Shown here: positions 1 to 64,000 of the stretch, in pieces
Position numbering within the stretch: position 1 is the first letter of the stretch
How the letters are laid out: every line of letters begins with the position of its first letter
From: Clostridiales bacterium
GTDB lineage: Bacteria; Bacillota; Clostridia; Lachnospirales; Lachnospiraceae
Direction: 5' to 3'
NCBI GenBank assembly: GCA_021202015.1
Contig: JAJQDV010000049.1
Span: 1-64,000, forward strand
DNA length: 64,000 nt
Translations under genes and position numbers: made by a program
Notes under the pieces: generated by a model
What the model saw: only the letters and a program-made list of their open reading frames with translations
What the model was told of the DNA's origin: nothing
Database searches by the model: none

Positions 1-297
1 GTAATACGATATGTGCTCCTGTTCGCATGCCCGCTGTATATTTTCTGTCACAAGCGCCGCGTAAGGATGGGTGGCATCGATCACGGCCGGCGGCCTCATC
101 TCACGGAGCAGTTCTTCCATTTCCGTCTCATCCATCCGGCCTTTCCGGGCATGAACATACGCGTTCGGCTGCAGCAGCTCTTCCCCGTAATCCGTCGCAA
201 CGCAGACGAGCGCCGGTATCCTCTGTTCGGTGAGAAACTCCGCCAGTTCGCGACCCTCCCGTGTTCCCGCAAATATAAGAATTTGTCTGTCTTTCAT
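1..297 (-). CDS. cbiJ: Cobalt-precorrin-6A reductase, N-terminal part (runs off the left edge)
   Basis: This is a partial gene absent from the ORF track because it has no stop inside the window; 99 codons are visible. The start ATG overlaps the cbiH stop as ATGA, a classic coupled start. The product begins MKDRQILIFAGTREGRELAE, the Rossmann-like N-terminus of the CobK/CbiJ family, with the glycine-containing FAGTREGR loop that contacts NADPH. A later DATHPYA stretch is also typical of the family. The enzyme reduces the C18-C19 double bond of (cobalt-)precorrin-6A in the corrin ring pathway, in the cytoplasm. Position directly after cbiH supports the anaerobic (cobalt-early) version. The C-terminal half lies outside the window. 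Confidence 0.93.
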   Translation of the reverse strand, partial: MKDRQILIFAGTREGRELAEFLTEQRIPALVCVATDYGEELLQPNAYVHARKGRMDETEMEELLREMRPPAVIDATHPYAALVTENIQRACEQEHISYY

Positions 298-1049
298 ACG
301 ATGACACCTCTTTGATCCGTATCCACTGCATATCCCCGCGGCGTCAGGATCCTGCCGTTTGCCGCCCGCGTTTCGGAATTCCCCACAAAAACCGTTGTGA
401 ACATGTCTGTCTGCCTCTCCCGCAGTTCCTGAAGCGTGCAGATTTCCGTCCGTTCGCCCTCCCGTGCGATCCGGGCGGCGATTCCGCAGATCGTCGTTTC
501 CGGTTTATGCTGCAGCATCAGTTCGCAGGCCTTTTTCAGGAAGTCCTTCCTTTTTTTGCTGGACGGATTGTAGAAGCAAATGACAAAATCCGCCTTCGCC
601 GCGGCCACGATCCGATGCTCGATCGTCTCCCACGGCGTCAGCAGATTACTTAAGCTGATCACGGCGAAATCATGACCGAGCGGCGCCCCGAGCAATGCCG
701 CTCCCGCAACAGCCGCCGTCACGCCCGGTACCATTTCCACCTCCGTCTGCGGATACTCCGTCCCGATCTCCAGCATCAGGCCGCTCATGCCATATACACC
801 CGCATCCCCGCTGCAGACCATTGCCACGGTTCGTCCGGCGGCCGCCTGTTCAAAGGCCAGCCGGCAGCGTTTTTCCTCCTGCCGCATCGGCGTGGTCAGA
901 AACTCCTTTTCCGGAAAATGCTCCCGCAGCAGATCCGCGTAAACTGTGTATCCAACGATCACGTCACAATCCCGCAATACTTTTTCCGCGCGGATCGTCA
1001 TCTGCTCATATTCCCCCGGGCCGATGCCCACCACATAGATCTTATTCAA
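294..1049 (-). CDS. cbiH: Cobalt-precorrin-3 (C17)-methyltransferase
   Basis: The 251-residue protein has the tetrapyrrole methylase fold. VVGIGPGEYEQMT near the N-terminus is the family GxGPG motif, and CSGDAGVYGM and FCFYNP-like segments follow as expected for CbiH/CobJ. It transfers a methyl group from SAM to C17 and drives ring contraction of the corrin precursor. The start is a TTG (TTGAATAAGATC) six bases after GGGAGG; it overlaps the 3' end of cbiG by 8 bp, and the stop overlaps cbiJ by 4 bp, so cbiG-cbiH-cbiJ look translationally coupled. Length matches short CbiH enzymes with no fused domain. Confidence 0.95.
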   Translation of the reverse strand: MNKIYVVGIGPGEYEQMTIRAEKVLRDCDVIVGYTVYADLLREHFPEKEFLTTPMRQEEKRCRLAFEQAAAGRTVAMVCSGDAGVYGMSGLMLEIGTEYPQTEVEMVPGVTAAVAGAALLGAPLGHDFAVISLSNLLTPWETIEHRIVAAAKADFVICFYNPSSKKRKDFLKKACELMLQHKPETTICGIAARIAREGERTEICTLQELRERQTDMFTTVFVGNSETRAANGRILTPRGYAVDTDQRGVIV

Positions 1050-2196
1050 AAAATACCTCCCAGTCTCTTTCCAGCAGGGCAGCAGTTACCCCTCCGCCCG
1101 CGGTCTTTCTGCAAATAAAATGCGCCTTTTTCTGCTCTTCAGGGGCGAGAGCCGCCATGGCCGCCCGCTCACAGACATTATCCGCTCCGGTTCTTTCGCG
1201 GACAAATTCGGACGCACTGTACTCGCCGGGAACCAACCGAAGCGTCTCCGCAGGAAATGTCTGAAACTGAACCGAAAACTCCTCCGCCAGCCGGATCAGC
1301 CCTTCTTCCTCCGATTTCAGATCAATGGAAGCGATACAGCAGATGCTTTTCGGAGAAACACGCTGTTCCCGCAGGAGCCGGTATACAAAGTCCCGGATCT
1401 CCGGAAAGGGTTTCCCCTTTTTGCAGCCCACGCCCAGAATGACGGCACGGGGCACCAGGAGGAGGTTTTCCGTTTTCCTCATAGAATCCTTCTCAAAACA
1501 GGAAGAAGCTGATGCATGTGCATGAAAGTTCCGTTCGGTCCTTTCGTCTTCTGCGATTTCCTCTCTGACAGAGACGATCACTGCACCTTTTCGTCTTTCT
1601 GTCTCACTATTCGAATTCATCCATATCAGTTCCGGAGGAATCTGTCCGATTACACGACCCTCACAGTAAAACGGAACCCTCTCCCCGTTCACAATCCGCG
1701 CAGCGATTCTTTTTGCAGCCTCCGCATCTGTGAGATACAGATGATTTTTCTGTGCCCACACATCGATCGCCAGCTTCCCGCTGATATCGGAAGCGGTTGT
1801 GATCACCGGATCGGCACCCAGCCTTTCCGCGAGATAGCGGGTACGGTCATTCCCGCCGCCTGCATGCCCGGACAGGAGAGAGATGATGTGCCTCCCGCTC
1901 TCATCCGCCACGATCACAGCCGGATCCTCCGTCTTTGAAGCCAGAAAAGGCGCGATCGTGCGCACTGCGATCCCGGCTGCACCAATAAAAATAATCAGCG
2001 TCGCACGCGAAAACACTTCCGCACACCAGTCATGAAGACTGTCCTCTATAAAGACGGCGTCCCCGCAGCGTCCATACATGAATTCACCTTTTACATAGAG
2101 GGAAACGATGTTATCCTCTGATAAGACATCTCTCATTTTCCGTGCCAGCGCCAGTCCGCGCTCTGTAAATGAGAGAATCGCTATTTCTTTTTTCAT
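1042..2196 (-). CDS. cbiG: Cobalt-precorrin-5A hydrolase
   Basis: The 384-residue CbiG opens the delta-lactone of cobalt-precorrin-5A and releases acetaldehyde, a step specific to the anaerobic pathway. The N-terminal half carries FIGAAGIAVRTIAP and SLLSGHAGGGND, both typical of the CbiG N-domain. The C-terminal half has VILGVGCKKGKP and ends with a SASEFVRERTG-type segment. A central variable linker (about residues 205-250, rich in Ser/His/Glu) separates the halves. The start ATG (MKKEIAILSF) agrees with the family, but no good Shine-Dalgarno lies before it: the preceding bases are TGAAAATGGTATA. The gene follows an Rpn nuclease gene by 18 bp, so its natural coupling to cbiF has probably been disrupted. 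Confidence 0.95.
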   Translation of the reverse strand: MKKEIAILSFTERGLALARKMRDVLSEDNIVSLYVKGEFMYGRCGDAVFIEDSLHDWCAEVFSRATLIIFIGAAGIAVRTIAPFLASKTEDPAVIVADESGRHIISLLSGHAGGGNDRTRYLAERLGADPVITTASDISGKLAIDVWAQKNHLYLTDAEAAKRIAARIVNGERVPFYCEGRVIGQIPPELIWMNSNSETERRKGAVIVSVREEIAEDERTERNFHAHASASSCFEKDSMRKTENLLLVPRAVILGVGCKKGKPFPEIRDFVYRLLREQRVSPKSICCIASIDLKSEEEGLIRLAEEFSVQFQTFPAETLRLVPGEYSASEFVRERTGADNVCERAAMAALAPEEQKKAHFICRKTAGGGVTAALLERDWEVFFE

Positions 2197-2214
2197 TATA
2201 CCATTTTCAGTAAA

Positions 2215-3219
2215 TCATTCTGCCGGAAATTGCTTCATTGCTTCTCTCACAATATCTTCCTCACTGTTTGTAATACCCTGTGCCTCCTCCTGTGACATGC
2301 CATTCTCAAGCAGATTCAGAAAAGTCTGTATCTCCCGTTCACGTGCATTATTCAGTTTGTGCTCCGCTTCCTGCTGTCTGCGCTCTGCCTCGTCAATCAC
2401 AGCCTGCATTTCTTTTCGGGTCTCTATCCGACCTTCTTCCCGACCTTCTTTTCGACCTTCTTTTCGACCTTCTTTTCGACCTTCTTCCCTGCCTATTTTC
2501 CAGCCTTCTTTCCGGCCTTCTTCAAGACCCTCCTGCCTGGCCATCCGCTGATACATTAATTTTTCTTCCCATTCCTGCATGTAACGTAAACTCACCTCCT
2601 CATTATTCTGGATCGATCGAACGCTCTTCCGAATCCGGTTCACCTTCTCACTCTGGAAAACCATCCCCTGATCATTCGTATGTTCAACAAAATACAACAG
2701 TTCCTTCAACTCCGGACTGGCACTCTCATCATCTTCCCCATGTGTATTCAGGAAAATACGCACAGCCCCATCGTTTAAATCCACGCCCGGCACTTCTTCA
2801 CATTTCATGGCAAAGGTATAACGGTACTTCTTCTTTTTAAATAAATCAAACGGCATGATGATAATCACAAAAACCGGATTGAGTTCATCAAAATCATTGA
2901 CGCCGGGTTCCAGAAGCTTACTGTCAATCAGCCCCTGATAATAACGGCTGCGCTTCGGCAGGTTCCCGGGGTTTGCCTTCTGAGCCTCTATCTCATAAAC
3001 CACATCATCCTCATCCTGCGTCCATATATCAAGCTTCACGAAACGCAAAAGTGGGGATGTTCGCTGCTCCTTCTCCGACTGAGGCAGACATTTCAGCACG
3101 ATCTCCTTCCCCAGGATAATCTCCAGCACCGCCTGCATGTTCTCCGGCTTTTCCATAGCCTCGTTAAACAAAAACCGATCTAATAGTGTCAGTTCCCGCA
3201 AAGTTTTTCTTTGCTCCAT
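2215..3219 (-). CDS. Rpn/YhgA-like PD-(D/E)XK nuclease with charged Glu-Gly-Arg/Lys repeats
   Basis: The 334-residue protein belongs to the Rpn family (PD-(D/E)XK nuclease family transposase). It starts with the usual TLLDRFLFNEAME and has a putative active site in FVKLDIWTQDEDD followed by YEIEAQ, then KRSRYYQGLID. After residue ~230 it becomes a strongly charged helix containing EGRKEGRKEGRKEGREEG, then an alanine/glutamate-rich coiled coil. Such tails are common in Rpn proteins. Related Rpn proteins promote RecA-independent recombination in E. coli; the role here is unknown. The start has GAGGAGG seven bases upstream. It sits inside the cbi operon between cbiF and cbiG, with its own near-consensus promoter, and looks like an insertion. 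Confidence 0.88.
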   Translation of the reverse strand: MEQRKTLRELTLLDRFLFNEAMEKPENMQAVLEIILGKEIVLKCLPQSEKEQRTSPLLRFVKLDIWTQDEDDVVYEIEAQKANPGNLPKRSRYYQGLIDSKLLEPGVNDFDELNPVFVIIIMPFDLFKKKKYRYTFAMKCEEVPGVDLNDGAVRIFLNTHGEDDESASPELKELLYFVEHTNDQGMVFQSEKVNRIRKSVRSIQNNEEVSLRYMQEWEEKLMYQRMARQEGLEEGRKEGWKIGREEGRKEGRKEGRKEGREEGRIETRKEMQAVIDEAERRQQEAEHKLNNAREREIQTFLNLLENGMSQEEAQGITNSEEDIVREAMKQFPAE

Positions 3220-3234
3220 AAAAAATCCTCCTCC

Positions 3235-3263
3235 ATTATAAAAAATATTTAATAAAGTGTAAA
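3235..3263 (-). promoter_or_regulatory. Near-consensus sigma-A promoter for the Rpn nuclease gene
   Basis: On the minus strand TTTACA is followed after 17 bases by TATAAT, eleven of twelve consensus bases. The predicted start of transcription (~3228) lies only nine bases before the ATG, within the GGAGGAGG ribosome binding site, so the transcript would have a very short leader. This is read from sequence only. Confidence 0.6.
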
Positions 3264-3264
3264 G

Positions 3265-3301
3265 CTGATTTTTATCTGGCGGAAATGCCGTGAAAAATCA
3301 G
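3265..3301 (-). other. Inverted repeat upstream of the Rpn gene
   Basis: CTGATTTTT and AAAAATCAG form a perfect 9-bp inverted repeat enclosing a smaller GGC/GCC hairpin. It lies between the two promoter candidates for the Rpn gene, so it would be transcribed only from the upstream one. No U-tract follows directly, so it does not look like a standard terminator. Together with the promoters it accounts for most of the 315-base gap between cbiF and the Rpn gene. Confidence 0.45.
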
Positions 3302-3374
3302 ACGGGTCGCCGAAACGGCTCCCGGGCAGGACAATATACATGCAGAATCGCAAATGTCCTGATTGATAAGACCA

Positions 3375-3403
3375 AGTATAACACAACTGTCTGTTTCATA
3401 CAA
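3375..3403 (-). promoter_or_regulatory. Second, weaker promoter candidate upstream of the Rpn gene
   Basis: TTGTAT and TATACT are separated by 17 bases on the minus strand. Only the first three bases of the -35 match consensus. It would produce a leader of about 150 bases containing the CTGATTTTT inverted repeat. The rest of the gap to cbiF (3404-3534) shows only a GCTCTAT duplication and no recognisable gene. Confidence 0.3.
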
Positions 3404-3534
3404 GAAATTTTTACAGGTTGCTCTATGCTCTATGCTGTTCCTATGCCGGACTACTTAAAAAAATGTTAAATTTTAAAATGGAGTTGGTGAACTACCCATT
3501 GCCTAAAGCCGGCATAATTGCCGCAGCACCTGTT

Positions 3535-4299
3535 TCAAAGCTCAGATCCGGCTTTCCTGAATTCAGTTTCAAACGCCGGGTGATACAGCCGGGAACGCTG
3601 ATAATCGCTGTGCGTCACGGCTTCCCCTATGATGATCAGGGCTGTCTTTGCGATCCCCCACTCCGCCGCCGTCTGCGCCAGTGTTTCCACCGTGCACAGA
3701 CAGGATTTCTCGTCCGGCCACGTCGCTTTATAAACGATCGCTGCGGGCGTCTCTGCCGGATAACCGCCCGCGATCAGCTGTTCGCTCAGATCTTTTAACA
3801 GGCCGGCGCTCAAAAAAATCACCATCGTCGACCGGTGCTGCGCAAAGGAAGCAATGCTCTCCCGGTCCGGCACCGGCGTTCTGCCCGCCGCACGGGTAAG
3901 GATCACACTCTGAGATACGTCCGGCAGGGTATATTCCAGATTAAGCGCGGCAGCCGCTCCGCAGAAGGCGCTGACGCCCGGACAGCTTTCGTACGCGATT
4001 CCCATCTCATCCAGCGCATCCATCTGCTCACGAACCGCTCCGTAGATACAGGGATCTCCGGTGTGAAGGCGGACGGTCATTTTCTGATCCGCCTCCGCAC
4101 AGCGCATCACATCCAGAACCTCCTCCAGCGTCATCCGGGCGCTGTTAAATACGGCGCATCCCGGTTTTCGGTCTTCCAGAAGCGCCGGATTCACCAGGGA
4201 ACCGGCATAGATGATCACGTCGGCCTCCTGCAGGAGACGCAGGCCTCTGACTGTGATCAGATCGGGGGCACCGGGTCCGGCGCCGACAAAATATACCAT
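3535..4299 (-). CDS. cbiF: Cobalt-precorrin-4 (C11)-methyltransferase
   Basis: The 254-residue protein starts MVYFVGAGPGAPDLITVRG, the hallmark of CobM/CbiF methylases. RLHTGDPCIYGAVREQMDAL and PGVSAFCGAAAAL follow as in family members. It methylates C11 of cobalt-precorrin-4 using SAM. The start ATG is preceded by AAAGGAGG with six bases of spacing. Upstream, a 234-base gap with tandem repeats separates it from cbiD; downstream lies the Rpn gene instead of cbiG. Everything needed for methylase activity appears intact. Confidence 0.96.
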   Translation of the reverse strand: MVYFVGAGPGAPDLITVRGLRLLQEADVIIYAGSLVNPALLEDRKPGCAVFNSARMTLEEVLDVMRCAEADQKMTVRLHTGDPCIYGAVREQMDALDEMGIAYESCPGVSAFCGAAAALNLEYTLPDVSQSVILTRAAGRTPVPDRESIASFAQHRSTMVIFLSAGLLKDLSEQLIAGGYPAETPAAIVYKATWPDEKSCLCTVETLAQTAAEWGIAKTALIIIGEAVTHSDYQRSRLYHPAFETEFRKAGSEL

Positions 4300-4418
4300 G
4301 GGCGGCCTCCTTTCATGTTTTTCGGGCAGGGCAATCCCTGTCGTTCAGTTCCTTTCCAGTCTGCCATTCGGTTGCCTGCAATCCATACCCTTCAGTTAAT
4401 TTCAGGCAGGCTCTGTTC

Positions 4419-4517
4419 CTGCAGTTCTGTCTCCAGCCGGGCGGTGTCAGCCCTCTGCTTCTGCAGTGCTGCCTCCAGCCGGGCGGTGTCAGTCCTCTGC
4501 TTCTGCAGTGCTGCCTG
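4419..4517. repeat. 42-bp tandem repeat between cbiD and cbiF
   Basis: Two full copies of a 42-base unit (4419-4460 and 4461-4502, starting CTGCAGT and ending CTCTGCTT) differ at only a few positions. A truncated third copy runs to ~4517. The unit length is a multiple of three, so the antisense ORF shows a 14-residue repeat (GLTPPGWRQHCRSR), but that ORF runs antisense to the end of cbiD and is not judged real. Confidence 0.85.
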
Positions 4518-4530
4518 GGCAGGTCCTGCC
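4515..4530 (-). other. Hairpin just after the cbiD stop codon
   Basis: GGGCAG-GTC-CTGCCC is a GC-rich inverted repeat that begins four bases after the cbiD stop. It lacks a following U-run, so it could stabilise the cbiD message end or weaken read-through into cbiF rather than act as a full terminator. Confidence 0.45.
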
Positions 4531-4533
4531 CGG

Positions 4534-5712
4534 TCAACACTGCAGCAGACTCTCTACCAGCTCTCCGGCCGCCTCCGTGCGGCCGAGTTCTCCGTATACA
4601 TTGGAAAAAACAACAGCGCCGATCCGCATACGGTTCTGCGCCCGGCGGTTCAGGTGAACATTGATTTTTTCCAGAATAAAATCCGTAACCGGCTTCCACA
4701 GACCGGCCTCCCGGATGATGCGGAGCCCTTCATCGGTGGTTGCGGCATCCAGAATCCGCCGCGCGCCGTCAGCGTCGATCCCGGCTCTTAAAGCACAGGC
4801 GGCAAGGATTTCCATCCGGGCGTCCGCCTCCCCGGAATGCGTATTCATGATCCCGCCGGCCACCTTTATAAATTTCCCGATATGGGCTACGAAAAGAAGC
4901 CCCGAAAGCTCCAGGCTGACCGCAATGTCAATGGTACGTCCGACATAATTGCTGCATTTCACAGCCTGATCGGCTTCAAACGGAAAATGCCCTTTCAGAT
5001 ACTCCGCGCCGTAATTTCCGGGTGTGACGAGCAGATATCTCTGTGATACCGCTTTCTGGCGCATCTCCAGTTCGATTGTCGACAACAATGCCTGTTCGCT
5101 CATGGGCTCCACGATTCCGCTGGTTCCGAGAATGGAGATTCCGTCCCGGATTCCCAGTCGCGGATTGAAAGTTCTTTCCGCCACTTTTTTTCCTTCGGGT
5201 GCTGAGATCGTCACCTCTATGCCTCCCGAATATCTGAATTCCCGGCAGATCTTCTGCACCTCGGACCGTATCATATCGCGCGGGACACGGTTGATCGCAG
5301 GGGCGCCGACCTGCTGCTCCAGACCGGGCAGGGTGACGATACCGATGCCATCGCCGCCCAGAATACTGACGGTCGCCGAAGAAGCTTCCGCCCGGCTATC
5401 CGCACAAGCTTCTCTGTCACAGAGCCGGACGAGGGCATATATGAACAGGCCGTCCGTGACGTCCGGATCGTCTCCGGCATCCTTCCGGATCGCGCAGCTG
5501 ACAGAACCACTGTCCCATCTCACATCCGCAGGCTCCAGAAACAACACAATTCCCTTAGGAGTTGTCAGACGAACCTCCTCCACGGGCTGTCCCGTAAACA
5601 GCATCCGTGCGGCAGCCTGTGCGGCGGCCGCGGCGCAGCTGCCCGTGGTGTAACCGCAGCGAAGCTTTTTATTCTCTTTGATCACGTAGCTTTCTTCCAG
5701 TCCGTTTTTCAT
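4534..5712 (-). CDS. cbiD: Cobalt-precorrin-5B (C1)-methyltransferase
   Basis: The 392-residue CbiD carries KLRCGYTTGSCAAAAAQAAA at the N-terminus, the signature of the family, and GTSGIVEPMSEQAL and LLFVAHIGKFIKVAGG further on. It methylates C1 of the corrin precursor in the anaerobic route, so with cbiG it fixes the pathway type. The ATG is preceded by a weak GAGAGATT. It is the first cbi gene of the run, 120 bases after a LysR gene transcribed in the same direction. I see no B12 riboswitch (no recognisable B12 box) in that short gap, so any such control would have to lie elsewhere. Confidence 0.96.
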   Translation of the reverse strand: MKNGLEESYVIKENKKLRCGYTTGSCAAAAAQAAARMLFTGQPVEEVRLTTPKGIVLFLEPADVRWDSGSVSCAIRKDAGDDPDVTDGLFIYALVRLCDREACADSRAEASSATVSILGGDGIGIVTLPGLEQQVGAPAINRVPRDMIRSEVQKICREFRYSGGIEVTISAPEGKKVAERTFNPRLGIRDGISILGTSGIVEPMSEQALLSTIELEMRQKAVSQRYLLVTPGNYGAEYLKGHFPFEADQAVKCSNYVGRTIDIAVSLELSGLLFVAHIGKFIKVAGGIMNTHSGEADARMEILAACALRAGIDADGARRILDAATTDEGLRIIREAGLWKPVTDFILEKINVHLNRRAQNRMRIGAVVFSNVYGELGRTEAAGELVESLLQC

Positions 5713-5832
5713 AATCTCTCAGATTTGCGGATCACCGTGCGGCTCTGCAGCCAAATTTCTCTCGTTCCCCTGCGCATTTTACCGGCATTTTTCTCAGGGA
5801 AAATTTCCGTTAAATTATATTTGAAGACGGAC

Positions 5833-6738
5833 TTATTCGCCCGGTGTCGGATTTTCCTCCAGAAACGGAAGAATTTTTTTCAGCGACGGATTCTCCACCT
5901 CCGGCATCCACGCGGCGATAATCTCCACCTGATTTTCCGACATGCCGATGGGCACCGTGGCGATTTTTCCCCGGGAAGCCGCCGGAATCGCCATATAGGC
6001 CGGCAGAATGGTTACTCCCATATTCGCGGAAACCATAAACATGATCGTCTCGACATCCTCGATACGATCCGTCACATTCGCCTGATATCCCCGACGGATA
6101 AAATTCTCGACGATATTCTGATCCTCGCCGATCTCACTGTCCGGAGTCGTCGCCAGGATCAGCGGCGCCTCTCTCAGATCCTCCCAGGTGATATACAGAT
6201 TCTGCGCCAGTACATGATTTTTCGGAAGAATCGCGACATAATGATCTCTCGCCACCCGTTTCAGAGAAATGCCGGAATAATATTTCTCCTGAAACATCGG
6301 CATCACCGCCAGATCCAGTTCTCCCTCCTTCAGCTGTTTTAAAAGCATAAACGGACTCAGGTTATAAAACCGCATGGAAATATTGGGATATTTCCGGTTA
6401 AAAGCCTGAATCCGGTCAGAGATTTCCGTATTGCCGATACCGATCGTAAACCCGAAGTTCAGGGTTCCGACAAAGCCGCTGGAGACTTCCTTTGTCCGTT
6501 GCACCGCGGCATCGATCCGGTTTATGATTCCGATTGCTTCGCTCTGAAACACCCGCCCCGCAGGCGTCAGCTCTACTTTACGTTTTGTACGCTCAAAGAG
6601 TTTTACACCCAGCTGTTCCTCCAGAACCCGGATCTGCTGGGTGACCGCCGTCTGCGAGACATAGAGAGACTCCGCCGCCTTTGTAAAATTCAGTTCACGC
6701 GCAACCGCGAGAAAATATTCCAGTTGCCTGCGATTCAT
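5833..6738 (-). CDS. LysR-family transcriptional regulator
   Basis: The 301-residue protein has a canonical N-terminal winged helix: MNRRQLEYFLAVARELNFTK and SLYVSQTAVTQQIRVLEEQL, followed by the LFERTKRKVELTPAG wing. A LysR substrate-binding domain fills residues ~90-300. The start follows GGAGGAG and overlaps the aldolase stop as ATGA, so the two are cotranscribed. LysR regulators are usually divergent from their targets; here it trails an aldolase gene and precedes cbiD on the same strand. It may control the aldolase unit, the cbi operon, or both; the sequence does not decide. Confidence 0.93.
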   Translation of the reverse strand: MNRRQLEYFLAVARELNFTKAAESLYVSQTAVTQQIRVLEEQLGVKLFERTKRKVELTPAGRVFQSEAIGIINRIDAAVQRTKEVSSGFVGTLNFGFTIGIGNTEISDRIQAFNRKYPNISMRFYNLSPFMLLKQLKEGELDLAVMPMFQEKYYSGISLKRVARDHYVAILPKNHVLAQNLYITWEDLREAPLILATTPDSEIGEDQNIVENFIRRGYQANVTDRIEDVETIMFMVSANMGVTILPAYMAIPAASRGKIATVPIGMSENQVEIIAAWMPEVENPSLKKILPFLEENPTPGE

Positions 6739-7436
6739 AACTCCTCCGTATCATTATATTTCACATATCCCGGATGTCTGCCGGGGATATTGTATCCGTT
6801 TTTCCGCAGATCCAGCAGCTCGTCGATCTGCTCCCTGTCCATATCCGGCGCGCCGCCAAGGAGATGAATGTACAGAGAGGTCTTCGCATACATTTCCAGG
6901 GACTCCATCCGAAAGTACGCTCTTGTCAGCGTATCGCCGACGGTCAGCGCCCCGTGGTGTGCCAGAAGTACGGCGTCATGATCCGCAAGAAACGGCGCGA
7001 TGGAATCCGGCACCTGATCCGTGGACGGCTTCGCGTAGGGAGCCACCGGAACCGCGCCGAGGTTTACAATATTTTCCGCCGTATTGTATCCGTCCAGCGA
7101 CCGACCCATGGATGCATAACTGGTCGCGATGGGCGGATGCGCATGCACGACCGCGAAGACGTCCGGCCGTTCCTCGTAGCAGCGGAAGTGCATCTTCATC
7201 TCCGAGGAAGGACGGTATCCCTCCGCCGCGGAGAGCACACGCCCATCCGGAATAAGATGTACCAGAATCTCCGGCGTCATCGCACTCTTGCTGACGCCGG
7301 ACGGCGTACACAATACGGTTCCGTCCGCGAGCTTCACCGAAACATTTCCGTCGTTCGCGGCTACGATTCCGCGCTGCCAGAGCTTATGACAGACGTCGCA
7401 GATTTCTTCGCGTTCTTTTTGAAAGGATAATTCCAT
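6735..7436 (-). CDS. Class II aldolase/adducin family protein, L-fuculose-phosphate-aldolase-like
   Basis: The 233-residue protein has the class II sugar-phosphate aldolase layout: NDGNVSVKL near residue 30, TPSGVSK, then the zinc ligands in VVHAHPP and LLAHHGALTVG. Family members cleave fuculose-1-P, rhamnulose-1-P or ribulose-5-P. FucA-like activity (to dihydroxyacetone phosphate and lactaldehyde) is the best guess because of length and the HAHPP motif, but substrate cannot be read with certainty. It starts after GGAGGAAAATCGGAG and overlaps the LysR gene by 4 bp. A deoxysugar aldolase next to rhamnose genes could link coat sugar turnover to catabolism; this is inference. Confidence 0.82.
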   Translation of the reverse strand: MELSFQKEREEICDVCHKLWQRGIVAANDGNVSVKLADGTVLCTPSGVSKSAMTPEILVHLIPDGRVLSAAEGYRPSSEMKMHFRCYEERPDVFAVVHAHPPIATSYASMGRSLDGYNTAENIVNLGAVPVAPYAKPSTDQVPDSIAPFLADHDAVLLAHHGALTVGDTLTRAYFRMESLEMYAKTSLYIHLLGGAPDMDREQIDELLDLRKNGYNIPGRHPGYVKYNDTEEL

Positions 7437-7465
7437 CTCCGATTTTCCTCCGTGTTTTCCGAACC

Positions 7466-7915
7466 TCAGCGGTCACGGAAACAGATATACTCCTTCTCAT
7501 AGTTCCCCCACCAGGAAGTCCGCGGTCGACCGGCCGTGTCGGACTGCACGAAATAGATCGTGGAAAAAAGCATCTCCGCGTCATTCAGCTTTACGATAAT
7601 TCTGAGCAGTTTATCGCTCAGCGGAAAAATAATATCTTCCTGCACTTCCTCCTGTGCCGGAGCGATGAGACGGAGATAATCGATTTCCTCTTCATCCAGC
7701 AGTTCTTCCACCATCTCCCTGGAGTCAAAATCCAGACGGAAATAGTAAAAATCCGCGAAAGCGTTCTCCGCCCCATACTCTTTTTTCAGGCACTTAAAAT
7801 GTGAAAGCGCCTTTTTCTCATCCATGACCAGCTTTACATCCGCATACTGCTTTATTCCTTCCGTGATCCGGTCAAACCAGATCGCGCCTTTTTCCGTCAA
7901 CTGAGCTGTCGTCAT
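7466..7915 (-). CDS. Uncharacterised acidic 149-residue protein
   Basis: I do not recognise this family. It is a credible gene: GGAGGAGACGG lies directly before the ATG, and it sits in line with rfbC upstream (17 bp gap) and the aldolase downstream. The product is soluble, without signal peptide or membrane segment, acidic and aromatic (FADFYYFRLDFDSREM, EEEIDYLRLI), and ends SWWGNYEKEYICFRDR. Composition suggests a compact cytoplasmic alpha/beta protein. Position at the 3' end of the rfb operon suggests cotranscription but gives no function. Confidence 0.7.
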   Translation of the reverse strand: MTTAQLTEKGAIWFDRITEGIKQYADVKLVMDEKKALSHFKCLKKEYGAENAFADFYYFRLDFDSREMVEELLDEEEIDYLRLIAPAQEEVQEDIIFPLSDKLLRIIVKLNDAEMLFSTIYFVQSDTAGRPRTSWWGNYEKEYICFRDR

Positions 7916-7932
7916 CCGTCTCCTCCGGGATT

Positions 7933-8541
7933 TTAAAATTGAAATGTATCCTTCAGGCCGACCCAGAGCTGATCCTTATCACTTAAGTTCAGCGGCGTCC
8001 CGTCGCTTAATGCATACCCTTCCGCAGAGGCAGATCCGCGATACTCTCCGGAAAGCTGCGGCCACTCAATACCGATCTCCGGATCATTCCACGCAAGTCC
8101 GCCCTCATCTCCCGGATGATAAAAATCCGTACATTTGTAACAGAACTCCGCCAGCTCGGAGAGAACCAGAAAACCATGGGCAAACCCTTCCGGGATGTAA
8201 AACATCTTTTTGTTTTCTTCCGTCAGCTCCACGCCGAACCATTTTCCGTAAGTCTCACTGCTGCTGCGCAGATCGACCGCGACGTCAAAAACGGATCCCT
8301 TCACCACACGCACCAGCTTGCCCTGCGGGAACTCTTTCTGAAAATGAAGTCCGCGTAAAACGCCTTTTACGGAACTGGACTGGTTATCCTGAACAAAGAT
8401 CATATTCAGGCCTTCCTCCTCCATATCCCGCTGATTGTAGGTTTCCATAAAATAACCGCGGGCGTCGCCGTGCACCGTGGGTTCGATGACGCAGAGTCCG
8501 GGGATGCCGCCCGCATTTTTTTCTACTTTAATCTGTGACAT
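7933..8541 (-). CDS. rfbC: dTDP-4-dehydrorhamnose 3,5-epimerase
   Basis: The 202-residue protein is a full-length RmlC: VHGDARGYFMETYNQRDM, FVQDNQSSSVKGVLRGLHFQ (with the catalytic His of RGLHFQ), and YIPEGFAHGFLVLSE. It epimerises C3 and C5 of dTDP-4-keto-6-deoxyglucose. The start follows GGAGGAAAA. It is the last of four dTDP-rhamnose genes (order rfbA, rfbB, rfbD, rfbC in the direction of transcription), 10 bp after rfbD. Confidence 0.97.
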   Translation of the reverse strand: MSQIKVEKNAGGIPGLCVIEPTVHGDARGYFMETYNQRDMEEEGLNMIFVQDNQSSSVKGVLRGLHFQKEFPQGKLVRVVKGSVFDVAVDLRSSSETYGKWFGVELTEENKKMFYIPEGFAHGFLVLSELAEFCYKCTDFYHPGDEGGLAWNDPEIGIEWPQLSGEYRGSASAEGYALSDGTPLNLSDKDQLWVGLKDTFQF

Positions 8542-8551
8542 TTTTCCTCCT

Positions 8552-9496
8552 TTAAAAAACCCCCTCTGTCTGCAGGAAACGGTGCAGCGCGTCCTGCCAG
8601 GTCGGAAGCGGGGTGAATCCGTTCTCCGACAGCTTTGATTTATCCAGGCGGCTGTTGAACGGGCGCGCCGCTTTGGATACGCCGTACTCGGCCGTGGTCA
8701 CCGGGGTGACGGAAAGGCTGCCGCGCGCGTACTCGGGATGCCCGAGCTCCGCCGCCTGGCGGAAAATCTCCACGGTAAAATCATACCAGCTGATGTAACC
8801 GCCCTCATTGGTGGCGTGGTAATAGCCGTATTTTTCGGTTTCGATCATATCCACCAGAAGCCTGGCCAGATCAAAGGTGTAGGTCGGCGTGCCGATCTGG
8901 TCGCTGACCACCTTCAGCTGATCGTGCGTCTTCCCGACGTTTAACATGGTCCGGATAAAATTCTTCCCATTTACGCCAAAGACCCAGGCGATCCGTACGA
9001 TGAAAAATTTCTCCAGCGCCGCCGTTACCGCCAGTTCTCCCTCCAGCTTTGTCTGCCCGTAAACATTCAGGGGCTTATAATCCTTACAGTCCGGCTGCCA
9101 GGGCTCGTCTCCCTGTCCGTCGAACACGTAGTCGGTACTGATATAGACCATTTTGCAGTCCAGCTTTTTGCAGGCTTCGGCGATATGCCGCGTACCATCC
9201 GCGTTGATCGCCCGAACCTTTTCGATCTTATCCTCATCCTCCGCGGCATCCACCGCGGTCCATGCCGCGCAGTGAACCACGACGTCCGGCCGGATCTCCG
9301 CGATCGTTTTCTCCACCATCGCAGCATCCGTGATATCCATCGGCACATAGGGCATCTGCGTCACCGCGGTGCCGTCAGCCGTGCCGCTGTAGGCCGGCGC
9401 CAGATCCGTACCGATTCCCTCATAGCCGCGCCGGTGAAGCTCATTCATGACGTCATGGCCCAGCTGCCCGGCCACGCCGGTTACAAATACTTTCAT
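8552..9496 (-). CDS. rfbD: dTDP-4-dehydrorhamnose reductase
   Basis: The ORF track starts at 9682, but the real start is the ATG at 9496 giving MKVFVTGVAGQLGHDVMNEL, the NAD(P)-binding N-terminus; AGGGAGGGAAGG lies just upstream. The 314-residue enzyme has CAAWTAVDAAE, the STDYVFDGQ motif and YGQTKLEGE (catalytic Tyr/Lys). It reduces dTDP-4-dehydro-L-rhamnose to dTDP-L-rhamnose. The 62-codon upstream extension overlaps rfbB out of frame and is discarded. Confidence 0.97.
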   Translation of the reverse strand: MKVFVTGVAGQLGHDVMNELHRRGYEGIGTDLAPAYSGTADGTAVTQMPYVPMDITDAAMVEKTIAEIRPDVVVHCAAWTAVDAAEDEDKIEKVRAINADGTRHIAEACKKLDCKMVYISTDYVFDGQGDEPWQPDCKDYKPLNVYGQTKLEGELAVTAALEKFFIVRIAWVFGVNGKNFIRTMLNVGKTHDQLKVVSDQIGTPTYTFDLARLLVDMIETEKYGYYHATNEGGYISWYDFTVEIFRQAAELGHPEYARGSLSVTPVTTAEYGVSKAARPFNSRLDKSKLSENGFTPLPTWQDALHRFLQTEGVF

Positions 9497-9509
9497 TCGC
9501 CTTCCCTCC

Positions 9510-10529
9510 CTACCGGTTCCCATACATTTTTTCGTAGTAATTCTGATACTCACCGGAGATGATGGTTTCCCACCACTCTTTATTGTCCAGATACCACTGA
9601 ATCGTCTTTTTGATACCGTCGGCAAACTTCGTCTCCGGAAGCCAGCCCAGTTCATTATGAATCTTGGTCGGGTCGATGGCATAGCGCATGTCGTGTCCCT
9701 TGCGGTCGGTCACATAGGTGATCAGGCTCTCCGGCTTGCCGAGTTCCTTACAGATGATCTTCACGATATCAATATTTTTCATCTCGTTATGACCGCCGAT
9801 ATTATAGACCTCCCCCACGCGTCCGTTGCGGATGATCAGGTCAATCGCCTTGCAGTGATCCTCCACGTACAGCCAGTCGCGGACATTCTCACCCTTTCCG
9901 TACACCGGCAGCGGTTTGTCATTCAGCGCGTTGGCGATCATCAGCGGGATCAGCTTCTCCGGAAAATGATACGGTCCGTAATTATTCGAGCAGCGGCTGA
10001 TCGTCACAGGCAGACCGTAGGTCCTGTGATAGGCCAGGACGAGCAGATCCGCGCCCGCCTTGGAGGAACTGTAAGGGCTGCTCGTGTGGATGGGCGTCTC
10101 CTCCGTAAAAAACAGATCCGGCCGGTCCAGCGGCAGATCGCCGTAGACCTCATCGGTGGAAACCTGATGATAGCGCACGATGCCGTACTTGCGGCAGGCA
10201 TCCATCAGCACCGCCGTGCCTTTGATATTCGTATCCAGGAAAATCTCCGGGTTTTCGATGGAGCGGTCCACATGGCTCTCCGCCGCAAAGTTCACCACCA
10301 TGTCCGGATGCTCTTCCTCAAAAAGCCTGTATACTGCCTCACGATCCGTGATGCTCTCCTTTACAAAACGGAAGTTCGGATTATCCATCACGGGAGCCAG
10401 GGTGGACAGATTGCCGGCGTAGGTCAGACAGTCCAGGCACACGATCCTGTAATCGGGATATTTGTTTAACATGTGGAAGACAAAGTTGCTTCCGATAAAT
10501 CCGGCGCCGCCGGTCACGATGATAGTCAT
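9510..10529 (-). CDS. rfbB: dTDP-glucose 4,6-dehydratase
   Basis: The 339-residue SDR has MTIIVTGGAGFIGSNFV, the STDEVYGDL motif and YSSSKAGAD (catalytic Tyr/Lys), as in RmlB. It makes dTDP-4-keto-6-deoxy-D-glucose, the branch point to rhamnose (RfbC/D here) and to Fuc4N (WecE at 40-41 kb). The start is set to the second Met at 10529: the first six codons of the ORF contain the AAGGAG ribosome binding site itself. This places the start about 18 bases after the rfbA stop. Confidence 0.97.
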   Translation of the reverse strand: MTIIVTGGAGFIGSNFVFHMLNKYPDYRIVCLDCLTYAGNLSTLAPVMDNPNFRFVKESITDREAVYRLFEEEHPDMVVNFAAESHVDRSIENPEIFLDTNIKGTAVLMDACRKYGIVRYHQVSTDEVYGDLPLDRPDLFFTEETPIHTSSPYSSSKAGADLLVLAYHRTYGLPVTISRCSNNYGPYHFPEKLIPLMIANALNDKPLPVYGKGENVRDWLYVEDHCKAIDLIIRNGRVGEVYNIGGHNEMKNIDIVKIICKELGKPESLITYVTDRKGHDMRYAIDPTKIHNELGWLPETKFADGIKKTIQWYLDNKEWWETIISGEYQNYYEKMYGNR

Positions 10530-10547
10530 TGCTTTTCTCTCCTTCAT

Positions 10548-11444
10548 TTAATATAATCCGTCCTGATACTTTCCGTCAAGGACATCCTTCAGGTACTGGC
10601 CGTACTCGTTCTTTTTCAGAAGCTCGTAAACTTTGAGAACGTCGTCCCGCGAGATCCAGCCGTTCAGATAGGCGATCTCCTCCAGACAGGCGATCTTGCG
10701 GTGCTGGTGCTGCTCCACGGTTTTTACAAAAGTGGTGGCGTCGACGAGGCTCTCGTGGGTACCGGTATCCAGCCAGGTGAACCCCTGTCCGAGCAGTTCG
10801 ACGTTGAGCGCGTCATTTTCCAGATAGATCCGGTTCAGATCGGTGATCTCCAGCTCGCCGCGGGCGCTGGGTTTTAAGTTCTTCGCGTATTCAATGACCC
10901 GGTTATCATAGAAGTAGAGTCCTGTCACACAGTAGTTGCTCTTCGGATGCTCCGGCTTCTCCTCAATGGAGATCGCCTTACCGCTGTGGTCAAACTCCAC
11001 GATACCGAAACGCTCCGGATCGTCCACATAGTAGCCGAACACCGTGGCGCCCTTTCCGGACTCCGCGTTCTCCACCGCGGCTTTCAGCCTTTTTTTCAGA
11101 CCGTGCCCCGCAAAGATATTGTCGCCGAGCACCATGGCCGCCGTATCGTCCCCGACAAAATCCGCGCCAATGACAAAGGCCTGCGCCAGTCCGTCCGGGC
11201 TCGGCTGCACCGCGTAGGAGAGATGGACGCCGAAATGGCTGCCGTCCCCCAGAAGCTCCTCAAAACGCGGCGTATCCTGCGGCGTGGAAATGATCAGGAT
11301 ATCCCGGATCCCCGCGTTCATCAGGACCGACATCGGATAATAGATCATCGGCTTGTCGTAGATCGGAAGCAGCTGCTTCGACGTGACCATCGTGAGCGGA
11401 TACAGCCGTGTGCCGGAGCCGCCCGCCAGAATGATTCCCTTCAT
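10548..11444 (-). CDS. rfbA: Glucose-1-phosphate thymidylyltransferase
   Basis: The 298-residue nucleotidyltransferase begins [18 protein letters not shown], the nucleotide-binding signature, and continues with [18 protein letters not shown] and [12 protein letters not shown]. It couples dTTP and glucose-1-phosphate to give dTDP-glucose. GGAGGAACAAATTC precedes the ATG. It is the first of the four dTDP-rhamnose genes and follows a GT2 gene after 69 bases. Confidence 0.97.
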
Positions 11445-11513
11445 GAATTTGTTCCTCCTTTATCGTTTCTCTGTAAATATTTTCTGAATGTGCCGAAGGC
11501 GCCGCTCTCATTA

Positions 11514-12545
11514 TCAGCAAAACAGCAGGATAGCCAGCTGCCTGGAAAGCGGCTTCGACGTCAGTTTATATTTCCGGTAGACCCGCAGCCGCCCCGGTTT
11601 TGAGAGCGTATGGATCCCGGCATACACCGCGACTACAGAATCCTTTTCCACCGGAAATGTCTCCGCAAGCGCCTCCGCCTGTTTTCTCATCATCTCCAGT
11701 GAGTCCTTTTTGTCCTTCCCCTGAAAAAAAACCTCCCGGAGATACCAGAACAGACTGATGTTCTTCGCGCCGGTGTCGTTCTCCCCGTGCTGCCGGTACA
11801 GGATCGTCGGATCGTTCAGATACCGCAGCTCCCCGAACTGGGCGGCAATCAGAGCGGCCCACCAGTCGTGCATGACGATCTTATCCGGATCCTTCAGGGA
11901 AAGAACCATATCTCTCAGCCTGCGGTTGATCATCATGGTACATCCGGTCACGACATTCTGAACCAGCACATGATTGATCCGCGTATCCTCACAGTTCAGC
12001 TTCTGGTACAGATTCATGCTTCCGGAAACTTCCGCCAGAGATTCGTCCACGACTCTCAGATCCGTATAGACGAGGCAGGGCAGTTCTGTCGGATTCCCCG
12101 CATCTGTATTCCCCGATGGCATACCCTCACGCTTCTTTTCTCCGGCATATATATCCTTCACAGACAGGTTTTCCTGTGCCATTCTCTCCGCTGACCGCCT
12201 CTGCGCGATCCGCATCTCCCGCAGCGTCTTCTCGATCTTGTCCGGCAGCCAGACGTCATCCTGATCACAGCACATATACAGGGGCGCATCCACATTCCGG
12301 AGCAGATAAAAATAATTGGTTTTGGCGCTGCCGGTCGGCGCCCCGTCCAGGAGGACAAACCGATCCGGATCCCGCGCGGCGTAACTCTCCAGGATCGTCT
12401 GCGTACCGTCTGCGGAGCCGTCGTCATGAATATAGGCCACCCAATCCGAATCTGTCTGTCCGATCAGGGAATCCAGCTGCTCCGGCAGATAGGACTCCCC
12501 GTCACGGACAGCGACCAGAATGGCAATTTTTGAAGTCTGATGCAT
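11514..12545 (-). CDS. GT2 family glycosyltransferase, probable rhamnosyltransferase
   Basis: The 343-residue cytoplasmic GT-A enzyme has IAILVAVRDGESYLPEQLDS at the N-terminus, HDDGSADGT, and the acidic metal motif in CCDQDDVWLPDKI. The DQDDVW form is typical of rhamnosyltransferases of the RgpB type in Gram-positive rhamnan pathways, and its position directly before rfbA agrees. A variable insert (~residues 110-150) precedes the second half. The gene starts five bases after the stop of the secreted amidase, with TAGGAACC before ATG. Donor dTDP-L-rhamnose is an inference from motif and neighbours. Confidence 0.8.
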   Translation of the reverse strand: MHQTSKIAILVAVRDGESYLPEQLDSLIGQTDSDWVAYIHDDGSADGTQTILESYAARDPDRFVLLDGAPTGSAKTNYFYLLRNVDAPLYMCCDQDDVWLPDKIEKTLREMRIAQRRSAERMAQENLSVKDIYAGEKKREGMPSGNTDAGNPTELPCLVYTDLRVVDESLAEVSGSMNLYQKLNCEDTRINHVLVQNVVTGCTMMINRRLRDMVLSLKDPDKIVMHDWWAALIAAQFGELRYLNDPTILYRQHGENDTGAKNISLFWYLREVFFQGKDKKDSLEMMRKQAEALAETFPVEKDSVVAVYAGIHTLSKPGRLRVYRKYKLTSKPLSRQLAILLFC

Positions 12546-12550
12546 GGTTC

Positions 12551-15328
12551 CTACCGTCTCACACAGAGCGTATCGATCCCGTCGCCGTCCCAGTCGCCGA
12601 CATATACCTCATCCGTGGACCTTCCGTAAGAAATCGTTTTATCCGGACTGCCTCCGGAAATACTGTACTTGATGGAAAACTGATTCCCGCTCCTCACACA
12701 GAGCGTATCCGTCCCGTCCCCGTTCCAGTCGCCGGCCAGCGCCTCATCGCTGTCCCCGCCGTAATCGACGGACACATCCGCTGTCCCGGCAGAAATCGAG
12801 TTGCTGAAATAATAATTGCTTCCGCGCCTCACGCAGAGCGTATCAATCCCGTCCCCGTTCCAGTCACCGACCAGCACCTCATCCGTACTTCTTCCGTAAT
12901 CGATCTCAATGTCCGCGGAGCCTTCGGAGATGCTGTTTTTAAAATAATAGGTGTTTCCGCGTCTCACACAGAGCGTATCCACCCCGTCGCCGTTCCAGTC
13001 GCCGACCAGTACCTCATCCGTGCTCTTCCCATACACCGCTATGTAATCCGCGTCCCCGGAAGTAATACTGTTTTTAAAATAATATGTGCACCCGGAAGGA
13101 TAGGACACGGACTGCGCGTACAGCGCCGTCATGAGATTCACGATCGCGTATCCGTATCCGGCGGACGACGCCCATCCGAGACCGTTCGGATTCTCCTGCT
13201 GTCCGAGCCACTCCACATAAATCGCGGATCCTCTGGTTACATAGCTGAATCTCGGATCCACACATTCGTTATTCAGACTGTCCGTACTGGCATAGGCCTT
13301 CAGATGCTGCACATGCGCGCGGATCCCGAGACGAACGGTGGAAAATGTCGCGTAACTGGTTGTTGAAGAAGATACCGCGCCGAGTCCGCAGAAATTATAC
13401 GCTGTGATCGACACCGTCCCGCCGAATTTCAGCCATCCGGTCTCATACATCGACTGACAGAATGCCACCGCGGGGTCCACGCCCTCCGCTACGCACTCGT
13501 CATAATAAATCTGGCAGAAATCCGTAATCGTCGGCGCGTCCGAGCTGCTGTAGTAGGACGGATAGCTCGCCTTGGAATTATAGTATGCCACCATCTGCTG
13601 AACGGTAGTCGTCGGAGAATTCATGATAAATGTGTATATGTAAGACGTCGCATTTCTTCCTTCCGCCTTCCCGTAATTGATGTAATGCAGATAATACGAC
13701 GGCAGATCATCTCCGAACGCCTTCTGCAGATCATAATAATTACTCTTATAAATCGTTACATTAAAGTCCTCGCTTGCCTGACGTCCTTCTTTCATCCCAT
13801 ACGTAACAAAATGCTTCAGTGCCGCGGTCTGATCGCTCCCAAAAGCAGCCTTAAGATCCGCATACCTGTTAATATAGTAATCATAATCATATACGGCAGA
13901 ATAGTCCACACCATCATATACCGTTGAAGAATCATCCGAGGAAGCGCCCTTCACAAGTCCGAAATAGGAAGCGATTCCCGTCGCGTCCGCGACGCCAAGG
14001 CTCTGCAGCCCGGACTCTGTAGAGAGGTAGGTCGACACATCCGATGAATTCGTCAGAAACGCGTGCTCTACAATAATCGCGGGAAAACCATACAGTTTGC
14101 TGTTCTTGATCACACCGTAATAATCCGCCAGAGAACCGTCGCTGTAGGTCGACCCATCCTCGGAGTTTCGAATCTTCGTGCCACGGCTCGTCAGACCGAG
14201 CGCCACCAGCTGTTCCAGAACGGCGGCCGCCAGCGCCGCCCCTTCTGAGCCGACCGACGAATTATAGTTTGAATTCGGGTAATACACCTCCGCTCCGTTC
14301 GCGGATGTACTCGTCGCTGAATTCAGATGAATGCTCACATACACATCCGCTCCGACACCGGCCGCGTAGATCACGCGGTTTTTATTGCACACGGTGGACG
14401 TCGTTCCCGAATAGGGGCAGTCTTCGGTATCACGCGTCATATATACGGTCACGCCGCTGTAGGTCTCCAGCTCCTCCTTGCAGTACTGCGCGATCTTCAG
14501 CGTGAGCTCCTCTTCCTTCAGGCCGTTTGCGCTCGCGCCCGCGTGGGCCGCGTCATGACCCGGATCCAGGACGACCACCACGTTCTCAGAGGAAGAGTAC
14601 GTGGTAATGGCGTCCTCCGAATCACTGTCGTCCGCCTGTTCGGACAGAGCCTCCTCAATACTGTTCGCCGACGTCTGATTGCCATCCTCGTCGAAGGTGA
14701 CGATGCTGATATCAATATCATCAACTGATATCTCCTCATCGGCATCCGCCTCCCCGGAGTCTGTATCATCCTCGGAATATGTATCATCAGCAGAACCGGT
14801 ATCTTCATCCGCCGTCTCCGCATCATCATCCGTATCCTTCACGACCTCGGCGTCCGCGGCAGTCTCAACCAACGTCTCCACCCCGTAGGACGCTTCGATC
14901 CCCGCATCAGACAGCTCGATCGTATACAAAATACCGCCCGTCACAAAAGCCACGGCGTCCAGGATATATACGCCGATCCCGCTCTCCTCACTGTATTCAA
15001 TCTCAAACTGCAGGGCGTCGCCGTCGATCACGGACGCCGCCGCTTCATATGTACTGTCGTCGGACTCACGATGAAAGTTAAGCACCGCCGAATCGATCTC
15101 AATATCGTCGTCACCAATCGAAACCACGATGCTCTGCATCTCGCCAAACTCCACATACGGCTTGTCCACGACGAGATAATTCAGTAAAATCCCATCGGAC
15201 GCGGTCTCTTCTGTAACTTCCGAATCATCCGCGTCTGCGGTCTGCGCATCAGACGCATAAACGGGAATGGCAGATATCATCATGGACAAGGCCAGTATAC
15301 CGGCCAACAACTTCTTCTGTCTCTTCAT
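12551..15328 (-). CDS. Secreted multidomain N-acetylmuramoyl-L-alanine amidase with glucosaminidase-like domain
   Basis: The 925-residue protein has a signal peptide (MKRQKKLLAGILALSMMI...YAS) and an acidic Asp/Glu-rich stretch (~165-205). An Amidase_3 domain spans ~248-460: VVVVLDPGHDAAHAG, EEELTLKIAQ, SIHLNS and VEHAFLTN give the usual zinc ligands and catalytic Glu. Next come two copies of a DYDYYINRYADLKAAFG/YGMKEGR-type module (~475-570), common in clostridial surface proteins. A glucosaminidase-like domain follows (~590-735, FCQSMYETGWLKFGG and YNFCGLGA). Four ~45-residue C-terminal repeats each contain a DWNGDGxDTLCVR loop, resembling FG-GAP/VCBS calcium-binding repeats. It should cut peptidoglycan outside the cell. 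A strong promoter lies upstream and the GT2/rfb genes follow directly. Confidence 0.93.
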   Translation of the reverse strand: MKRQKKLLAGILALSMMISAIPVYASDAQTADADDSEVTEETASDGILLNYLVVDKPYVEFGEMQSIVVSIGDDDIEIDSAVLNFHRESDDSTYEAAASVIDGDALQFEIEYSEESGIGVYILDAVAFVTGGILYTIELSDAGIEASYGVETLVETAADAEVVKDTDDDAETADEDTGSADDTYSEDDTDSGEADADEEISVDDIDISIVTFDEDGNQTSANSIEEALSEQADDSDSEDAITTYSSSENVVVVLDPGHDAAHAGASANGLKEEELTLKIAQYCKEELETYSGVTVYMTRDTEDCPYSGTTSTVCNKNRVIYAAGVGADVYVSIHLNSATSTSANGAEVYYPNSNYNSSVGSEGAALAAAVLEQLVALGLTSRGTKIRNSEDGSTYSDGSLADYYGVIKNSKLYGFPAIIVEHAFLTNSSDVSTYLSTESGLQSLGVADATGIASYFGLVKGASSDDSSTVYDGVDYSAVYDYDYYINRYADLKAAFGSDQTAALKHFVTYGMKEGRQASEDFNVTIYKSNYYDLQKAFGDDLPSYYLHYINYGKAEGRNATSYIYTFIMNSPTTTVQQMVAYYNSKASYPSYYSSSDAPTITDFCQIYYDECVAEGVDPAVAFCQSMYETGWLKFGGTVSITAYNFCGLGAVSSSTTSYATFSTVRLGIRAHVQHLKAYASTDSLNNECVDPRFSYVTRGSAIYVEWLGQQENPNGLGWASSAGYGYAIVNLMTALYAQSVSYPSGCTYYFKNSITSGDADYIAVYGKSTDEVLVGDWNGDGVDTLCVRRGNTYYFKNSISEGSADIEIDYGRSTDEVLVGDWNGDGIDTLCVRRGSNYYFSNSISAGTADVSVDYGGDSDEALAGDWNGDGTDTLCVRSGNQFSIKYSISGGSPDKTISYGRSTDEVYVGDWDGDGIDTLCVRR

Positions 15329-15422
15329 AGTGGTTCTGAACTCCTTTCACTGTCCCCGAACGTACATCTCCCCGCATCTGCCTCACATAACAACTGCTTC
15401 TGTTATGCGCAAAGATATCTAC

Positions 15423-15451
15423 ATAATAAAACAACTGCGCCCTTTTTTCAA
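15423..15451 (-). promoter_or_regulatory. Promoter of the amidase-rfb operon with the -35 element in a hairpin loop
   Basis: TTGAAA, 17 bases, TATTAT on the minus strand: five of six matches in each hexamer. The -35 lies in the centre of a 10-bp inverted repeat. The leader to the amidase ATG is about 88 bases. The same geometry occurs at 61601-61629. Confidence 0.68.
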
Positions 15452-15459
15452 GGGCGCAG
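15435..15459. terminator. Perfect 10-bp inverted repeat overlapping the amidase promoter
   Basis: CTGCGCCCTT and AAGGGCGCAG flank a five-base centre (TTTTC on plus). In the direction of Fic transcription it is followed by TTGTTTTATT, and on the plus strand by a T-rich stretch, so it could terminate Fic read-through. It also covers the -35 of the next promoter. The 305-base gap 15329-15633 holds this element, the promoter, a CATAACA/TGTTATG small inverted repeat, and the 12-bp repeats after Fic. Confidence 0.6.
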
Positions 15460-15586
15460 CGAACGATTTTATACTTTTTTAGTGGAGCATTCAGGAACAG
15501 ACATCGTTCTTTCTCAGCCGGCAAACGACTGTCTTAGAAAATCACCTGTATGTTTCAAAGTTCTCCTCAGTCTAACACTTACCACT

Positions 15587-15622
15587 ATCTTGATCGCCAT
15601 CTTGATCGTCTTCTTGACCAAC
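15587..15622. repeat. 12-bp tandem repeats just after the Fic stop
   Basis: Three units of 12 bases (ATCTTGATCGCC, ATCTTGATCGTC, TTCTTGACCAAC) lie directly downstream of the Fic gene. Read on the minus strand in another frame they encode GQEDDQDGDQDSGKC followed by a stop. They are not in frame with Fic. Confidence 0.7.
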
Positions 15623-15633
15623 AAGCGACCAGG

Positions 15634-16626
15634 TTATATTTTCCTGTATTTTTGATTTCGGCTATTTGGTTTATCAGGCACCGTCATCGTAACCAATCCC
15701 TGTTCCATAGCAGGATTCAGATAGTTTTTCCGGAAGGTTGGCCTGTGTGAAAGACCGAGCCGGTTCATGAGTTCCGCCGCAGACAACTCCTCATCACCAA
15801 GAACTGACAGGAGTTTCTCTATCGGCGTCTGCGGTTCCCTGTTCCGAGACAGGTCATTGTTTCCGACTACGGAAGTTTTTTTCAGCGTGTCCAAAATAAT
15901 TTCCAACATCAGTTCCACAAAGGCACAACTGTCGGCATCCTTGTCTGACTTACCCAGAGCATCATAATACTCCGGCTGTCTCTCCCGTACCAGTTCCTCA
16001 ATCGGAAGCCAGTAGAAAAGTTCATTCCATTTACCCAAAAGAAGGCTGTGCCACATTCTTCCCATTCGTCCGTTTCCGTCTGCAAAAGGATGGATAAATT
16101 CAAACTCGTAGTGGAAAATTGAACTTTTAATCAATGGATGTGTTTCTGCGCCCTGATACCAGAGCAGCAGATCTTTTATTTGTGTGGGAACAAACTGCGC
16201 CGGCGGTGCCATATGGACAATCACATCACCATCAAAAACGCCAACCCCGCCGGAACGGAATTTGCCGTTTTCCGGGATCAGGCCGCTCATCATATGACCG
16301 TGCGCCGTGAGCAGGTCCTTCACAGAAAACGGATCGAGAGTCAACATCATCTCATAAGTCTCATATGCGTTTTGTACTTCCCGAATTTCATTCGGGTTTC
16401 CCAGTATCCGCTTTCCATCCAGAATAGCTGTCATCTGCTCCAGCGTCAGAGAGTTGTGTTCGATTGCCAGCGACGAATGAATCGTACGAATTCTGTTCTC
16501 CCGCCTCAGATGCGGAGTCAGATTCCCGTGAGACAATACCGCGATGCGGCCAATCTGTTCACTGATTTCTGCTACCAGATTCGTAATTTTATCTGTCATA
16601 TGAAACGGTGGTTTGTATCCATCCAT
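15634..16626 (-). CDS. Fic family protein (probable AMP-transferase)
   Basis: The 330-residue protein has an N-terminal Fic_N region with the inhibitory-helix motif SSLAIEHNSLT, matching [S/T]xxxE but with His where Gly/Asn is usual. The catalytic FIC motif HPFADGNGRMGR (~residue 190) is complete, including the active-site His and the phosphate-binding loop. A C-terminal winged-helix-like segment (LSAAELMNRLGLSHRPTFRK) resembles Fic-like C-terminal domains. Fic enzymes AMPylate target proteins; the target here is unknown. I chose ATG 16626 because it sits 11 bases after GGAGGAGG, whereas the ORF-track GTG at 16638 abuts it. It follows gtrA closely and may be cotranscribed. Confidence 0.88.
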   Translation of the reverse strand: MDGYKPPFHMTDKITNLVAEISEQIGRIAVLSHGNLTPHLRRENRIRTIHSSLAIEHNSLTLEQMTAILDGKRILGNPNEIREVQNAYETYEMMLTLDPFSVKDLLTAHGHMMSGLIPENGKFRSGGVGVFDGDVIVHMAPPAQFVPTQIKDLLLWYQGAETHPLIKSSIFHYEFEFIHPFADGNGRMGRMWHSLLLGKWNELFYWLPIEELVRERQPEYYDALGKSDKDADSCAFVELMLEIILDTLKKTSVVGNNDLSRNREPQTPIEKLLSVLGDEELSAAELMNRLGLSHRPTFRKNYLNPAMEQGLVTMTVPDKPNSRNQKYRKI

Positions 16627-16646
16627 TCTCCGGTTCACCTCCTCCT

Positions 16647-17192
16647 TTACTCGCCTGCGCCAGATTCTGTTCTCTCTCTCTGACCAGCTCCGGATACGCC
16701 TGGCTGAGGAGTTGGCCCTTTAAACACAACTAACTTGCTGATCAGATAATTCAGCACAATCACGATCACCTGCGCGACCACCTTGATCAGAATGCTGTTG
16801 AACTGCATCCGTGTGATAAACACAAACAGGATCGCTTCCTCCACGGCCAGCGTAAAAAGCCGCCCGCCGAAGAACTTCGCGATCTCCAGCAGGAAAAGCC
16901 GGGTTCCCAGCCCTCTCGTGGAGAACACCCAGATCTTGTTCGTCACATACGCGAACGTGACCGCCAGAATCCAGGAGATCAGATTCGCGACCAGCTCGTT
17001 GATCCCCAGCCCGACGTTGCACCAGGCATAGCTGCCGATGCTGACCAGGAATGTCAGCCCGCCGAAAAACAGATACAGCAGGATTTCCTTATACTTCCTG
17101 TAAAAGGGGTTCAGGATCCGCAGCCCCGGCAGGTTCATGATCTTATCAAATATATCCGAATTTCTGTCCGTATTTTCCTCATTCATCCTCAT
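16647..17192 (-). CDS. GtrA family membrane protein (probable polyprenyl-phosphate-sugar flippase)
   Basis: The 181-residue protein has four hydrophobic helices (FGGLTFLVSIGSYAW, ELVANLISWILAVTFAYVTN, LFTLAVEEAILFVF and KVVAQVIVIVLNYLISK), and VTNKIWVFSTR is the GtrA signature. GtrA proteins are thought to move undecaprenyl-phosphate-linked sugars across the membrane. It overlaps the 3' end of the neighbouring GtrB-like GT2 by 14 bp, the standard gtrB-gtrA pairing. The start may alternatively be the third codon (MNEENT). Confidence 0.9.
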   Translation of the reverse strand: MRMNEENTDRNSDIFDKIMNLPGLRILNPFYRKYKEILLYLFFGGLTFLVSIGSYAWCNVGLGINELVANLISWILAVTFAYVTNKIWVFSTRGLGTRLFLLEIAKFFGGRLFTLAVEEAILFVFITRMQFNSILIKVVAQVIVIVLNYLISKLVVFKGPTPQPGVSGAGQRERTESGAGE

Positions 17193-18117
17193 CCCGCTCC
17201 TTCAGCATCCGTATCAGATGGAGATGACGTTCGAAGTTGTCCCTGTACTGCTTCTTCAATACGGACAGGATCACGCCGCAGAAAAAATCAATGATCGCCG
17301 CAATGCCAAGGGCGCTGATCATGATCAGCGTCGGGATCTGAAGCACCTCTCTCGTATGAAGAAAATCAACAAAGATCGGGATGAACATGATCAGGAAAAT
17401 GGCGGCAAGCACCAGCGCGATCAGACTGAAAAAGGCAAAAGGCTTCGCATCCCGGAACAGCCGCGCGATCGTGAACAGCACCTTCAATCCGTCCGAATAC
17501 GTGTTTAATTTTGACTCGCTGCCCTCCGGCCGGTCGCGGTACTCGATCGCCTCCTCGACGATACGCAAATTGTGATCCAACGCGAAGATCGTCATCTCTG
17601 TCTCGATCTCAAATCCCTTGGACACCACCGGAAAGGACTTCACGAAATCCCGGCTGAACCCGCGCAGGCCGGTCATGATATCGCGAAGCTCCGCGCCGAA
17701 CAGGCGGTTGATCAGCCCGCGCACCATCACATTGCCGACATTGTGGAACGGCCGCTTATTCTCTGTAAAATATGTCGAGGACAGCCGGTCCCCGACCGCC
17801 ATATCCGCCCCCTTCTCCAGAACCAGCCGCTCCAGGCGGGGAGCGAAGGATGCCGGATAGGTGTCATCACCGTCCGTCATGATATAGCAGTCCGCCTCGA
17901 TGTCGCGGAACATGGCCCGGACGACGTTGCCCTTCCCCTGTTTGTACTCGTAACGGACAATCGCGCCCGCCGCGCGGGCGATCTCATCCGTACCGTCCGT
18001 GGAATTGTTGTCATACACATAGATATCGGCGTGGGGAAGCGCCTGTTTAAAATCCTCCACGACCTTTCGTATCGTCTGCGCCTCGTTATAGCAGGGTATC
18101 AGTACCGCTGTCTTCAT
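17179..18117 (-). CDS. GtrB/dolichyl-phosphate-mannose-synthase-like GT2 with C-terminal membrane helices
   Basis: The 312-residue enzyme has a GT-A domain (MKTAVLIPCYNEAQTIRKVV, YVYDNNSTDGTDE, YIMTDGDDTYPA) and two hydrophobic helices at ~230-295. Such enzymes load a sugar onto undecaprenyl phosphate on the cytoplasmic face. AAAGGAG lies nine bases before the ATG. With the adjacent GtrA and the GT-C protein at 20625 it could form a three-component external glycosylation set. The sugar cannot be deduced. Confidence 0.9.
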   Translation of the reverse strand: MKTAVLIPCYNEAQTIRKVVEDFKQALPHADIYVYDNNSTDGTDEIARAAGAIVRYEYKQGKGNVVRAMFRDIEADCYIMTDGDDTYPASFAPRLERLVLEKGADMAVGDRLSSTYFTENKRPFHNVGNVMVRGLINRLFGAELRDIMTGLRGFSRDFVKSFPVVSKGFEIETEMTIFALDHNLRIVEEAIEYRDRPEGSESKLNTYSDGLKVLFTIARLFRDAKPFAFFSLIALVLAAIFLIMFIPIFVDFLHTREVLQIPTLIMISALGIAAIIDFFCGVILSVLKKQYRDNFERHLHLIRMLKERDEDE

Positions 18118-18243
18118 CTCCGTGATCTCCTTTACAGTTCCTGTCTGTCACTCCTCCGGTAAAAATTGTCAATGCCGGCCGGAAGCTTTTTCGTTCCGTT
18201 TCAATCATATTATCCGTTTTCAGTTCCTGAATATTTCATAAAA

Positions 18244-20403
18244 TCACAGGCTCAGGCTGAAATCATTTTTCGCGAGCGTCAAATGTGGACTGTAGTACGG
18301 ATCTCCCTTTTTCAGAAAATCGCTCCAGGTATCCGTAAAATATTCGATTTCCGACTGAAACCGTGCGATCTTCTCCTCATTGTCCTCATATCCGCGGGAT
18401 TTGGATTCATAATGATTAAGCTCCGCATACGGGTTATACACGATCAGATACCCCGCCTGCCGGATTTTCAGACACAGATCAATGTCGTTGAATGCCACCG
18501 CCAGATCCGTGTTGAAACCGCCCACCTCCTCAAAGACACTCTTTTTCACCATCATACAGGCCGCCGTGACCGCGCTGTAATCCTGCGCAACGATGATACG
18601 CCGGAAATATCCCACCGCATCGTGCGGAAAGCCCACAAAGGCATGTCCGGCCACTCCGCCCAGCCCGACGACAACGCCCGCGTGCTGAATCGTCCCGTCC
18701 TCATAGTAAAGTCTGGCGCCGACCGCGCCCACATCCGGGCGCATGCAGTATCCGAGCAGTTCCTCTATACAGTCCTCCCGGATGATCTCTGTATCATTAT
18801 TCAGCAGAAGGATATACTCCCCTTTCGCGAAAGAAACGCCGAAATTATTGATCGCGGGGAAATTAAATCCCTTTTCCCGCCAGCAGACGACCCGCACCTT
18901 TTTATTTTCCTGTTCCAGTTTTTTATAATACGCAAAGGTCTCCGGCTGTTCACTGTTGTTCTCCACCACGATATATTCTATATTTCGATAGGCCGATTTC
19001 GCCTCAATCGATCGAATGCATTTATCCAGATCCTCCGTGTGATCTTTATTCGGAATGATAACGGAAACCAGCGGCTGTGTCTGCAGCTCGTATCGGGTCC
19101 TGTACGCCCCGCTGTAATCCGTCTGCGTCACATTCGCACGGATGCCCAGTCTGTCATAATGCGCCTGAATGGCGCGGGCTCCCGCCTCAAACGCATATTC
19201 CTTGCTCTCCGGATTTTCCGCCGTGGAATCCGGATGCGCACGCCAGTGATACAGAATCTTGGGAATATGTTTTATGTTTTTCGTTTTCTCCGCACAGCGC
19301 AGGATAAAGTCATAATCCTGCGCACCGTCATAATCCGGATTCAGCGATCCGACCTGCTCAAGAATCTCTCTTTTTACAACAAACAAGTGGCAGATATAGT
19401 TCATGCTCCGCAACAGATCAATGTTTAAGTCCGACTTGAAATGAGGCTGGAAATACGACTTACCTTCCGGATCCACCTTATCCTCATCCGTATACAGGGC
19501 GTCTATGGTCCGATCCTCATTCAGCGCCGCCGCACACTCATAAAGCGCATCCGGCGCGAGCAGGTCATCGTGATCCGCAAAGGCGATAAAATCTCCGGTC
19601 GAAATCTCCAGCGCCCGGTTTGTGTTTTCCGATATCCTCAGTGCTTCATGGTTTCGCACGACCCGGATCCGGTCATCCTTTTTTTCAAGCTGCGACAGCA
19701 GAGAACTCAGAGGAGAGGAATCCCCGCTGCCGTCCGAAAGGCAGAGCTCCCAGTTTTCATAAGTCTGAGACCGGACGGAGTCTGCAAGCCGACGAAGAAA
19801 TTCAGGCTGTGTCCGGTACAACGGCACCACAATGGAAATCTTCGGTTCATAAGAAAAACTGTGCGCTCGCTGTTCCCGGCGCTTGCACCGGGTCAGGCGG
19901 TTTTTTCTGCACCAGACCTCGTAGGGATCCGCTCCGCGCAGGATCACCGCGTCCCATAATGCACCAACCATTGCCCGAATACCGTCCCGACTCAGGACCG
20001 ACTTTAACCTCACGCATTCGGTTCGGAAGCAGTACAACATCTTACCGAACCGGTTTCGGATCAGCGTAACCGGCACATCCCGCTGCCCCGACGCGGAGTA
20101 AAACCGCAGCCGCACCTTCGCCTGTACACCGCCTTCGCAAACCAGCTTGAATCCGATGATCTCCTCCCTTTTGTTCTCCGGAAAGGCTTCATGCACATCC
20201 GGTCTTCGTGTTTTTTTTAATTCAAAAGAAAGCGGATTTCCTTTCGGATCAAACACAGACAGCTTCACGCTTCCGTCATCTATATACCATCCGTATATAT
20301 AAAAACCGTCTGCATCCGTGTCCGCACTGTCAATATGACAGGTCATCGGCGAAAGCCTGCTTTTTTTATAATCTATCTGATACCGATTCCGGTTTGTATT
20401 CAA
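18244..20403 (-). CDS. Double-module GT2 glycosyltransferase with N-terminal beta domain
   Basis: I place the start at a TTG (20403) that follows GGGAGGAG by seven bases, giving 719 residues; the ORF-track ATG lies upstream of this site. Residues ~20-120 form a beta-rich domain (GFYIYGWYIDDGSVKLSV). Two GT-A modules follow: the first with ISIVVPLYRTQPEFL and FADHDDLLAPDALYE, the second with VSVIIPNKDHTEDL, LLLNNDTEI and HYESKSRGYED. This layout is shared with the genes at 51265 and 57314 and is typical of rhamnan/O-antigen-type chain synthases in Gram-positives. It is cytoplasmic. A TTGCCC-18-TATACT promoter lies upstream. Confidence 0.88.
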   Translation of the reverse strand: MNTNRNRYQIDYKKSRLSPMTCHIDSADTDADGFYIYGWYIDDGSVKLSVFDPKGNPLSFELKKTRRPDVHEAFPENKREEIIGFKLVCEGGVQAKVRLRFYSASGQRDVPVTLIRNRFGKMLYCFRTECVRLKSVLSRDGIRAMVGALWDAVILRGADPYEVWCRKNRLTRCKRREQRAHSFSYEPKISIVVPLYRTQPEFLRRLADSVRSQTYENWELCLSDGSGDSSPLSSLLSQLEKKDDRIRVVRNHEALRISENTNRALEISTGDFIAFADHDDLLAPDALYECAAALNEDRTIDALYTDEDKVDPEGKSYFQPHFKSDLNIDLLRSMNYICHLFVVKREILEQVGSLNPDYDGAQDYDFILRCAEKTKNIKHIPKILYHWRAHPDSTAENPESKEYAFEAGARAIQAHYDRLGIRANVTQTDYSGAYRTRYELQTQPLVSVIIPNKDHTEDLDKCIRSIEAKSAYRNIEYIVVENNSEQPETFAYYKKLEQENKKVRVVCWREKGFNFPAINNFGVSFAKGEYILLLNNDTEIIREDCIEELLGYCMRPDVGAVGARLYYEDGTIQHAGVVVGLGGVAGHAFVGFPHDAVGYFRRIIVAQDYSAVTAACMMVKKSVFEEVGGFNTDLAVAFNDIDLCLKIRQAGYLIVYNPYAELNHYESKSRGYEDNEEKIARFQSEIEYFTDTWSDFLKKGDPYYSPHLTLAKNDFSLSL

Positions 20404-20436
20404 TAAATTTCTCCTCCCGCATGCTCTTTCTGCCGC

Positions 20437-20466
20437 AGTATAGCACAGGTAAGCGACTGCGGGCAA
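20437..20466 (-). promoter_or_regulatory. Promoter for the double GT2 gene at 18244
   Basis: TTGCCC and TATACT are separated by 18 bases on the minus strand, within the divergent gap shared with the plus-strand DUF2142 gene. No convincing plus-strand promoter was found in the same gap. Confidence 0.5.
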
Positions 20467-20624
20467 GTATAATCGGACTTATTTCACAGTAGAAAAATGA
20501 TTTCTTCTGTGTTATTATGTTTTTTGACTGCATCCACAGCATCAGAGACGTCAGATTAATATTCCTGATTTTCCGATGCCGTATATGGATCACAGATTCT
20601 CCGAAGGATAAAGAGGACATCAGA

Positions 20625-23021
20625 ATGACAAAAAAGAAGAAAACCGTATGCTGGATTGCTGTACTGATCATCGTGGTCTGCGGGATATTTATCGTCCCGC
20701 TAAAAACAGAAAATGTAACCCTGCAGCTTCAGCTGGAAGACATGAAGAACGGCCAGGAACTGACCATCACACTTCTCAACAAAGACGGCGACGTTCTGAC
20801 GGAAAATATGCATGCCTACGCAGAGACTGCGGAGCTCATGCTGAATCCGGATTTTTTTGCGTGTGAAAGCATTACAGTCAGCGGTCTTTCCGAAACAGAT
20901 ACGGTCTCATCTATACGATTGTACAGCGGGAGCTATGACGCTTCACGGGACAGACAGATTGCGGAGATTGAGATCCGACAGCAGGGGACAGACGGCACTC
21001 TGGTTCTCAGCGGCGACATCTGTACCGAAATAGAAAAAGCCACCGACAACAACCGGGTTCTGAAGGGAAAGCTGCTCCTTCTCGCCCTGGCTGTTTATTT
21101 TCTTGCCCTGGCATATTCTTTGAAGAGGGAATCCAAAGTCGTCAAATACGTCCGGATTTTCCTGTGGCTCTTTGTGGGCGCTTACATTGTCGTCGGAATC
21201 GCCGGCGACTGGTTCGGATTACTGGATCGTTATGATACAGTTTCCAACGTCGGGGAGAGCGTACAGGACGTATCGATCAACGAAACCGCGGAATCACCGT
21301 TTTCCGTGACGGAGGATTCGCTTTCCGGTATAACGGTCTCTTTCTCTGCAAACGATGAGACTGTTTACGAGGATTTCGGCGTTCGTATCATACGGACAGA
21401 GGACGGGGAAGAGATATACAGCGGGTTATTTACGGCGGATTATTTAAAACAGAACGGGGAAATACAGGCCTTCTTTGCGGACGGATTGATTCCCGCGGGG
21501 GATTATACGCTGTTCCTGGAGCCGCTGGATCAGACAATCGAAAATACGATAAGTTTTCGGGCTGACGCAAACGGAACGCCGGAAATCACGTCCATGTACG
21601 GTCCGAATTACCGGAATCTGATCGTCCTGATTCTCTGTCTCATCGGAATCCTCCTGCTGCTTTTGCTCGCGTTCAATTACAGCGATATCAGATTGTCCGA
21701 AAAAACGACTGTCCGGCTCCTTTATCTCGGCGTTCTGGTTTACGCCGTTATCCAGGTCATATACTATGGAAAATATGTAGGCAATACACCGGATGAAATA
21801 GCCCACATATCCTATATTGCTTATTTACTGGAAAACAAAACGCTGATTCCGGATTTCCCGAATATGCCGACTTATAACCTGTCTGACGGAGTTCCCGTCG
21901 CAACCGAAGGAACCATCAACTACCTCGGCCATCCTCCGCTGTATTATTGGATCCTGACAGCTGTTCAGATGATTGTCGGCGGAGATACGATACATCTCAA
22001 CCTGCTGCGAACGGTCAGCGCAGGGATGGGATTCCTGGGGATCGCCGTCTTTTTCGGCATCGGCTATCGCAATATCTCACACAAAAACCCCTATATTCAT
22101 CTGGTCTACGCGGCCGCCTGCATAAGCGTACCGTTCATCACCTATGAATTCTGCGGGATCAATAATGACATCCTGTCATTTCTGGGTGTAGCTGTGGCAT
22201 CCTGGGGAATCCTGCGGTTTGCAAAGAAGAATCGGAACACAATAACGTTTCTGCTATTAAGCTGCGGAATGTTTCTGACCGTCTTCAGCAAGCTGACAGC
22301 CGGACTGGTGCTTGTGATCGTTTACCTCGTTTATTTTATATATGTCTGCCTGAAGGAAAAGAGCATAAAATGCATCCTGAACAAATCCTGCCTGGTCGTA
22401 ATTCCCTTTATTCTGGTCATCGCGGCTTACTTCGGGATCCTGTATCTGAGATACGGAACCGTTCAGCCGACATTGGCGTCCATGGATTTCACATACTATC
22501 AGAAAACTGGTTTCTATGTGAAATTCAGTGAACGTTCCGTTATGAACATACGGGAATATTTTAACTACTACTGGTCGAATTTCCTGTTGAACTGGTCCGA
22601 CATCCGATCACATATCGCCATATACAAACCAACTGCATGGTACGGATGGAACAGAATCATCTATCTGATCCTCCTGATCTGTCCGGTCTGCCTGATCAGA
22701 AGAAAAAAAACAGATCTCGATATATTTTGTCTGTGTACATTTGGCGGAATGCTGATCACCATGCTGATGCAGTTCTTCAATGCCTATCATAACATTTATT
22801 TTACAGCGGGATATCCCGGAGGATTTCAGAGCAGGTATTATCTTTGCTGGACGCCGATCCTGGCACTCGCTTTCGTGCAGCTGTTTTTGAAGCATGAGAC
22901 CGATGAATCGGACAGTCCGGCAAGCAGGCAGATCAGGATCAGAGTCCGGGCGATGGCTGTCGTCTCCGTCCTTCTGCTTTTCTACGGCAGTTTTATTTAT
23001 ACGGTGCTCTCTTACTATTAA
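20625..23021 (+). CDS. DUF2142-type GT-C fold membrane glycosyltransferase
   Basis: The start is moved to ATG 20625 (MTKKKKTVCWIAVLIIVVCG), preceded by AGAGG; the ORF-track extension is not needed. The 798-residue product has an N-terminal membrane anchor and an extracytoplasmic region. About ten further membrane helices follow, with GNTPDEIAHISYIAYLLENK as the first-loop PDE motif of DUF2142 proteins, equivalent to the catalytic acidic residues of GT-C enzymes. It should transfer a sugar from a polyprenyl-phosphate donor outside the membrane. It is the only polysaccharide gene here on the plus strand and ends in a shared bidirectional terminator. Confidence 0.82.
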   Translation: MTKKKKTVCWIAVLIIVVCGIFIVPLKTENVTLQLQLEDMKNGQELTITLLNKDGDVLTENMHAYAETAELMLNPDFFACESITVSGLSETDTVSSIRLYSGSYDASRDRQIAEIEIRQQGTDGTLVLSGDICTEIEKATDNNRVLKGKLLLLALAVYFLALAYSLKRESKVVKYVRIFLWLFVGAYIVVGIAGDWFGLLDRYDTVSNVGESVQDVSINETAESPFSVTEDSLSGITVSFSANDETVYEDFGVRIIRTEDGEEIYSGLFTADYLKQNGEIQAFFADGLIPAGDYTLFLEPLDQTIENTISFRADANGTPEITSMYGPNYRNLIVLILCLIGILLLLLLAFNYSDIRLSEKTTVRLLYLGVLVYAVIQVIYYGKYVGNTPDEIAHISYIAYLLENKTLIPDFPNMPTYNLSDGVPVATEGTINYLGHPPLYYWILTAVQMIVGGDTIHLNLLRTVSAGMGFLGIAVFFGIGYRNISHKNPYIHLVYAAACISVPFITYEFCGINNDILSFLGVAVASWGILRFAKKNRNTITFLLLSCGMFLTVFSKLTAGLVLVIVYLVYFIYVCLKEKSIKCILNKSCLVVIPFILVIAAYFGILYLRYGTVQPTLASMDFTYYQKTGFYVKFSERSVMNIREYFNYYWSNFLLNWSDIRSHIAIYKPTAWYGWNRIIYLILLICPVCLIRRKKTDLDIFCLCTFGGMLITMLMQFFNAYHNIYFTAGYPGGFQSRYYLCWTPILALAFVQLFLKHETDESDSPASRQIRIRVRAMAVVSVLLLFYGSFIYTVLSYY

Positions 23022-23029
23022 GAAAAAAT

Positions 23030-23058
23030 TACCGGGAGCTGCGCTGTAGCTCCCGGTA
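23030..23058. terminator. Bidirectional intrinsic terminator
   Basis: TACCGGGAGCT and AGCTCCCGGTA form a perfect 11-bp stem with a seven-base loop, with a T-rich stretch on the plus side and AATTTTTTCTT on the minus side. It separates the convergent DUF2142 gene and GH25 gene. Confidence 0.88.
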
Positions 23059-23073
23059 CATATCAAAATGTTT

Positions 23074-25014
23074 TTATTTTATAAATGCCCTCGATGTACT
23101 GCCCGGAGCGGCTCCTCCCTTTTCCACAAGTACGATCTGAATCGCCTCCAACCGTTTTGACAATCCCTCCGTGCCAGCCGACTCTCCGTTTTTCGCCCAG
23201 CCCAGCCAGCCGTAGGTCTGCGCGTGCACCCGATAATAAATATCATACTTCTCCGCCATGGTTCCCGTCAGCTCGATCTGAATCGCCTCGAGACGCTTTG
23301 ACTGTCCGGTTGTCCCGGCGGTTCCCCCTCCGGTTGTCCAGCCGCTCTGCCAGCCGTAGGTCTGCATATGGACTCTGTAGCGGATATTGGAAGAACTGGC
23401 CTGTGTTAAAGAAATCCGAATCGCTTCCAGACGTTTCGCCTGTCCCGTCGTACCTGCGATCAGACTTTCCCCCATTGTCGACTGCCAGCCATAGCTCTGT
23501 CCGTGAACACTGTACTGTACCCTGTTATTCCTGTAGGCGTTCGATGACGACCCCGGCGCAGAGGAGCCCGCGGAAACCACAACAATCTGAATCGCCTCCA
23601 CGCGTTTACTGTATCCGTATGAACCGGCGGGATTTCCGTTTTTCGCCCAGCCGGTCCAGCCAAATGTCTGGCAATGCACCCGATAATAGATATCATAATC
23701 GTCCGCGGCGTCGCCGGTCAGCTCGATTTTAATCGCTTCAATATACTTCGACTTTCCTGTCGTTCCCGCCGTGGCGCCGTCCGAAACGGAACTCATCCAC
23801 CCGTAGCTCTGTACGGAAACACTGTATTTGACTCCCAGATTCTCATAATCATCCCCTACTTTAATCTGGATGGCTTCCATTCTCTTTGATTTTCCTGTAT
23901 AGCCGCTCTGCGTTCCGTTCTCCGTCCAGGACTGCCACCCGTACGACTGTATGTGTGTTCGATAGGAAATCAGATCCGGATCTTCTGTTTCAACAGTATC
24001 CGCATCCGCGGACACCCAGAAATCAAGATCCACATATCCGTCGATGCCATTCACGGTTCCGGTAGAGGTACACTGCCAGATATCATAAGAGCCGGTGTAA
24101 GTACAGGTCGAATTAAACTGCGCAACCCATTTTGACCAGGAAGTATTGTCAAACACGGAACTGGTCAGATAATTCGTCCACCAGTTTTTGTTCGCGTAAA
24201 TCCCGACGTCATAGCCGGAAGCGGAGACGGTATCGCAGAATGTCTTCGCGATGTTGCCCAGCATGGTGTTTCCCACGCTGATCGTCGAATCGTCCTCCAT
24301 GTCCAGATAAACGGCATAGGTCGGGGTGTGCCCTTTCAGGAGCCGCAGTACATGCTGAGCCTCGCTGGCCGCCTCCGCCGTAGTCGTAGCGTAGGAATAC
24401 AGATACACGCCGTAGTCGATGCCGAGCCGTTCACACTCTGACACATTATATTCCCAGTAGGTGTCGTCATAGGAAGTCGTATTCTTCCCGTAGCCGCAAC
24501 GGATGATCGCGAATTCGATTCCGGCCGCCTTTACCTTCTCCCAGTCGATCTTTCCCTGCCATTTGCTGACATCGATCCCCTTTAATTTCGCATTCGGGAT
24601 CGCGTCTCCCTCGCTGTTTACATAGACGCCGTTTACCTTGTTCCAGGCATTGGCATACGTAGAGGACAGCGGGAAAAACAGACTGTCCTGAATCAGTTCA
24701 CCGTTCGAATAACGCCAGCTGTTCTCCAGCAAAACTTCATCGTCCTCCTCAGTATCCGCTGAAACAGTTTCATTCGAATCTGTCTGCGCTTCCACCGCTG
24801 CTGTTTCATCTGAGTCCGCCTGAGCTGTCACGGTCTCGTTATCTTCAGAGTTCGCCTGATTCCCGGCCGCAGCATCCTCCTTCGTATCTCCCTGTGTTTC
24901 TGTATAGACTGTATCTGTCGTTTCGGCGGCGTCTGCCGATGTCATGACGCCCGAAAGCCCCGAAACAATAAATACAGCCGCCATCATAGAAGCAAACATC
25001 TTTTTAAAACGCAT
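23074..25014 (-). CDS. Secreted GH25 lysozyme with six ChW repeats
   Basis: The 646-residue protein has a signal peptide (MRFKKMFASMMAAVFIVSGL), a Thr/Glu/Ala-rich acidic linker to ~100, and a GH25 catalytic domain at ~143-335. LKGIDVSKWQGKIDWEKVKA, FAIIRCGYG and YLDMEDD carry the catalytic Asp/Glu residues. Six ChW repeats of ~50 residues follow, each of the form Y..H.QSYGW...NG..AGT.G.SKR.EAIQI. GH25 enzymes cut the MurNAc-GlcNAc bond; ChW repeats are thought to bind the cell surface or carbohydrate. The start follows AAGGACAGGTTT. It is the last of four ChW genes in a row. Confidence 0.95.
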   Translation of the reverse strand: MRFKKMFASMMAAVFIVSGLSGVMTSADAAETTDTVYTETQGDTKEDAAAGNQANSEDNETVTAQADSDETAAVEAQTDSNETVSADTEEDDEVLLENSWRYSNGELIQDSLFFPLSSTYANAWNKVNGVYVNSEGDAIPNAKLKGIDVSKWQGKIDWEKVKAAGIEFAIIRCGYGKNTTSYDDTYWEYNVSECERLGIDYGVYLYSYATTTAEAASEAQHVLRLLKGHTPTYAVYLDMEDDSTISVGNTMLGNIAKTFCDTVSASGYDVGIYANKNWWTNYLTSSVFDNTSWSKWVAQFNSTCTYTGSYDIWQCTSTGTVNGIDGYVDLDFWVSADADTVETEDPDLISYRTHIQSYGWQSWTENGTQSGYTGKSKRMEAIQIKVGDDYENLGVKYSVSVQSYGWMSSVSDGATAGTTGKSKYIEAIKIELTGDAADDYDIYYRVHCQTFGWTGWAKNGNPAGSYGYSKRVEAIQIVVVSAGSSAPGSSSNAYRNNRVQYSVHGQSYGWQSTMGESLIAGTTGQAKRLEAIRISLTQASSSNIRYRVHMQTYGWQSGWTTGGGTAGTTGQSKRLEAIQIELTGTMAEKYDIYYRVHAQTYGWLGWAKNGESAGTEGLSKRLEAIQIVLVEKGGAAPGSTSRAFIK

Positions 25015-25065
25015 AAACCTGTCCTTGTCCTCTCCACACTTTTGTTTTCCGATTTTTCTGTAACT

Positions 25066-25094
25066 ATTCTATGTGGCAGTTCCTTAACCGTGAA
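25066..25094 (-). promoter_or_regulatory. Possible promoter for the GH25 gene
   Basis: TTCACG, 17 bases, TAGAAT on the minus strand in the 159-base gap after the L,D-transpeptidase gene. A GGCGGT/ACTGCC pairing upstream could close a structured RNA, but no known riboswitch consensus was recognised. Confidence 0.35.
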
Positions 25095-25173
25095 TATTCC
25101 GGCTTGCTACGCTTTTCCCGTCCTGTTTCACCATGCAGAATCTGACGCAACAGCAGACCGCCGTAACTTATCT

Positions 25174-27294
25174 TTAGTACACAACCACTGTCGTCCCTCT
25201 CGGCACATTATCATAGATCCACTTCGCGTTCTCAATCTTAAGTCTTACACAGCCGTGAGACAACGCCATGCCTACTCTTCCGTCCTGCAGAGTGCCGCTT
25301 TTTGTATACAGAACCGAATGGAACAGATAATTTCCGTAAAACTGTGTCCACCAGTAACATCTCGATGAACCGGAGTCAAAATAATATCCTTTGTTCTGTA
25401 CGCTAAACACTCCAGCTACGGTCGGTGTGCTCGCCTTTCCGTTCGCGCAGTCCCATTTATACAGATATTCCCACTTTCCTTTTGACCCTTTGAAAATACC
25501 CACCTTATGAGAATCCCGGTCGACCATGATCAGATACTGAGTCGGGCTGGAATACTGCATGGCTTTTGCCTGCATGGCATCCGTCGCCGTGATCTTCTTC
25601 TGATTCGTATAATAGTTCGCGTTCGCTCCGGGTGCGGAGCAGTCTTTCGGCACCAGCACGATCTGCAACGCCTCCAGACGGTAGGAGATGCCGGTCGTCC
25701 CGGCAGTCTGGCCGTTCTTCGCCCAGCCCAGCCAGCCGTATTTCTCTACATGTGCCCGGTAATAAATATCATAATAGTTTGCCAGATTTCCGGTCAGCTG
25801 GATCTTTACCGCCTCCAGGCCGCGTGAGCTGCTCGAGGATCCACTCGCAGTCCCGCAGGACGACCAGCCGGTCCATCCGGTGCCGGATACATGCGTCGCG
25901 TACTGAATCGTTCCCGACGGGAGCGAACTGCTGCTTCCGCTCAGATAAAGCGTGATATTCTGAAGCTGTTTCGACTGTCCCGTCGTCCCGAGCGTTGCTT
26001 TCTGCGCAACCGTTCCGGTGCTTCCTCCGCCTGTAATCTGCGCGCTGTATGTAAACGCGGAAGAAGAATATCCCGCTATGTATTTCGTACCCGAGGTGGA
26101 AGGAGCCGTGTCGACTCCCTTTTTCACCAGGCATACTTTGATCGCCTGTATCGGCTTGCTCAGCTCCGTTGTGCCGGTCGTCTCACCGTTGCAGGCATAA
26201 TTACACCAGCCGATCTTTGACATGTGCACACTGTAATAGACATCATAATAATTGGCGACGTCTCCCGTCAGCTTGATTCGTATGGCCTCGATCCGCTTTG
26301 ACTGTCCCGTCGTGCCGGCCGTCGCCCCGTTTGACTTCCAGTCCATCCATCCGTATCCCTGCACATAGACCTGATACTGGATACTCCCACTGTATTCAAT
26401 CTCAGAGGAAAGCTGCAGCCGGATCGCTTCCAGTCTCTTATTCTGACCGACTGTACCCGACACAACATTTTCCATGACACTGCTCTGCCAGCCGTAAGTC
26501 TGTACATAAGCCTGCGTGCTCACCCTGGAATACACATAGCTCTTTGATGTCGATCCCGGAGCGGCGCCGCCCTTTTCTACCAGGACGACCTGAATCGCCT
26601 CGATCCGTTTGGAATATCCGGAACTTCCGGCCTTCTCCCCGTTTTTCGCCCAGCTCAGCCAGCCGTAGGACTGCGTGTGCACACGATAATAGACATCATA
26701 CTTCTCGGCGATCGGACCGGTCAGCTTTATGGTGATCGCCTCCACGCGCTTCGACTGTCCCGTCGTGCCGGCGACCGCGCCGTTGCTCACGGACGACTGC
26801 CATCCGATACTCTGCACATGGGCACTGTAGGTGATGCCGCTGCCTGCCCACTCGTCGGAATCAACATTCTGAAGGCTGATCTTAAAAGCCTCCACGGCAA
26901 GAGACTGCCCGGTCGTTCCGGCCGTCTTGCCTTCGCTCACAGCACTGAGCCATCCCTTCTTCGCGACATGCGTCTGATACTGAAGTGTCGGTACTGTCCC
27001 CGAATCAGCCGCGGTTTCAAGGATCACGGTTTCATCCTCTTCGGCTTCGATCTCCTCTTCATCCGCAGAGGTATCGGCAACCGCTGCATCCGTCTCCTCC
27101 TCACTGACCTCCGCTTCCTCCGACGCGCTCTCCAGAATCAATGCTTCATCTTCTTCGGTACCGCTCTGAATCTCCTCCGCGGCGATATCCTCTGATACCT
27201 CTGCCGCATAGGCCATACTGTTCGGAACCACTCCGGACACAAGCACGGTCAACGCCAGGATGATCGCTGCGAACCCTCTCATCATTCTTCTCAT
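25174..27294 (-). CDS. Secreted L,D-transpeptidase (YkuD) with about nine ChW repeats
   Basis: Start set to ATG 27294, six bases after GGGAGG; the ORF-track TTG lies inside that spacer. The 706-residue product has a signal peptide (MRRMMRGFAAIILALTVLV) and an acidic linker. About nine ChW repeats occupy ~95-545, the seventh degenerate (lacking the GW core). A C-terminal YkuD domain (~580-706) carries NYLFHSVL and the catalytic ALSHGCVRL motif with its cysteine. YkuD enzymes make 3-3 peptidoglycan cross-links or attach proteins/polymers to peptide stems. Placing the catalytic domain at the very C-terminus after many wall-binding repeats suggests it acts far out in the wall. Confidence 0.94.
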   Translation of the reverse strand: MRRMMRGFAAIILALTVLVSGVVPNSMAYAAEVSEDIAAEEIQSGTEEDEALILESASEEAEVSEEETDAAVADTSADEEEIEAEEDETVILETAADSGTVPTLQYQTHVAKKGWLSAVSEGKTAGTTGQSLAVEAFKISLQNVDSDEWAGSGITYSAHVQSIGWQSSVSNGAVAGTTGQSKRVEAITIKLTGPIAEKYDVYYRVHTQSYGWLSWAKNGEKAGSSGYSKRIEAIQVVLVEKGGAAPGSTSKSYVYSRVSTQAYVQTYGWQSSVMENVVSGTVGQNKRLEAIRLQLSSEIEYSGSIQYQVYVQGYGWMDWKSNGATAGTTGQSKRIEAIRIKLTGDVANYYDVYYSVHMSKIGWCNYACNGETTGTTELSKPIQAIKVCLVKKGVDTAPSTSGTKYIAGYSSSAFTYSAQITGGGSTGTVAQKATLGTTGQSKQLQNITLYLSGSSSSLPSGTIQYATHVSGTGWTGWSSCGTASGSSSSSRGLEAVKIQLTGNLANYYDIYYRAHVEKYGWLGWAKNGQTAGTTGISYRLEALQIVLVPKDCSAPGANANYYTNQKKITATDAMQAKAMQYSSPTQYLIMVDRDSHKVGIFKGSKGKWEYLYKWDCANGKASTPTVAGVFSVQNKGYYFDSGSSRCYWWTQFYGNYLFHSVLYTKSGTLQDGRVGMALSHGCVRLKIENAKWIYDNVPRGTTVVVY

Positions 27295-27381
27295 TGTCAA
27301 CCTCCCTGCTTTTTATTTATTGATGTCCTCCGGACAGCCTTCTCTGCTTCGACTGCCGGATCGACTTTCCCTCCTTCCCGA

Positions 27382-29127
27382 TCAACGGAAAGAAGAATAT
27401 ACCACTCCATTAGACATGCCTCCCCGCAGAAGCGCCATCTCCTCCACGGTAACCAGCTGATATCCCCTGCTGACCAGGCTCGGGATGATCGTAAGGGATG
27501 CCGTCGCTGTCGCCTGATACAGGTCATGCATCAGAACGATATCCCCGTCCTTCACATTGTTCAGAACCGAATTAACCGTCGATACCGAGTTTCTGGTCTT
27601 CCAGTCAAGCGTATCGATGGACCAGAGGATCAGCGGCATGCCTACAGTACTCCTGACAGTTGCGTTGTACGCCCCTCCGGGCGGTCTCATGATGGTCGGC
27701 GATACGCCGGTCACACTCTTCACCGCGTTATTAGTCAGGCTGATCTGACTCTGAATCGTAGCCACACTCGCCGTTGTCAGTGTCGTATGGTTATATGTAT
27801 GATTCCCGATCTGGCACCCCAGATTATAGGCCCGTTTTACAATACTGCTGTAGGAACCGACCCGCTCACCGACCACAAAAAATGTCGCTTTACTGTTATA
27901 CTTTTCCAGTGTATCAAGGATCGTCGTCGTATATTCGGACGGTCCGTCGTCATACGTGAGGGCAACCATCTTCTGATTGCCGTATACTGTCCTGTACAGA
28001 GTCCCGCTGGAATTATAATAATAAATATTGCCGTTTTTAACAACACGGCCGGATGTAATGATCGGCGTGTCCTTATAATATCCGCTGTTCGCACCCGGCG
28101 CAGGAGCCTCCTTCGGGACGATCTGAATCTGAATCGCCTCGATTCGGTAGGAAATACCGGTCGTCCCGGCTGTCTGGCCGTTCTTCGCCCAGCCCAGCCA
28201 GCCGTATCCCTGCACATGGACACGATACCATACATCACAGTAGTTTGCAATATCCCCGGTCAGCTGAATCTGTATCGCTTCCATCCGCTTGGACTGACCG
28301 GTCGTCCCGGCCGACGCCCCGTTCGAAACCCAGCTCTGCCAGCCGTAAGACTGCACATGCGTCCTGTACTTCACACCGCCGCTGACCGTACCGCCGGACA
28401 GGGAAATGCTGACCGCCTCCATCCGCTTCGACTGACCCGTCACACCCAGGGTCGTCCCATTCGACACTGACGACAGATTCCCATACGTCTGCTGGTGTCC
28501 GCTGTAACTGATACTTCCCAGATCGGACTTTGTCAGATACGACCAGGATCCGGAGTTCGACGGTGCGCTTCCGCCCTTTTCCACCAGCACGATTTGAATC
28601 GCCTCGGCGCGCAGATACAACCCGTTCGTGCCGCACCAGCCTGCGGTTCCGCTCGCGCTGTCCCCATCGCTCAGTCCCTTCGTCCACTTCGTCCATCCGT
28701 ATTTCTGGATGTGCATCGAGTAATAAATGTCATACTGCTCCGACAGTTCTCCGGTCAGCCGGATCTGGATCGCCTCAATCCGTTTCGACTGCCCGGTCGT
28801 CCCGGCCAGCGTCCCGTCGGACACCCAGCCCATCGTACCGTAGCTCTGCACATGCACGCGGTACTGGATACTTCCCTCCACATCGGAGAGCGCGGAGCCC
28901 TTTGAAATGCTGACCGCCTCCAGACGTTTCGACTGCCCGGTGATGCCGAGCACCGTCCCGTCCGATACCGCCGGGAGATTCCCGTATGTCTGCTGATGCC
29001 CTGAATAAACGATAAGGCTGCCGGTTGAAGCGGTCGCCGCAAAGGCTGTCGTCGGTATCATTGCCAGCAGCATCACCGCAGCTAACAGGAATGCCAGCCA
29101 CCCGGTTTTGTGTTTTCTCTTTTTCAT
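27382..29127 (-). CDS. Secreted polysaccharide deacetylase (NodB/CE4) with six ChW repeats
   Basis: The 581-residue protein has a signal peptide (MKKRKHKTGWLAFLLAAVMLL), six ChW repeats (~35-345), and a CE4 deacetylase domain (~380-575). All five motifs are visible: ALTYDDGPS, HTYNHTTL, RPPGGAYN, DTLDWKTR and VLMHD. These give the catalytic Asp, metal-binding Asp-His-His and catalytic His. Likely substrates are peptidoglycan GlcNAc/MurNAc or the N-acetylated sugars of the exported polymer. It starts 24 bp after the rhamnosidase stop, so the two are cotranscribed, and its repeats closely match those of the rhamnosidase. Confidence 0.95.
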   Translation of the reverse strand: MKKRKHKTGWLAFLLAAVMLLAMIPTTAFAATASTGSLIVYSGHQQTYGNLPAVSDGTVLGITGQSKRLEAVSISKGSALSDVEGSIQYRVHVQSYGTMGWVSDGTLAGTTGQSKRIEAIQIRLTGELSEQYDIYYSMHIQKYGWTKWTKGLSDGDSASGTAGWCGTNGLYLRAEAIQIVLVEKGGSAPSNSGSWSYLTKSDLGSISYSGHQQTYGNLSSVSNGTTLGVTGQSKRMEAVSISLSGGTVSGGVKYRTHVQSYGWQSWVSNGASAGTTGQSKRMEAIQIQLTGDIANYCDVWYRVHVQGYGWLGWAKNGQTAGTTGISYRIEAIQIQIVPKEAPAPGANSGYYKDTPIITSGRVVKNGNIYYYNSSGTLYRTVYGNQKMVALTYDDGPSEYTTTILDTLEKYNSKATFFVVGERVGSYSSIVKRAYNLGCQIGNHTYNHTTLTTASVATIQSQISLTNNAVKSVTGVSPTIMRPPGGAYNATVRSTVGMPLILWSIDTLDWKTRNSVSTVNSVLNNVKDGDIVLMHDLYQATATASLTIIPSLVSRGYQLVTVEEMALLRGGMSNGVVYSSFR

Positions 29128-29151
29128 GTCACTTACCCCTAAAAATGCATT

Positions 29152-32100
29152 TTATTTATACAGGTATGACCACGACGACGAATTCGTCGGCGCGGCGGTT
29201 CCCTTTTTCACAAGCACGATACGGATGGCTTCCGCGCGCTTCGCCATTCCGCTGGTGCCGCACCATCCGGCAGTCCCGTCTGCACTGTCCCCCTCGCTCA
29301 GCCCCTTTGTCCATTTCGACCATCCGTAGGTCTGCACATGCACGGAGTAGTAAATATCATACTGCTCGGACAGTTCTCCGGTCAGCCGGATCTGAATCGC
29401 CTCCACACGCTTCGCCTGCCCGGTCGTCCCGGCCAGCGTCCCGTCGGAAACCCAACCCTGCGTCCCGTAGGTCTGCACATGTACGCGATACTGAATACTG
29501 CCGCTCACCGAAGTCAGTTGATTACTCTTTCGGATGCTGACCGCCTCCAGTCGTTTCGCCTGTCCGGTCGTCCCCAGCAGCGCACCGTCCGACTTCTCCG
29601 AAAGATTTCCGTAAGTCTGCACATGTCCGGCATAGAATACGGAATTTCCCGCCTCATTTGTGAGCAGTCCCCAAGATGTATTTGATACGATGCCGCCCAG
29701 ATTGGAAGCGGGCGCACTGGAATTTCCGCTGCTGTCTTTTTTCACCAGAACGACCTGGATGGCTTCCATCCTCTTGCTCAGGCCGGTCGTTCCCGCCGCC
29801 TCGCCGTTCTTTACCCAGCTCGTCCATCCGTAGGTCTGACAATGGACACGGTAGTAGATGTCCCAGGTATCGGCTGCGCTTCCGGTCAGCTCGATCTTTA
29901 CCGCCTGGATCATCTTGTTTGTAACGCTGTCCACTTCACCGTCATAACACCAGCTCCGCCAACCATAGGTCGCTACATGGGTGGAATACCGGATGCCGCC
30001 GTCCGTCTGTGTGTTCAGCACCAGCTGCAGCCGGTATAAAGCCTGTGCATCTCCGGTACTGCCGCTCATATTCCCGTCCGTTTCATACGACCCCCAGGAG
30101 GAGCCGCAGGTCCGGTATACCACATTCTCATTTTCTTTTAATTCCGAAGTGTCGGCGTAATTGCCGCTGCCGCCGGCGACTGTGTGCGTCCCGCTGCCGA
30201 GCGTTACTGCGAGATAAAGCCCGTCCGATACCTCCGCGCTCATTGTCTCGCCGTCCACAGTCAGCGTCGTATTCGCCGTGTTCGATACGGGAATCATTAC
30301 TCTGGCCTGCGTATTCGCCGGAACACAGATGGTCAGGGAGATCCCGCCGTTTCCGTCCATGGCATAGGAAGCCTCAATACTTCCCTGCAGCGTCGGTACC
30401 GTCACGGCGGCTTCCTCGACGCCGCCCGGCTGAAGCTTCACGTCAAACGTCCGGTATCCGCCCGACGTCGGCGTAATCCCGAACAGCCCTGTCACCAGCC
30501 AGGTACCGGGTGCGCTTCCCCAGGCATGGGAATACGACAGATTCGACTTGACCGAGCTGTCCCAGGCTTCCGACGTCGTCGTCGCACCCACGCTGTAGAG
30601 CATGTTCGCCCAGGTATGGCTGCCCTCATAGGTACTCGGATTGCTCAGGATCTGTCTGGCCAGCGTCCCCTCATTGCTGCGGTACAGTCCCTGCAACAGG
30701 AAATAGGTGGCGTAGACGCTCATCTGGTTTAATCCATCCTCACTGATGCTGTCCGCCAGCGTATCCGCCATGGACTGATCCGAATAAACGCCATATGCCA
30801 GCGCAAATGCCGTGGCCTGCTGCGCGTAATGATCCACTGCCGTGCCGGAGGAGGTCAGTCCGTCCCGGAATCTGCCTTCACTCGCATCATACAGTCTGGA
30901 GATCATGCTGCTCTTCACCGACTGCGCTTTTGCCGACCAGGTGCTCGCGTTACTGCTTTTCCCCAGCACCTGCGCAATATCCGCCATGGACTCGCAGGCG
31001 CCCGCATACACCGCGTTCAGCACCGTATTATAATAAGAGTTTGTCGTATCATATCCGTCTCTCTCATTGGTCGGCCAGTCCACCAGGATCGTCAGGGACG
31101 GCTTTTTCACGAGACCGTTGGAACCTGTGCTGAACAGATTCATCGCGGATTGCAGAGCGGAGTAATGCTCCTCCAGAAACTGCGTATCTCCGGAGTAGAG
31201 GTAATACTGCCAGGACGCCATAACGGCATACAGCCGATATTCCGCCGGCCAGGTCGGATTCGCGATCGCGTAATCCAGGGACTTCTTTGCCAGAGAATAA
31301 TCGCTTTCCATGGAAAACGCAGTCGTCATATTGATCAGCAGGTCGCCGCTGTATACCTGCCGTTCCCTGCTCTGCGTATCCACATACAGGTTCTGGCTCG
31401 TAGCGAGGATCGTATATTTTGCCAGATCATACTCATTATTCAGGATCGTGCTGGAACTGGAAAAATCCGAGGCCTCCTCCGTAAACTCCTGCCGCACCTG
31501 CAGTCCTTTCACATTTGAAGCGGATATCGTGTTCGAGCATCCGCTGATCTGCACATAGCGGAAGGTTTTCATGTTCAGTCCGGAAATCTGCTGACTGCCC
31601 TTTTTCAGCGTCCAGGTCTCCGCGTAAACATTTCCGGTCCTCATGGAATATTTTACACTCCCATTGGAATTCAGCTCTTCCCCATAATAAATCTTTATAC
31701 TCTGCTTCGCGGAACTGTTGATCGTAAGCTTGAGGCTCCCGCTGATCTCCTCGCCGAAATCGATGACATAGCTCCCGTCTGACAGCTTTTTCACGCTCTT
31801 CGGCGTCACCTCGTACCGCGAGATATTATCCTCCTCCTCCGGTTCCAGCGTGTAGGAAGAGATCCCCTTCACCGAGGAGGCCGACTTCCACGAAGATGTG
31901 CTGTATCCCGCGTCCAGCCAGCCGTGGGGATAAACTGTGCTGTTAATATTCTCAGCCGCCTGCGTATAGTATGTGGTATTCGACACCAGAGAGGATGTCT
32001 TTCCGTAAGCGCTGTCTCCCGCCAGCGCCCGCCAGGAATTGTGCGCGGTATCCGTGCTGAGGAGGACCGCGCTCGTCCCATCCTTATAATAGGCCGTCAT

Positions 32101-33123
32101 CTGTCCGAGGAAAGCATGCCCGGTCTCCGAATAACAGATCACCCCGATCACATTGCTGCCGTTTTCCATATACTCCGTCACATCATAAGTATTGTAATAG
32201 AGAACGCCCTCATTCACGCGGCTCGGCCCCATGCCCACACATTCCCCGTTGAGATAGAGATTGTAGACATACTGCCGGGTATCCTCCGGCGATATGGCAG
32301 TCGCGGTGAAAATCACTTTCTCCACATCGCTCATGTCCACGGTGGTTTCGCTTCTCAGAAATACAAAATCATCTGTCCCCGTCCAGATGCCTTTCGAAGC
32401 ATTCCATCCGCTCCCGACAGCTGTGGAGAAAGCCTGCGCCCCGGACAGCCCGCTCGTCCTGCCGTAGTTATCCCGGATCTGGACCTGCCAGTAATACAGC
32501 TGATTTTCCGCTGCATCCATTGCAATCGATACATTTGTGTTCGCATCCGACTCCACCCAGCCGGTATCGTATACATAATCCGACTGCGCGATCTGCGCCT
32601 CCGTCTGCGCGACCACAATGCGGTAAGCGGCCTGCACGGTATCATCCTGATCCGAATCGATACTCCAGCTGAAATACAGAGCATCCGCGGAAACGCCGAA
32701 AGGCTCTGAAAGCAGGTTGATACGCATGTCCCCGACGGCCAGTCCATCGTCATCCGTGTCATTCACGGAAGCCGCCTGTACCGGCGCCTCTTCCTCTTCA
32801 GAAGATGCCTCTTCCCTGGACGCAGGCTCTTCTTCCGCGGCAGCTTCCTCCGAAATCAAATCGCGGTCGGCCTCTTCATCTCCATCGGAAACCGCATCAC
32901 CGCCGGAAAGGCTCTCATCAGCGGAAGTGAATTCGCTGTCGGAAAAATCCTCTTCCCCAAAGCCCTCCTCCTCCGAAGCGGAGTTTTCTCCCGCGACGGA
33001 TTCCGTCACCACACCTTCCTCACCGGACAAATTCAGATCAGTCCCCGCCGCGGACACCGGTTCGGCTACCGCAGAAAAAATCAATGCTCCCGACAGAAGT
33101 AAACCTAACCATCGTTTTCTCAT
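29152..33123 (-). CDS. Secreted GH78 alpha-L-rhamnosidase with ChW repeats
   Basis: The 1323-residue protein has a signal peptide (MRKRWLGLLLSGALIFSAVA) and a long Ser/Glu/Asp linker (~30-145). Beta-sandwich domains typical of bacterial rhamnosidases follow, including YNLYLNGECVGMGPSRVNEG. A helical catalytic region (~555-890) carries TQSRERQVYSGDL and VDWPTNERDGYDT in place of the usual RDERxxWxGD motifs. After it come a C-terminal beta domain (VTVPTLQGSIEASY) and about six ChW repeats (~1000-1320), the first degenerate. It should release terminal alpha-L-rhamnose. Together with rfbABCD in the same cluster this suggests trimming of the cell's own rhamnose polymer, although use on foreign glycans is possible. 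AAAGGAGACAAAAA precedes the ATG. Confidence 0.92.
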   Translation of the reverse strand: MRKRWLGLLLSGALIFSAVAEPVSAAGTDLNLSGEEGVVTESVAGENSASEEEGFGEEDFSDSEFTSADESLSGGDAVSDGDEEADRDLISEEAAAEEEPASREEASSEEEEAPVQAASVNDTDDDGLAVGDMRINLLSEPFGVSADALYFSWSIDSDQDDTVQAAYRIVVAQTEAQIAQSDYVYDTGWVESDANTNVSIAMDAAENQLYYWQVQIRDNYGRTSGLSGAQAFSTAVGSGWNASKGIWTGTDDFVFLRSETTVDMSDVEKVIFTATAISPEDTRQYVYNLYLNGECVGMGPSRVNEGVLYYNTYDVTEYMENGSNVIGVICYSETGHAFLGQMTAYYKDGTSAVLLSTDTAHNSWRALAGDSAYGKTSSLVSNTTYYTQAAENINSTVYPHGWLDAGYSTSSWKSASSVKGISSYTLEPEEEDNISRYEVTPKSVKKLSDGSYVIDFGEEISGSLKLTINSSAKQSIKIYYGEELNSNGSVKYSMRTGNVYAETWTLKKGSQQISGLNMKTFRYVQISGCSNTISASNVKGLQVRQEFTEEASDFSSSSTILNNEYDLAKYTILATSQNLYVDTQSRERQVYSGDLLINMTTAFSMESDYSLAKKSLDYAIANPTWPAEYRLYAVMASWQYYLYSGDTQFLEEHYSALQSAMNLFSTGSNGLVKKPSLTILVDWPTNERDGYDTTNSYYNTVLNAVYAGACESMADIAQVLGKSSNASTWSAKAQSVKSSMISRLYDASEGRFRDGLTSSGTAVDHYAQQATAFALAYGVYSDQSMADTLADSISEDGLNQMSVYATYFLLQGLYRSNEGTLARQILSNPSTYEGSHTWANMLYSVGATTTSEAWDSSVKSNLSYSHAWGSAPGTWLVTGLFGITPTSGGYRTFDVKLQPGGVEEAAVTVPTLQGSIEASYAMDGNGGISLTICVPANTQARVMIPVSNTANTTLTVDGETMSAEVSDGLYLAVTLGSGTHTVAGGSGNYADTSELKENENVVYRTCGSSWGSYETDGNMSGSTGDAQALYRLQLVLNTQTDGGIRYSTHVATYGWRSWCYDGEVDSVTNKMIQAVKIELTGSAADTWDIYYRVHCQTYGWTSWVKNGEAAGTTGLSKRMEAIQVVLVKKDSSGNSSAPASNLGGIVSNTSWGLLTNEAGNSVFYAGHVQTYGNLSEKSDGALLGTTGQAKRLEAVSIRKSNQLTSVSGSIQYRVHVQTYGTQGWVSDGTLAGTTGQAKRVEAIQIRLTGELSEQYDIYYSVHVQTYGWSKWTKGLSEGDSADGTAGWCGTSGMAKRAEAIRIVLVKKGTAAPTNSSSWSYLYK

Positions 33124-33205
33124 TTTTTGTCTCCTTTCCGCCTGCCTTTTCCGACAGGAGCTTCCGCCTTTGCAACTTCAATATTCCATGCACACTTACT
33201 TCCGG

Positions 33206-35548
33206 TTACGGTTCATCTGCAGCCGCGGCAATCATATCCGCCAGAGCCTGTGCATTCCCCATCTCCGCAAACAGATGCCGTTCGTCCTCCGCAAACAGCT
33301 CCCGGTTCGCGGAGTTATCCCCCAAAATCATCTTCTTTTCCATCGCTTCATAAATATAGGCTTTTCCCGGAATTGTCCGCTTCGCCTTGTCGATCGTGGG
33401 ATGAAAATGTCCCGCAAGGCACAGATCCGCCTGCGCGATCTGCGCCGCCAGCTCCGGCTGAGACAGCCACTCATAAAACGTGGTATAAGGAAAATCTTCT
33501 TTCTTCACCCTTTTCACATCAACAGGGCCGATCATCGTAAACCGGATATCATTCCTGTCCCTCAGGATACGCTGTGCCTCCAGAATCACTTCCACGCCCT
33601 GCAGAGGCAAAATGCTGCCAAAATACAGAACCCGAAACCCTCTGTCATGATCCGGATCCCTGTCAGAGCTGTACCTGTCCTTGTCATAAATGCCGGTATC
33701 AGCCTCCAGGTACAGCACTTCCATCTTCTCAAAGGTCGCCTGAAACTCCTCCGAGAAGTATCTGCCGTCCGCAGCCGTGTCCACGATCACATGTTGTGAA
33801 TTTTCCAGTACCTTTCTGTCAATCCGATGCAGGATACGCGCCGGCAGAGATTTTGTTCCGAAATAACTTCTGTCATTGACACAGGTATCATACATGGAAA
33901 TAAAGAAATCGATGATGACCGTTTTCTGTCTGTTCCATTTCCTGAGGAACGGGAATACCAGCTGCGGAGAGAATCCGACAAAGATCACATCGGCCCTCTT
34001 CCAGGCTCCTCCCAGACAGGCGCGCCAGACTTTCAGAATCCGTTTGGGATAAGAAGAATCCGAAAAAACGATCTCCTCGAACTCCGCGGCATTTTCACGC
34101 AGAATTCGGATCTCCTGAAGATTTCGGATATAGTCCCTGTTCTTTGTCGACAGGAAAAGCACCTTCTTCCCTGCAGCCAGATCTGTCATGCTCTCACTCT
34201 TTACATTCACAGCATCCTCCGCATGTTTCCCTTCCCGTTCCGAAACTGCCCGATTCCTTCTCTCCTTCCGGATCAGGCGAAGGACGCAGAGAAACATTAT
34301 GATGTCCGCCGCCAGAAGTATCCCGATATAATAACAGCACAAACCTCTCAATTCATAATTGCGCAAAACCGACTTTCCGGTAATCACAAGAAGCAGGGAT
34401 ACTGCCGTAAATATGACATAGAAAATCGCCTGCTTCCGCAGCAGGATGATAATCAGATACAGCAGATTCAGAATGGCAATCAGTCCTCCTGCGATGAGCA
34501 TCAGATCCACTTCCACATGATAATCGTCCAGTGAAACACCGTAAATCCATCCCAGCAGGCGTGTGCCGATTAGCTCAGCAAAGAACACCCCGACGGCCAC
34601 AATTCCCGCCACGGCAGCGATCAGCCGGACGATACGCTTCTGAAGCCTGTCATGCTCACCCTGCTCCCGCCAGATCGCCATCCGGTTCAGCACCGGATTG
34701 AACATAAAGTTACTCAGCAGCGTCACGATATAGATGACCATAAATAAAATATTGAAATACGTCTGCTCCCGATCTGAAACCACCGAATCAATAATATATT
34801 TCGGCGCGTTGCTGATATACATCAGAAGAAACGTGGCAAATGCCACCGGTATGCATTCAACAAGCAGGGGCTTCATTTTCCCGCCGCTCTCCGAAGCCGG
34901 AGAAACCCGGTACTCCCTGCGCGGAATCCGGTTCAGAAGAAGGCTGAGGACCAATGTCGTAACAATGGAAATGACCAGTGACCCGATCAGATCCCGCAGA
35001 TAAAAATAGCAGACCATAAACTCCGCGATAAACACGATATTGCGGGTCGCCCATATTTTTGCGGAAATATCCAGACGGCCGAGCTGCTGCAGTCTTCCAT
35101 GCCACACATCCTCTGTGGATTCGATCATCTTATAGAGGCACAAAAGGGCAACCGTCGCCGTCTTAATCGGCACGTACTGCCGATATACCACATTAAAGCC
35201 GCAGTAGATCAGTGTAAACACCGCCATGGCAGCAATTGTCAGAACTCTCATATTCCTGTAATCGCGGAAATGATAATGCTCCGTGACATCCGTGACCTGG
35301 AAATTCCGCACGCCGAATTTTCCGACCGTCATCGCCAGATTGGCCGCGGCAAACCCGATCGCGATGTAACTCGCCGCCTCGATCTCGCCGAAACGAGTCA
35401 GCACCAGCATAAACAGCATGCTCTGAAAGGAGCTCGTCATGGCAGCCACCATATTCCAGAACCAGGCACTGCGATGCGGATTTTTGCTGTTCAGATATAA
35501 TCTGTAAATAAAATTTTCACCTTTGGAATTCGTCTGCGTCTCTATCAT
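33206..35548 (-). CDS. Fusion of MOP-type polysaccharide flippase and GT4-like glycosyltransferase
   Basis: The 780-residue protein (start ATG 35548; a TTG 27 bases upstream is the alternative) combines two functions in one uninterrupted frame. Residues ~1-420 are a multi-helix flippase with GKFGVRNFQVTDVTEHYHFR, closely resembling the stand-alone flippase at 41309 (GVRNFQVTDVAEQYSFR). After a charged linker (ERKHAE-like, ~425-445), residues ~445-780 form a soluble GT-B-like domain: KKVLFLSTKNRDYIRNLQE, FRVLYFGSILPLQGVEVI, and GKAYIYEAMEKKMILGDN with an E-x7-type donor motif. The gene overlaps the GT-C gene upstream by 32 bp. It may couple sugar addition to flipping; that is inference. Confidence 0.85.
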   Translation of the reverse strand: MIETQTNSKGENFIYRLYLNSKNPHRSAWFWNMVAAMTSSFQSMLFMLVLTRFGEIEAASYIAIGFAAANLAMTVGKFGVRNFQVTDVTEHYHFRDYRNMRVLTIAAMAVFTLIYCGFNVVYRQYVPIKTATVALLCLYKMIESTEDVWHGRLQQLGRLDISAKIWATRNIVFIAEFMVCYFYLRDLIGSLVISIVTTLVLSLLLNRIPRREYRVSPASESGGKMKPLLVECIPVAFATFLLMYISNAPKYIIDSVVSDREQTYFNILFMVIYIVTLLSNFMFNPVLNRMAIWREQGEHDRLQKRIVRLIAAVAGIVAVGVFFAELIGTRLLGWIYGVSLDDYHVEVDLMLIAGGLIAILNLLYLIIILLRKQAIFYVIFTAVSLLLVITGKSVLRNYELRGLCCYYIGILLAADIIMFLCVLRLIRKERRNRAVSEREGKHAEDAVNVKSESMTDLAAGKKVLFLSTKNRDYIRNLQEIRILRENAAEFEEIVFSDSSYPKRILKVWRACLGGAWKRADVIFVGFSPQLVFPFLRKWNRQKTVIIDFFISMYDTCVNDRSYFGTKSLPARILHRIDRKVLENSQHVIVDTAADGRYFSEEFQATFEKMEVLYLEADTGIYDKDRYSSDRDPDHDRGFRVLYFGSILPLQGVEVILEAQRILRDRNDIRFTMIGPVDVKRVKKEDFPYTTFYEWLSQPELAAQIAQADLCLAGHFHPTIDKAKRTIPGKAYIYEAMEKKMILGDNSANRELFAEDERHLFAEMGNAQALADMIAAAADEP

Positions 35549-37253
35549 GATATCCTTTATTTTGAATTTTAACAAATACTCCTCTATACAACAATGTCAG
35601 CCCACAATAAATAGAAACAATTTTAAATATTTCCATCAGGATATAGGCTCCACTGCAATAATATGGCACTGACAGGCTCCCCCAATTAGAAAAAACAGTA
35701 AAAATAAACATCTGGACAAACGCACTCAAGAGTACTGCCAAAAGGATAATCCACCTGTTAAATAATCGTTTATTTTTCAATTTTATATTAGGAACCTGCA
35801 ATATCGTCATAGCCACAAACGAAAGCACAGACAAGATACACAACGGCCATCTTAATATCTCATATACTTTTATAATATGATTTTCTAATTCTACGATTCG
35901 GTCAGACATCTGCACATACAAATCGTCCTCTTCATCCGGATACAAAAGCATTGAATTGACCACAAATTCCCATTCTCTTATTTCTTCATCTGAGCCACTG
36001 CTATAAGCAGTCTGCGACTCTACTCCCTCGTATGAAAAAATCTGACGCGCTGTATCTGTAATTGTTACCTTCACGAAATATGGTATTTCTTCTATTTCCA
36101 ACATTTTTGTACTGCTGGACAGGAAAATCCCCGATTTTATCATCAATTCACCATTATTGATCTGTTCCTGCAATTCATCTCGCACATTCTGAAGATATTC
36201 TATTGTTTCTTTTCCGTCCAAATAAAATCCAGCATTCGCTAAACCTGTTCGAAAACTCCACTGAATAATATCGCCATAAACATACTTACCGGTAGAGGCC
36301 CAACTCCGATAAGCAGCCAGATATATATCTTTATATTCTGACAAGGATTCACTGTGGTCAATAATATATTCATATTTATCAATTGACATAAAACAAATGT
36401 CCTCATTTAATTCCGGATCCGTATCATCATAGTCAATTTTGATGAATAATTCAGCCACATCATTAAATGCTGTTTTCGTCCTGTCATTTGTCGCAAATAT
36501 CCCATATTGGCTATAATTGATGCAGCGTAATGTAAGATTTCCTGCACATAAGATAAAAAATGGCATAAAAATAATTACCATTTTTTTCACAAGACCTGTC
36601 AGTTTTTTTTGTCTTCCGCCGTGTAAAATCAAAAAGATTCCGGAAAATATACTGCCAATGACAGCAAACGGAAAAATCCATATGGTATCTTCCCGAAGAT
36701 TGCAAAAGAAAAACAGGCTTACTCCTGCAAGGACAGAATATTTTATCATGTTTTTTTGCCTGCCAAGATTAAAATAGATCCCCAAAATCCCTGCAAATAT
36801 CAACAATACGAACGGTACGGTCAGTGCATTTCTATACAATCTCTGTACTACCGAATAATGAAAAGTTATGGGAGAGTAAATTAAAAATAAAAAAACAACA
36901 TATCGGACCCATTTTTTTGTTATAATATTCTTTAATACTTTTACCAAAATACCTGCTGACACAATATACAGCACCGATAAAAAAACGGAATACGGTATTC
37001 TGGTCAGACCGCAAAATGCACAAAACAATGAATACGTACAACCTTTCATCAACGTAAATTGGCTATATTCTCCCAGCCAATTACCTCTCATAAGGTTTAT
37101 CGTCATATTCATCAGACCCCCATCGTCATGAACCAACTCGGTTCTTGCATATACCGGGGTATTATAAGACAGCCATATTCGAAAAACAACCAATACTATT
37201 AATAATAACCATATTATCAGAGAACATTTGTTTACTTTTTTTAAATAGTTCAT
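35517..37253 (-). CDS. AT-rich GT-C-like multi-pass membrane protein
   Basis: The 578-residue protein has an N-terminal helix, a first external loop with ELVHDDGGLMNMTINLMRG (acidic DD motif as in GT-C transferases), about ten more helices, and a large loop (~250-420) before the last four helices. It probably transfers a polyprenyl-linked sugar outside the membrane. The gene is markedly more AT-rich than the rfb or ChW genes. No good ribosome binding site precedes ATG 37253; instead GAGGAG precedes a five-codon ORF (MKMGD) ending 12 bases upstream, so translation may be by reinitiation. Exact family not recognised. Confidence 0.72.
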   Translation of the reverse strand: MNYLKKVNKCSLIIWLLLIVLVVFRIWLSYNTPVYARTELVHDDGGLMNMTINLMRGNWLGEYSQFTLMKGCTYSLFCAFCGLTRIPYSVFLSVLYIVSAGILVKVLKNIITKKWVRYVVFLFLIYSPITFHYSVVQRLYRNALTVPFVLLIFAGILGIYFNLGRQKNMIKYSVLAGVSLFFFCNLREDTIWIFPFAVIGSIFSGIFLILHGGRQKKLTGLVKKMVIIFMPFFILCAGNLTLRCINYSQYGIFATNDRTKTAFNDVAELFIKIDYDDTDPELNEDICFMSIDKYEYIIDHSESLSEYKDIYLAAYRSWASTGKYVYGDIIQWSFRTGLANAGFYLDGKETIEYLQNVRDELQEQINNGELMIKSGIFLSSSTKMLEIEEIPYFVKVTITDTARQIFSYEGVESQTAYSSGSDEEIREWEFVVNSMLLYPDEEDDLYVQMSDRIVELENHIIKVYEILRWPLCILSVLSFVAMTILQVPNIKLKNKRLFNRWIILLAVLLSAFVQMFIFTVFSNWGSLSVPYYCSGAYILMEIFKIVSIYCGLTLLYRGVFVKIQNKGYHDRDADEFQR

Positions 37254-37386
37254 AAGCTTTTAGTCACCCATCTTCATTTTTTAACTCTCCTCATCAGTAA
37301 TTAAATTTATAAATAAGAAGAACATTCGATTCCCGGCGCTTCGCTCATAATCGTTTCAATTTACCATGTATCAATCAGTGAGAAAT

Positions 37387-38352
37387 CTATTCCTCTTTCG
37401 CGCCGTCTTTCTCCTTATCATACTCCAGCTTTCTCACATGATACTGCACATCCTCCAACATTTTCCGGTTCGCGGCGATCACATCTCCGAGCAGACCGAT
37501 GACAAAAGTCTGAAACCCGATCATCAGCAGAATGGCGGCAAGAATCAAAGACTGGATATGCCCATCCCCTGCACCCTGCGCAAAAAACACCAGATACCGG
37601 ATACCGATGACCACGCCAATCGCGAAGATAACGCTTCCGATTGCCGTGAAAAACGCCAGCGGCCTGTACATGGCATAGGCCCGGATGATCGTCAGCATAG
37701 ATTTCTTGATATAACTGGACATACTGCTGAACAGCCGGGACGGGCGCAGCTCCTCATTCGTGCGAACCGGAACAGACTCCATCGCGATCTTTGTCCTGCC
37801 GGCCTGCACGATCGTCTCCAGTGTATACGTATATTCATTAATCACATTCATATGAAGAGCCGCTTCCCGGCTCAGCGCCCGGAATCCGCTGGGTGCGTCC
37901 GGGATATCGGACTTTGAAGCTTTCCGTACCACCCAGCTTCCCAGATGCTGCAGTCTTTTCTTCATCGGGGAAAAATGTTCGGTCTGGTCGATGGGCCGCT
38001 CCCCGATCACAATATCCGATCTGCCATCCAGAATCGGGCGGATCAGCTTCTCGATATCATCCGCGTTGTACTGGTTGTCCGCGTCTGTATTCACGATAAT
38101 ATCGGCGCCGTTACGAAGACAGGCATCCAGACCGGCCATGAATCCCTTCGCCAGACCTTTGTTCCGTCGGAAATTAACGATGTAATTCACGCCCCAGTTT
38201 CGAGCCACCTCCACGGTATTGTCGCGGCTGCCGTCGTTGATGATCAGATATTCGATCTCATCGACTCCATCAATATGCTTCGGCAGAGCATTCAATGCGA
38301 TCTCCAGTGTCTCCGCCTCATTAAAGCATGGTATCTGAATAATCAGTTTCAT
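37387..38352 (-). CDS. Polyprenyl-phosphate GT2 (DPM-synthase-like) with two membrane helices
   Basis: The 321-residue enzyme has MKLIIQIPCFNEAETLEIAL, YLIINDGSRDNT, and the metal motif in ADIIVNTDADNQYN. FRALSREAALHMN follows. Two C-terminal helices lie at ~230-290 (LAFFTAIGSVIFAIGVVIG and LILAAILLMIGFQTFVIG), then a charged tail. It would load a sugar onto undecaprenyl phosphate for the GT-C partner transcribed next (35517). GGAG precedes the ATG by nine bases. Confidence 0.9.
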   Translation of the reverse strand: MKLIIQIPCFNEAETLEIALNALPKHIDGVDEIEYLIINDGSRDNTVEVARNWGVNYIVNFRRNKGLAKGFMAGLDACLRNGADIIVNTDADNQYNADDIEKLIRPILDGRSDIVIGERPIDQTEHFSPMKKRLQHLGSWVVRKASKSDIPDAPSGFRALSREAALHMNVINEYTYTLETIVQAGRTKIAMESVPVRTNEELRPSRLFSSMSSYIKKSMLTIIRAYAMYRPLAFFTAIGSVIFAIGVVIGIRYLVFFAQGAGDGHIQSLILAAILLMIGFQTFVIGLLGDVIAANRKMLEDVQYHVRKLEYDKEKDGAKEE

Positions 38353-38407
38353 GTTTCTTTTCTCCTAAATCAGTACTTTTATTTCTTATCCCAAAGACGA
38401 AAGCGGT

Positions 38408-39988
38408 TCACACAACTCCTTCGATCAGAATCTTATCACCAAGAACGATCTCCCTGACACCACATGTTTTCTTCTTATTAAAATTAAAACTCAGCATATA
38501 TCCCTTTTTCATATGAAAATAATCAAGATAACCGAAAAGCTGTCTTTCTCCACGTTCGTTATATGCATTGCCGCGCCAGATCTTGAGTTCCAGTATGTTT
38601 TGCTCGCCCTGGTAATAAATAACCAGATCCATCCGCTCACTGTCTCTGGTCTGCGGCTCTATGCTATAATTACCAATCCCATTGATGATCGGTTTTAAAA
38701 ACAGAAGAAAATATTTTCTTCCCACCTTCTCCAGAAACTCCTCATCCTCTTCCCCGTAAAGTTCTTCGAAAGTCTCAATGAACTTCTCTAAAATACGTCG
38801 AACATTGAGATGACCGCCGGTTATAAACTGATTTCTTTCCTGTGCAGCTGCGGCGTACAATTTGTTTTCAGCAAGTTCTTCCGAAATAAAAGTATTATAA
38901 AGCACCATCTCAAAAATGCGGTTCGATATGACAGCCGTATCATTTTCATTCCGGATAAAACCATACATGGCGGCATCTTTTATATAAGAGTTCGTTATAA
39001 CGTAAGGAATCGGCTGACCGTTAAAAAGCAATTCCTGCAAAAGAGATTTTAACTCCGGGTACATTTTTAACTTCCCCAGCATGGATTCATAAAGAGGATT
39101 ATCTTCCTTAATAACTCTTTTCACCGACTCACGGATGCCAGCCTCTGTCCACGCTTTCGTTTTGTCCGGGAAATCTGCGGTTCCGGCTATTTTTTCGTCC
39201 AACAATTTGCAGATTCGCGAAACCAAAACCGGATATCCGTACGTCTCATCATAAATCATTCCGGCCATCTCGCTGATATTCATTCCGGTGTGATAATCGC
39301 ATTCATATTGTTCCAGCATATTTATAATATCTGCTGTTCCAAAACTCATATCTACGTCAAACTCAGCTGCTATGTTCCACGGACTGTTTTCTTTATGATC
39401 CTCTTCTGTGCGAATTTTTCTCCTCATGCTGCGAACATCATGAACACCGGCAAGAATCACTGACTGAAATGTCGGAACATCCGGACGCCGCAGATAATAC
39501 GCACGTAATTGGGAAAGGAAATCAAGAAACACCTGATTGTTTGATGCGGAATCTGCCTCATCAATAATCAGAACCGGTGCTTTCTCCAGCTTCCCGCACC
39601 ACACTTTTATTACTTTGAAAAGAGCCTGCAGAGAATTGATTCTGGCAGTCTTTTCAGCAAAAGCGGCAAACTGTTCACGGATGTCCTCCGGGCAAACGGC
39701 GACGGCATCCAATATCTCCTCAGCAAATGCCGCCACGAAATTCTGTACACTCGCAAATGACACCTCATCCATCATCTGAAAATCCAGGCTGATTACCACA
39801 TATTCTTCTTCCAGAAAATCAGCCAATGCCCGTAATGTAGTGGTCTTTCCATACTGTCTGGCCCGGTTGATCACAAAATAATCTCCGGCATCAACCATTT
39901 TTTTAATCGCATCGAGCCTGGACTTCAGATCTACCATATAGTGTACATCTGATCGGCAGGCTCCATTTACATTAAAGATTTTCGCCAT
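38408..39988 (-). CDS. AAA-ATPase-like protein with C-terminal PD-(D/E)XK nuclease domain
   Basis: Start set to ATG 39988 (MAKIFNVNGACRSD), eight bases after GAGGAG, giving 526 residues. The N-terminal P-loop reads VINRARQYGKTTTLRAL (Walker A variant) and PVLIIDEADSAS is Walker B. The C-terminus has MDLVIYYQGEQNILELKIWR, a PD-(D/E)XK-type D...ExK active site. Such AAA-like/nuclease proteins occur in many copies in gut Clostridia and Bacteroides; function is unknown and possibly mobile or defensive. It interrupts the polysaccharide genes between GT2 and wecE and is probably an insertion. Confidence 0.85.
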   Translation of the reverse strand: MAKIFNVNGACRSDVHYMVDLKSRLDAIKKMVDAGDYFVINRARQYGKTTTLRALADFLEEEYVVISLDFQMMDEVSFASVQNFVAAFAEEILDAVAVCPEDIREQFAAFAEKTARINSLQALFKVIKVWCGKLEKAPVLIIDEADSASNNQVFLDFLSQLRAYYLRRPDVPTFQSVILAGVHDVRSMRRKIRTEEDHKENSPWNIAAEFDVDMSFGTADIINMLEQYECDYHTGMNISEMAGMIYDETYGYPVLVSRICKLLDEKIAGTADFPDKTKAWTEAGIRESVKRVIKEDNPLYESMLGKLKMYPELKSLLQELLFNGQPIPYVITNSYIKDAAMYGFIRNENDTAVISNRIFEMVLYNTFISEELAENKLYAAAAQERNQFITGGHLNVRRILEKFIETFEELYGEEDEEFLEKVGRKYFLLFLKPIINGIGNYSIEPQTRDSERMDLVIYYQGEQNILELKIWRGNAYNERGERQLFGYLDYFHMKKGYMLSFNFNKKKTCGVREIVLGDKILIEGVV

Positions 39989-40083
39989 CAGCCAAACTCC
40001 TCTTTTCCAAGAATTATATATCAAATAATACATCGCATACTATAAGTACAGAAACAACTTCTGTTTTTATAGTCCACTTGACA

Positions 40084-41211
40084 CTACCCCCAGAAAGACT
40101 TTACCATATCACAGACATACTCACACTGTTCCGCAGTCAGGCCATAATACATGGGAAGCCTCAACAGCCGTTCGCTCTCCTTCGTCGTGTATCTGTCTTC
40201 CCCGTGAAATCTCCCCAGATGCTTTCCCGCCGGCGATGTATGCAGCGGAATATAATGAAACACAGTCGAGACTCCTCTCTCCTTCAGATAAGCAATCAAC
40301 TCCGTCCTTTCCTGAAGATCGGACGCTTTAATATAAAACATATGCGCATTATGTCCGCATTCCTCCGGCACGCACGGAAGCTCAATCCTGCCCTTTTCCA
40401 TCAAAGGAAGCAGATTTTCATAATATCGGTTCCAGCTTACCATGCGGTCGTCAAAAATAGTCTCCGCTTCCTCTAGCTGCGCCCAGAGGTACGCAGCGTT
40501 GAGTTCACTCGGCAGATACGAGGATCCCGCCTCTACCCAGGTGTACTTATCGATCTCTCCCCGGAAAAATTTACTTCGGTTGGTCCCCTTTTCCCGGATA
40601 ATCTCCGCGCGTTCAATGTTTGCCGGATCCCGGATCAGCAGCGCGCCGCCCTCCCCCATGCTGTAATTCTTGGTTTCATGAAAACTGTAACAGCCATAAT
40701 CGCCGATGGTTCCCAGCGCCTGTCCTTTGTATGTACTTGCCACGGCCTGCGCCGCATCTTCGATCACTGTCAGACCGTATTTTTTTGCAATAGCCATGAT
40801 CGTGTCCATCTCACAGGAAACTCCCGCGTAATGAACCGGCACGATCGCCTTTGTTCTCTCCGTGATTGCGTCTTCGATCAGCGCCTCATTCAGATTCATC
40901 GTATCCGGACGGATATCAACAAAAACAGCCGTGGCGCCCCGGAGCACAAAGGCATCTGCAGTAGACACAAAAGTATAAGAAGGCATGATCACCTCATCCC
41001 CCGGCTGAATGTCCGCAAGCAGAGCCGCCATCTCTGTCGCGTGCGTACAGGATGTTGACAGCAGCGCTTTCTTTGTGCCTGTGTACGCCTCCAGCCACTC
41101 GCTGCATTTTTTTGTAAACTGGCCGTCGCCGCAGATCTTCCGGCTGGCGATCGCTTCCGATATGTATACCTGCTCTCTGCCGATATACGGCGGTATATTA
41201 AAATTAATCAT
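40084..41211 (-). CDS. wecE: dTDP-4-amino-4,6-dideoxygalactose transaminase
   Basis: The 375-residue PLP enzyme matches WecE/RffA along its length: KICGDGQFTKKCSEWLEAYT, QPGDEVIMPSYTFVSTADAF, VPVHYAGVSCEMDTIMA, and SFHETKNYSMGEGGAL, which includes the PLP-binding lysine. It aminates the 4-keto group of dTDP-4-keto-6-deoxyglucose (from RfbB) with glutamate, giving dTDP-Fuc4N. In enterobacteria this sugar is acetylated by WecD; here the acetyltransferase-fold protein at 44367 and the ATP-grasp protein at 44977 are candidate modifiers. A TTGACA promoter candidate lies upstream. Confidence 0.95.
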   Translation of the reverse strand: MINFNIPPYIGREQVYISEAIASRKICGDGQFTKKCSEWLEAYTGTKKALLSTSCTHATEMAALLADIQPGDEVIMPSYTFVSTADAFVLRGATAVFVDIRPDTMNLNEALIEDAITERTKAIVPVHYAGVSCEMDTIMAIAKKYGLTVIEDAAQAVASTYKGQALGTIGDYGCYSFHETKNYSMGEGGALLIRDPANIERAEIIREKGTNRSKFFRGEIDKYTWVEAGSSYLPSELNAAYLWAQLEEAETIFDDRMVSWNRYYENLLPLMEKGRIELPCVPEECGHNAHMFYIKASDLQERTELIAYLKERGVSTVFHYIPLHTSPAGKHLGRFHGEDRYTTKESERLLRLPMYYGLTAEQCEYVCDMVKSFWG

Positions 41212-41255
41212 TGGTATGTATGCTCTCCCTGTTTCTCCGAATAAACTTTTATAAG

Positions 41256-41282
41256 CTTATAACATTGCGCGGTATTTGTCAA
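41256..41282 (-). promoter_or_regulatory. Possible promoter for wecE
   Basis: A perfect TTGACA is followed by TATAAG after 15 bases, or by TAAGCT after 17. The -10 region lies inside the 14-bp palindrome TTATAAGCTTATAA (41249-41262), which could be an operator. Confidence 0.4.
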
Positions 41283-41308
41283 AGAATTTATGCACTGAAT
41301 AAAGATTC

Positions 41309-42589
41309 TCATCTCTTATCGGGTTTCTTTAAACCCACCGCCAATACCGCCGCATACACAATCACCAGCAGCGCGTTCACCAGCAAATAAAGAAATGCCG
41401 CTCCCATCATACCCCGGGATATAACAAAGAATCTGCCGCATGTCAGCGCAAATACCGCCGCCGCTCCATACCCGACAGCGATAAAATTCTGTTTTCGTAT
41501 TGTCGTAATCGGAACATTTAGATAGGATGCGATCGCATAGCATCCGCCTCCCAGGAAAAGCACTGCGAATTCCGCCTGATATCCTGTCAGATCCGCATTG
41601 TACAAAACAGACAGAATCGGCAGACCGATGGTAAGGCCGATCACCATGATCACCGCAGTCAGACCAGCTACGATAAGGCACTGCCGGAACACCTTTTTCC
41701 GAAACAATCGAATCTCTCTTTGTTCCCACAGTTCTCCCAGATCTTTAATTACCGGCTGATAAATAAAATTATTCAGAAGCATAATGACAAACACCGGCAT
41801 CATGATATAGCCGAAAATCGCCTGCGTCTCCTCATTCATATAGCTGTTTATCATATACTTCGGAACATTCCCGATATAGATAGCCAGCGTAGTGCCTGCA
41901 CACAACGGCAGACATACCTTCATCAGCTTCCACACATTGTGTCGGGATCCGCTTTTTTTCCCGTCGCTGACAGCAGAAAAAGTCCGGCCGATAAACCAGA
42001 AATCGAGCAGTACGGAGACCAGGATTCCCAGTGCGAGAGACAGGTGAATACCGACTCCCGCCAGCACCGCCGCACAGATAAGCGCCGTAGAAATCACCAG
42101 ACGAACCGCCATGATCTTCGCGCCGATATCCAGACGCCCGACCTGCTGATAACGCCCCAGGAAAACATCCTCAAACGCGTCAATGAGTTTTAAAATGACC
42201 ACCTCCAGAATGATCATTCCTTTTTCCAGATATCCCTCATTGCTTCCAAATCCATACAGCAGATAAAACACGAGAATGATAACCGCCAAAACCAGCGAAA
42301 GGACTCTGCTTCGAAAATAATCGCGGAAAGAATACTGCTCCGCAACATCCGTAACCTGAAAATTACGAACCCCATACTTTGCTATATAATAAAAGACCTG
42401 AGCGACCGCATAGGCGATCGTGACCATTCCCGCCGTCACCAGTCCGAGACAATGCGAAATGAAAATCAGGACAATCGCCGACTGCCCTGCATTCATCGCA
42501 CCGCCGATCGCGTTCCATATTACTCCGGAAGACCTAGTATGCTGTTCATTTCCGAAAAGCCATTTTTTTAACATTTCTGTACCCATCAT
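41309..42589 (-). CDS. MOP-type oligosaccharide flippase (Wzx-like)
   Basis: The 426-residue protein has 12 or so hydrophobic helices and no soluble domain. YGVRNFQVTDVAEQYSFRDYF matches the corresponding segment of the flippase-GT fusion at 33206, so the two are paralogues or alternative donors of the same fold. It probably flips a lipid-linked sugar or oligosaccharide used by the neighbouring GT-C proteins. The start (MMGTEM) lacks a strong ribosome binding site. It lies between the GT-C gene at 42636 and wecE. Confidence 0.85.
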   Translation of the reverse strand: MMGTEMLKKWLFGNEQHTRSSGVIWNAIGGAMNAGQSAIVLIFISHCLGLVTAGMVTIAYAVAQVFYYIAKYGVRNFQVTDVAEQYSFRDYFRSRVLSLVLAVIILVFYLLYGFGSNEGYLEKGMIILEVVILKLIDAFEDVFLGRYQQVGRLDIGAKIMAVRLVISTALICAAVLAGVGIHLSLALGILVSVLLDFWFIGRTFSAVSDGKKSGSRHNVWKLMKVCLPLCAGTTLAIYIGNVPKYMINSYMNEETQAIFGYIMMPVFVIMLLNNFIYQPVIKDLGELWEQREIRLFRKKVFRQCLIVAGLTAVIMVIGLTIGLPILSVLYNADLTGYQAEFAVLFLGGGCYAIASYLNVPITTIRKQNFIAVGYGAAAVFALTCGRFFVISRGMMGAAFLYLLVNALLVIVYAAVLAVGLKKPDKR

Positions 42590-42635
42590 TCTGTCTCAGT
42601 AAACATCAATCAGCATCTGTAAAAAATTGATCCCT

Positions 42636-44333
42636 TTACGAGCGGACATGATATATCTGCATACGTCCGTCATCATAAATCTTGTCCAGATATGCGCCGC
42701 TGTCATAATGTTCCTGAATGTAAATCAGAATATTGTCAATCAGAGAACTGTTGCTTATAATGCACACCTGCTCATTATTTATAATGTCCCTGAATGGATT
42801 CTCTATATTATAATTAGCTAAAACCTCCAGATTCGTCGGCATATTTGTACCCCATCCGCCTAAAGTATAATAATTGCTCTGAATACCAAAGGGAATAGAT
42901 TCAAAAATAGAGTACACGGTTCCTGTCTGATTACCGCTCACAACATCTGTAAGGTACAGGGTATCTTTATCACCGAGAACCATATTATAAAAATCTGTGT
43001 AATAAGCAATATCCTCCTGACTGCTCTGCAGATCCAGATTGGTTTTATACAGATCCATATTCATGCAGGCCAGGATAACACAACAGAAAAGCATCGCTTT
43101 TCTGCTGCGGATAGCTTTTATATAATCACCGATCAGAAAAGCAAAAACAATTACCGCGGCAAGCCAGACAACTGTATCCACCCGATTCTGGAGGTATCGG
43201 TGCAGATAAATGAAATAAACATTTATTCCCGCGATTGCCAGAAACACATATAAAACAGCGCCTTTCTTTTTTCGGCACAGAAAAAGCCATATAAGGAACA
43301 TTGATACAAAGGCCTGAAAGCTTCGTTCTTTCAGAAATCCCGGCAGAAGCTCCCGAAAAAACACAGATCTGTATTGAATATCGTCATGTGTTTTCAGTGC
43401 AATTAATTCATCCATCACTTCCACTGTAAATACATCGGGATCCGCAAATGTCCAGTTTGTGAAAAGATAATAATCATTTTCGCTGATGCCGAGTTCTGTA
43501 TATGTTTCTATATTCTGTTCATAATCCGGAAATCCCGTATCCGTGAGAACCGCGCGTTTCTGGTTAAATTCCCTGTAATACGACCATTCCGGGCTCTGAT
43601 CATAAATATACGCATCGAGATAATAAAACACCCCTGTACTGCCGATCATAATTGCCCAGATCAGAATATATTTTAAACTTTTTAAACAGAACTTTTTTAT
43701 GTCTGTTCTAATCTGATAATATTTTACTATTTGTGCAATTCCCAGAACTGCAAGCAATATCAGAACAATTCCATACGCTTTAAAGCGAAGAAAACTTCCT
43801 GTCAAAAGCAGCAGATATCCGAGAACAACATGTCTCTTTCTCTTCTCCCTGTTATCGAGCGCATAAAAAATGGCAATAGCACCTGCAACTGAAGCGACAC
43901 CGGCCGTCTTTGTAAACTGAACATTGACATAGCACTCATAACCAAAATAAGTGAGAATTATAAATACAAAAATATATCCGAACCGATTACATTTTTTTAC
44001 CAGAATGTATGAAATCAGCACAAACCCGACAAACAATACGGAAAAATGCATCAAAGGATACCATTTTACAGCAGGCAAAACAGTAACCAGCATTTTCAGA
44101 ATTTTGCCAAGAAAAATATTGATAAATACCAGATGGGACGTATAACTGCCCCGGTAACCGGAGACAATAGAATCCAGAGCCTGATCATCATTTGTCTCAT
44201 ATCTGGGAGTAAATATAAAAAAATAAATCAGGAAATAAACTATATTTATAAAAAGTATGTTGCGAAATATTGTTGTATTCAGGCGTTCCATGAGTTTACG
44301 GGAATTCACCTTCATAAAATCTGTGTGTACCAT
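42636..44333 (-). CDS. AT-rich GT-C-like multi-pass membrane protein
   Basis: The 565-residue protein has about eleven membrane helices. The first external loop has FTPRYETNDDQALDSIVSGY, placing two aspartates where GT-C enzymes hold their catalytic acid. A C-terminal external domain (~420-565) contains TLYLTDVVSGNQTG and YNIENPFRDIINN. Likely role is transfer of a polyprenyl-linked sugar to the polymer outside the membrane. Base composition is clearly AT-rich compared with wecE. The start could also be the seventh codon (MKVNSRKLME). Confidence 0.7.
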   Translation of the reverse strand: MVHTDFMKVNSRKLMERLNTTIFRNILFINIVYFLIYFFIFTPRYETNDDQALDSIVSGYRGSYTSHLVFINIFLGKILKMLVTVLPAVKWYPLMHFSVLFVGFVLISYILVKKCNRFGYIFVFIILTYFGYECYVNVQFTKTAGVASVAGAIAIFYALDNREKRKRHVVLGYLLLLTGSFLRFKAYGIVLILLAVLGIAQIVKYYQIRTDIKKFCLKSLKYILIWAIMIGSTGVFYYLDAYIYDQSPEWSYYREFNQKRAVLTDTGFPDYEQNIETYTELGISENDYYLFTNWTFADPDVFTVEVMDELIALKTHDDIQYRSVFFRELLPGFLKERSFQAFVSMFLIWLFLCRKKKGAVLYVFLAIAGINVYFIYLHRYLQNRVDTVVWLAAVIVFAFLIGDYIKAIRSRKAMLFCCVILACMNMDLYKTNLDLQSSQEDIAYYTDFYNMVLGDKDTLYLTDVVSGNQTGTVYSIFESIPFGIQSNYYTLGGWGTNMPTNLEVLANYNIENPFRDIINNEQVCIISNSSLIDNILIYIQEHYDSGAYLDKIYDDGRMQIYHVRS

Positions 44334-44366
44334 TTTTAACAGCCAGTCTCCTGCATTTTTATCTGA

Positions 44367-44996
44367 TTAACATGATGAAAACAGTTCGATATTTTCGCGA
44401 ATTTTTTCATCCGGCCAATCCCACCATCCCATTTCCTGTAATTCAGCAATCCGTTCCTCACTGAACCTGTATTTCAGAATTTTTGCCGGCACACCGGCTA
44501 CAATCGCATATGGAGGCACGTCCGCAGTGACAACCGCTCCCGCCGCAACAACCGCTCCGGTCCCAATCGTTACATTTCGCAGAATGATTGCTCCGGTTCC
44601 GATCCACACATCGTGTCCGATCACACAGGTTTCCTTAAATCGGTCATAAACGGGAGGCATTCCTTCCGGTCGGAGACAGTCGACGTCGTTATACAGAAAC
44701 GCATGCGTCGTCATCCTTGTATAGTCATGGTTGGCTCCTCCTATGGAAACATTCCATGAGATTGATGCAAAGCTTCCGACTTCCGCTCTGATAATCTTTG
44801 TATTGCTGCCCGTATAACTGTGTCTGCCGATGTCGGACCCGTATACATAATTATTCCGGTCGATTCTCACCCGTTCTCTCAACCGGGAAGCCTCAATCTT
44901 CGAATAATCACCCACGCTTACATAATCTTCCAGCTCGGAATCCTTTACCAACACATCTTTAAATAACTTCACGGTATCAGGAAGAATGACATCCAT
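44367..44996 (-). CDS. Left-handed beta-helix acyltransferase (Vat/LbH type)
   Basis: Start set to ATG 44996 ([10 protein letters not shown]), nine bases after AAGGAGG; the ORF-track ATG overlaps that site. The 209-residue protein has hexapeptide repeats ([30 protein letters not shown]) and the loop motif [17 protein letters not shown] seen in xenobiotic/sugar acetyltransferases, ending [15 protein letters not shown]. It should transfer an acetyl or other acyl group to a hydroxyl or amino sugar. Next to wecE genes, N-acylation of Fuc4N is attractive but unproven. It overlaps the ATP-grasp gene by 20 bp. Confidence 0.88.
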
Positions 44997-46209
44997 GGCT
45001 GACATCCTCCTTAATACTGATTTCCGTCTGATCTATCACATGATCCATGAGTTCCACAGCCTCACGCAAAGTATTCCCCTTTGTGATCACCTGTCCGATT
45101 CTGTCCGGTCCGATATGAAAGCGGTTTACATGATCGCCGATCCCGTAATCGAAAGAGACATCCACAATATTCCTGTTCTCCGTTTCCGGAAGACGGATTC
45201 CCGTTATCGTACCGGAACGATCTGCCATGATAAGCCTGCAGGCGTTCGGCATCCCGTGGCGGACAGAGATTTTATCTATTTTCTCTCCAAACGCGGTCTG
45301 AAGAATCATTTTATAAAAGTCCACACCATAATAAATTGAAACCATCTCCGGCAGACAGGTGGCCCCGGATCTCGCTCCGACTTCCAGTACATAAACTTTT
45401 CCGTCCTTTAATATAAAATCCGCATTGAGCGCGCAATTGTCCAGCCCAAGAGCCTTCACGCTCAGTTCCACCTGCCGTGCGCTTTCCTGCAGCAGATCTT
45501 CTGCGATATCATACGGCACATAGTGTCCGACCGGCACACCGGTATCACCCTGAAAAACATAATCCCCGTGAGGCATAACAAAAACGACGCTGCCGTTGTT
45601 TACCAGTGCCTGAGCCCCAAACTCTGTCCCTTCTATACATTCCTCAACAACAAAGTAATCCTTTTTTGACACACTGAGCGCAAGATTCACCGCAGCCGTA
45701 ATTTCCTCCGCCGTACCCTGACGAATTTTGGTGATTCCTCTGCTGCCGGAGGAATCCACCGCCTTGATCATCACAGGCAGCCCCATGGTGTCAATGATCT
45801 CTTTCGCTTCCTTCGCATTATGCGCGATCTGATAAACCGCGGTACAGACTCCTCCGCTGACAAACCGCCGCTTCATTTCAAATTTGTTTGCGGAACATAA
45901 GGCCGCTTCATAAGACACACCCTTCAATCCCAGTGCATCACACACTTTTCCGATCGTCGGCACAGCCACATCCGTTCCGGCTGTACAGATACCGTCAATC
46001 TGTTCAGCCCGGGCCGTTTCCAGTATCCGCTCCGCATCCGTGGTATCCAGATAATAAACCTTGTCGGCAAGAGCAAATCCGGGATAATTTCCCTTTATGC
46101 TGACGACGATCGTGTATAATCCCATCTCTCTGGCTTTTTTTATAAGCGGAACCTGATAAATCCCGGCGCCAAGAATCATTATTTTCTTCATATCATCTTT
46201 TGTTTCCAT
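44977..46209 (-). CDS. ATP-grasp ligase of the carbamoyl-phosphate-synthase/biotin-carboxylase fold
   Basis: Start set to ATG 46209, one base after the stop of the preceding GT2. The 410-residue protein has an N-terminal Rossmann-like pre-ATP-grasp domain ([20 protein letters not shown]). The ATP-grasp core follows: [37 protein letters not shown], and [18 protein letters not shown] with metal ligands. A C-terminal domain ends the protein. These ligases join a carboxylate to an amine. In a cluster that makes an amino sugar (Fuc4N), attachment of an amino acid or other acid to the 4-amino group is possible; the substrate is not readable from sequence. Confidence 0.85.
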
Positions 46210-46210
46210 A

Positions 46211-47167
46211 TTAATTATCCCCCTGATCTCCGCTGCATACAATTTCCTTTTCATCATACGCAGGAAAACCGATACACTCCTGGAACAGACGCCCTATGTA
46301 TCTTCCCAGCATTCCGATACTGAATAAGATAACTCCGGAAAAAAACGATATCGCGAGAATCAGAGTCGTAAAACCGGAAACATGAATCCTTCCCGCCAGA
46401 TATAAAATAAAATATATGATTGCGATCACAAACGCCACAGCTGAGATCACAATCCCGCCCATACTCGTCAGATCCAGCGGAAAAGTAGATCCATTCACAA
46501 TGATATCCATCGTGACTCGGATCAGATGTCTGGCGTCATATCCGCTTTTTCCATAAGCACGTTTTTTGTGCTCGACCACCACTGTCTCAACATTTTTTGT
46601 CAGAGAAAAAATCATCCATCCAATCTGGGGCTTCTTTCCCCTGTACAACAATAAGCTCTCCGCCAGCTCCCTCTTCATAATACGGAACGAAGTGCTTGCC
46701 ATCCCCTTCGGCTTGGAATATATTTTTTCCGACAGATACCCGACCAGTCTGGTCCCGGCTCTGCGAAACAGATTATGTTCCTTGTGTTCGTAGCTTCCGA
46801 TCACACAGTCGCAGTCGGTTTCCCGCATTTTTTCGATCAGTTTCGGTATTTCAGACGGATCATGCTGAAAATCATCGTCCATCGTTATGAGATACGCGCC
46901 CCGCGCATGCTTCATGGCACACATGAGCGCATTAAACTGTCCGGAATTATATCTGAGATTGACTGCCTTCAGGTGAGGAATGCGCCTTACAATTTCTTTC
47001 ATTGTCGGCCATGTTTCCGGCTGCGGACTTCCGTCATTCACCAGAACAATCTCGTATGTATCCCCCACCCGATTCATCACCTGCTCTATTTGTAAAACCA
47101 GTTTTTCCAGCCAGCTGCTGCTGTTGTATATCGGTATCACAATTGAATATCTGATTTTTTCTGCCAT
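46211..47167 (-). CDS. Polyprenyl-phosphate GT2 (ArnC/GtrB-like) with two membrane helices
   Basis: The 318-residue protein has YSIVIPIYNSSSWLEKL, IVLVNDGSPQPET and YLITMDDDFQHDP (metal motif). Two C-terminal helices (~235-300, GGIVISAVAFVIAIIYFIL and LILAISFFSGVILFSIGMLG) follow, with GRYIGRLFQECIGFP typical of the ArnC/GtrB group. It loads undecaprenyl phosphate with a sugar. Directly followed by the ATP-grasp and acyltransferase genes, it may be the enzyme that moves Fuc4N or its derivative to the lipid. Confidence 0.9.
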   Translation of the reverse strand: MAEKIRYSIVIPIYNSSSWLEKLVLQIEQVMNRVGDTYEIVLVNDGSPQPETWPTMKEIVRRIPHLKAVNLRYNSGQFNALMCAMKHARGAYLITMDDDFQHDPSEIPKLIEKMRETDCDCVIGSYEHKEHNLFRRAGTRLVGYLSEKIYSKPKGMASTSFRIMKRELAESLLLYRGKKPQIGWMIFSLTKNVETVVVEHKKRAYGKSGYDARHLIRVTMDIIVNGSTFPLDLTSMGGIVISAVAFVIAIIYFILYLAGRIHVSGFTTLILAISFFSGVILFSIGMLGRYIGRLFQECIGFPAYDEKEIVCSGDQGDN

Positions 47168-47213
47168 TCCAGTACCTTTTTCGTGTCTGTCGAATCAACA
47201 AGGAACATATCAC

Positions 47214-47249
47214 AAAAAAAGGATAACATTTTGCCGGAAAATGCTATCC
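47214..47249 (-). terminator. Intrinsic terminator after the DUF2142 gene
   Basis: On the minus strand GGATAGCATTTT and AAAATGTTATCC pair (one G-T pair) around CCGGC and are followed by seven T. It lies between the DUF2142 gene upstream and the GT2 gene downstream. Confidence 0.82.
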
Positions 47250-47258
47250 AACTTTATT

Positions 47259-47287
47259 ATAATAATCGACATCCATAGATTTTTCAA
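47259..47287 (-). promoter_or_regulatory. Promoter-like sequence just before the 47.2 kb terminator
   Basis: TTGAAA, 17 bases, TATTAT on the minus strand; an overlapping TATAAT lies three bases further. The predicted transcript would begin at the terminator hairpin itself. The region is AT-rich, so it may be fortuitous. Confidence 0.4.
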
Positions 47288-47315
47288 CCATCAATTTAAT
47301 AAAAAATTAAAATTA

Positions 47316-49226
47316 TCAGCCGACAGTCAATGGCAAAATGCCACATCTCACAAATGAATAGAGCGACAACACCATCACCGCGGATATCAGGATTTGCACC
47401 GTTTTTCGTTTCATCCAATTTCTGTGTCGATATACCAGATACATAATACCAAAAAGCATCGGGAAAAGATATCTTCCCTGTGCCTGAAAATCAGCATTCC
47501 AGGAATGATAAGCGGAGATCACCGGGCTCAAAACGATAATAAACAAAAGAATCATATCTTTCCAGACCGCATACGGTCTTGCCCGATACTCCCGAACACA
47601 TAAACAGATCAGAGAAGATATAAGCGCAGCATACAGTATCCCCATGATTATATAATACGCCGTTCCGCTTGACTCCGACATCCATCCGTATTTTCCGACA
47701 AAAGACTGAAATGAACCTCTTGCGAAATGCCCCTCTGTAAAAACAGAAGAAAATGACAGACCCTGATCACGGTAAGACACACTGTTCAAAATTGCTTCAG
47801 AAATATGATTCTCTCTGGCTGCCTGATAGAGAGCGCTTTTTTGTGTCCCATAAACGCGATAATCCATCCATTTTCTCACGCCAAAGGTCAGCAGGCACGC
47901 ACCGACTATGATCACATATTTCGGAATCAACTTTTTATCGCGCTTTTCTGTCAGGTAAAAAATAAATATTGCCGCCGCCAGCAAAAACACAGTATAATAG
48001 GTGGATTTCCCCATAAAAAGCAACCCATAGAGAAAACCGATAAAAATCAGATACACGCATCGCTTTCCATTTAATGGTTGATCCAGACTTTTTTGTAAGT
48101 GCCCGTTTGGAATACAGCAGGCTGCAATCAGAACGAATGCCAGAAAAAAGTCCCACGCATCTGATGTTGCATACGAAAAGAGATACCACACCTGCGGCGT
48201 CATCCCAATCGGAAGAATCAGCCACGGATTCTTTTTCCCATATTTAATGAAAAGAAAGATAAGAACCACGAACAAAATCACGCCGAATATTCTGTAGTAA
48301 TTGAACATTCCCAATGTCTGTTTAAAGACAAAACCTACTTTTCCTGCCAGAAAATAATAAACAGAAAGTTCTTTCAGCCTTGTCGTACCATAATTCGAGA
48401 ATGCATTGTATAATTTTTCGCTGCTGAAATCGGGCAGAGACCATGCCTGCAGGTAATAATCAACCGAATAACTGGTTTCATCTTCATCCGGGTGTCCGAA
48501 AGTAACGCTGAAAAAAGCCATATACAAAACCGCTGCCCCGGCAAAAAACAGGAGCATCGTCCAAACGGCAAATTTTGATTCTTTGTCTTCCTTTTTTATA
48601 TAAAAAAAACATACTGCCAGGAAAATAACGCATATCGACCATATGAGGCAAAGATAAAACCATTTTTGAGCGCTGTCGCTCCCTGCACTCTGCTTCAGCT
48701 GTTCCAATGCATCCGGGTTTAAAATATAGATTGGGTCGTCATTTTCCGGAACGATCGTTAGATAACCTTCTCCCGCCTGCAGTTCGGATACATTATAGAA
48801 ATCTCCATACTCCGTCAGCTGCTCAGCAGTGAATTCCAGGGATTGCCTCCAGCCGTTTCGAATCCTTACGGAAGCAATTGAAATCGTCTCTGTATCGGAT
48901 GTAAAATCTATCCGGAATCCTGTACATTGCCCGATATGAAGCGGCAGAGTGAAAGAAATCTGCCTTTTCTGAATTCTGTCAGCCAACGCATGATCTTCCG
49001 AAAAGCCGCTGCCGTCATCCCAATAGACTTCCGCCACGCTATTCGTATAGCTGCTGCTGTTATTTCCATAATAAAAAATCTCCAGACATGACCCATAGCT
49101 CGCATGACATACCAGAATCGACAAAAAAAAGCTGCCCAGAACCGCAATTATTAAAATCCCTCTAAATGATTTAAAACCCTTATCTCCCTGTATCATACCT
49201 CTGCCTTTACATCCGGTAAAAATCAT
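47316..49226 (-). CDS. DUF2142-type GT-C membrane glycosyltransferase
   Basis: The 636-residue protein has an N-terminal anchor (FRGILIIAVLGSFFLSILV), an external domain (~45-185), then about ten helices. FGHPDEDETSYSVDYYLQAW after the second helix is the acidic DUF2142 motif, as in the plus-strand gene at 20625. The overall plan of those two proteins is the same, so they are likely functional counterparts for different side groups. The ATG follows AGAGGAACGAAC. The gene is AT-rich. A terminator lies after it. Confidence 0.82.
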   Translation of the reverse strand: MIFTGCKGRGMIQGDKGFKSFRGILIIAVLGSFFLSILVCHASYGSCLEIFYYGNNSSSYTNSVAEVYWDDGSGFSEDHALADRIQKRQISFTLPLHIGQCTGFRIDFTSDTETISIASVRIRNGWRQSLEFTAEQLTEYGDFYNVSELQAGEGYLTIVPENDDPIYILNPDALEQLKQSAGSDSAQKWFYLCLIWSICVIFLAVCFFYIKKEDKESKFAVWTMLLFFAGAAVLYMAFFSVTFGHPDEDETSYSVDYYLQAWSLPDFSSEKLYNAFSNYGTTRLKELSVYYFLAGKVGFVFKQTLGMFNYYRIFGVILFVVLIFLFIKYGKKNPWLILPIGMTPQVWYLFSYATSDAWDFFLAFVLIAACCIPNGHLQKSLDQPLNGKRCVYLIFIGFLYGLLFMGKSTYYTVFLLAAAIFIFYLTEKRDKKLIPKYVIIVGACLLTFGVRKWMDYRVYGTQKSALYQAARENHISEAILNSVSYRDQGLSFSSVFTEGHFARGSFQSFVGKYGWMSESSGTAYYIIMGILYAALISSLICLCVREYRARPYAVWKDMILLFIIVLSPVISAYHSWNADFQAQGRYLFPMLFGIMYLVYRHRNWMKRKTVQILISAVMVLSLYSFVRCGILPLTVG

Positions 49227-49269
49227 GTTCGTTCCTCTTCGGTATCCGTTCCCTCACGCTCACATTCCC

Positions 49270-49980
49270 TCACTGAAGATAACTCGTATCATTATAATCC
49301 AACAGAGTCAGGGCTCCATCTTCGTAGCGTATGACGGTCACGCTGCAGTTATTCACTCCGCCTCCCGCCTGCTCCGGGAAATATCTCTGAAAATAAAAAT
49401 CCATGGAGGAATGCGCGACGATCAGTATGGTATCTCCGTCCTCCGCCTCATCCACAATCCTCTCAACCGCATCCTCAAAACGATTGCAGAACTCATATTC
49501 CGTCTCAGCATTTATGGGCGAAACAAAATCGGCATCTTCTACCGTTCCGAAACATTCTTCCACAGATGTAAGACCAAAATATTCATACAATTCCTCAGAC
49601 GTCATACCCTCGGCCTCTCCCCAGGAAATATCCCTCAGGCCATCATCCTGTATCACCTCGAGTTCCCCCTGTCCGGAACTTTCCAGAACAAAGACGGCCG
49701 TATCATACGCTCTCTGCAGCGAACTTGAATATGCCGCGTCAAATGTGACGTCTTCCAGGCTTTCTCCCAGAGTCTGCGCCATTTCAACTCCCGTCTCTGT
49801 CAGTACCGGATTCCCGGACGTCCCCACCAGAAGACCCGCAACATTCGTATCTGTCTGCCCGTGGCGTACAAAATATACGAGGACTCCCCTGTCCTGCCGC
49901 AAAGCCCCGTAAAACAATGCCGCACAAAACAATATGACCACACAACTCTGAATTACACGTGTTTTTCGTCTGCTCATCAT
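49270..49980 (-). CDS. Membrane-anchored histidine phosphatase family protein
   Basis: The 236-residue protein has an N-terminal membrane segment (VIQSCVVILFCAALFYGAL). A histidine phosphatase domain follows with VYFVRHGQTDTNVAGLL (phospho-accepting His), YSSSLQRAYDTA and ILIVAHSSMDFYFQ (second catalytic His). The domain lies outside the membrane if the anchor is uncleaved. It starts within the wzt stop (ATGA). Its role in a polysaccharide export operon is not known; removing a phosphate from a terminal sugar or a lipid carrier is conceivable because a kinase-like domain is encoded two genes upstream. Confidence 0.85.
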   Translation of the reverse strand: MMSRRKTRVIQSCVVILFCAALFYGALRQDRGVLVYFVRHGQTDTNVAGLLVGTSGNPVLTETGVEMAQTLGESLEDVTFDAAYSSSLQRAYDTAVFVLESSGQGELEVIQDDGLRDISWGEAEGMTSEELYEYFGLTSVEECFGTVEDADFVSPINAETEYEFCNRFEDAVERIVDEAEDGDTILIVAHSSMDFYFQRYFPEQAGGGVNNCSVTVIRYEDGALTLLDYNDTSYLQ

Positions 49981-51272
49981 ACCACCTTCTGAATCGTCAC
50001 TTTTGAATTCATGTCATAAAATCCCACCGTATTCTTATCGGAAACCACTGTGATATTGATCACATCATACAGCCTGTGATATGCCCTCAGTTCCCCCTCT
50101 ACAAATCCGGTACAGCTGATTGACAGCAGATATTCTCCCCCCTGCAGGTTCATCTCCTGCTCAAAAACGGCTACATATATTTCACCCTCCTGAGCCACTC
50201 CGATGTCCTCTTTCTCATACATGGTATTTGTACCGGTGATATCCGTTCCCTTTATTGTCTTGATCGTATAAGTAAAAATAGGGTCGGCGATTTTTTTATG
50301 AAACAACACCTTGGAACATATTCGAAATCTGGTTCCCTTTACGATCGCGTTGGTATAATTTCCGTGATCGTCCATGACGGCAAAATCAATAATCTCCGCC
50401 TCTTTTGAACCGTATTCATTCAGCTTCGGATTAATGACATAATTACTTTTCCATGTTCCGGAGTTTCCTTCCGATATACGGATCCTGCTTTCTGATTCTT
50501 CCTGAATCTCATCTATGCTGGTAATCCTGTTTCCGTTTTCATTTACCATCACCTTTTTGTACAGATCCACCATCTCCTGCGGCAGACCTTCCGCCAGCTT
50601 GACGCCCTGATTCAAAAGGATAGCCCGGTCACAGTATTTTGAAATGCTGCTGAGATCATGGCTGACAAAAAGGATCGTCTTTCCCATCTGCTTGAACTCT
50701 TCGAATTTATGAAAGCATTTTGTCTGAAAGAAGACATCCCCTACCGACAGCGCTTCATCCACGATCAGAATTTCCGGTTCGATATTAATGGCGACGGCAA
50801 AAGCCAGCCGCACAAACATGCCGCTGGAATACGTCTTGACCGGCTGATTGACAAAATCACCGATATCCGCAAAATCCAGTATATCCTGCAGCTTCCCGTC
50901 AATCTCTTCCCGGGAAAATCCGATCATCGTTCCGTTCAGATAGACATTCTCCAGTCCGGTGTACTCCATGTTAAAACCGGCGCCCAGCTCCAGAAGGGCA
51001 GAAATCCGTCCCTCGATCTCCACCTCACCCCCGGACGGATTCAACACGCCCGTAATGATCTTCAGGATCGTAGACTTTCCGGATCCGTTTGTTCCGATGA
51101 TGCCGACCGTTTCCCCCCTCGCCACTTCAAAAGACACGTGATTTAAGGCATAATGCTCCTTGTATTTTTTCTGCCTGGACAACCCCAGAGATTCTTTCAG
51201 GCGATCCATCGGTTTATCATACAGTCTGTAGACTTTGCTCACATCATTGACTTTGATCGCAGTCTCACTCAT
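49977..51272 (-). CDS. wzt: Polysaccharide ABC transporter ATP-binding protein with C-terminal cargo domain
   Basis: Start set to ATG 51272 (MSETAIKVNDVSKVYRLY); the 59-residue ORF-track extension overlaps the upstream GT gene. The 431-residue protein has Walker A GTNGSGKST, the LELGAGFNMEYTGLENVYLN segment typical of Wzt/TagH, signature SSGMFVRLAFA, Walker B ILIVDEALSVGD and H-loop FVSHDL. Residues ~255-431 form an extra beta-rich domain like the Wzt carbohydrate-binding domain that recognises the capped non-reducing end in E. coli O9a. It pairs with the permease at 55846. Confidence 0.95.
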   Translation of the reverse strand: MSETAIKVNDVSKVYRLYDKPMDRLKESLGLSRQKKYKEHYALNHVSFEVARGETVGIIGTNGSGKSTILKIITGVLNPSGGEVEIEGRISALLELGAGFNMEYTGLENVYLNGTMIGFSREEIDGKLQDILDFADIGDFVNQPVKTYSSGMFVRLAFAVAINIEPEILIVDEALSVGDVFFQTKCFHKFEEFKQMGKTILFVSHDLSSISKYCDRAILLNQGVKLAEGLPQEMVDLYKKVMVNENGNRITSIDEIQEESESRIRISEGNSGTWKSNYVINPKLNEYGSKEAEIIDFAVMDDHGNYTNAIVKGTRFRICSKVLFHKKIADPIFTYTIKTIKGTDITGTNTMYEKEDIGVAQEGEIYVAVFEQEMNLQGGEYLLSISCTGFVEGELRAYHRLYDVINITVVSDKNTVGFYDMNSKVTIQKVV

Positions 51273-54200
51273 TTGCCAAACACCTCTCAGTCTTTGCGGA
51301 TGTCCATCGAATTCTGCGCCGCTTTCCAGGCGACATCTCCACCAGAATCCCGATTTGAGAATTCTCCTGTATACCCTCCAGATCCTCCTGACGGATTCTG
51401 CATTCGAATCCGCAGCGAAATGCGGCATTACCGGACGCGTCCGCTGCATCCTTCCGAATCGTCCGCTTCACGTTATAACAGGCAGCGCGGCCGTCTTTTC
51501 CGTTCAATACAACATACACATCACAGGAATTTGTCACACGGCTGCTCCTGAAAAAGAACCATCCTTTTACATATAAAAAATCTGAAAAAGTAATTTCATC
51601 CAGACAGACATGGAAATCACTTTCCATCCGTTTCGTGATCTTCAGAGATCCTGTCATCTCATTTATAATATAATGTTTATTCTCTGAATTATTTGAAAAA
51701 TCCACATTGTTCTGGACGAGATTCCGGTTATAAAACGGATCCCATCCCCGGTACTGCGGATAGATGCTGTACAGTTTTTCCCGTTCCCGAACCAGACGTT
51801 CAAATTTACGCTTATCCTCCCGGTCCAGCCCCCGGCTCAAAGACTCATGATGAAGCAAAACGGCATCATTGCGAACCACATTATAGTATCCCTCCGCTGC
51901 CAGATGAAAGCAGAACTCGATATCATTATAGGCAACCGCCAGCTCTTCATTAAATCCGGAGACACGTTCAAACTTCTCTTTGCCGACCAGCAGGCACGCC
52001 GCTGTAACCGCCAGATAATTATAATCCATCCGGTTCCTTCCGAAAGAATAAGACTGCTTATCACTGAATCCGGTGAAAGCATGGCTCGGGCCGCATTCCA
52101 GATTGATCACCCCCGCATGCTGGATCGTGTCGCCGTCCGGATATAACAGCTTTGCCCCGACCGCACCCACATGCGGAAGAGCCGCCTGCCCGGCCATTCT
52201 TTTCAGCCACTTTGAATCAATGATTTCTATATCGTCATTCAAAAACAGCAGAAGCTCCCCGGAAGCAGCTTTACCCCCGAGATTGCACATATGAGAGAAA
52301 TTAAAAGCCTCTCTGTGATAAATATACTGCATTCCGTATGCGTTCGAAATGTCCTGATACTTTTTTCTGTTCTCTTCGTCACTTCCGTTATCAACCAGAA
52401 TAATTTCATAATCCGGATAATCCGTTAACTCATGAAAGGAATCCAGACAGGTTTTCAAAACCTCATAGTTATCTTTGGACGGAATGACCACACTCACCTT
52501 CGGCCATACTTCCGGCAGATAATTTACGCGATACTGCCAGGATTCCCTGACCAGTTCCACTTCCCCTCTCAGGTTCCTGCGGGCCAGGGCTTCTTCCTGA
52601 GTTCTTTTTGCGGCTTCAAGAATATACGGTTTTGCCTCCGGCGTCCCGGCGGTGGACTCTTCTCTCACGCGCCAATGATACAGTATTTTTGAAATATGAG
52701 CGATCTTATCTGTTTTTTCCGTAAACCGCAGGACAAAATCATAATCCTGCGCCCCCTCAAATCCGACGCGCAGACCCCCGATTTCCTCCGCGATCCGTCT
52801 CCGGTAAACGCCAAGATGACAGGTGTACATAAACTCCATCAGCGTATCCGGCGCCCAGTCCGATTTAAAATGCGGCATAAAACGGCTCTTTCCGTCGTCA
52901 TCGATCTTATCCTCATCACTGTAGATAAAATCAAGTTCCGGATCCTCATTTAATACCCGGGCCACCTCATACAGAGCATTCGGTGCCAGAACATCATCAC
53001 AGTCCAGGAAAGCGATATATTCCCCTGTCGCCATCTCAAGCGCGGAGTTGGTCGACCTGGAAATATGTCCGTTCTCATTCCGGTATACGACTTTCACCTT
53101 ATCGTTTTTTTCATATCTGCGCAGCGTTTTCCTGACATTTTCCCATGTAGAACAATCATCCGCCATGCAAAGCTCCCAGTTCTGATAGGTCTGGTTCAGG
53201 ACAGACTCAATGCAGGGGATCAGATGCTTATCCAGAACATTGTAAACCGGAACCAGAACCGATATCTTCGGCTGATATTCCGGTTCTTCCTGACAGGAGT
53301 CCTGCCGTTCCAGGGTCTCGATCCATTTCTGGTAAGTGTTCTCCTCCTCATCTGTCTGCAGATAACGCTCCCTCATCCGCATGTCTTCACGGCTGCGCCT
53401 TCTCGCCTTCACACGCGCCGCTGATCTTCCGGCTTTTCTTAACGGTTCCGTCAGTTTCCAGGTAGTGGATTCTGTCACCGAAAGGAATAATTGCTCTTTC
53501 TCAGACAAACTGGTTTTGAGATTTTTATTCTGATTGATCAAATCCTCATTCTGTCTCTTATTCTCTTCCAGCTGAGCGCTCAGCTGCTCACACTCCGATA
53601 CCTTCGCCAGCATCCCATTCTGCGCGATTGTATTCTCAGCATCAATGAGATTTAATCTGTATTCTGATTCGAAAGATCCGGCATTCCCGTCAACCGAAAT
53701 AAAGATCTGCGGATCATTATGCAAAAACAGATACTCGCCGGACTCCCGCTCTGACCCGTTTGTGGAAAAGGACAGTTCTCTCCCCTCCGAATCCCTCAGA
53801 TACTCAATCTGTATCACACACGCGCTCTGCGCCGGATCAAATCGTACCGTTTTTGTGCCTTCCGGATATTCCGCGATCGCCCGAATCAACCCCGGATGAG
53901 GCTCCTGTGTTTTCACATTTGCGGTATCCTCCGCGGAAAAACCCTGTCCCCTGTCAAAAAACACTTCGGCACTCCGGTTAAAAATTCTGCGCTCTACCAT
54001 CGGCAGAACCTGTACGACCGATCCTCCTATACGCTCATACATCCGCCACAGCGGAACAATTCCTTCCGCAATAAAACTCTGGAGCTGTGCCTCCATATTC
54101 CCGTATGTCTCCCGTTCCTTCTCTGAAATCTGAAATCGGCTGTAAAGCTGATCTCCCAGCAAACGCATCCGTTTCTCCGTCACGAGATAATAATTCAGGC

Positions 54201-54759
54201 AACGGTAGATCAGGAATTTCACCGGGACATCACATTTCGGAACCCATTCATAATCATAGTCGGTCCAGATCCCTTCCTCCCCGGAGTAGATCACATTTTG
54301 AAACAGCATATCGATATCGATCCCATTCAAAGCGGGAATCGGTCCGGCCGGTCTGTCCGACTCAAAAAAGATTTCACTGTCAGGAAGCTCCCGATATTCA
54401 TGCGTCTCCGGAGAAAAAATCTGTGAAAAATAGTCGGTCATCGCCTGAATGCAGGCCTCCGTATCGCCCTGCTCCAACAGGTCATCCAGATATTCCTCAA
54501 AGGATCTGCCCTCCACCCAGGAGACTCTCACGCCTGCTCCCTGCCTCTTTGCTTCCGCAAAGCGAATCCGGCTGTTTTGATATCGCTCCGCCAGCAGTTT
54601 TCCGTTGTTTTCTATATTTCTGACATGGTCTTCGGCAAGGGGATTTTCCGGTTCTTTCAGGACATACTTTTCTCCCTGATCCTGTATAATACTGGTCACA
54701 GTGCAAAACCGGGCGGCTCTGTCATTCGATATTTTTACGAAGATTTTCTTTCCGGTCAT
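51265..54759 (-). CDS. Kinase-like / coiled-coil / double-GT2 fusion protein
   Basis: The start at 54759 overlaps the methyltransferase stop as ATGA, giving 1164 residues. Residues ~1-240 resemble an aminoglycoside-phosphotransferase/WbdD-type kinase: YVLKEP (possible ATP-binding Lys35), DMLFQN (catalytic-loop D150...N155 spacing) and WTDYDYEW (metal Asp). A beta-rich region (~250-375) and a coiled coil (~380-425) follow, then the STTWKLTEPLRKAG linker. Two GT-A modules come next: ISVLVPVYNVLDKHL/FLDCDDVLAP and VSVVIPSKDNYEVL/LFLNDDIEI. A C-terminal beta domain (FLYVKGWFFFRSSRV) ends the protein. It is cytoplasmic. It likely extends and/or caps the exported glycan. The kinase call rests on motif spacing and context. 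Confidence 0.8.
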   Translation of the reverse strand: MTGKKIFVKISNDRAARFCTVTSIIQDQGEKYVLKEPENPLAEDHVRNIENNGKLLAERYQNSRIRFAEAKRQGAGVRVSWVEGRSFEEYLDDLLEQGDTEACIQAMTDYFSQIFSPETHEYRELPDSEIFFESDRPAGPIPALNGIDIDMLFQNVIYSGEEGIWTDYDYEWVPKCDVPVKFLIYRCLNYYLVTEKRMRLLGDQLYSRFQISEKERETYGNMEAQLQSFIAEGIVPLWRMYERIGGSVVQVLPMVERRIFNRSAEVFFDRGQGFSAEDTANVKTQEPHPGLIRAIAEYPEGTKTVRFDPAQSACVIQIEYLRDSEGRELSFSTNGSERESGEYLFLHNDPQIFISVDGNAGSFESEYRLNLIDAENTIAQNGMLAKVSECEQLSAQLEENKRQNEDLINQNKNLKTSLSEKEQLFLSVTESTTWKLTEPLRKAGRSAARVKARRRSREDMRMRERYLQTDEEENTYQKWIETLERQDSCQEEPEYQPKISVLVPVYNVLDKHLIPCIESVLNQTYQNWELCMADDCSTWENVRKTLRRYEKNDKVKVVYRNENGHISRSTNSALEMATGEYIAFLDCDDVLAPNALYEVARVLNEDPELDFIYSDEDKIDDDGKSRFMPHFKSDWAPDTLMEFMYTCHLGVYRRRIAEEIGGLRVGFEGAQDYDFVLRFTEKTDKIAHISKILYHWRVREESTAGTPEAKPYILEAAKRTQEEALARRNLRGEVELVRESWQYRVNYLPEVWPKVSVVIPSKDNYEVLKTCLDSFHELTDYPDYEIILVDNGSDEENRKKYQDISNAYGMQYIYHREAFNFSHMCNLGGKAASGELLLFLNDDIEIIDSKWLKRMAGQAALPHVGAVGAKLLYPDGDTIQHAGVINLECGPSHAFTGFSDKQSYSFGRNRMDYNYLAVTAACLLVGKEKFERVSGFNEELAVAYNDIEFCFHLAAEGYYNVVRNDAVLLHHESLSRGLDREDKRKFERLVREREKLYSIYPQYRGWDPFYNRNLVQNNVDFSNNSENKHYIINEMTGSLKITKRMESDFHVCLDEITFSDFLYVKGWFFFRSSRVTNSCDVYVVLNGKDGRAACYNVKRTIRKDAADASGNAAFRCGFECRIRQEDLEGIQENSQIGILVEMSPGKRRRIRWTSAKTERCLANE

Positions 54760-55691
54760 TCCTGCGATTCCTTTCCTCTGCATACAACCAGATATGAATT
54801 TGAAAACAGGGGAAACAGTCCATCGGAGATCAGATTGTCATATACCTGTGTTTCATTGAACAGAAACATCCGTTCCGTCCCGAAATTGTTCATATTTACC
54901 GTCAGCTCCCCTTTTCCGGGAAGATAATCATCCGAATAGAGACAGCGTGTATACCGGTAATCCGGATAAGGATAAAAGTATCTCTGCTCTGTGAGCCCTG
55001 TTCTGTCCAGCAGGTTCTTCAGGGAATTCAGCGTATGAGACTGCGCCTCCGCCTCATCCGCATACGCCTTCAGGCCGCCGAAAAATTCTCCGCTCCACTC
55101 ATCCCTGCAGCCGGCCCAGTATTTCAGCCCGTATTTATTATCCAGCGCGATTACAATTTTCCCCTGCGGCTTCAGATGCCGCAGAGCCATCCGCAGGAGC
55201 CGCTCCGCGGACAGTTCTCCGGTCAGACAGGTGTTCAGATTCTCCAGCGTCCCGATCATCGTGATCACATCATACTGCCTGTCCAGATCGGCATGAAGAT
55301 CCTCAAACTTTCCCACCCGGATCTCTACATGATCGCAGTCCCGGTTCCGCCACGCGTTGATCCGGCTCTTTTTTTCAGAGACCTCCGCACAGGTCACACT
55401 TCCCGCCATCTGCGCCAGCTTTCCGGTAATCACGCCGCATTCCGATCCGATCTCCAGCACATCCTGATCTTTTCCGATTTCCAGTCCGGCCACGATATTC
55501 TGTCTCTGCGCCGAGAGATGGTACAACATCATTACACTGCGCTTCTCGGCAATGATCCGACTGTACTCCCTCTCTTCAGAGGACTGAACAATCCGAAGAA
55601 TCTCATCCAGCTCCGCCTCGTCCGCGCAGCTGTCATTTCCCTTATCATATGTCAGATCCAGGCAGACATTGCCTGTATACTCACGCGTCAT
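54756..55691 (-). CDS. Class I SAM-dependent methyltransferase of a glycan chain
   Basis: The 311-residue protein has motif I DVLEIGSECGVITGKLA, post-I acid in VTCAEVSEKK, and IALDNKYGLKYWAGCRDEW, typical of sugar methyltransferases in exopolysaccharide clusters. A C-terminal extension follows (~220-311, GLTEQRYFYPYPDYRYT). It overlaps the kinase-like/GT2 gene by 4 bp. In WbdD the methyltransferase and kinase are one protein that caps the O-antigen; here they are adjacent genes. GAGGAATAAGG precedes the start. A 154-base gap without features separates it from wzm. Confidence 0.88.
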   Translation of the reverse strand: MTREYTGNVCLDLTYDKGNDSCADEAELDEILRIVQSSEEREYSRIIAEKRSVMMLYHLSAQRQNIVAGLEIGKDQDVLEIGSECGVITGKLAQMAGSVTCAEVSEKKSRINAWRNRDCDHVEIRVGKFEDLHADLDRQYDVITMIGTLENLNTCLTGELSAERLLRMALRHLKPQGKIVIALDNKYGLKYWAGCRDEWSGEFFGGLKAYADEAEAQSHTLNSLKNLLDRTGLTEQRYFYPYPDYRYTRCLYSDDYLPGKGELTVNMNNFGTERMFLFNETQVYDNLISDGLFPLFSNSYLVVCRGKESQE

Positions 55692-55845
55692 CCTTATTCC
55701 TCACCATATAACACACATAAGACAACTATACGGGTGTGGCTGTTCCCTGCAGAACAGCATACGCTCACATCTGCATCAGCCTGAATCACCGCCCGAAACT
55801 TTTCTCTCCAAATCTCCGGCATCCTGCGCCCATCTCCGCACCGGT

Positions 55846-57249
55846 TTACAGCACATCCGCGAAATGCACCTGCAGCCTCCGGAAGATCACGGTTCCCACT
55901 ACAAAAACCACCACGACCAGCCCCCAGAAATAGCAGGTCATCACCGGCGTCTGCCAGAACCACGTATGCTCGATCAGCGCCGACCGGTATCCCTCCACGA
56001 CATAAAACATGGGATTCAGCTGGAAAACAATTCGCAGCGCGGAAGGCAGGCCGATTCCGTCAAAATTCCACATGATCGGCGTCAGCCAGGTACCCACCTG
56101 CAGCACGATACCGATGACCTGTGTCAGATCCCGGAAAAACACGGCGATGGAACTGGTCAGATAACCCAGCCCCAGCGACAGGGCAAATACACAGAAGGAA
56201 TAATACAGGATCTGTACATACGACAGGCTCACACCGAATCCCATGATGGCAAACATCACAATCATGAAGGCGATAAAAAACACATGCACAAATATCGCCG
56301 ATATGATCTTTATGATCGGCAGTATGCTGATCTTAAATACTACTTTTTTCACCAGATAATTATATTCGATCAGCGCGTTTGCACCGCCGTTTAAGGAATC
56401 CTGAAAGAAAAACCAGGGAACGAGTCCGGCGATCAGCCAGAGCACAAAGGGTACCGTAATCCCGGCTCTCGTATTGATCCCGCCGGCCTTCAGTCCCTTT
56501 TCAAAGACAAACCAGTACAGGACAACCGTAACGATCGGCTGTACAAAAGCCCAGAATATCCCCAGATAGGAACCCGCAAACCTTGTCTTAAAATCGTTTT
56601 TGGCCAGCTGAAAGATCAGCCTGCGGTTCTCGACCAGTTCCTTCGGCAGGCTCCACAGCATTCCGGAAAAAACAAGCGCAAGTATAAACACAAAATCAAC
56701 GCCGACGCAGAAGATCACTTTCTTTACAATAACGCCGACCTGATCCTGCTCCTCCACCATCTGCGCAATGCCGCAGCCGCTGACGTCCCACGCCAGATAC
56801 GGATCCCCGTCCGCGGCTTCCACCAGGAGAGCGTTTTCATAAGAAAAGCCGGTAATGCCGTTCATCTCCTCCGGTTCCGAAAGGAGATCCGACGACAGAG
56901 AAATCACGCCGTCTCCATACACAAAGGAAATATCCTGTATTTCCGTCACGGAAGCCGCCTCGCCTAAGTCAAAGCGAATCACACTCACATCCGCGGGGAT
57001 TGAAAAAACGAGGGTCTGCTCTGTATTCGCCTCCTCATAAGCCGCAGCCGCCGACTGTTCTTCGCTGAAATCAGTTTCGGACTCCAGATAAAACATCTGC
57101 ATCGTCTGAACGGTGTCGGAAGTCAGTGTGACCTGAACATCGATCGTTTTCTCACTCGCAGATTCGCTGTATCCGATGAAAATCAGATAATTCAGGACAG
57201 CCATCAGTATGATCACAATAACCGACGCTGCTTTTTTCTTCGCTGACAT
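55846..57249 (-). CDS. wzm: Polysaccharide ABC transporter permease with extracytoplasmic N-terminal domain
   Basis: The 467-residue protein ends in a typical ABC-2 permease (~205-467: LAKNDFKTRFAGSYLGIFWA, LVPWFFFQDSLNGGANAL, FQLNPMFYVVEGYRSALI). It differs from ordinary Wzm (~260 residues) by an N-terminal helix (SVIVIILMAVLNYLIFIGY), about 145 residues predicted outside (Glu/Thr/Ser-rich, beta-like), and a second helix (VVKKVIFCVGVDFVFILALV). The extra domain resembles the external domain plan of the DUF2142 proteins here. AGAGGAG precedes the ATG. With Wzt it exports the completed chain. Confidence 0.92.
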   Translation of the reverse strand: MSAKKKAASVIVIILMAVLNYLIFIGYSESASEKTIDVQVTLTSDTVQTMQMFYLESETDFSEEQSAAAAYEEANTEQTLVFSIPADVSVIRFDLGEAASVTEIQDISFVYGDGVISLSSDLLSEPEEMNGITGFSYENALLVEAADGDPYLAWDVSGCGIAQMVEEQDQVGVIVKKVIFCVGVDFVFILALVFSGMLWSLPKELVENRRLIFQLAKNDFKTRFAGSYLGIFWAFVQPIVTVVLYWFVFEKGLKAGGINTRAGITVPFVLWLIAGLVPWFFFQDSLNGGANALIEYNYLVKKVVFKISILPIIKIISAIFVHVFFIAFMIVMFAIMGFGVSLSYVQILYYSFCVFALSLGLGYLTSSIAVFFRDLTQVIGIVLQVGTWLTPIMWNFDGIGLPSALRIVFQLNPMFYVVEGYRSALIEHTWFWQTPVMTCYFWGLVVVVFVVGTVIFRRLQVHFADVL

Positions 57250-57313
57250 AGTTAAAAACTCCTCTAAAGCACACTCTTATAAAAGGAAATCGTTTCCGAA
57301 AATTCACGCTGGC

Positions 57314-59104
57314 TTAGTTGTCTTCGTTCCCCCGGCGAATACTGAAATCCCCCCGCTCCAATGTCCAGTTTACATTATAACAGGGATCTCCCTTCTCCAG
57401 AATTCCCTTCCACCTGTCGCGAAAATACTGCCTGTCGCACTGCATGCGGACGGTTTCGGCTCCATCCGATCTGCGTCCTTTTTTTCGCGGCTTATAACTG
57501 TACATCTCAATCTTCGGATCGAATACGATCCGCTTATCTCTTTCACCGGCTCTCAGGCACAGATCCGTGTCATAAAATTCTGTGTTCAGATTTTCATCAA
57601 AACCGCCCATTTCCTCAAACAGCTGACGGGAAATCATCATGCAGTCCCCCGTTACCGCACTGTAGTTTAACTGAATCTGCAGCCGGTTAAGATACCCCGG
57701 AGATCTCCGGCTATCTCCCACCATAACAGATCCGGCAGTCTCATTCATTCCGACCACCACTCCGGCATGCGAGATCGAACCGTTCGGAAAATACAGCTTC
57801 GCTCCAACAATCCCGACTTCTTCTCTCTGACAGTTCGCGAGCATCCGTTCCAGCCAGTCCGGCGCAATCACTTCCGTGTCACAATGCAGGAAAACCAGAT
57901 ACTGACCGTCGCACTGTCTCACGGTATCGTTATAGACAGCGGACTCGTTCTTCTCCCGGCCGGAACGCAGGAATGTGACCCGATTTGTATTCAGAAGCTC
58001 CCGTTGATATGCGGGATCCTGCTGCTCTGTGTCGGCACTTCCGACAATAAAAATATGATAATGATCATATGTTGACTTTTTCAGAACAGAATCCACACAT
58101 CGCCGCAGATCCCGCACGGAACCCCTGTCTGAGATCAATATATCTATCCTGTCCCGGCTTTTCACCGGATAATTCACCCGGTAATGTCCCCAGAAAGGAA
58201 GCCGTTCCACCTGTGCGTCCGGCTCGCCGACGCGGCGCAGATGTTCCTCGACCGCCCGCCTTCCGGCTTCATATGCATACAGCTTGCTCTCCGGATTCCC
58301 GGCTACGGAATCCGGATGACATCTCCAGTGATACAGCACCTTCGGAATATGGTATACCGCACGCGCTTTTTCTACACAGCGCAAAATAAAATCATAATCC
58401 TGGGAACCGTCAAAATCAGATCGAAACCCGCCGATCCCGTCCACAATACATTTTTTTGCCACAAAAAAATGACAGATGTAATTGCAGGAGCGAAGCAGGT
58501 CGAGATTGAAATCCGGTTTAAACGCCGGTTCAAAATGCTTCGCGAGATTGTCGCGAACCTTATCCTCATCCGTATAGACGGCATCCGCATCCGGATGGCG
58601 GTTTATTACCTGCACAACCTCAAAAAGAGCGTCCGGCGCCAGCAGATCATCGTGATCCAGGAGTCCGATATACGCCCCCTCCGCCATGGCGACAGCCGCA
58701 TTTGTATTACCGGCAATGCCCGTGTTCCGATCCAGCCGCCGATATTTGATCCTCGTCTCTTTCCCGTACTGATCCCGGACAAACTGCTCCGGTCCATTCT
58801 CAGAACTCCCGTCCGCAAGACACAATTCCCAGTTCTCATATGACTGGTCCAGCACCGAATCGATCATCTCTTTTAAATAAGGCAGAGGCGTATTATAAAG
58901 AGGAACCGGAATGCTGATCAGCGGAGCCGTTCTGAATACAGTCTTCCTTTGCCTGTCCAGCTCCTCTTCCGTCAGCATGTGAGCCTTCCGCCAGTCCCTG
59001 TATCCGTCTCCCATCAGGCGAAGCCGGACACGCCTGAAGCACGCTCTGAAACCATTATTTTTCAGATATCGAAATGTTCTTTTTATATCATAAACAGTTA
59101 TCAT
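57314..59104 (-). CDS. Double-module GT2 glycosyltransferase
   Basis: The 596-residue protein has two GT-A modules. The first (~40-270) has ISIPVPLYNTPLPYLKEM, CLADGSSENGPEQ, GLLDHDDLLAPDALFE and the TDEDK motif. The second (~310-560) has a shorter nucleotide-binding start (IDILISDRGSVRDL), FLHCDTEVIAPDW and NTEFYDTDLCLRAG. Its architecture matches the 18244 and 51265 glycosyltransferases. Likely a cytoplasmic chain-building transferase with unknown sugar specificity. A near-perfect promoter ends only a few bases before the ATG, so the message may be leaderless; no conventional ribosome binding site is present. Confidence 0.88.
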   Translation of the reverse strand: MITVYDIKRTFRYLKNNGFRACFRRVRLRLMGDGYRDWRKAHMLTEEELDRQRKTVFRTAPLISIPVPLYNTPLPYLKEMIDSVLDQSYENWELCLADGSSENGPEQFVRDQYGKETRIKYRRLDRNTGIAGNTNAAVAMAEGAYIGLLDHDDLLAPDALFEVVQVINRHPDADAVYTDEDKVRDNLAKHFEPAFKPDFNLDLLRSCNYICHFFVAKKCIVDGIGGFRSDFDGSQDYDFILRCVEKARAVYHIPKVLYHWRCHPDSVAGNPESKLYAYEAGRRAVEEHLRRVGEPDAQVERLPFWGHYRVNYPVKSRDRIDILISDRGSVRDLRRCVDSVLKKSTYDHYHIFIVGSADTEQQDPAYQRELLNTNRVTFLRSGREKNESAVYNDTVRQCDGQYLVFLHCDTEVIAPDWLERMLANCQREEVGIVGAKLYFPNGSISHAGVVVGMNETAGSVMVGDSRRSPGYLNRLQIQLNYSAVTGDCMMISRQLFEEMGGFDENLNTEFYDTDLCLRAGERDKRIVFDPKIEMYSYKPRKKGRRSDGAETVRMQCDRQYFRDRWKGILEKGDPCYNVNWTLERGDFSIRRGNEDN

Positions 59105-59112
59105 ATTCCGCC

Positions 59113-59141
59113 ATTATAGCAACACCGCTTTTTAATTGCAA
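59113..59141 (-). promoter_or_regulatory. Promoter directly before the double GT2 gene at 57314
   Basis: TTGCAA, 17 bases, perfect TATAAT on the minus strand. The predicted start of transcription (~59106) is two or so bases before the ATG at 59104. It could drive a transcription unit running from this GT2 gene through wzm, the methyltransferase and wzt. Confidence 0.62.
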
Positions 59142-59186
59142 GGAAAACAGACAGGGTTAAGGTCGATTTATTTCTTATTTCCTGCG

Positions 59187-60425
59187 CTAATCCCTGCGGA
59201 ACAGATCCCTCGTATACACCTTCTCCTGCACATCGTCCAAACAGCTGTCATAGCGGTTCGCGATAATGGAATCCGACATGATCTTGAACTGGTCGAGGTC
59301 ATTGACCACCTTGCTCCCGAAAAACGTGCTCCCGTTCTCCAGCGTCGGCTCGTAGACGATGACCGTGGCGCCCTTCGCCTTGATCCGCTTCATGATCCCC
59401 TGGATGCTGCTCTGTCTGAAATTATCGGAATTCGTCTTCATGGTCAGGCGGTACACGCCGACCATGCAGGTCTTTTCCTCCGTCGCGTTATAGTCGCCGC
59501 GGTTATAATAATCATAATATCCCGCCTGCCGCAGCACGCGGTCCGCAATAAAATCCTTCCGCGTGCGGTTGGACTCCACGATGGCCTCGATCAGGTTCTC
59601 CGGCACATCCTTATAGTTGGCGAGCAGCTGCTTCGTATCCTTCGGCAGGCAGTAGCCGCCGTAACCGAAGGAGGGATTGTTGTAATGGCTGCCGATCCGG
59701 GGATCCAGGCATACGCCCTCGATGATCTGCTGCGTGTTCAGTCCCTTCATCTCCGCATAGGTATCCAGCTCATTGAAATAGGACACCCGGAGCGCCAGAT
59801 AAGTGTTCGCGAACAGCTTTACCGCCTCAGCTTCCGTAAATCCCATAAAGAGCTTGGCGATATCCTCCTTGATCGCGCCCTCCTCCAGGAGACCGGCAAA
59901 GGTGTGAGCCGCCTTGCTGAGCCGCTCATCGTTTAAATCCGTGCCGACAATGATCCGGGAAGGATAGAGGTTGTCATACAGTGCGCGGGACTCCCGCAGA
60001 AACTCCGGACTGAAAAGGACATTTTCCGTTCCGTATTTTTCTCTTACAGACTCCGTATAACCCACCGGAATCGTGGACTTGATCACCATGAACGCCTCGG
60101 GCGCATACTTCATGACCAGCTCGATCACGGCCTCTACCGCGGACGTATCGAAAAAATCCTTCGTGCTGTCATAATTCGTCGGCGCGGCGATCACGACAAA
60201 ATCAGCGCCGGTATAGGCCGCTTCCGCATCCAGCGTAGCGGTCAGATTCAGCTCACGTTCCGCCAGATACTGCTCAATATCGACATCCTGAATGGGGGAA
60301 ATCCGGTTGTTTACCATCTCCACCTTCTCCGGAATAATGTCAACTGCATATACTTCATGATGCTGCGCCAGTAAAATGGCGTTGGATAAACCGACGTATC
60401 CGGTTCCCGCAACTGCGATCTTCAT
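59187..60425 (-). CDS. ugd: UDP-glucose 6-dehydrogenase
   Basis: The 412-residue enzyme begins [20 protein letters not shown] (NAD-binding). Other marks are [25 protein letters not shown] and [14 protein letters not shown] with the catalytic cysteine. It oxidises UDP-glucose to UDP-glucuronate with two NAD. GGAGG precedes the ATG. It follows the UDP-glucuronate epimerase gene after 119 bases that contain a dispersed hairpin repeat. Confidence 0.94.
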
Positions 60426-60464
60426 ATTCGTAAATCCTCCGTTTTCTTATGTCTCTTAACTTCC

Positions 60465-60501
60465 ATGCGCTGCTGTCGCAGCGCGCCAACATCTGTGAAG
60501 G
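60465..60501 (+). repeat. Dispersed hairpin repeat, copy A
   Basis: A 37-base stretch beginning ATGCGCTGCT and containing GCGCTGC-TGTC-GCAGCGC matches the reverse complement of 63431-63467 at 33 of 37 positions. It lies in the gap between the epimerase and ugd. Confidence 0.75.
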
Positions 60502-60544
60502 TTGAATACGGGCATTCGATTCATGACCTACTGCCCCGGTATCA

Positions 60545-61546
60545 TCAAATATGATAATACTCGCGATACCACTCTGCAAAACGTGTCAGGCCGGTCTCAA
60601 TATCCGTATCCGGCTTAAACCCAAAGTCTTCCATCAGATCCGTCACATCCGCGTAAGTCTGATACACATCACCCGGCTGCATCGGACAGAACTCCTTCTC
60701 TGCCTTCTTTCCCAGGCATCGCTCCAGTGTCTCGATAAAATCCATCAGTTTTACCGGTTTATTATTTCCGATATTATAGATTTTGTACCGCGCTCCGCAT
60801 TCATTCTCCGCGGGCGGATTGTTCAGGATATTTTTCATGCCGTACACAATGTCGTCGATGTAGGTGAAATCGCGGTACATATCCCCCTGATTGAACACCC
60901 TGATCGGCTCCCCCGCCATGATCCTGTTCGCGAAAGAAAAATATGCCATATCCGGCCGCCCCAGCGGCCCGTAAACGGTAAAAAAACGAAGTCCCGTCGC
61001 CGGAATATCATAGAGCTTGCTGTAGCAGTGTGCCATCAGCTCGTCCGACCGCTTGGTCGCAGCGTACAGGCTTACGGGGCAGTCCGCTTTATCCTCCGTG
61101 GAAAACGGAATCTTTTTATTCGATCCGTAGACCGAACTCGAGGATGCGAAGACCAGATGGTCCACCGGATAATGGCGGCAGCACTCCAGGACATTGTAAA
61201 ATCCGATGATATTCGACTGTATGTAAGCGTCCGGATGATCGATGCTGTTCCTCACGCCGGCCTGCGCGCCGAGATTCACGACGATATCCGGTTTTTCCTG
61301 TACAAAAACGCGCTCCAGCGCCTCACGGTCAGCCAGATCTCCCCTGATAAAACGAAAGCGATCAGATTCTTTTAAAATCCTCAGCCGATCCTCCTTCAGG
61401 CCGACCTCATAGTAGCTGTTTAAATTATCGAATCCCGCCACGGCGCAGCCCGCTTCCAACAGCGCCCTCGTCAGATGATAACCGATGAAACCGGCAGCGC
61501 CTGTGACAAGTATTTTTTTATTGATATCCAGTTCCCTGCAGTTCAT
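60545..61546 (-). CDS. UDP-glucuronate 4-epimerase (NAD-dependent epimerase)
   Basis: The 333-residue SDR has ILVTGAAGFIGYHLTRALLE, FDNLNSYYEVGLKEDRL, FASSSSVYGSNKKIPFS, YAATKRSDELMAHCYSKLY (catalytic Tyr/Lys) and TGLRFFTVYGPLGRPDMAYF. This is the CapI/WbnF type of UDP-GlcA 4-epimerase. With Ugd it would produce UDP-galacturonate. AGAGGAGC precedes the ATG by six bases. It is the first gene of the leftward polysaccharide operon, behind a promoter with a palindrome around its -35. Confidence 0.9.
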   Translation of the reverse strand: MNCRELDINKKILVTGAAGFIGYHLTRALLEAGCAVAGFDNLNSYYEVGLKEDRLRILKESDRFRFIRGDLADREALERVFVQEKPDIVVNLGAQAGVRNSIDHPDAYIQSNIIGFYNVLECCRHYPVDHLVFASSSSVYGSNKKIPFSTEDKADCPVSLYAATKRSDELMAHCYSKLYDIPATGLRFFTVYGPLGRPDMAYFSFANRIMAGEPIRVFNQGDMYRDFTYIDDIVYGMKNILNNPPAENECGARYKIYNIGNNKPVKLMDFIETLERCLGKKAEKEFCPMQPGDVYQTYADVTDLMEDFGFKPDTDIETGLTRFAEWYREYYHI

Positions 61547-61600
61547 GCCAAAGCTCCTCTGTTTTGTGACCGGCTGTTATAACAAAACACATACTTTCAC

Positions 61601-61629
61601 AGTATAAAACAAGAGCGCTCTTTTTTCAA
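61601..61629 (-). promoter_or_regulatory. Promoter of the polysaccharide operon with a palindrome around the -35
   Basis: TTGAAA, 17 bases, TATACT on the minus strand, ending ~55 bases before the epimerase ATG. The -35 and spacer sit inside a 13-bp inverted repeat, the same geometry as the amidase promoter at 15423. Confidence 0.7.
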
Positions 61630-61640
61630 GAGCGCTCTTG
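61610..61640. repeat. 13-bp perfect inverted repeat over the -35 element
   Basis: CAAGAGCGCTCTT and AAGAGCGCTCTTG flank a five-base centre. Each arm contains the palindrome AGAGCGCTCT, so the element is both a direct and an inverted repeat. A T-rich stretch follows on the plus strand, so it could also stop plus-strand transcripts. Confidence 0.8.
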
Positions 61641-61678
61641 TATATTTTCTTCTTTTTGTAAAAATTACATTACTTTTC

Positions 61679-61714
61679 ACTCGCAGCCACTCACTCCGCT
61701 GAGCGGCTGCGAGT
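61679..61714. other. 10-bp inverted repeat in the divergent gap
   Basis: ACTCGCAGCC and GGCTGCGAGT enclose 16 bases between the leftward epimerase promoter and the rightward HipBA promoter. No T-run follows on either side within a few bases, so its role (operator or transcription barrier) is open. Confidence 0.45.
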
Positions 61715-61760
61715 CAGCTCCAAAATGCTGATTTTTATCATTTTGTGTGTAATCCGTGGA

Positions 61761-61816
61761 TAAAATATTAACCATCGCTTGACAAAACAACATATTTTAG
61801 CTAAAATATTATCCAT
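61761..61816 (+). repeat. Direct repeats flanking and overlapping the HipBA promoter
   Basis: TAAAATATTAACCAT (61761-61775) and TAAAATATTATCCAT (61802-61816) differ at one base and are 41 bases apart. GGATA at the left and TATCC at the right recall the half-sites of HipB operators. Confidence 0.6.
61779..61807 (+). promoter_or_regulatory. HipBA-type operon promoter
   Basis: Perfect TTGACA, 17 bases, TAAAAT. The predicted start of transcription coincides with the ATG at 61815. The perfect 18-bp palindrome ATATTTTAGCTAAAATAT (61792-61809) covers the -10, a natural autorepression site. Confidence 0.72.
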
Positions 61817-62096
61817 GAACAACTTCAATTTATTCAAATCTCCGGGTGATGTAAATCAGGAAATTGCCATGAGAATGCGGCAGAGAAGAAAGGAGAAAAA
61901 ATTAACGCAGATACAGCTCAGCGAACGCTCTGATGTAAGTCTCGGATCGCTCAAACGCTTTGAGCGCACCGGGGAGATTTCTCTGTCTTCACTCATCAAG
62001 ATAAGCTATGCATTGGGATGTGAAGAAGACTTCGATGCGTTGTTTTCAAAAAAAGGATATACATCGATTCAGGAGGTAATTGATGAACAATTATAA
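61815..62096 (+). CDS. XRE-family antitoxin/regulator (HipB-like)
   Basis: Start set to ATG 61815 (MNNFNLFKSPGDVNQ), because the ORF-track start lies in the -35 region of the promoter. The 93-residue protein has a helix-turn-helix: MRMRQRRKEKKLTQIQLSER and SDVSLGSLKRFERTGEIS. It is expected to bind the palindrome over its promoter and repress the pair, and to hold the HipA partner inactive. The 3' end overlaps the hipA start by 14 bp. The region is AT-rich and on the opposite strand from the polysaccharide operon, which fits an acquired module. Confidence 0.88.
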   Translation: MNNFNLFKSPGDVNQEIAMRMRQRRKEKKLTQIQLSERSDVSLGSLKRFERTGEISLSSLIKISYALGCEEDFDALFSKKGYTSIQEVIDEQL

Positions 62097-63204
62097 AACA
62101 GTCACGGTATGGATGGATAACCATAAGGTCGGCACACTGGCCTTAACCGCAAACCATCTTGCCGCGTTCGAATATGATCCGGAGTGGATTTTAAACGGGT
62201 TTTCTGTCAGTCCTCTTTCTTTGCCCCTGCAAGGCGGTGTTTTTACTCCCGGAAAATATGAAACATTTGAAGGTCTATTTGGTGTTTTCTCAGACAGCCT
62301 GCCTGACGGATGGGGAAGACTTCTCCTGGACCGTCTGCTGGCAAAGGGAAAAATCAATCCCGCAGAAGTCAACAGCCTGAACCGACTGGCAATTGTCGGC
62401 GCTGCAGGAATGGGAGCGCTCACCTACCAGCCGGAAATAAATCTGACTGCGGAATGGGCAGCCATGTCCCTGGACCAGATCGCTCAGGAGTGTAAAAAAC
62501 TGTTTGCGGCGGAAGAATCTGATAATCTGGATGCGCTGTTTCAAATGGGCGGCTCCTCCGGCGGTGCAAGGCCCAAAATTTTTTATAAGATAGACGAAGA
62601 TGACTGGATTGTAAAATTTCCATCTTCAACAGACCGGAAAAATATCGGAGAACAGGAGTATGACTATTCTGTCTGCGCAAAAAAATGCGGTATTCAGATG
62701 CCGGAAACAAGATTCCTTTCATCAAAGCTGAACGGCGGCTATTTTGCCGTAAAGCGTTTTGACAGAGAGCAAAACAAAAGGATTCATATGGTTTCGGTAA
62801 GCGGTCTGCTTGAAACGTCACATCGCATCCCGAACCTGGACTATCACATCCTGATGCAGCTGACGATGCAGTTGACACACAGCTATGAAGAAATTGAAAA
62901 ACTGTACCGGCAAATGTGCTTTAATGTATTTGCACATAACAGAGACGACCATTCTAAAAACTTTTCTTTTTTATATAAGGATGGCCGATGGCAGCTATCG
63001 CCGGCCTATGACCTGACATACAGCAACTCAATCGGGGGCGAACATGCAACAACAGTCAACGGAAATGGCCGTGATCCCGGTATGGAGGATCTGCTCGCTG
63101 TTGCAAAACAGATAAAATTTGATGAAAAAAAAGCGAAAACCATTGCTGAAAAAATCAGAGAAATTGTATATGCTGATCTGAAAAAATACTTAAGGGACCG
63201 CTGA
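62083..63204 (+). CDS. hipA: HipA-family serine/threonine kinase toxin
   Basis: ATG 62083 follows AGGAGG by six bases; the ORF-track TTG is one codon earlier. The 373-residue protein has HipA N1-like start (VTVWMDNHKVGTLAL), PLSLPLQGGVF, DSLPDGWGRLLLDRLL, the glycine-rich MGGSSGGARPKI loop, and the kinase catalytic loop NVFAHNRDDHSKNFSFL followed by SPAYDLTYS. E. coli HipA phosphorylates GltX and causes growth arrest. All kinase residues appear present, so it is probably active. Confidence 0.92.
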   Translation: MNNYKTVTVWMDNHKVGTLALTANHLAAFEYDPEWILNGFSVSPLSLPLQGGVFTPGKYETFEGLFGVFSDSLPDGWGRLLLDRLLAKGKINPAEVNSLNRLAIVGAAGMGALTYQPEINLTAEWAAMSLDQIAQECKKLFAAEESDNLDALFQMGGSSGGARPKIFYKIDEDDWIVKFPSSTDRKNIGEQEYDYSVCAKKCGIQMPETRFLSSKLNGGYFAVKRFDREQNKRIHMVSVSGLLETSHRIPNLDYHILMQLTMQLTHSYEEIEKLYRQMCFNVFAHNRDDHSKNFSFLYKDGRWQLSPAYDLTYSNSIGGEHATTVNGNGRDPGMEDLLAVAKQIKFDEKKAKTIAEKIREIVYADLKKYLRDR

Positions 63205-63224
63205 AAAATAATACTTTTTATTTA

Positions 63225-63430
63225 CTATGAAAGTGTCGTGAATAGACAGTCAGATGGGGGTGCTTGCACACCCAGATGGCTGGATATTCGACGACCAAGC
63301 CGGTATGAGCAAGTAGGGCGATCAGCCCGGATTGCGAATACTGGCGGCTATCGCGGGAGCTCGAAGAGCGGATAAGTGAGATAGGAAATCTCTGATTTCC
63401 GTAATCGAACTTATGCAGAGCTGCGATGGG
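63225..63430. other. Structured, non-coding-looking segment of unknown type
   Basis: The stretch contains several hairpins: GGTG/CACC near 63258, GGGC-GATCA-GCCC, and GGAAATC-TCT-GATTTCC (63384-63400). No ORF shows family similarity. It continues directly into the dispersed repeat at 63431 and the broken dehydrogenase. It could be the end of a degenerate mobile element or a structured RNA; I cannot assign it. Confidence 0.35.
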
Positions 63431-63467
63431 CTTTCATAGATGTTGGCGCGCAGCGATAGCAGCGCAT
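63431..63467 (-). repeat. Dispersed hairpin repeat, copy B
   Basis: The reverse complement reads ATGCGCTGCTATCGCTGCGC and onward, matching copy A at 60465-60501 in 33 of 37 positions, in the opposite orientation. Confidence 0.75.
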
Positions 63468-63480
63468 GTGTGTTTAATAA

Positions 63481-63591
63481 AGAAGCCATATTAATGATGA
63501 CGCCGCCTCTCTCGTTTTCCAGAAAATACAGGACAGCTTTGCGGCAGCCGTACATGACACTGTTTAAATTAACACTCATCAAACGCTCGAA
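63481..63591 (-). pseudogene. Inverted middle fragment of a short-chain dehydrogenase
   Basis: On the minus strand [20 protein letters not shown] and [11 protein letters not shown] are the alpha-4 to beta-5 segment of an SDR enzyme. The similarity stops just before the catalytic serine region, where the dispersed repeat begins. The following SDR fragment is on the opposite strand, so the gene has been broken by an inversion. Confidence 0.75.
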
Positions 63592-63601
63592 CGCATTCCC
63601 G

Positions 63602-63784
63602 GATGAAGCGTCCTGGAACGCCATGACGGAAACACAGCTGCTGAAACGGGTCGGTTCCCCGATGGAGATTGCTTATCTCGCTCTCTATCTCGCCAGCGAT
63701 GAGTCCGGATTTACAAATGGCGTGTCCGTCATTGTTGACGGAGGAATTCATAATTCTCCGGCGACCGTTGTTGCTGATGAATAA
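63602..63784 (+). pseudogene. C-terminal fragment of a short-chain dehydrogenase
   Basis: On the plus strand [20 protein letters not shown] and [13 protein letters not shown] are the conserved C-terminal end of an SDR enzyme, complete to a stop. The N-terminal Rossmann motif and the YxxxK active site are missing. Only about ten bases separate it from the inverted middle fragment. Confidence 0.78.
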
Positions 63785-63804
63785 CGGCGCCTGATACTGT
63801 ATGG

Positions 63805-64000
63805 TCACATTGCCACACCGTTGGTCGCCTTAACTGAACACAATGTGTCGAGCCGGACAGGTTTCCCGTCCATAGTGGTCACTGTCCCGCCGGCCTCTTC
63901 AACGATGAGTCCTGCCGCGGCGTGATCCCATGGGCTCAGGGCAAGCTCGAAAAACAGCTCCGCGCGGCCGGCCGCGACATTGCAGAGGTCGAGCGCGGCG
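63805..64000 (-). CDS. Inositol monophosphatase family protein, C-terminal part (runs off the right edge)
   Basis: This gene is absent from the ORF track because its start lies outside the window. The visible 64 residues read [20 protein letters not shown], then [13 protein letters not shown], the conserved metal-binding and C-terminal motif (WDxAA...EAGG) of inositol/fructose-bisphosphate phosphatases. It ends ATNGVAM. The segment is GC-rich relative to the HipBA region. Substrate cannot be told from this fragment. Confidence 0.85.

Follow-up and report, generated by a model that had tools for sequence, protein, structure and literature searches.

Four consecutive genes for enzymes carrying ChW repeats, with predicted GH78, CE4, YkuD and GH25 activities, were found inside a surface-polysaccharide locus of a gut bacterium and may well constitute a secreted, wall-tethered set of that locus, which would mature, insert or turn over a complex of polymer and wall. 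Since comparable sets recur in clusters of this kind across four or more genera, trimming or maturation of the producing cell's own coat is the probable function of the set, and not the digestion of food.

Organization of the locus

The window (the whole stretch of 64,000 nucleotides analysed) displayed the four genes in a row on the minus strand (23074-33123), in the order GH25, YkuD, CE4, GH78 (Table 1). Pfam and the coordinates confirmed what the initial annotation had described, namely four adjacent ChW enzymes on one strand. Intergenic gaps within the cassette were 24, 81 and 159 bp long and 82 bp separated GH78 from the upstream flippase/GT gene, while a strong terminator-like hairpin followed the last gene. 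A promoter scan of the locus returned more sites than shuffled sequence and was uninformative.

The cassette lies between rmlCDBA and the Wzt and Wzm genes (49977-51449 and 55846-57249). Its initial placement in a dTDP-rhamnose cluster was accordingly valid for a locus of 50 kb but not for a single operon: one operon with rmlCDBA was ruled out, as a plus-strand gene (20517-23021) and other genes, including a Fic gene (15634-16638), intervene. Orthologues of the Amidase_3 and glucosaminidase gene of the locus were encountered within the ChW run in sister species. All 25 ChW matches of the window genome were confined to the four cassette genes and its GH78 was the only one detected by Pfam; this genome is a MAG of 2.2 Mb (91% complete), which makes absences from it provisional.

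Table 1. Features of the window, with positions, strand and basis or remark
Feature	Position	Strand	Basis or remark
rmlC, rmlD, rmlB, rmlA	7933..11444	-	dTDP-L-rhamnose synthesis
Amidase_3 + glucosaminidase	12551..15328	-	four GDW repeats instead of ChW
Terminator-like hairpin 3' of GH25	23030..23058	-	11 pairs, 7 GC, T-rich tail
P0001, GH25 muramidase	23074..25014	-	Pfam; 646 aa, 6 C-terminal ChW
GH25 ChW triplet 2	23083..23529	-	repeat HMM
GH25 ChW triplet 1	23539..23979	-	repeat HMM
GH25 catalytic domain	24043..24576	-	Pfam
P0002, YkuD L,D-transpeptidase	25174..27300	-	Pfam; 708 aa, 9 ChW
YkuD catalytic domain	25180..25536	-	Pfam
YkuD ChW triplet 3	25615..26067	-	repeat HMM; first repeat degenerate
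YkuD ChW triplet 2	26089..26532	-	repeat HMM
YkuD ChW triplet 1	26542..26994	-	repeat HMM
P0003, CE4 polysaccharide deacetylase	27382..29127	-	Pfam; 581 aa, 6 N-terminal ChW
CE4 catalytic domain (core)	27649..27978	-	Pfam
CE4 ChW triplet 2	28081..28521	-	repeat HMM; structure modelled, pLDDT 93.8
CE4 ChW triplet 1	28546..29022	-	repeat HMM
P0004, GH78 alpha-L-rhamnosidase	29152..33123	-	Pfam; 1323 aa, signal-like N-terminus, 6 C-terminal ChW
GH78 ChW triplet 2	29173..29649	-	repeat HMM
GH78 ChW triplet 1	29707..30126	-	repeat HMM; partly degenerate
GH78 catalytic (6-hairpin) domain	30493..31476	-	PF17389
Flippase-like + GT4 fusion	33206..35575	-	directly upstream of GH78; kept at locus in sister species
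Wzt (C-terminal Wzt_C), large GT2, methyltransferase, Wzm	49977..57249	-	ABC-type polymer export
UDP-glucose dehydrogenase (UGD)	59187..60425	-	UDP-glucuronate supply

Predicted enzymes

P0004 displayed the complete GH78 domain set, a catalytic domain plus accessory beta domains (PF17389, PF25788, PF05592, PF17390 and PF08531 in Pfam), and its conserved residues E587 and E852 aligned with E636 and E895 of SaRha78A, which we take to be the general acid and base glutamates of that enzyme; domains and glutamates together predict an alpha-L-rhamnosidase. P0003 contained all five NodB motifs (TYDDG, HTYNH, RPPGG, DTLDW and VLMHD) and its CE4 domain scored best with PgdA/PdaB-type models. SHGCVR was located at residues 681-686 of P0002 with H661 upstream, while P0001 displayed GIDVSKWQG at 146-154 (D148) and DME at 238-240 (D238/E240). 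Catalytic motifs were intact in all four cassette enzymes.

ChW repeats

Where the initial annotation had counted about 27 ChW repeats, a repeat HMM detected exactly 27, distributed as 6, 9, 6 and 6 over the GH25, YkuD, CE4 and GH78 proteins. Repeats always came in threes (nine triplets), with a spacing of ~47 residues and a wider step between triplets, and ChW scores ranged from 200 to 392 bits per protein for a Pfam PF07538 cut-off of 22. The second GH78 triplet was almost a copy of the first CE4 triplet (75% at the amino acid level; 78% over 436 bp of DNA). Concerted evolution of triplets within a locus, which would hint at a shared strain-specific ligand, left at most a weak signal: same-genome triplets were only slightly more alike in the window (0.517 vs 0.490), the effect being strong in genome G067 only.

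The ChW triplet was predicted with high confidence to form a single all-beta domain. Comparison of the modelled triplet with PDB folds gave no match, lectins included, and its structural neighbours in BFVD were phage lysins. This likeness and the lysin-like character of muramidase and amidase domains would suit a role in defence or competition, with the set cutting polymers or walls of neighbours or protecting the cell from phages by changes to its receptor polymer; such a role is highly improbable, as triplets would tether the enzymes to their producer and no immunity gene was recognized in the locus.

Reports on the ligand of ChW conflict and published wall binding concerns phage ChW domains only. 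Peptidoglycan binding was reported for an L. casei-type phage ChW domain (PMC10610939), whereas the wall fraction released by lysozyme/mutanolysin lacked the lactococcal AM12 anchor (PMC6700490); a review of 2018 listed the wall ligand as undetermined (PMC5817068). Phage ChW endolysins were rejected as a clue to the ligand, the ChW domains of lactic acid bacteria being too distant for such a transfer; matches to the window repeats were limited to two faecal phage records, both unannotated.

Recurrence of the rhamnosidase in polysaccharide loci

The association of a rhamnosidase with polysaccharide genes, pointed out initially for the window, extended to every locus found: GH78-ChW genes belonged to runs of ChW enzymes, with surface-polysaccharide genes next to them, in seven out of seven loci, window included, from at least four genera. 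The close relatives (G009, G014, G123, G395, G413 and Dorea SUG81) were ~48-73% identical and neighbored by GT2, flippase and UGD genes, with Wzm/Wzt and RmlC where the sequence allowed. A scan of genome contigs with the single GH78 protein led to three loci. The GH78 of G158 (39% identical, no ChW detected) had at most one weak polysaccharide-type neighbor. Cassette genes away from polysaccharide loci, which were to speak against the initial proposal, were encountered for CE4-ChW (copies beside MBOAT or HydF genes) and for ChW generally, but not for GH78-ChW.

The rhamnosidase seemed dispensable at times, since it was split into pieces in G413. Pfam detected no GH78 in the sister species G016, where GH25-ChW was adjoined by an enzyme with GDW repeats that matched both BT3686 (1e-100) and Rha-GlcA lyase, in a locus that also included UGD. 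The GH78 slot of G016 is occupied by this GH145/PL42-type enzyme, whose family has Rha-GlcA as its substrate.

Catabolic roles are common among GH78 enzymes, and the one described here could be an exo-rhamnosidase displayed at the surface to act on rhamnosides from diet or mucosa, with ChW serving for display only. L-rhamnose isomerase (RhaA) was indeed present in three genomes with GH78-ChW (G123, G395 and Dorea SUG81), so that rhamnose use is possible there. However, the search detected none in the window genome, the genomes without a detected RhaA being G000, G009, G014, G016 and G413; no rhamnose-catabolic gene was recognized at the window locus; and GH78 was always accompanied by genes for wall enzymes and for synthesis of the polymer. 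Foraging therefore appears improbable. Judged from sequence, editing of the cell's own polymer was favored over it because of the locus recurrence, the GH145/PL42 slot of G016, the lack of an isomerase and the lack of a second GH78.

Distribution of ChW repeats and rhamnose genes

Across Lachnospiraceae, ChW presence did not track rmlC (41/46 vs 214/252, p = 0.65), so that, at the presence level, ChW was rejected as an indicator that a genome makes rhamnose; G067, a heavy ChW user, displayed no RmlC match. At closer range, ChW genes were situated within 20 kb of RmlC in 6/20 genomes compared to 0/20 displaced controls (p = 0.010; one displaced site per genome, gene counts 9 vs 0). In other genera, ChW genes adjoined rmlB directly (G060) or formed a run of four next to an rml/Wzm/Wzt locus (G153). 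Several ChW clusters were devoid of recognizable polysaccharide genes and many ChW enzymes were located elsewhere. ChW as a general mark of rhamnose polymers was consequently not supported.

These clusters and the missing correlation with RmlC would suit a generic autolysin set, in which ChW anchors four ordinary enzymes of wall remodelling to peptidoglycan and their position in the locus is due to common regulation or to a hotspot of surface genes, with no common substrate. Peptidoglycan binding by the L. casei-type domain points the same way, as do the partners of ChW in other genera (glucosaminidase, C39, NlpC/P60, CHAP, S8 and GH5). A rhamnosidase is no peptidoglycan enzyme, yet it accompanied the set at all seven loci, and its slot in G016 was refilled by a Rha-GlcA-type enzyme; we consider the autolysin explanation unlikely.

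Proposed role and significance

The preferred reading remains a set dedicated to the surrounding polysaccharide. The locus polymer, containing rhamnose and probably also GlcA, would be exported by Wzm/Wzt. ChW triplets, one all-beta domain each, would tether the enzymes in the wall, where GH78 would take terminal rhamnose off the polymer, GH25 would cleave the glycan strands of peptidoglycan, YkuD would re-crosslink stem peptides and CE4 would deacetylate GlcNAc, either in peptidoglycan or at the polymer linkage; jointly they would serve maturation, insertion or turnover of the polymer-wall complex. Self-editing of polymer and peptidoglycan, as first proposed, was retained on account of the GH78 locus recurrence, the refilled slot and the missing isomerase, but without ChW as a general rhamnose mark. 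Possibly, though this seems rather doubtful, the ChW triplet is a lectin of new fold for the locus-encoded rhamnose polymer, which would then be both anchor and substrate of the self-editing set, with its chain ends under the control of a dedicated exo-rhamnosidase (GH78; GH145/PL42 in the sister species).

Wall-anchored hydrolases are already known, and the main interest lies in the rhamnosidase and in a testable ChW ligand. With all detected ChW genes of the genome in one locus and a confidently predicted triplet that should be expressible, the ligand question is accessible to a direct binding experiment. If the proposal is true, active trimming of rhamnose wall polymers by the very cells that make them takes place in some gut Lachnospiraceae. 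Dendritic cells are stimulated by rhamnose-rich polymers of this family (PMC12413058), so that polymer editing could alter what the host sees.

Comparison with known systems

The window GH78 shares with Streptomyces SaRha78A (PDB 3w5m) the full domain set and the equivalents of E636 and E895, but adds a C-terminal ChW array and a conserved locus for polymer synthesis instead of catabolism. The enzyme of G016, a gene of the sister species and not of the window, matches BT3686 and keeps the lyase-pocket residues His90, His110 and Arg (GH145/PL42 enzymes BT3686 and FoRham1; PMC8377490), while catalytic His48 of BT3686 aligns with Tyr, as reported for FoRham1; a further difference is its GDW repeats. 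Streptococcal PplD, which de-N-acetylates the rhamnopolysaccharide-peptidoglycan linkage (PMC8807736), is a surface deacetylase functionally tied to a rhamnose wall polymer, as the window CE4 may be; ChW triplets and a best score with PgdA/PdaB-type models set the latter apart. The glucorhamnan cluster of Ruminococcus gnavus (PMC12413058) resembles the locus by description, as a multi-gene cluster for a rhamnose-rich wall polymer of Lachnospiraceae.

No precedent for a single-locus ChW set with GH78 was found in the literature searched. The surface proteins of Clostridium acetobutylicum and the ChW phage endolysins belong to the same PF07538 family, well above cut-off; the triplet organization suggested for ChW proteins (PMC5817068) is the same in the window, and the fold of ChW phage lysins matches the predicted triplet. 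In contrast to these proteins, the ChW genes of the window genome are all gathered in one polysaccharide locus and include a GH78 partner.

ChW cassette and polysaccharide locus

Four neighbouring minus-strand genes, encoding a GH78 rhamnosidase, a CE4 deacetylase, a YkuD transpeptidase and a GH25 lysozyme, all carried ChW (PF07538) surface repeats, and domain matches bore out their succession on one strand as described in the initial annotation. A repeat HMM counted six repeats in GH78, CE4 and GH25 and nine in YkuD, and the sum of 27 (nine triplets) agreed with the "about 27" first proposed. All ChW repeats detected in the 2.2 Mb window assembly were confined to these genes. On sequence inspection, all four proteins displayed a signal-like N-terminal sequence and none displayed LPxTG. 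Catalytic motifs were intact: glutamates E587/E852 in GH78, all five motifs in CE4, SHGCVR in YkuD, and D148 and D238/E240 in GH25. Gaps within the cassette were 24, 81 and 159 bp; a strong terminator marked its end at 23030, and 82 bp separated GH78 from the end of an upstream gene fusing a flippase-like membrane part to a GT4 domain (genome G123 has a separate GT4 gene).

Downstream, on the same strand, were GT2 genes, GtrA, an amidase/glucosaminidase and rmlABDC; upstream were GT2 genes, DegT, Wzx, Wzt with a Wzt_C domain, a methyltransferase, Wzm, UDP-glucose dehydrogenase and an epimerase. The locus is, as predicted from its genes, of the ABC-transporter surface polymer type, with a supply of dTDP-rhamnose and UDP-glucuronate. 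Overlap of a hexapeptide transferase gene with an ATP-grasp/L-amino-acid-ligase-like gene suggests decoration of the polymer by an amino acid or acyl group. The locus also harbored an AAA ATPase and a Fic-domain gene, and a HipA-type gene lay on its far border. The cobalamin genes were split by a transposase gene; rml was followed by CbiD and CbiG in sister species G009 and G014 as well.

Coordinates of features in the window and in comparison loci
Feature	Location	Strand
GH25-ChW	window 23074-25014	-
YkuD-ChW	window 25174-27300	-
CE4-ChW	window 27382-29127	-
GH78-ChW	window 29152-33123	-
Flippase-like/GT4 fusion	window 33206-35575	-
AAA ATPase (AAA_35 and related)	window 38408-40033	-
Hexapeptide transferase/ATP-grasp overlap	window 44367-46257	-
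Fic-domain gene	window 15634-16638	-
HipA-type gene	window 62080-63204	+
Cobalamin synthesis (CbiG, CbiD, two methylases)	window 294-5712	
PDDEXK-type transposase	window 2215-3219	
GDW repeats	window 12554-13117	-
GDW repeats	L038:4640-7387; L038:7391-9712; L032:7617-9113; L091; L142	
GH145/PL42-like enzyme (sister species G016)	L038:4640-7387	
Extra CE4-ChW genes	L033:2529-5615; L035:11095-14196; L036:120-2000; L037:1671-4679	
Broken GH78-ChW (G413)	L139:16757-20000; G413:C1:982810-985826	

Distribution of ChW enzymes

Relatives of GH78-ChW were found in the window genus (G009, G014), in three other genera (G123, G395, G413) and in one Dorea-named MAG, which may share a genus with one of these five; together they span at least four genera. 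Every relative had other ChW enzymes adjoining or within a few genes (GH25, YkuD, glucosaminidase, GH2, CE4 or Big_2 proteins), and flippases, GT2s, UGD or Wzm/Wzt/RmlC within ~25 kb. Gene content of the set was largely kept between species while order was shuffled. The G413 gene, in a single-contig genome 99% complete, was broken into several frames with TAG inside. A GH78 relative of 39% identity (G158), in which ChW was undetected, had at most one, weak, polysaccharide-type neighbour. ChW enzyme runs of G153, G284 and G060 lay in rml or GT loci, with no GH78 beside them in the stretches read.

The initial reading of the set as ChW-anchored editors of polymer and wall was supported in part: GH78-ChW lay among polysaccharide genes at every locus found. 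Counter-examples were further CE4-ChW genes located away from the polysaccharide locus (beside an MBOAT acyltransferase in two species, HydF in another) and ChW clusters of G067, G092, G235 and G290, where the stretches read showed no polysaccharide gene similar enough to those of the window to be recognised.

ChW was present in 4/20 genomes of the window genus and 46/298 of the family. RmlC was found alike in ChW-positive (41/46) and ChW-negative (214/252) genomes (p = 0.65). Scanning up to 20 kb each side of RmlC (less at contig ends) in 43 ChW-positive genomes uncovered 14 ChW genes from 11 genera, window genus excluded. Among 20 matched genomes, ChW lay near RmlC in six and at displaced control sites (0 ChW in 800 kb) in none (p = 0.010). 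Three few-ChW genomes displayed ChW near RmlC (~0.26 expected, p = 0.002), all YkuD proteins that may lack independence. RmlC presence thus did not set ChW-positive genomes apart, but the position of ChW genes relative to RmlC differed from controls.

Proposed anchoring repeats

ChW counts were multiples of three in 61/81 proteins, partial or double-counted ones included. An AlphaFold2 model of one triplet was a compact all-beta domain (pLDDT 93.8, pTM 0.89). No PDB chain matched the triplet by sequence, nor its model by fold (best E 0.23); significant structural matches in BFVD were mostly annotated phage lysins. Peptidoglycan binding was reported for L. casei-type ChW (PMC10610939). For the AM12 anchor, which a manual alignment placed in the ChW family, a non-peptidoglycan ligand was suggested, as the anchor was missing from the wall fraction released by lysozyme/mutanolysin (PMC6700490).

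GH78 triplet 2 was a near copy of CE4 triplet 1 (75% amino acid and 78% DNA identity over 436 bp), and GH78 of G009 and G014 displayed C-terminal GDW repeats in place of ChW; neighbouring genes thus exchange anchors. The GDW repeat (~45 residues, RRGNxYYFKNSxxxGxADxxxxYGxxTDEVLVGDWDGDGxDTLCV) matched Pfam FG-GAP only marginally, was common to enzymes of these loci and swapped places with ChW in the GH78 and GH25 enzymes. The modelled repeat (pLDDT 79) resembled the beta-propeller blades found in integrins and in GlcNAc lectins from fungi.

Putative substrate and mode of action

L-rhamnose isomerase (RhaA) was undetected in the window genome, G009, G014, G016 and G413, and found in G123, G395 and the Dorea MAG. 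The cassette GH78 was the sole GH78 of the window genome. G016 had none in its genome, and the equivalent region encoded a BNR_4 enzyme with GDW repeats, similar to BT3686 and relatives (~1e-100) and to Rha-GlcA lyase (1e-22); UGD was also present. This enzyme, GH145/PL42-like in a Firmicutes polysaccharide locus, aligned Tyr with BT3686 His48 and retained the lyase-pocket His90, His110 and Arg, as reported for FoRham1 (PMC8377490). One slot is filled by two unrelated rhamnose-cleaving families; lying beside polymer genes, these are our strongest argument that the rhamnosidase would act on the polymer of its own locus. This polymer would contain rhamnose and probably GlcA.

Most likely, all four enzymes would be secreted and, with ChW triplets retaining them in the wall, would act jointly on a polymer-peptidoglycan complex. 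Anatomy, motifs, genome linkage and replacement were observed; substrates, secretion, ligand and timing are inferred. GH78 would trim rhamnose ends of the polymer, GH25 would open strands and YkuD would re-crosslink stem peptides. CE4 would remove acetyl groups from GlcNAc, either within peptidoglycan or at the polymer linkage, an action for which PplD offers a comparison (PMC8807736).

Follow-up and report, generated by a model that had tools for sequence, protein, structure and literature searches.

A MOP-type flippase joined to a GT4-like glycosyltransferase in one open frame in three related species of Clostridia

We identified a single gene that joins a MOP-type flippase to a GT4-like glycosyltransferase in a 64,000-nucleotide stretch of a clostridial genome (hereafter the window), and recovered the same fusion from two further species. 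The gene almost certainly encodes a real fused flippase and GT-B protein, and the occurrence of this merged protein in three related species of Clostridia suggests a direct link between the final step of assembly and export. The fusion and its neighbours are located in Table 1.

Table 1. Location of the fusion gene, its parts and the neighbouring genes discussed in the text (window positions).
Feature	Coordinates	Strand	Basis
Fusion gene, MOP-type flippase + GT4-like glycosyltransferase, 780 aa	33206..35548	-	One open frame; same fusion in L032 and L033; purifying selection
Flippase half, residues 1-428, 12 predicted TM helices, N-in/C-in	34265..35548	-	Paralogue identity, helix count, loop charges, Foldseek
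Linker, basic and variable, residues 429-458	34175..34264	-	In frame in three species; low pLDDT; pN/pS; indels
GT-B, GT4-like glycosyltransferase half, residues 459-780	33209..34174	-	PF13692; Foldseek; family-invariant residues kept
Polytopic membrane protein, 578 aa; candidate acceptor-side (GT-C-like) enzyme	35517..37253	-	32 nt overlap with fusion start
GT2, DPMS/ArnC/AglJ-like, two C-terminal TM segments; putative polyprenyl-phosphate sugar synthase	37387..38352	-	Homology
Stand-alone paralogous flippase, 426 aa	41309..42589	-	PF01943 (E = 5.2e-8); 32% identity; separate tree branch

Frame and conservation of the fusion gene

The fusion gene starts with an ATG at position 35548 and runs uninterrupted to its stop codon; an alternative TTG start 27 nt upstream would extend the product to 789 aa. 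The sequence-only reading had described an uninterrupted frame linking a MOP-type flippase to a GT-B-like domain, and this description held up, as a search for the domain pair in other genomes recovered single-frame fusions of the same build at loci L032 (7374-9713, 779 aa, 80% identity to the window's fusion) and L033 (9980-12292, 770 aa, 73% identity). Judged by coordinates, these loci coincide with G402 and G403, which leaves the count at three, all separate species of one genus. The search covered genome contigs and the genus, in which three of 20 genomes carry the fusion.

Both halves of the fusion are under strong purifying selection, with pN/pS values of 0.16-0.24 for the flippase half and 0.17-0.19 for the glycosyltransferase half across the fused trio, in which synonymous sites are saturated (dS about 1.6-2.7). 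The linker is free to vary in sequence and length (pN/pS 0.64-1.03), has low pLDDT at residues 436-450 of an AlphaFold2 model, and carries indels that are every one a multiple of three. Saturated dS, constraint on both halves and multiple-of-three linker indels in three species together exclude, for practical purposes, a chance or sequencing merge. That an error of sequencing or assembly joined two genes, a risk raised by the sequence-only reading, is thus extremely improbable: the window's genome is only a draft (2.2 Mb, 73 contigs) and a small frame change at the junction sets the fusion apart from its nearest unfused relative, but two separately assembled species share the join with linker indels that differ and still stay in frame. 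An internal start producing a separate glycosyltransferase was rejected as well, since candidates occur in the window (GTG at codon 447 after GGAGG, ATG at codon 454) and in L032 and are not common to all three species, L033 having neither ATG nor GTG there.

Predicted structure of the two halves

The AlphaFold2 model of the fusion, computed from six-sequence input (mean pLDDT 64), places two Rossmann-like parts after 12 long helices; most flippase blocks have a pLDDT of 45-70, which is low confidence, and most glycosyltransferase blocks one of 65-90. The flippase half by itself had no Pfam match, and its profile had no match among PDB sequences. Its residues 26-401, counted from the TTG, align with the stand-alone flippase paralogue that the sequence-only reading had correctly placed at 41309 (E = 1e-53), and that paralogue itself matches Pfam Polysacc_synt. 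The same Pfam model is matched by four of ten members of the flippase family, the fused half not among them. On sequence homology, shown through the paralogue, the flippase half is a member of the MOP superfamily (PST/MATE). Its 12 helices lie within the 12-14 TM segments expected of this superfamily, and Foldseek, using the low-confidence model, related the N-terminal half to MATE transporters (3vvo, E = 8e-6, TM 0.56 by target; also 6gwh). In a count over alternate loops, those that share a side with the two termini hold 33 Lys and Arg residues and those of the opposite side 9, so the topology should be N-in/C-in with the enzyme domain in the cytoplasm.

The C-terminal half matches Glyco_trans_1_4 (PF13692) with 32.3 bits versus a curated cut-off of 27, and all 27 members of its family match both PF13692 and PF00534 at E <= 0.01. 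The sequence-only reading had called this half GT4-like and had allowed that it might lack any glycosyltransferase fold; structure prediction gave a GT-B fold, which by Foldseek it shares with the GT4 enzymes MshA (3c4q, E = 2.6e-8), BshA, PglA and PimA. Unlike these enzymes, it is joined to a flippase and does not have the canonical donor-site residues: the EX7E motif and the Arg/Lys phosphate-binding pair of typical GT4 enzymes are absent from the whole family. In the stretch equivalent to EX7E (RTIPGKAxIYx), the Glu preceding AM is not conserved, nor does a Glu lie eight residues ahead of that position; GRLQPFKG of MshA aligns with FGSILPLQG. We therefore name the domain GT4-like and do not assign it to GT4.

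Origin and distribution

Outside the fused trio, searches that covered 397 family genomes and 392 from the order found each half as a stand-alone protein, of about 320-400 aa for the glycosyltransferase and about 410-460 aa for the flippase. Strong matches to the glycosyltransferase half are confined to one family (f1) in the 392 genomes of the order. Among the best ~155 PF01943 matches that were listed for the phylum (349 genomes), no frame exceeds 597 aa and no comparable fusion was found. Of five flippase frames of the family reported at 674-1134 aa, four proved to be ordinary flippases, about 420-455 aa long, and the fifth (L037) is truncated at a contig end.

The fused trio forms one group in the trees of both halves. 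Genome G385 falls in the nearest group in each, with a support of 100/99 in the glycosyltransferase tree and 98/93 in the flippase tree, the latter also placing G349 in that group. The gene order in G385 (locus L040) is YfhO, GT2, flippase and GT4-like glycosyltransferase, with the flippase stop at 6505-6507 and the glycosyltransferase ATG at 6512, i.e. 4 nt apart and in different frames. This arrangement looks like the pre-fusion state. Most likely, the fusion arose by end-to-end joining of two neighbouring genes, for a flippase and a cytoplasmic GT-B (GT4-like) enzyme; the simplest history would be a single small indel at a G385-like junction in the ancestor of the fused species.

Neighbouring genes

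The nearest solved relatives of the GT2 protein by sequence are dolichol-phosphate-mannose synthase (DPMS) and ArnC, and its match to the NCBIfam AglJ model (E = 6.6e-33) stays under the model's cut-off. By this homology it should make a polyprenyl-monophosphate sugar, and by homology and position a polyprenyl-phosphate-sugar-synthase-like GT2 adjoins the flippase locus, as in three-component systems. Profile searches around the 28 loci that best match the glycosyltransferase half, from which neighbour fractions are indicative, recovered a GT2 orthologue near 22, a flippase of the fusion's family near eight (three of them fused) and YfhO near four. The steadiest neighbour of the glycosyltransferase half is thus GT2, ahead of the flippase, and with 20 of the 28 loci having no flippase of this family nearby the tie between glycosyltransferase and flippase is not general. 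A DPMS/AglJ-like GT2 paired with a GT4-like enzyme was observed in many of the family's genera, where the accompanying flippase and YfhO are shuffled (L040 4240-7495; L041 6513-11273; L042 4560-7953).

YfhO genes are present in L032, L033, L040 and L041, and no recognisable YfhO was found in the window or its genome. In YfhO's place, between GT2 and the fusion, the window has the 578-aa membrane protein, a candidate for the GT-C role that had no Pfam match and has HDD and RED motifs in common with one homologue. Profile comparison gave no support for its being a YfhO homologue.

Proposed mechanism and alternative explanations

By analogy with three-component systems and the Haloferax AglJ pathway (see below), we infer the chemistry and the coupling as follows. 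The neighbouring GT2 would charge polyprenyl monophosphate with a sugar at the inner face of the membrane; the fused GT4-like domain, kept there by the C-in flippase, would attach a further sugar; and the flippase half would carry the finished lipid-linked glycan outward. More speculatively, a GT-C-like membrane enzyme (the YfhO homologue in L032 and L033, perhaps the 578-aa neighbour here) might then transfer it to a surface polymer. Since the first lipid-linked sugar is probably made by GT2, elongation is a more likely role for the fused domain than initiation. We modestly favour this model as a whole, that is, a real fusion with a GT2 start, GT4-like extension and export by the attached flippase; the elongate-then-flip step on the GT2 product is a slightly more tentative proposal, and the substrate and the order of steps are guesses. 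The coupling of lipid-linked sugar synthesis to its movement, proposed in the sequence-only reading, is a plausible hypothesis.

The fusion could also be a mere tether or a convenience of expression, with domains that work as in their unfused relatives and are coupled in nothing beyond a fixed stoichiometry. This somewhat improbable reading draws on the adjacent or overlapping unfused flippase and glycosyltransferase genes in G385, G707 and G182, on the unconstrained linker of about 30 residues, and on the restriction of the fusion to three genomes of one genus; its preservation in all three through deep divergence nevertheless suggests that it carries at least no cost. Less probable is that the glycosyltransferase half assembles a repeat unit linked through pyrophosphate (Und-PP, Wzx/Wzy-type), with the flippase half as its conventional Wzx. 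The cluster holds rhamnose genes and many glycosyltransferases, and the genome encodes initiating phosphoglycosyltransferases (PF02397), but both of these genes are on other contigs and the steady DPMS/ArnC-like GT2 neighbour would give a monophosphate-linked sugar. It is less probable still that the GT-B domain transfers no sugar and serves the flippase in substrate recognition or regulation, as the missing donor residues throughout its family would allow: about 40 residues, many of them charged or polar, are invariant in the 27 members, stand-alone proteins included, all are retained in the fused half, and these residues, like the strong constraint on the fused form, point to an active site.

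Comparison with known systems

The proposed sequence of GT2 start, GT4-like extension and export resembles three-part systems composed of a polyprenyl-phosphate-sugar synthase, a GtrA-, Wzx- or MATE-type flippase and a GT-C enzyme (PMC8035078, PMC11127046). The flippases GacK of S. pyogenes and ORF14 of Citrobacter youngae have the same MOP-superfamily membrane part as the fusion, and their systems, like the fusion loci, include a polyprenyl-phosphate-sugar-synthase-like GT2 neighbour, with YfhO nearby in L032 and L033 (PMC8035078, PMC11127046). GacK and ORF14 stand alone, whereas here a GT-B domain is attached to the flippase C terminus. In Haloferax, AglJ starts and further glycosyltransferases extend a glycan on dolichol monophosphate, and in a second pathway Agl15, a relative of AglR, is the proposed flippase for a dolichol-phosphate tetrasaccharide (PMC3871713). 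The haloarchaeal AglJ-AglG-AglI-AglE route with Agl15/AglR has an AglJ-like enzyme at the first step, glycan growth on a monophosphate carrier and putative flippases, as proposed here (PMC3871713). Unlike the fusion, it consists of separate proteins throughout and serves archaeal N-glycosylation.

We found no description of a MOP flippase-glycosyltransferase fusion in open-licence papers by literal word search; the fusion is a new domain architecture made from known parts. GtrA/DPMS proteins join a synthase to a GtrA membrane domain in one chain, GtrA being unrelated to MOP. Enzyme-flippase fusions are already known in principle from MprF and, by prediction, AglD (PMC5898192). Both follow the same principle as the fusion, in that one chain combines the enzyme producing a charged lipid with a membrane domain proposed to flip it (PMC5898192), but their membrane domains (COG0392, not MOP) and enzymes (GT2 or aminoacyl transfer, not GT-B) are unrelated.

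The natural fusion identifies the enzyme that most probably completes the substrate of the flippase, so the pair can be tested directly against matched controls, the unfused relatives in G385 and G707. It draws attention as well to a GT2 and GT4-like module that is common in this bacterial family. The choice of lipid-linked substrates by MOP flippases has recently been described as enigmatic (PMC11759038). An unlikely, more far-reaching possibility is a single-chain build-and-flip machine, in which the flippase prefers the product handed over by its own glycosyltransferase domain and the GT-B family has an unusual donor site; if true, the fusion would show directly how substrate choice is enforced.

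Other genes of the cluster

Beside the fusion, the window encodes an alpha-L-rhamnosidase-type protein with five ChW repeats (29152-33123, minus strand), and L033 has a similar gene after its fusion region. Genes resembling those for dTDP-rhamnose synthesis lie at 7933-11444, and the rhamnosidase-type protein perhaps remodels a rhamnose polymer that the cluster produces. The UDP-sugar dehydrogenase gene is whole in the window (59187-60425) and in L033, and is broken into two overlapping frames in the L032 assembly (4637-6219, plus strand). AAA-ATPase/PD-(D/E)XK-like genes sit amid the glycan genes of the window (38408-40033, minus strand) and L032 (1712-3424, plus strand); they are apparently different members, as if inserted here repeatedly. 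A lone plus-strand gene among minus-strand genes (20517-23021) encodes an 834-aa membrane protein with no Pfam match, which an 818-aa protein after the fusion in L033 (12282-14738) resembles.
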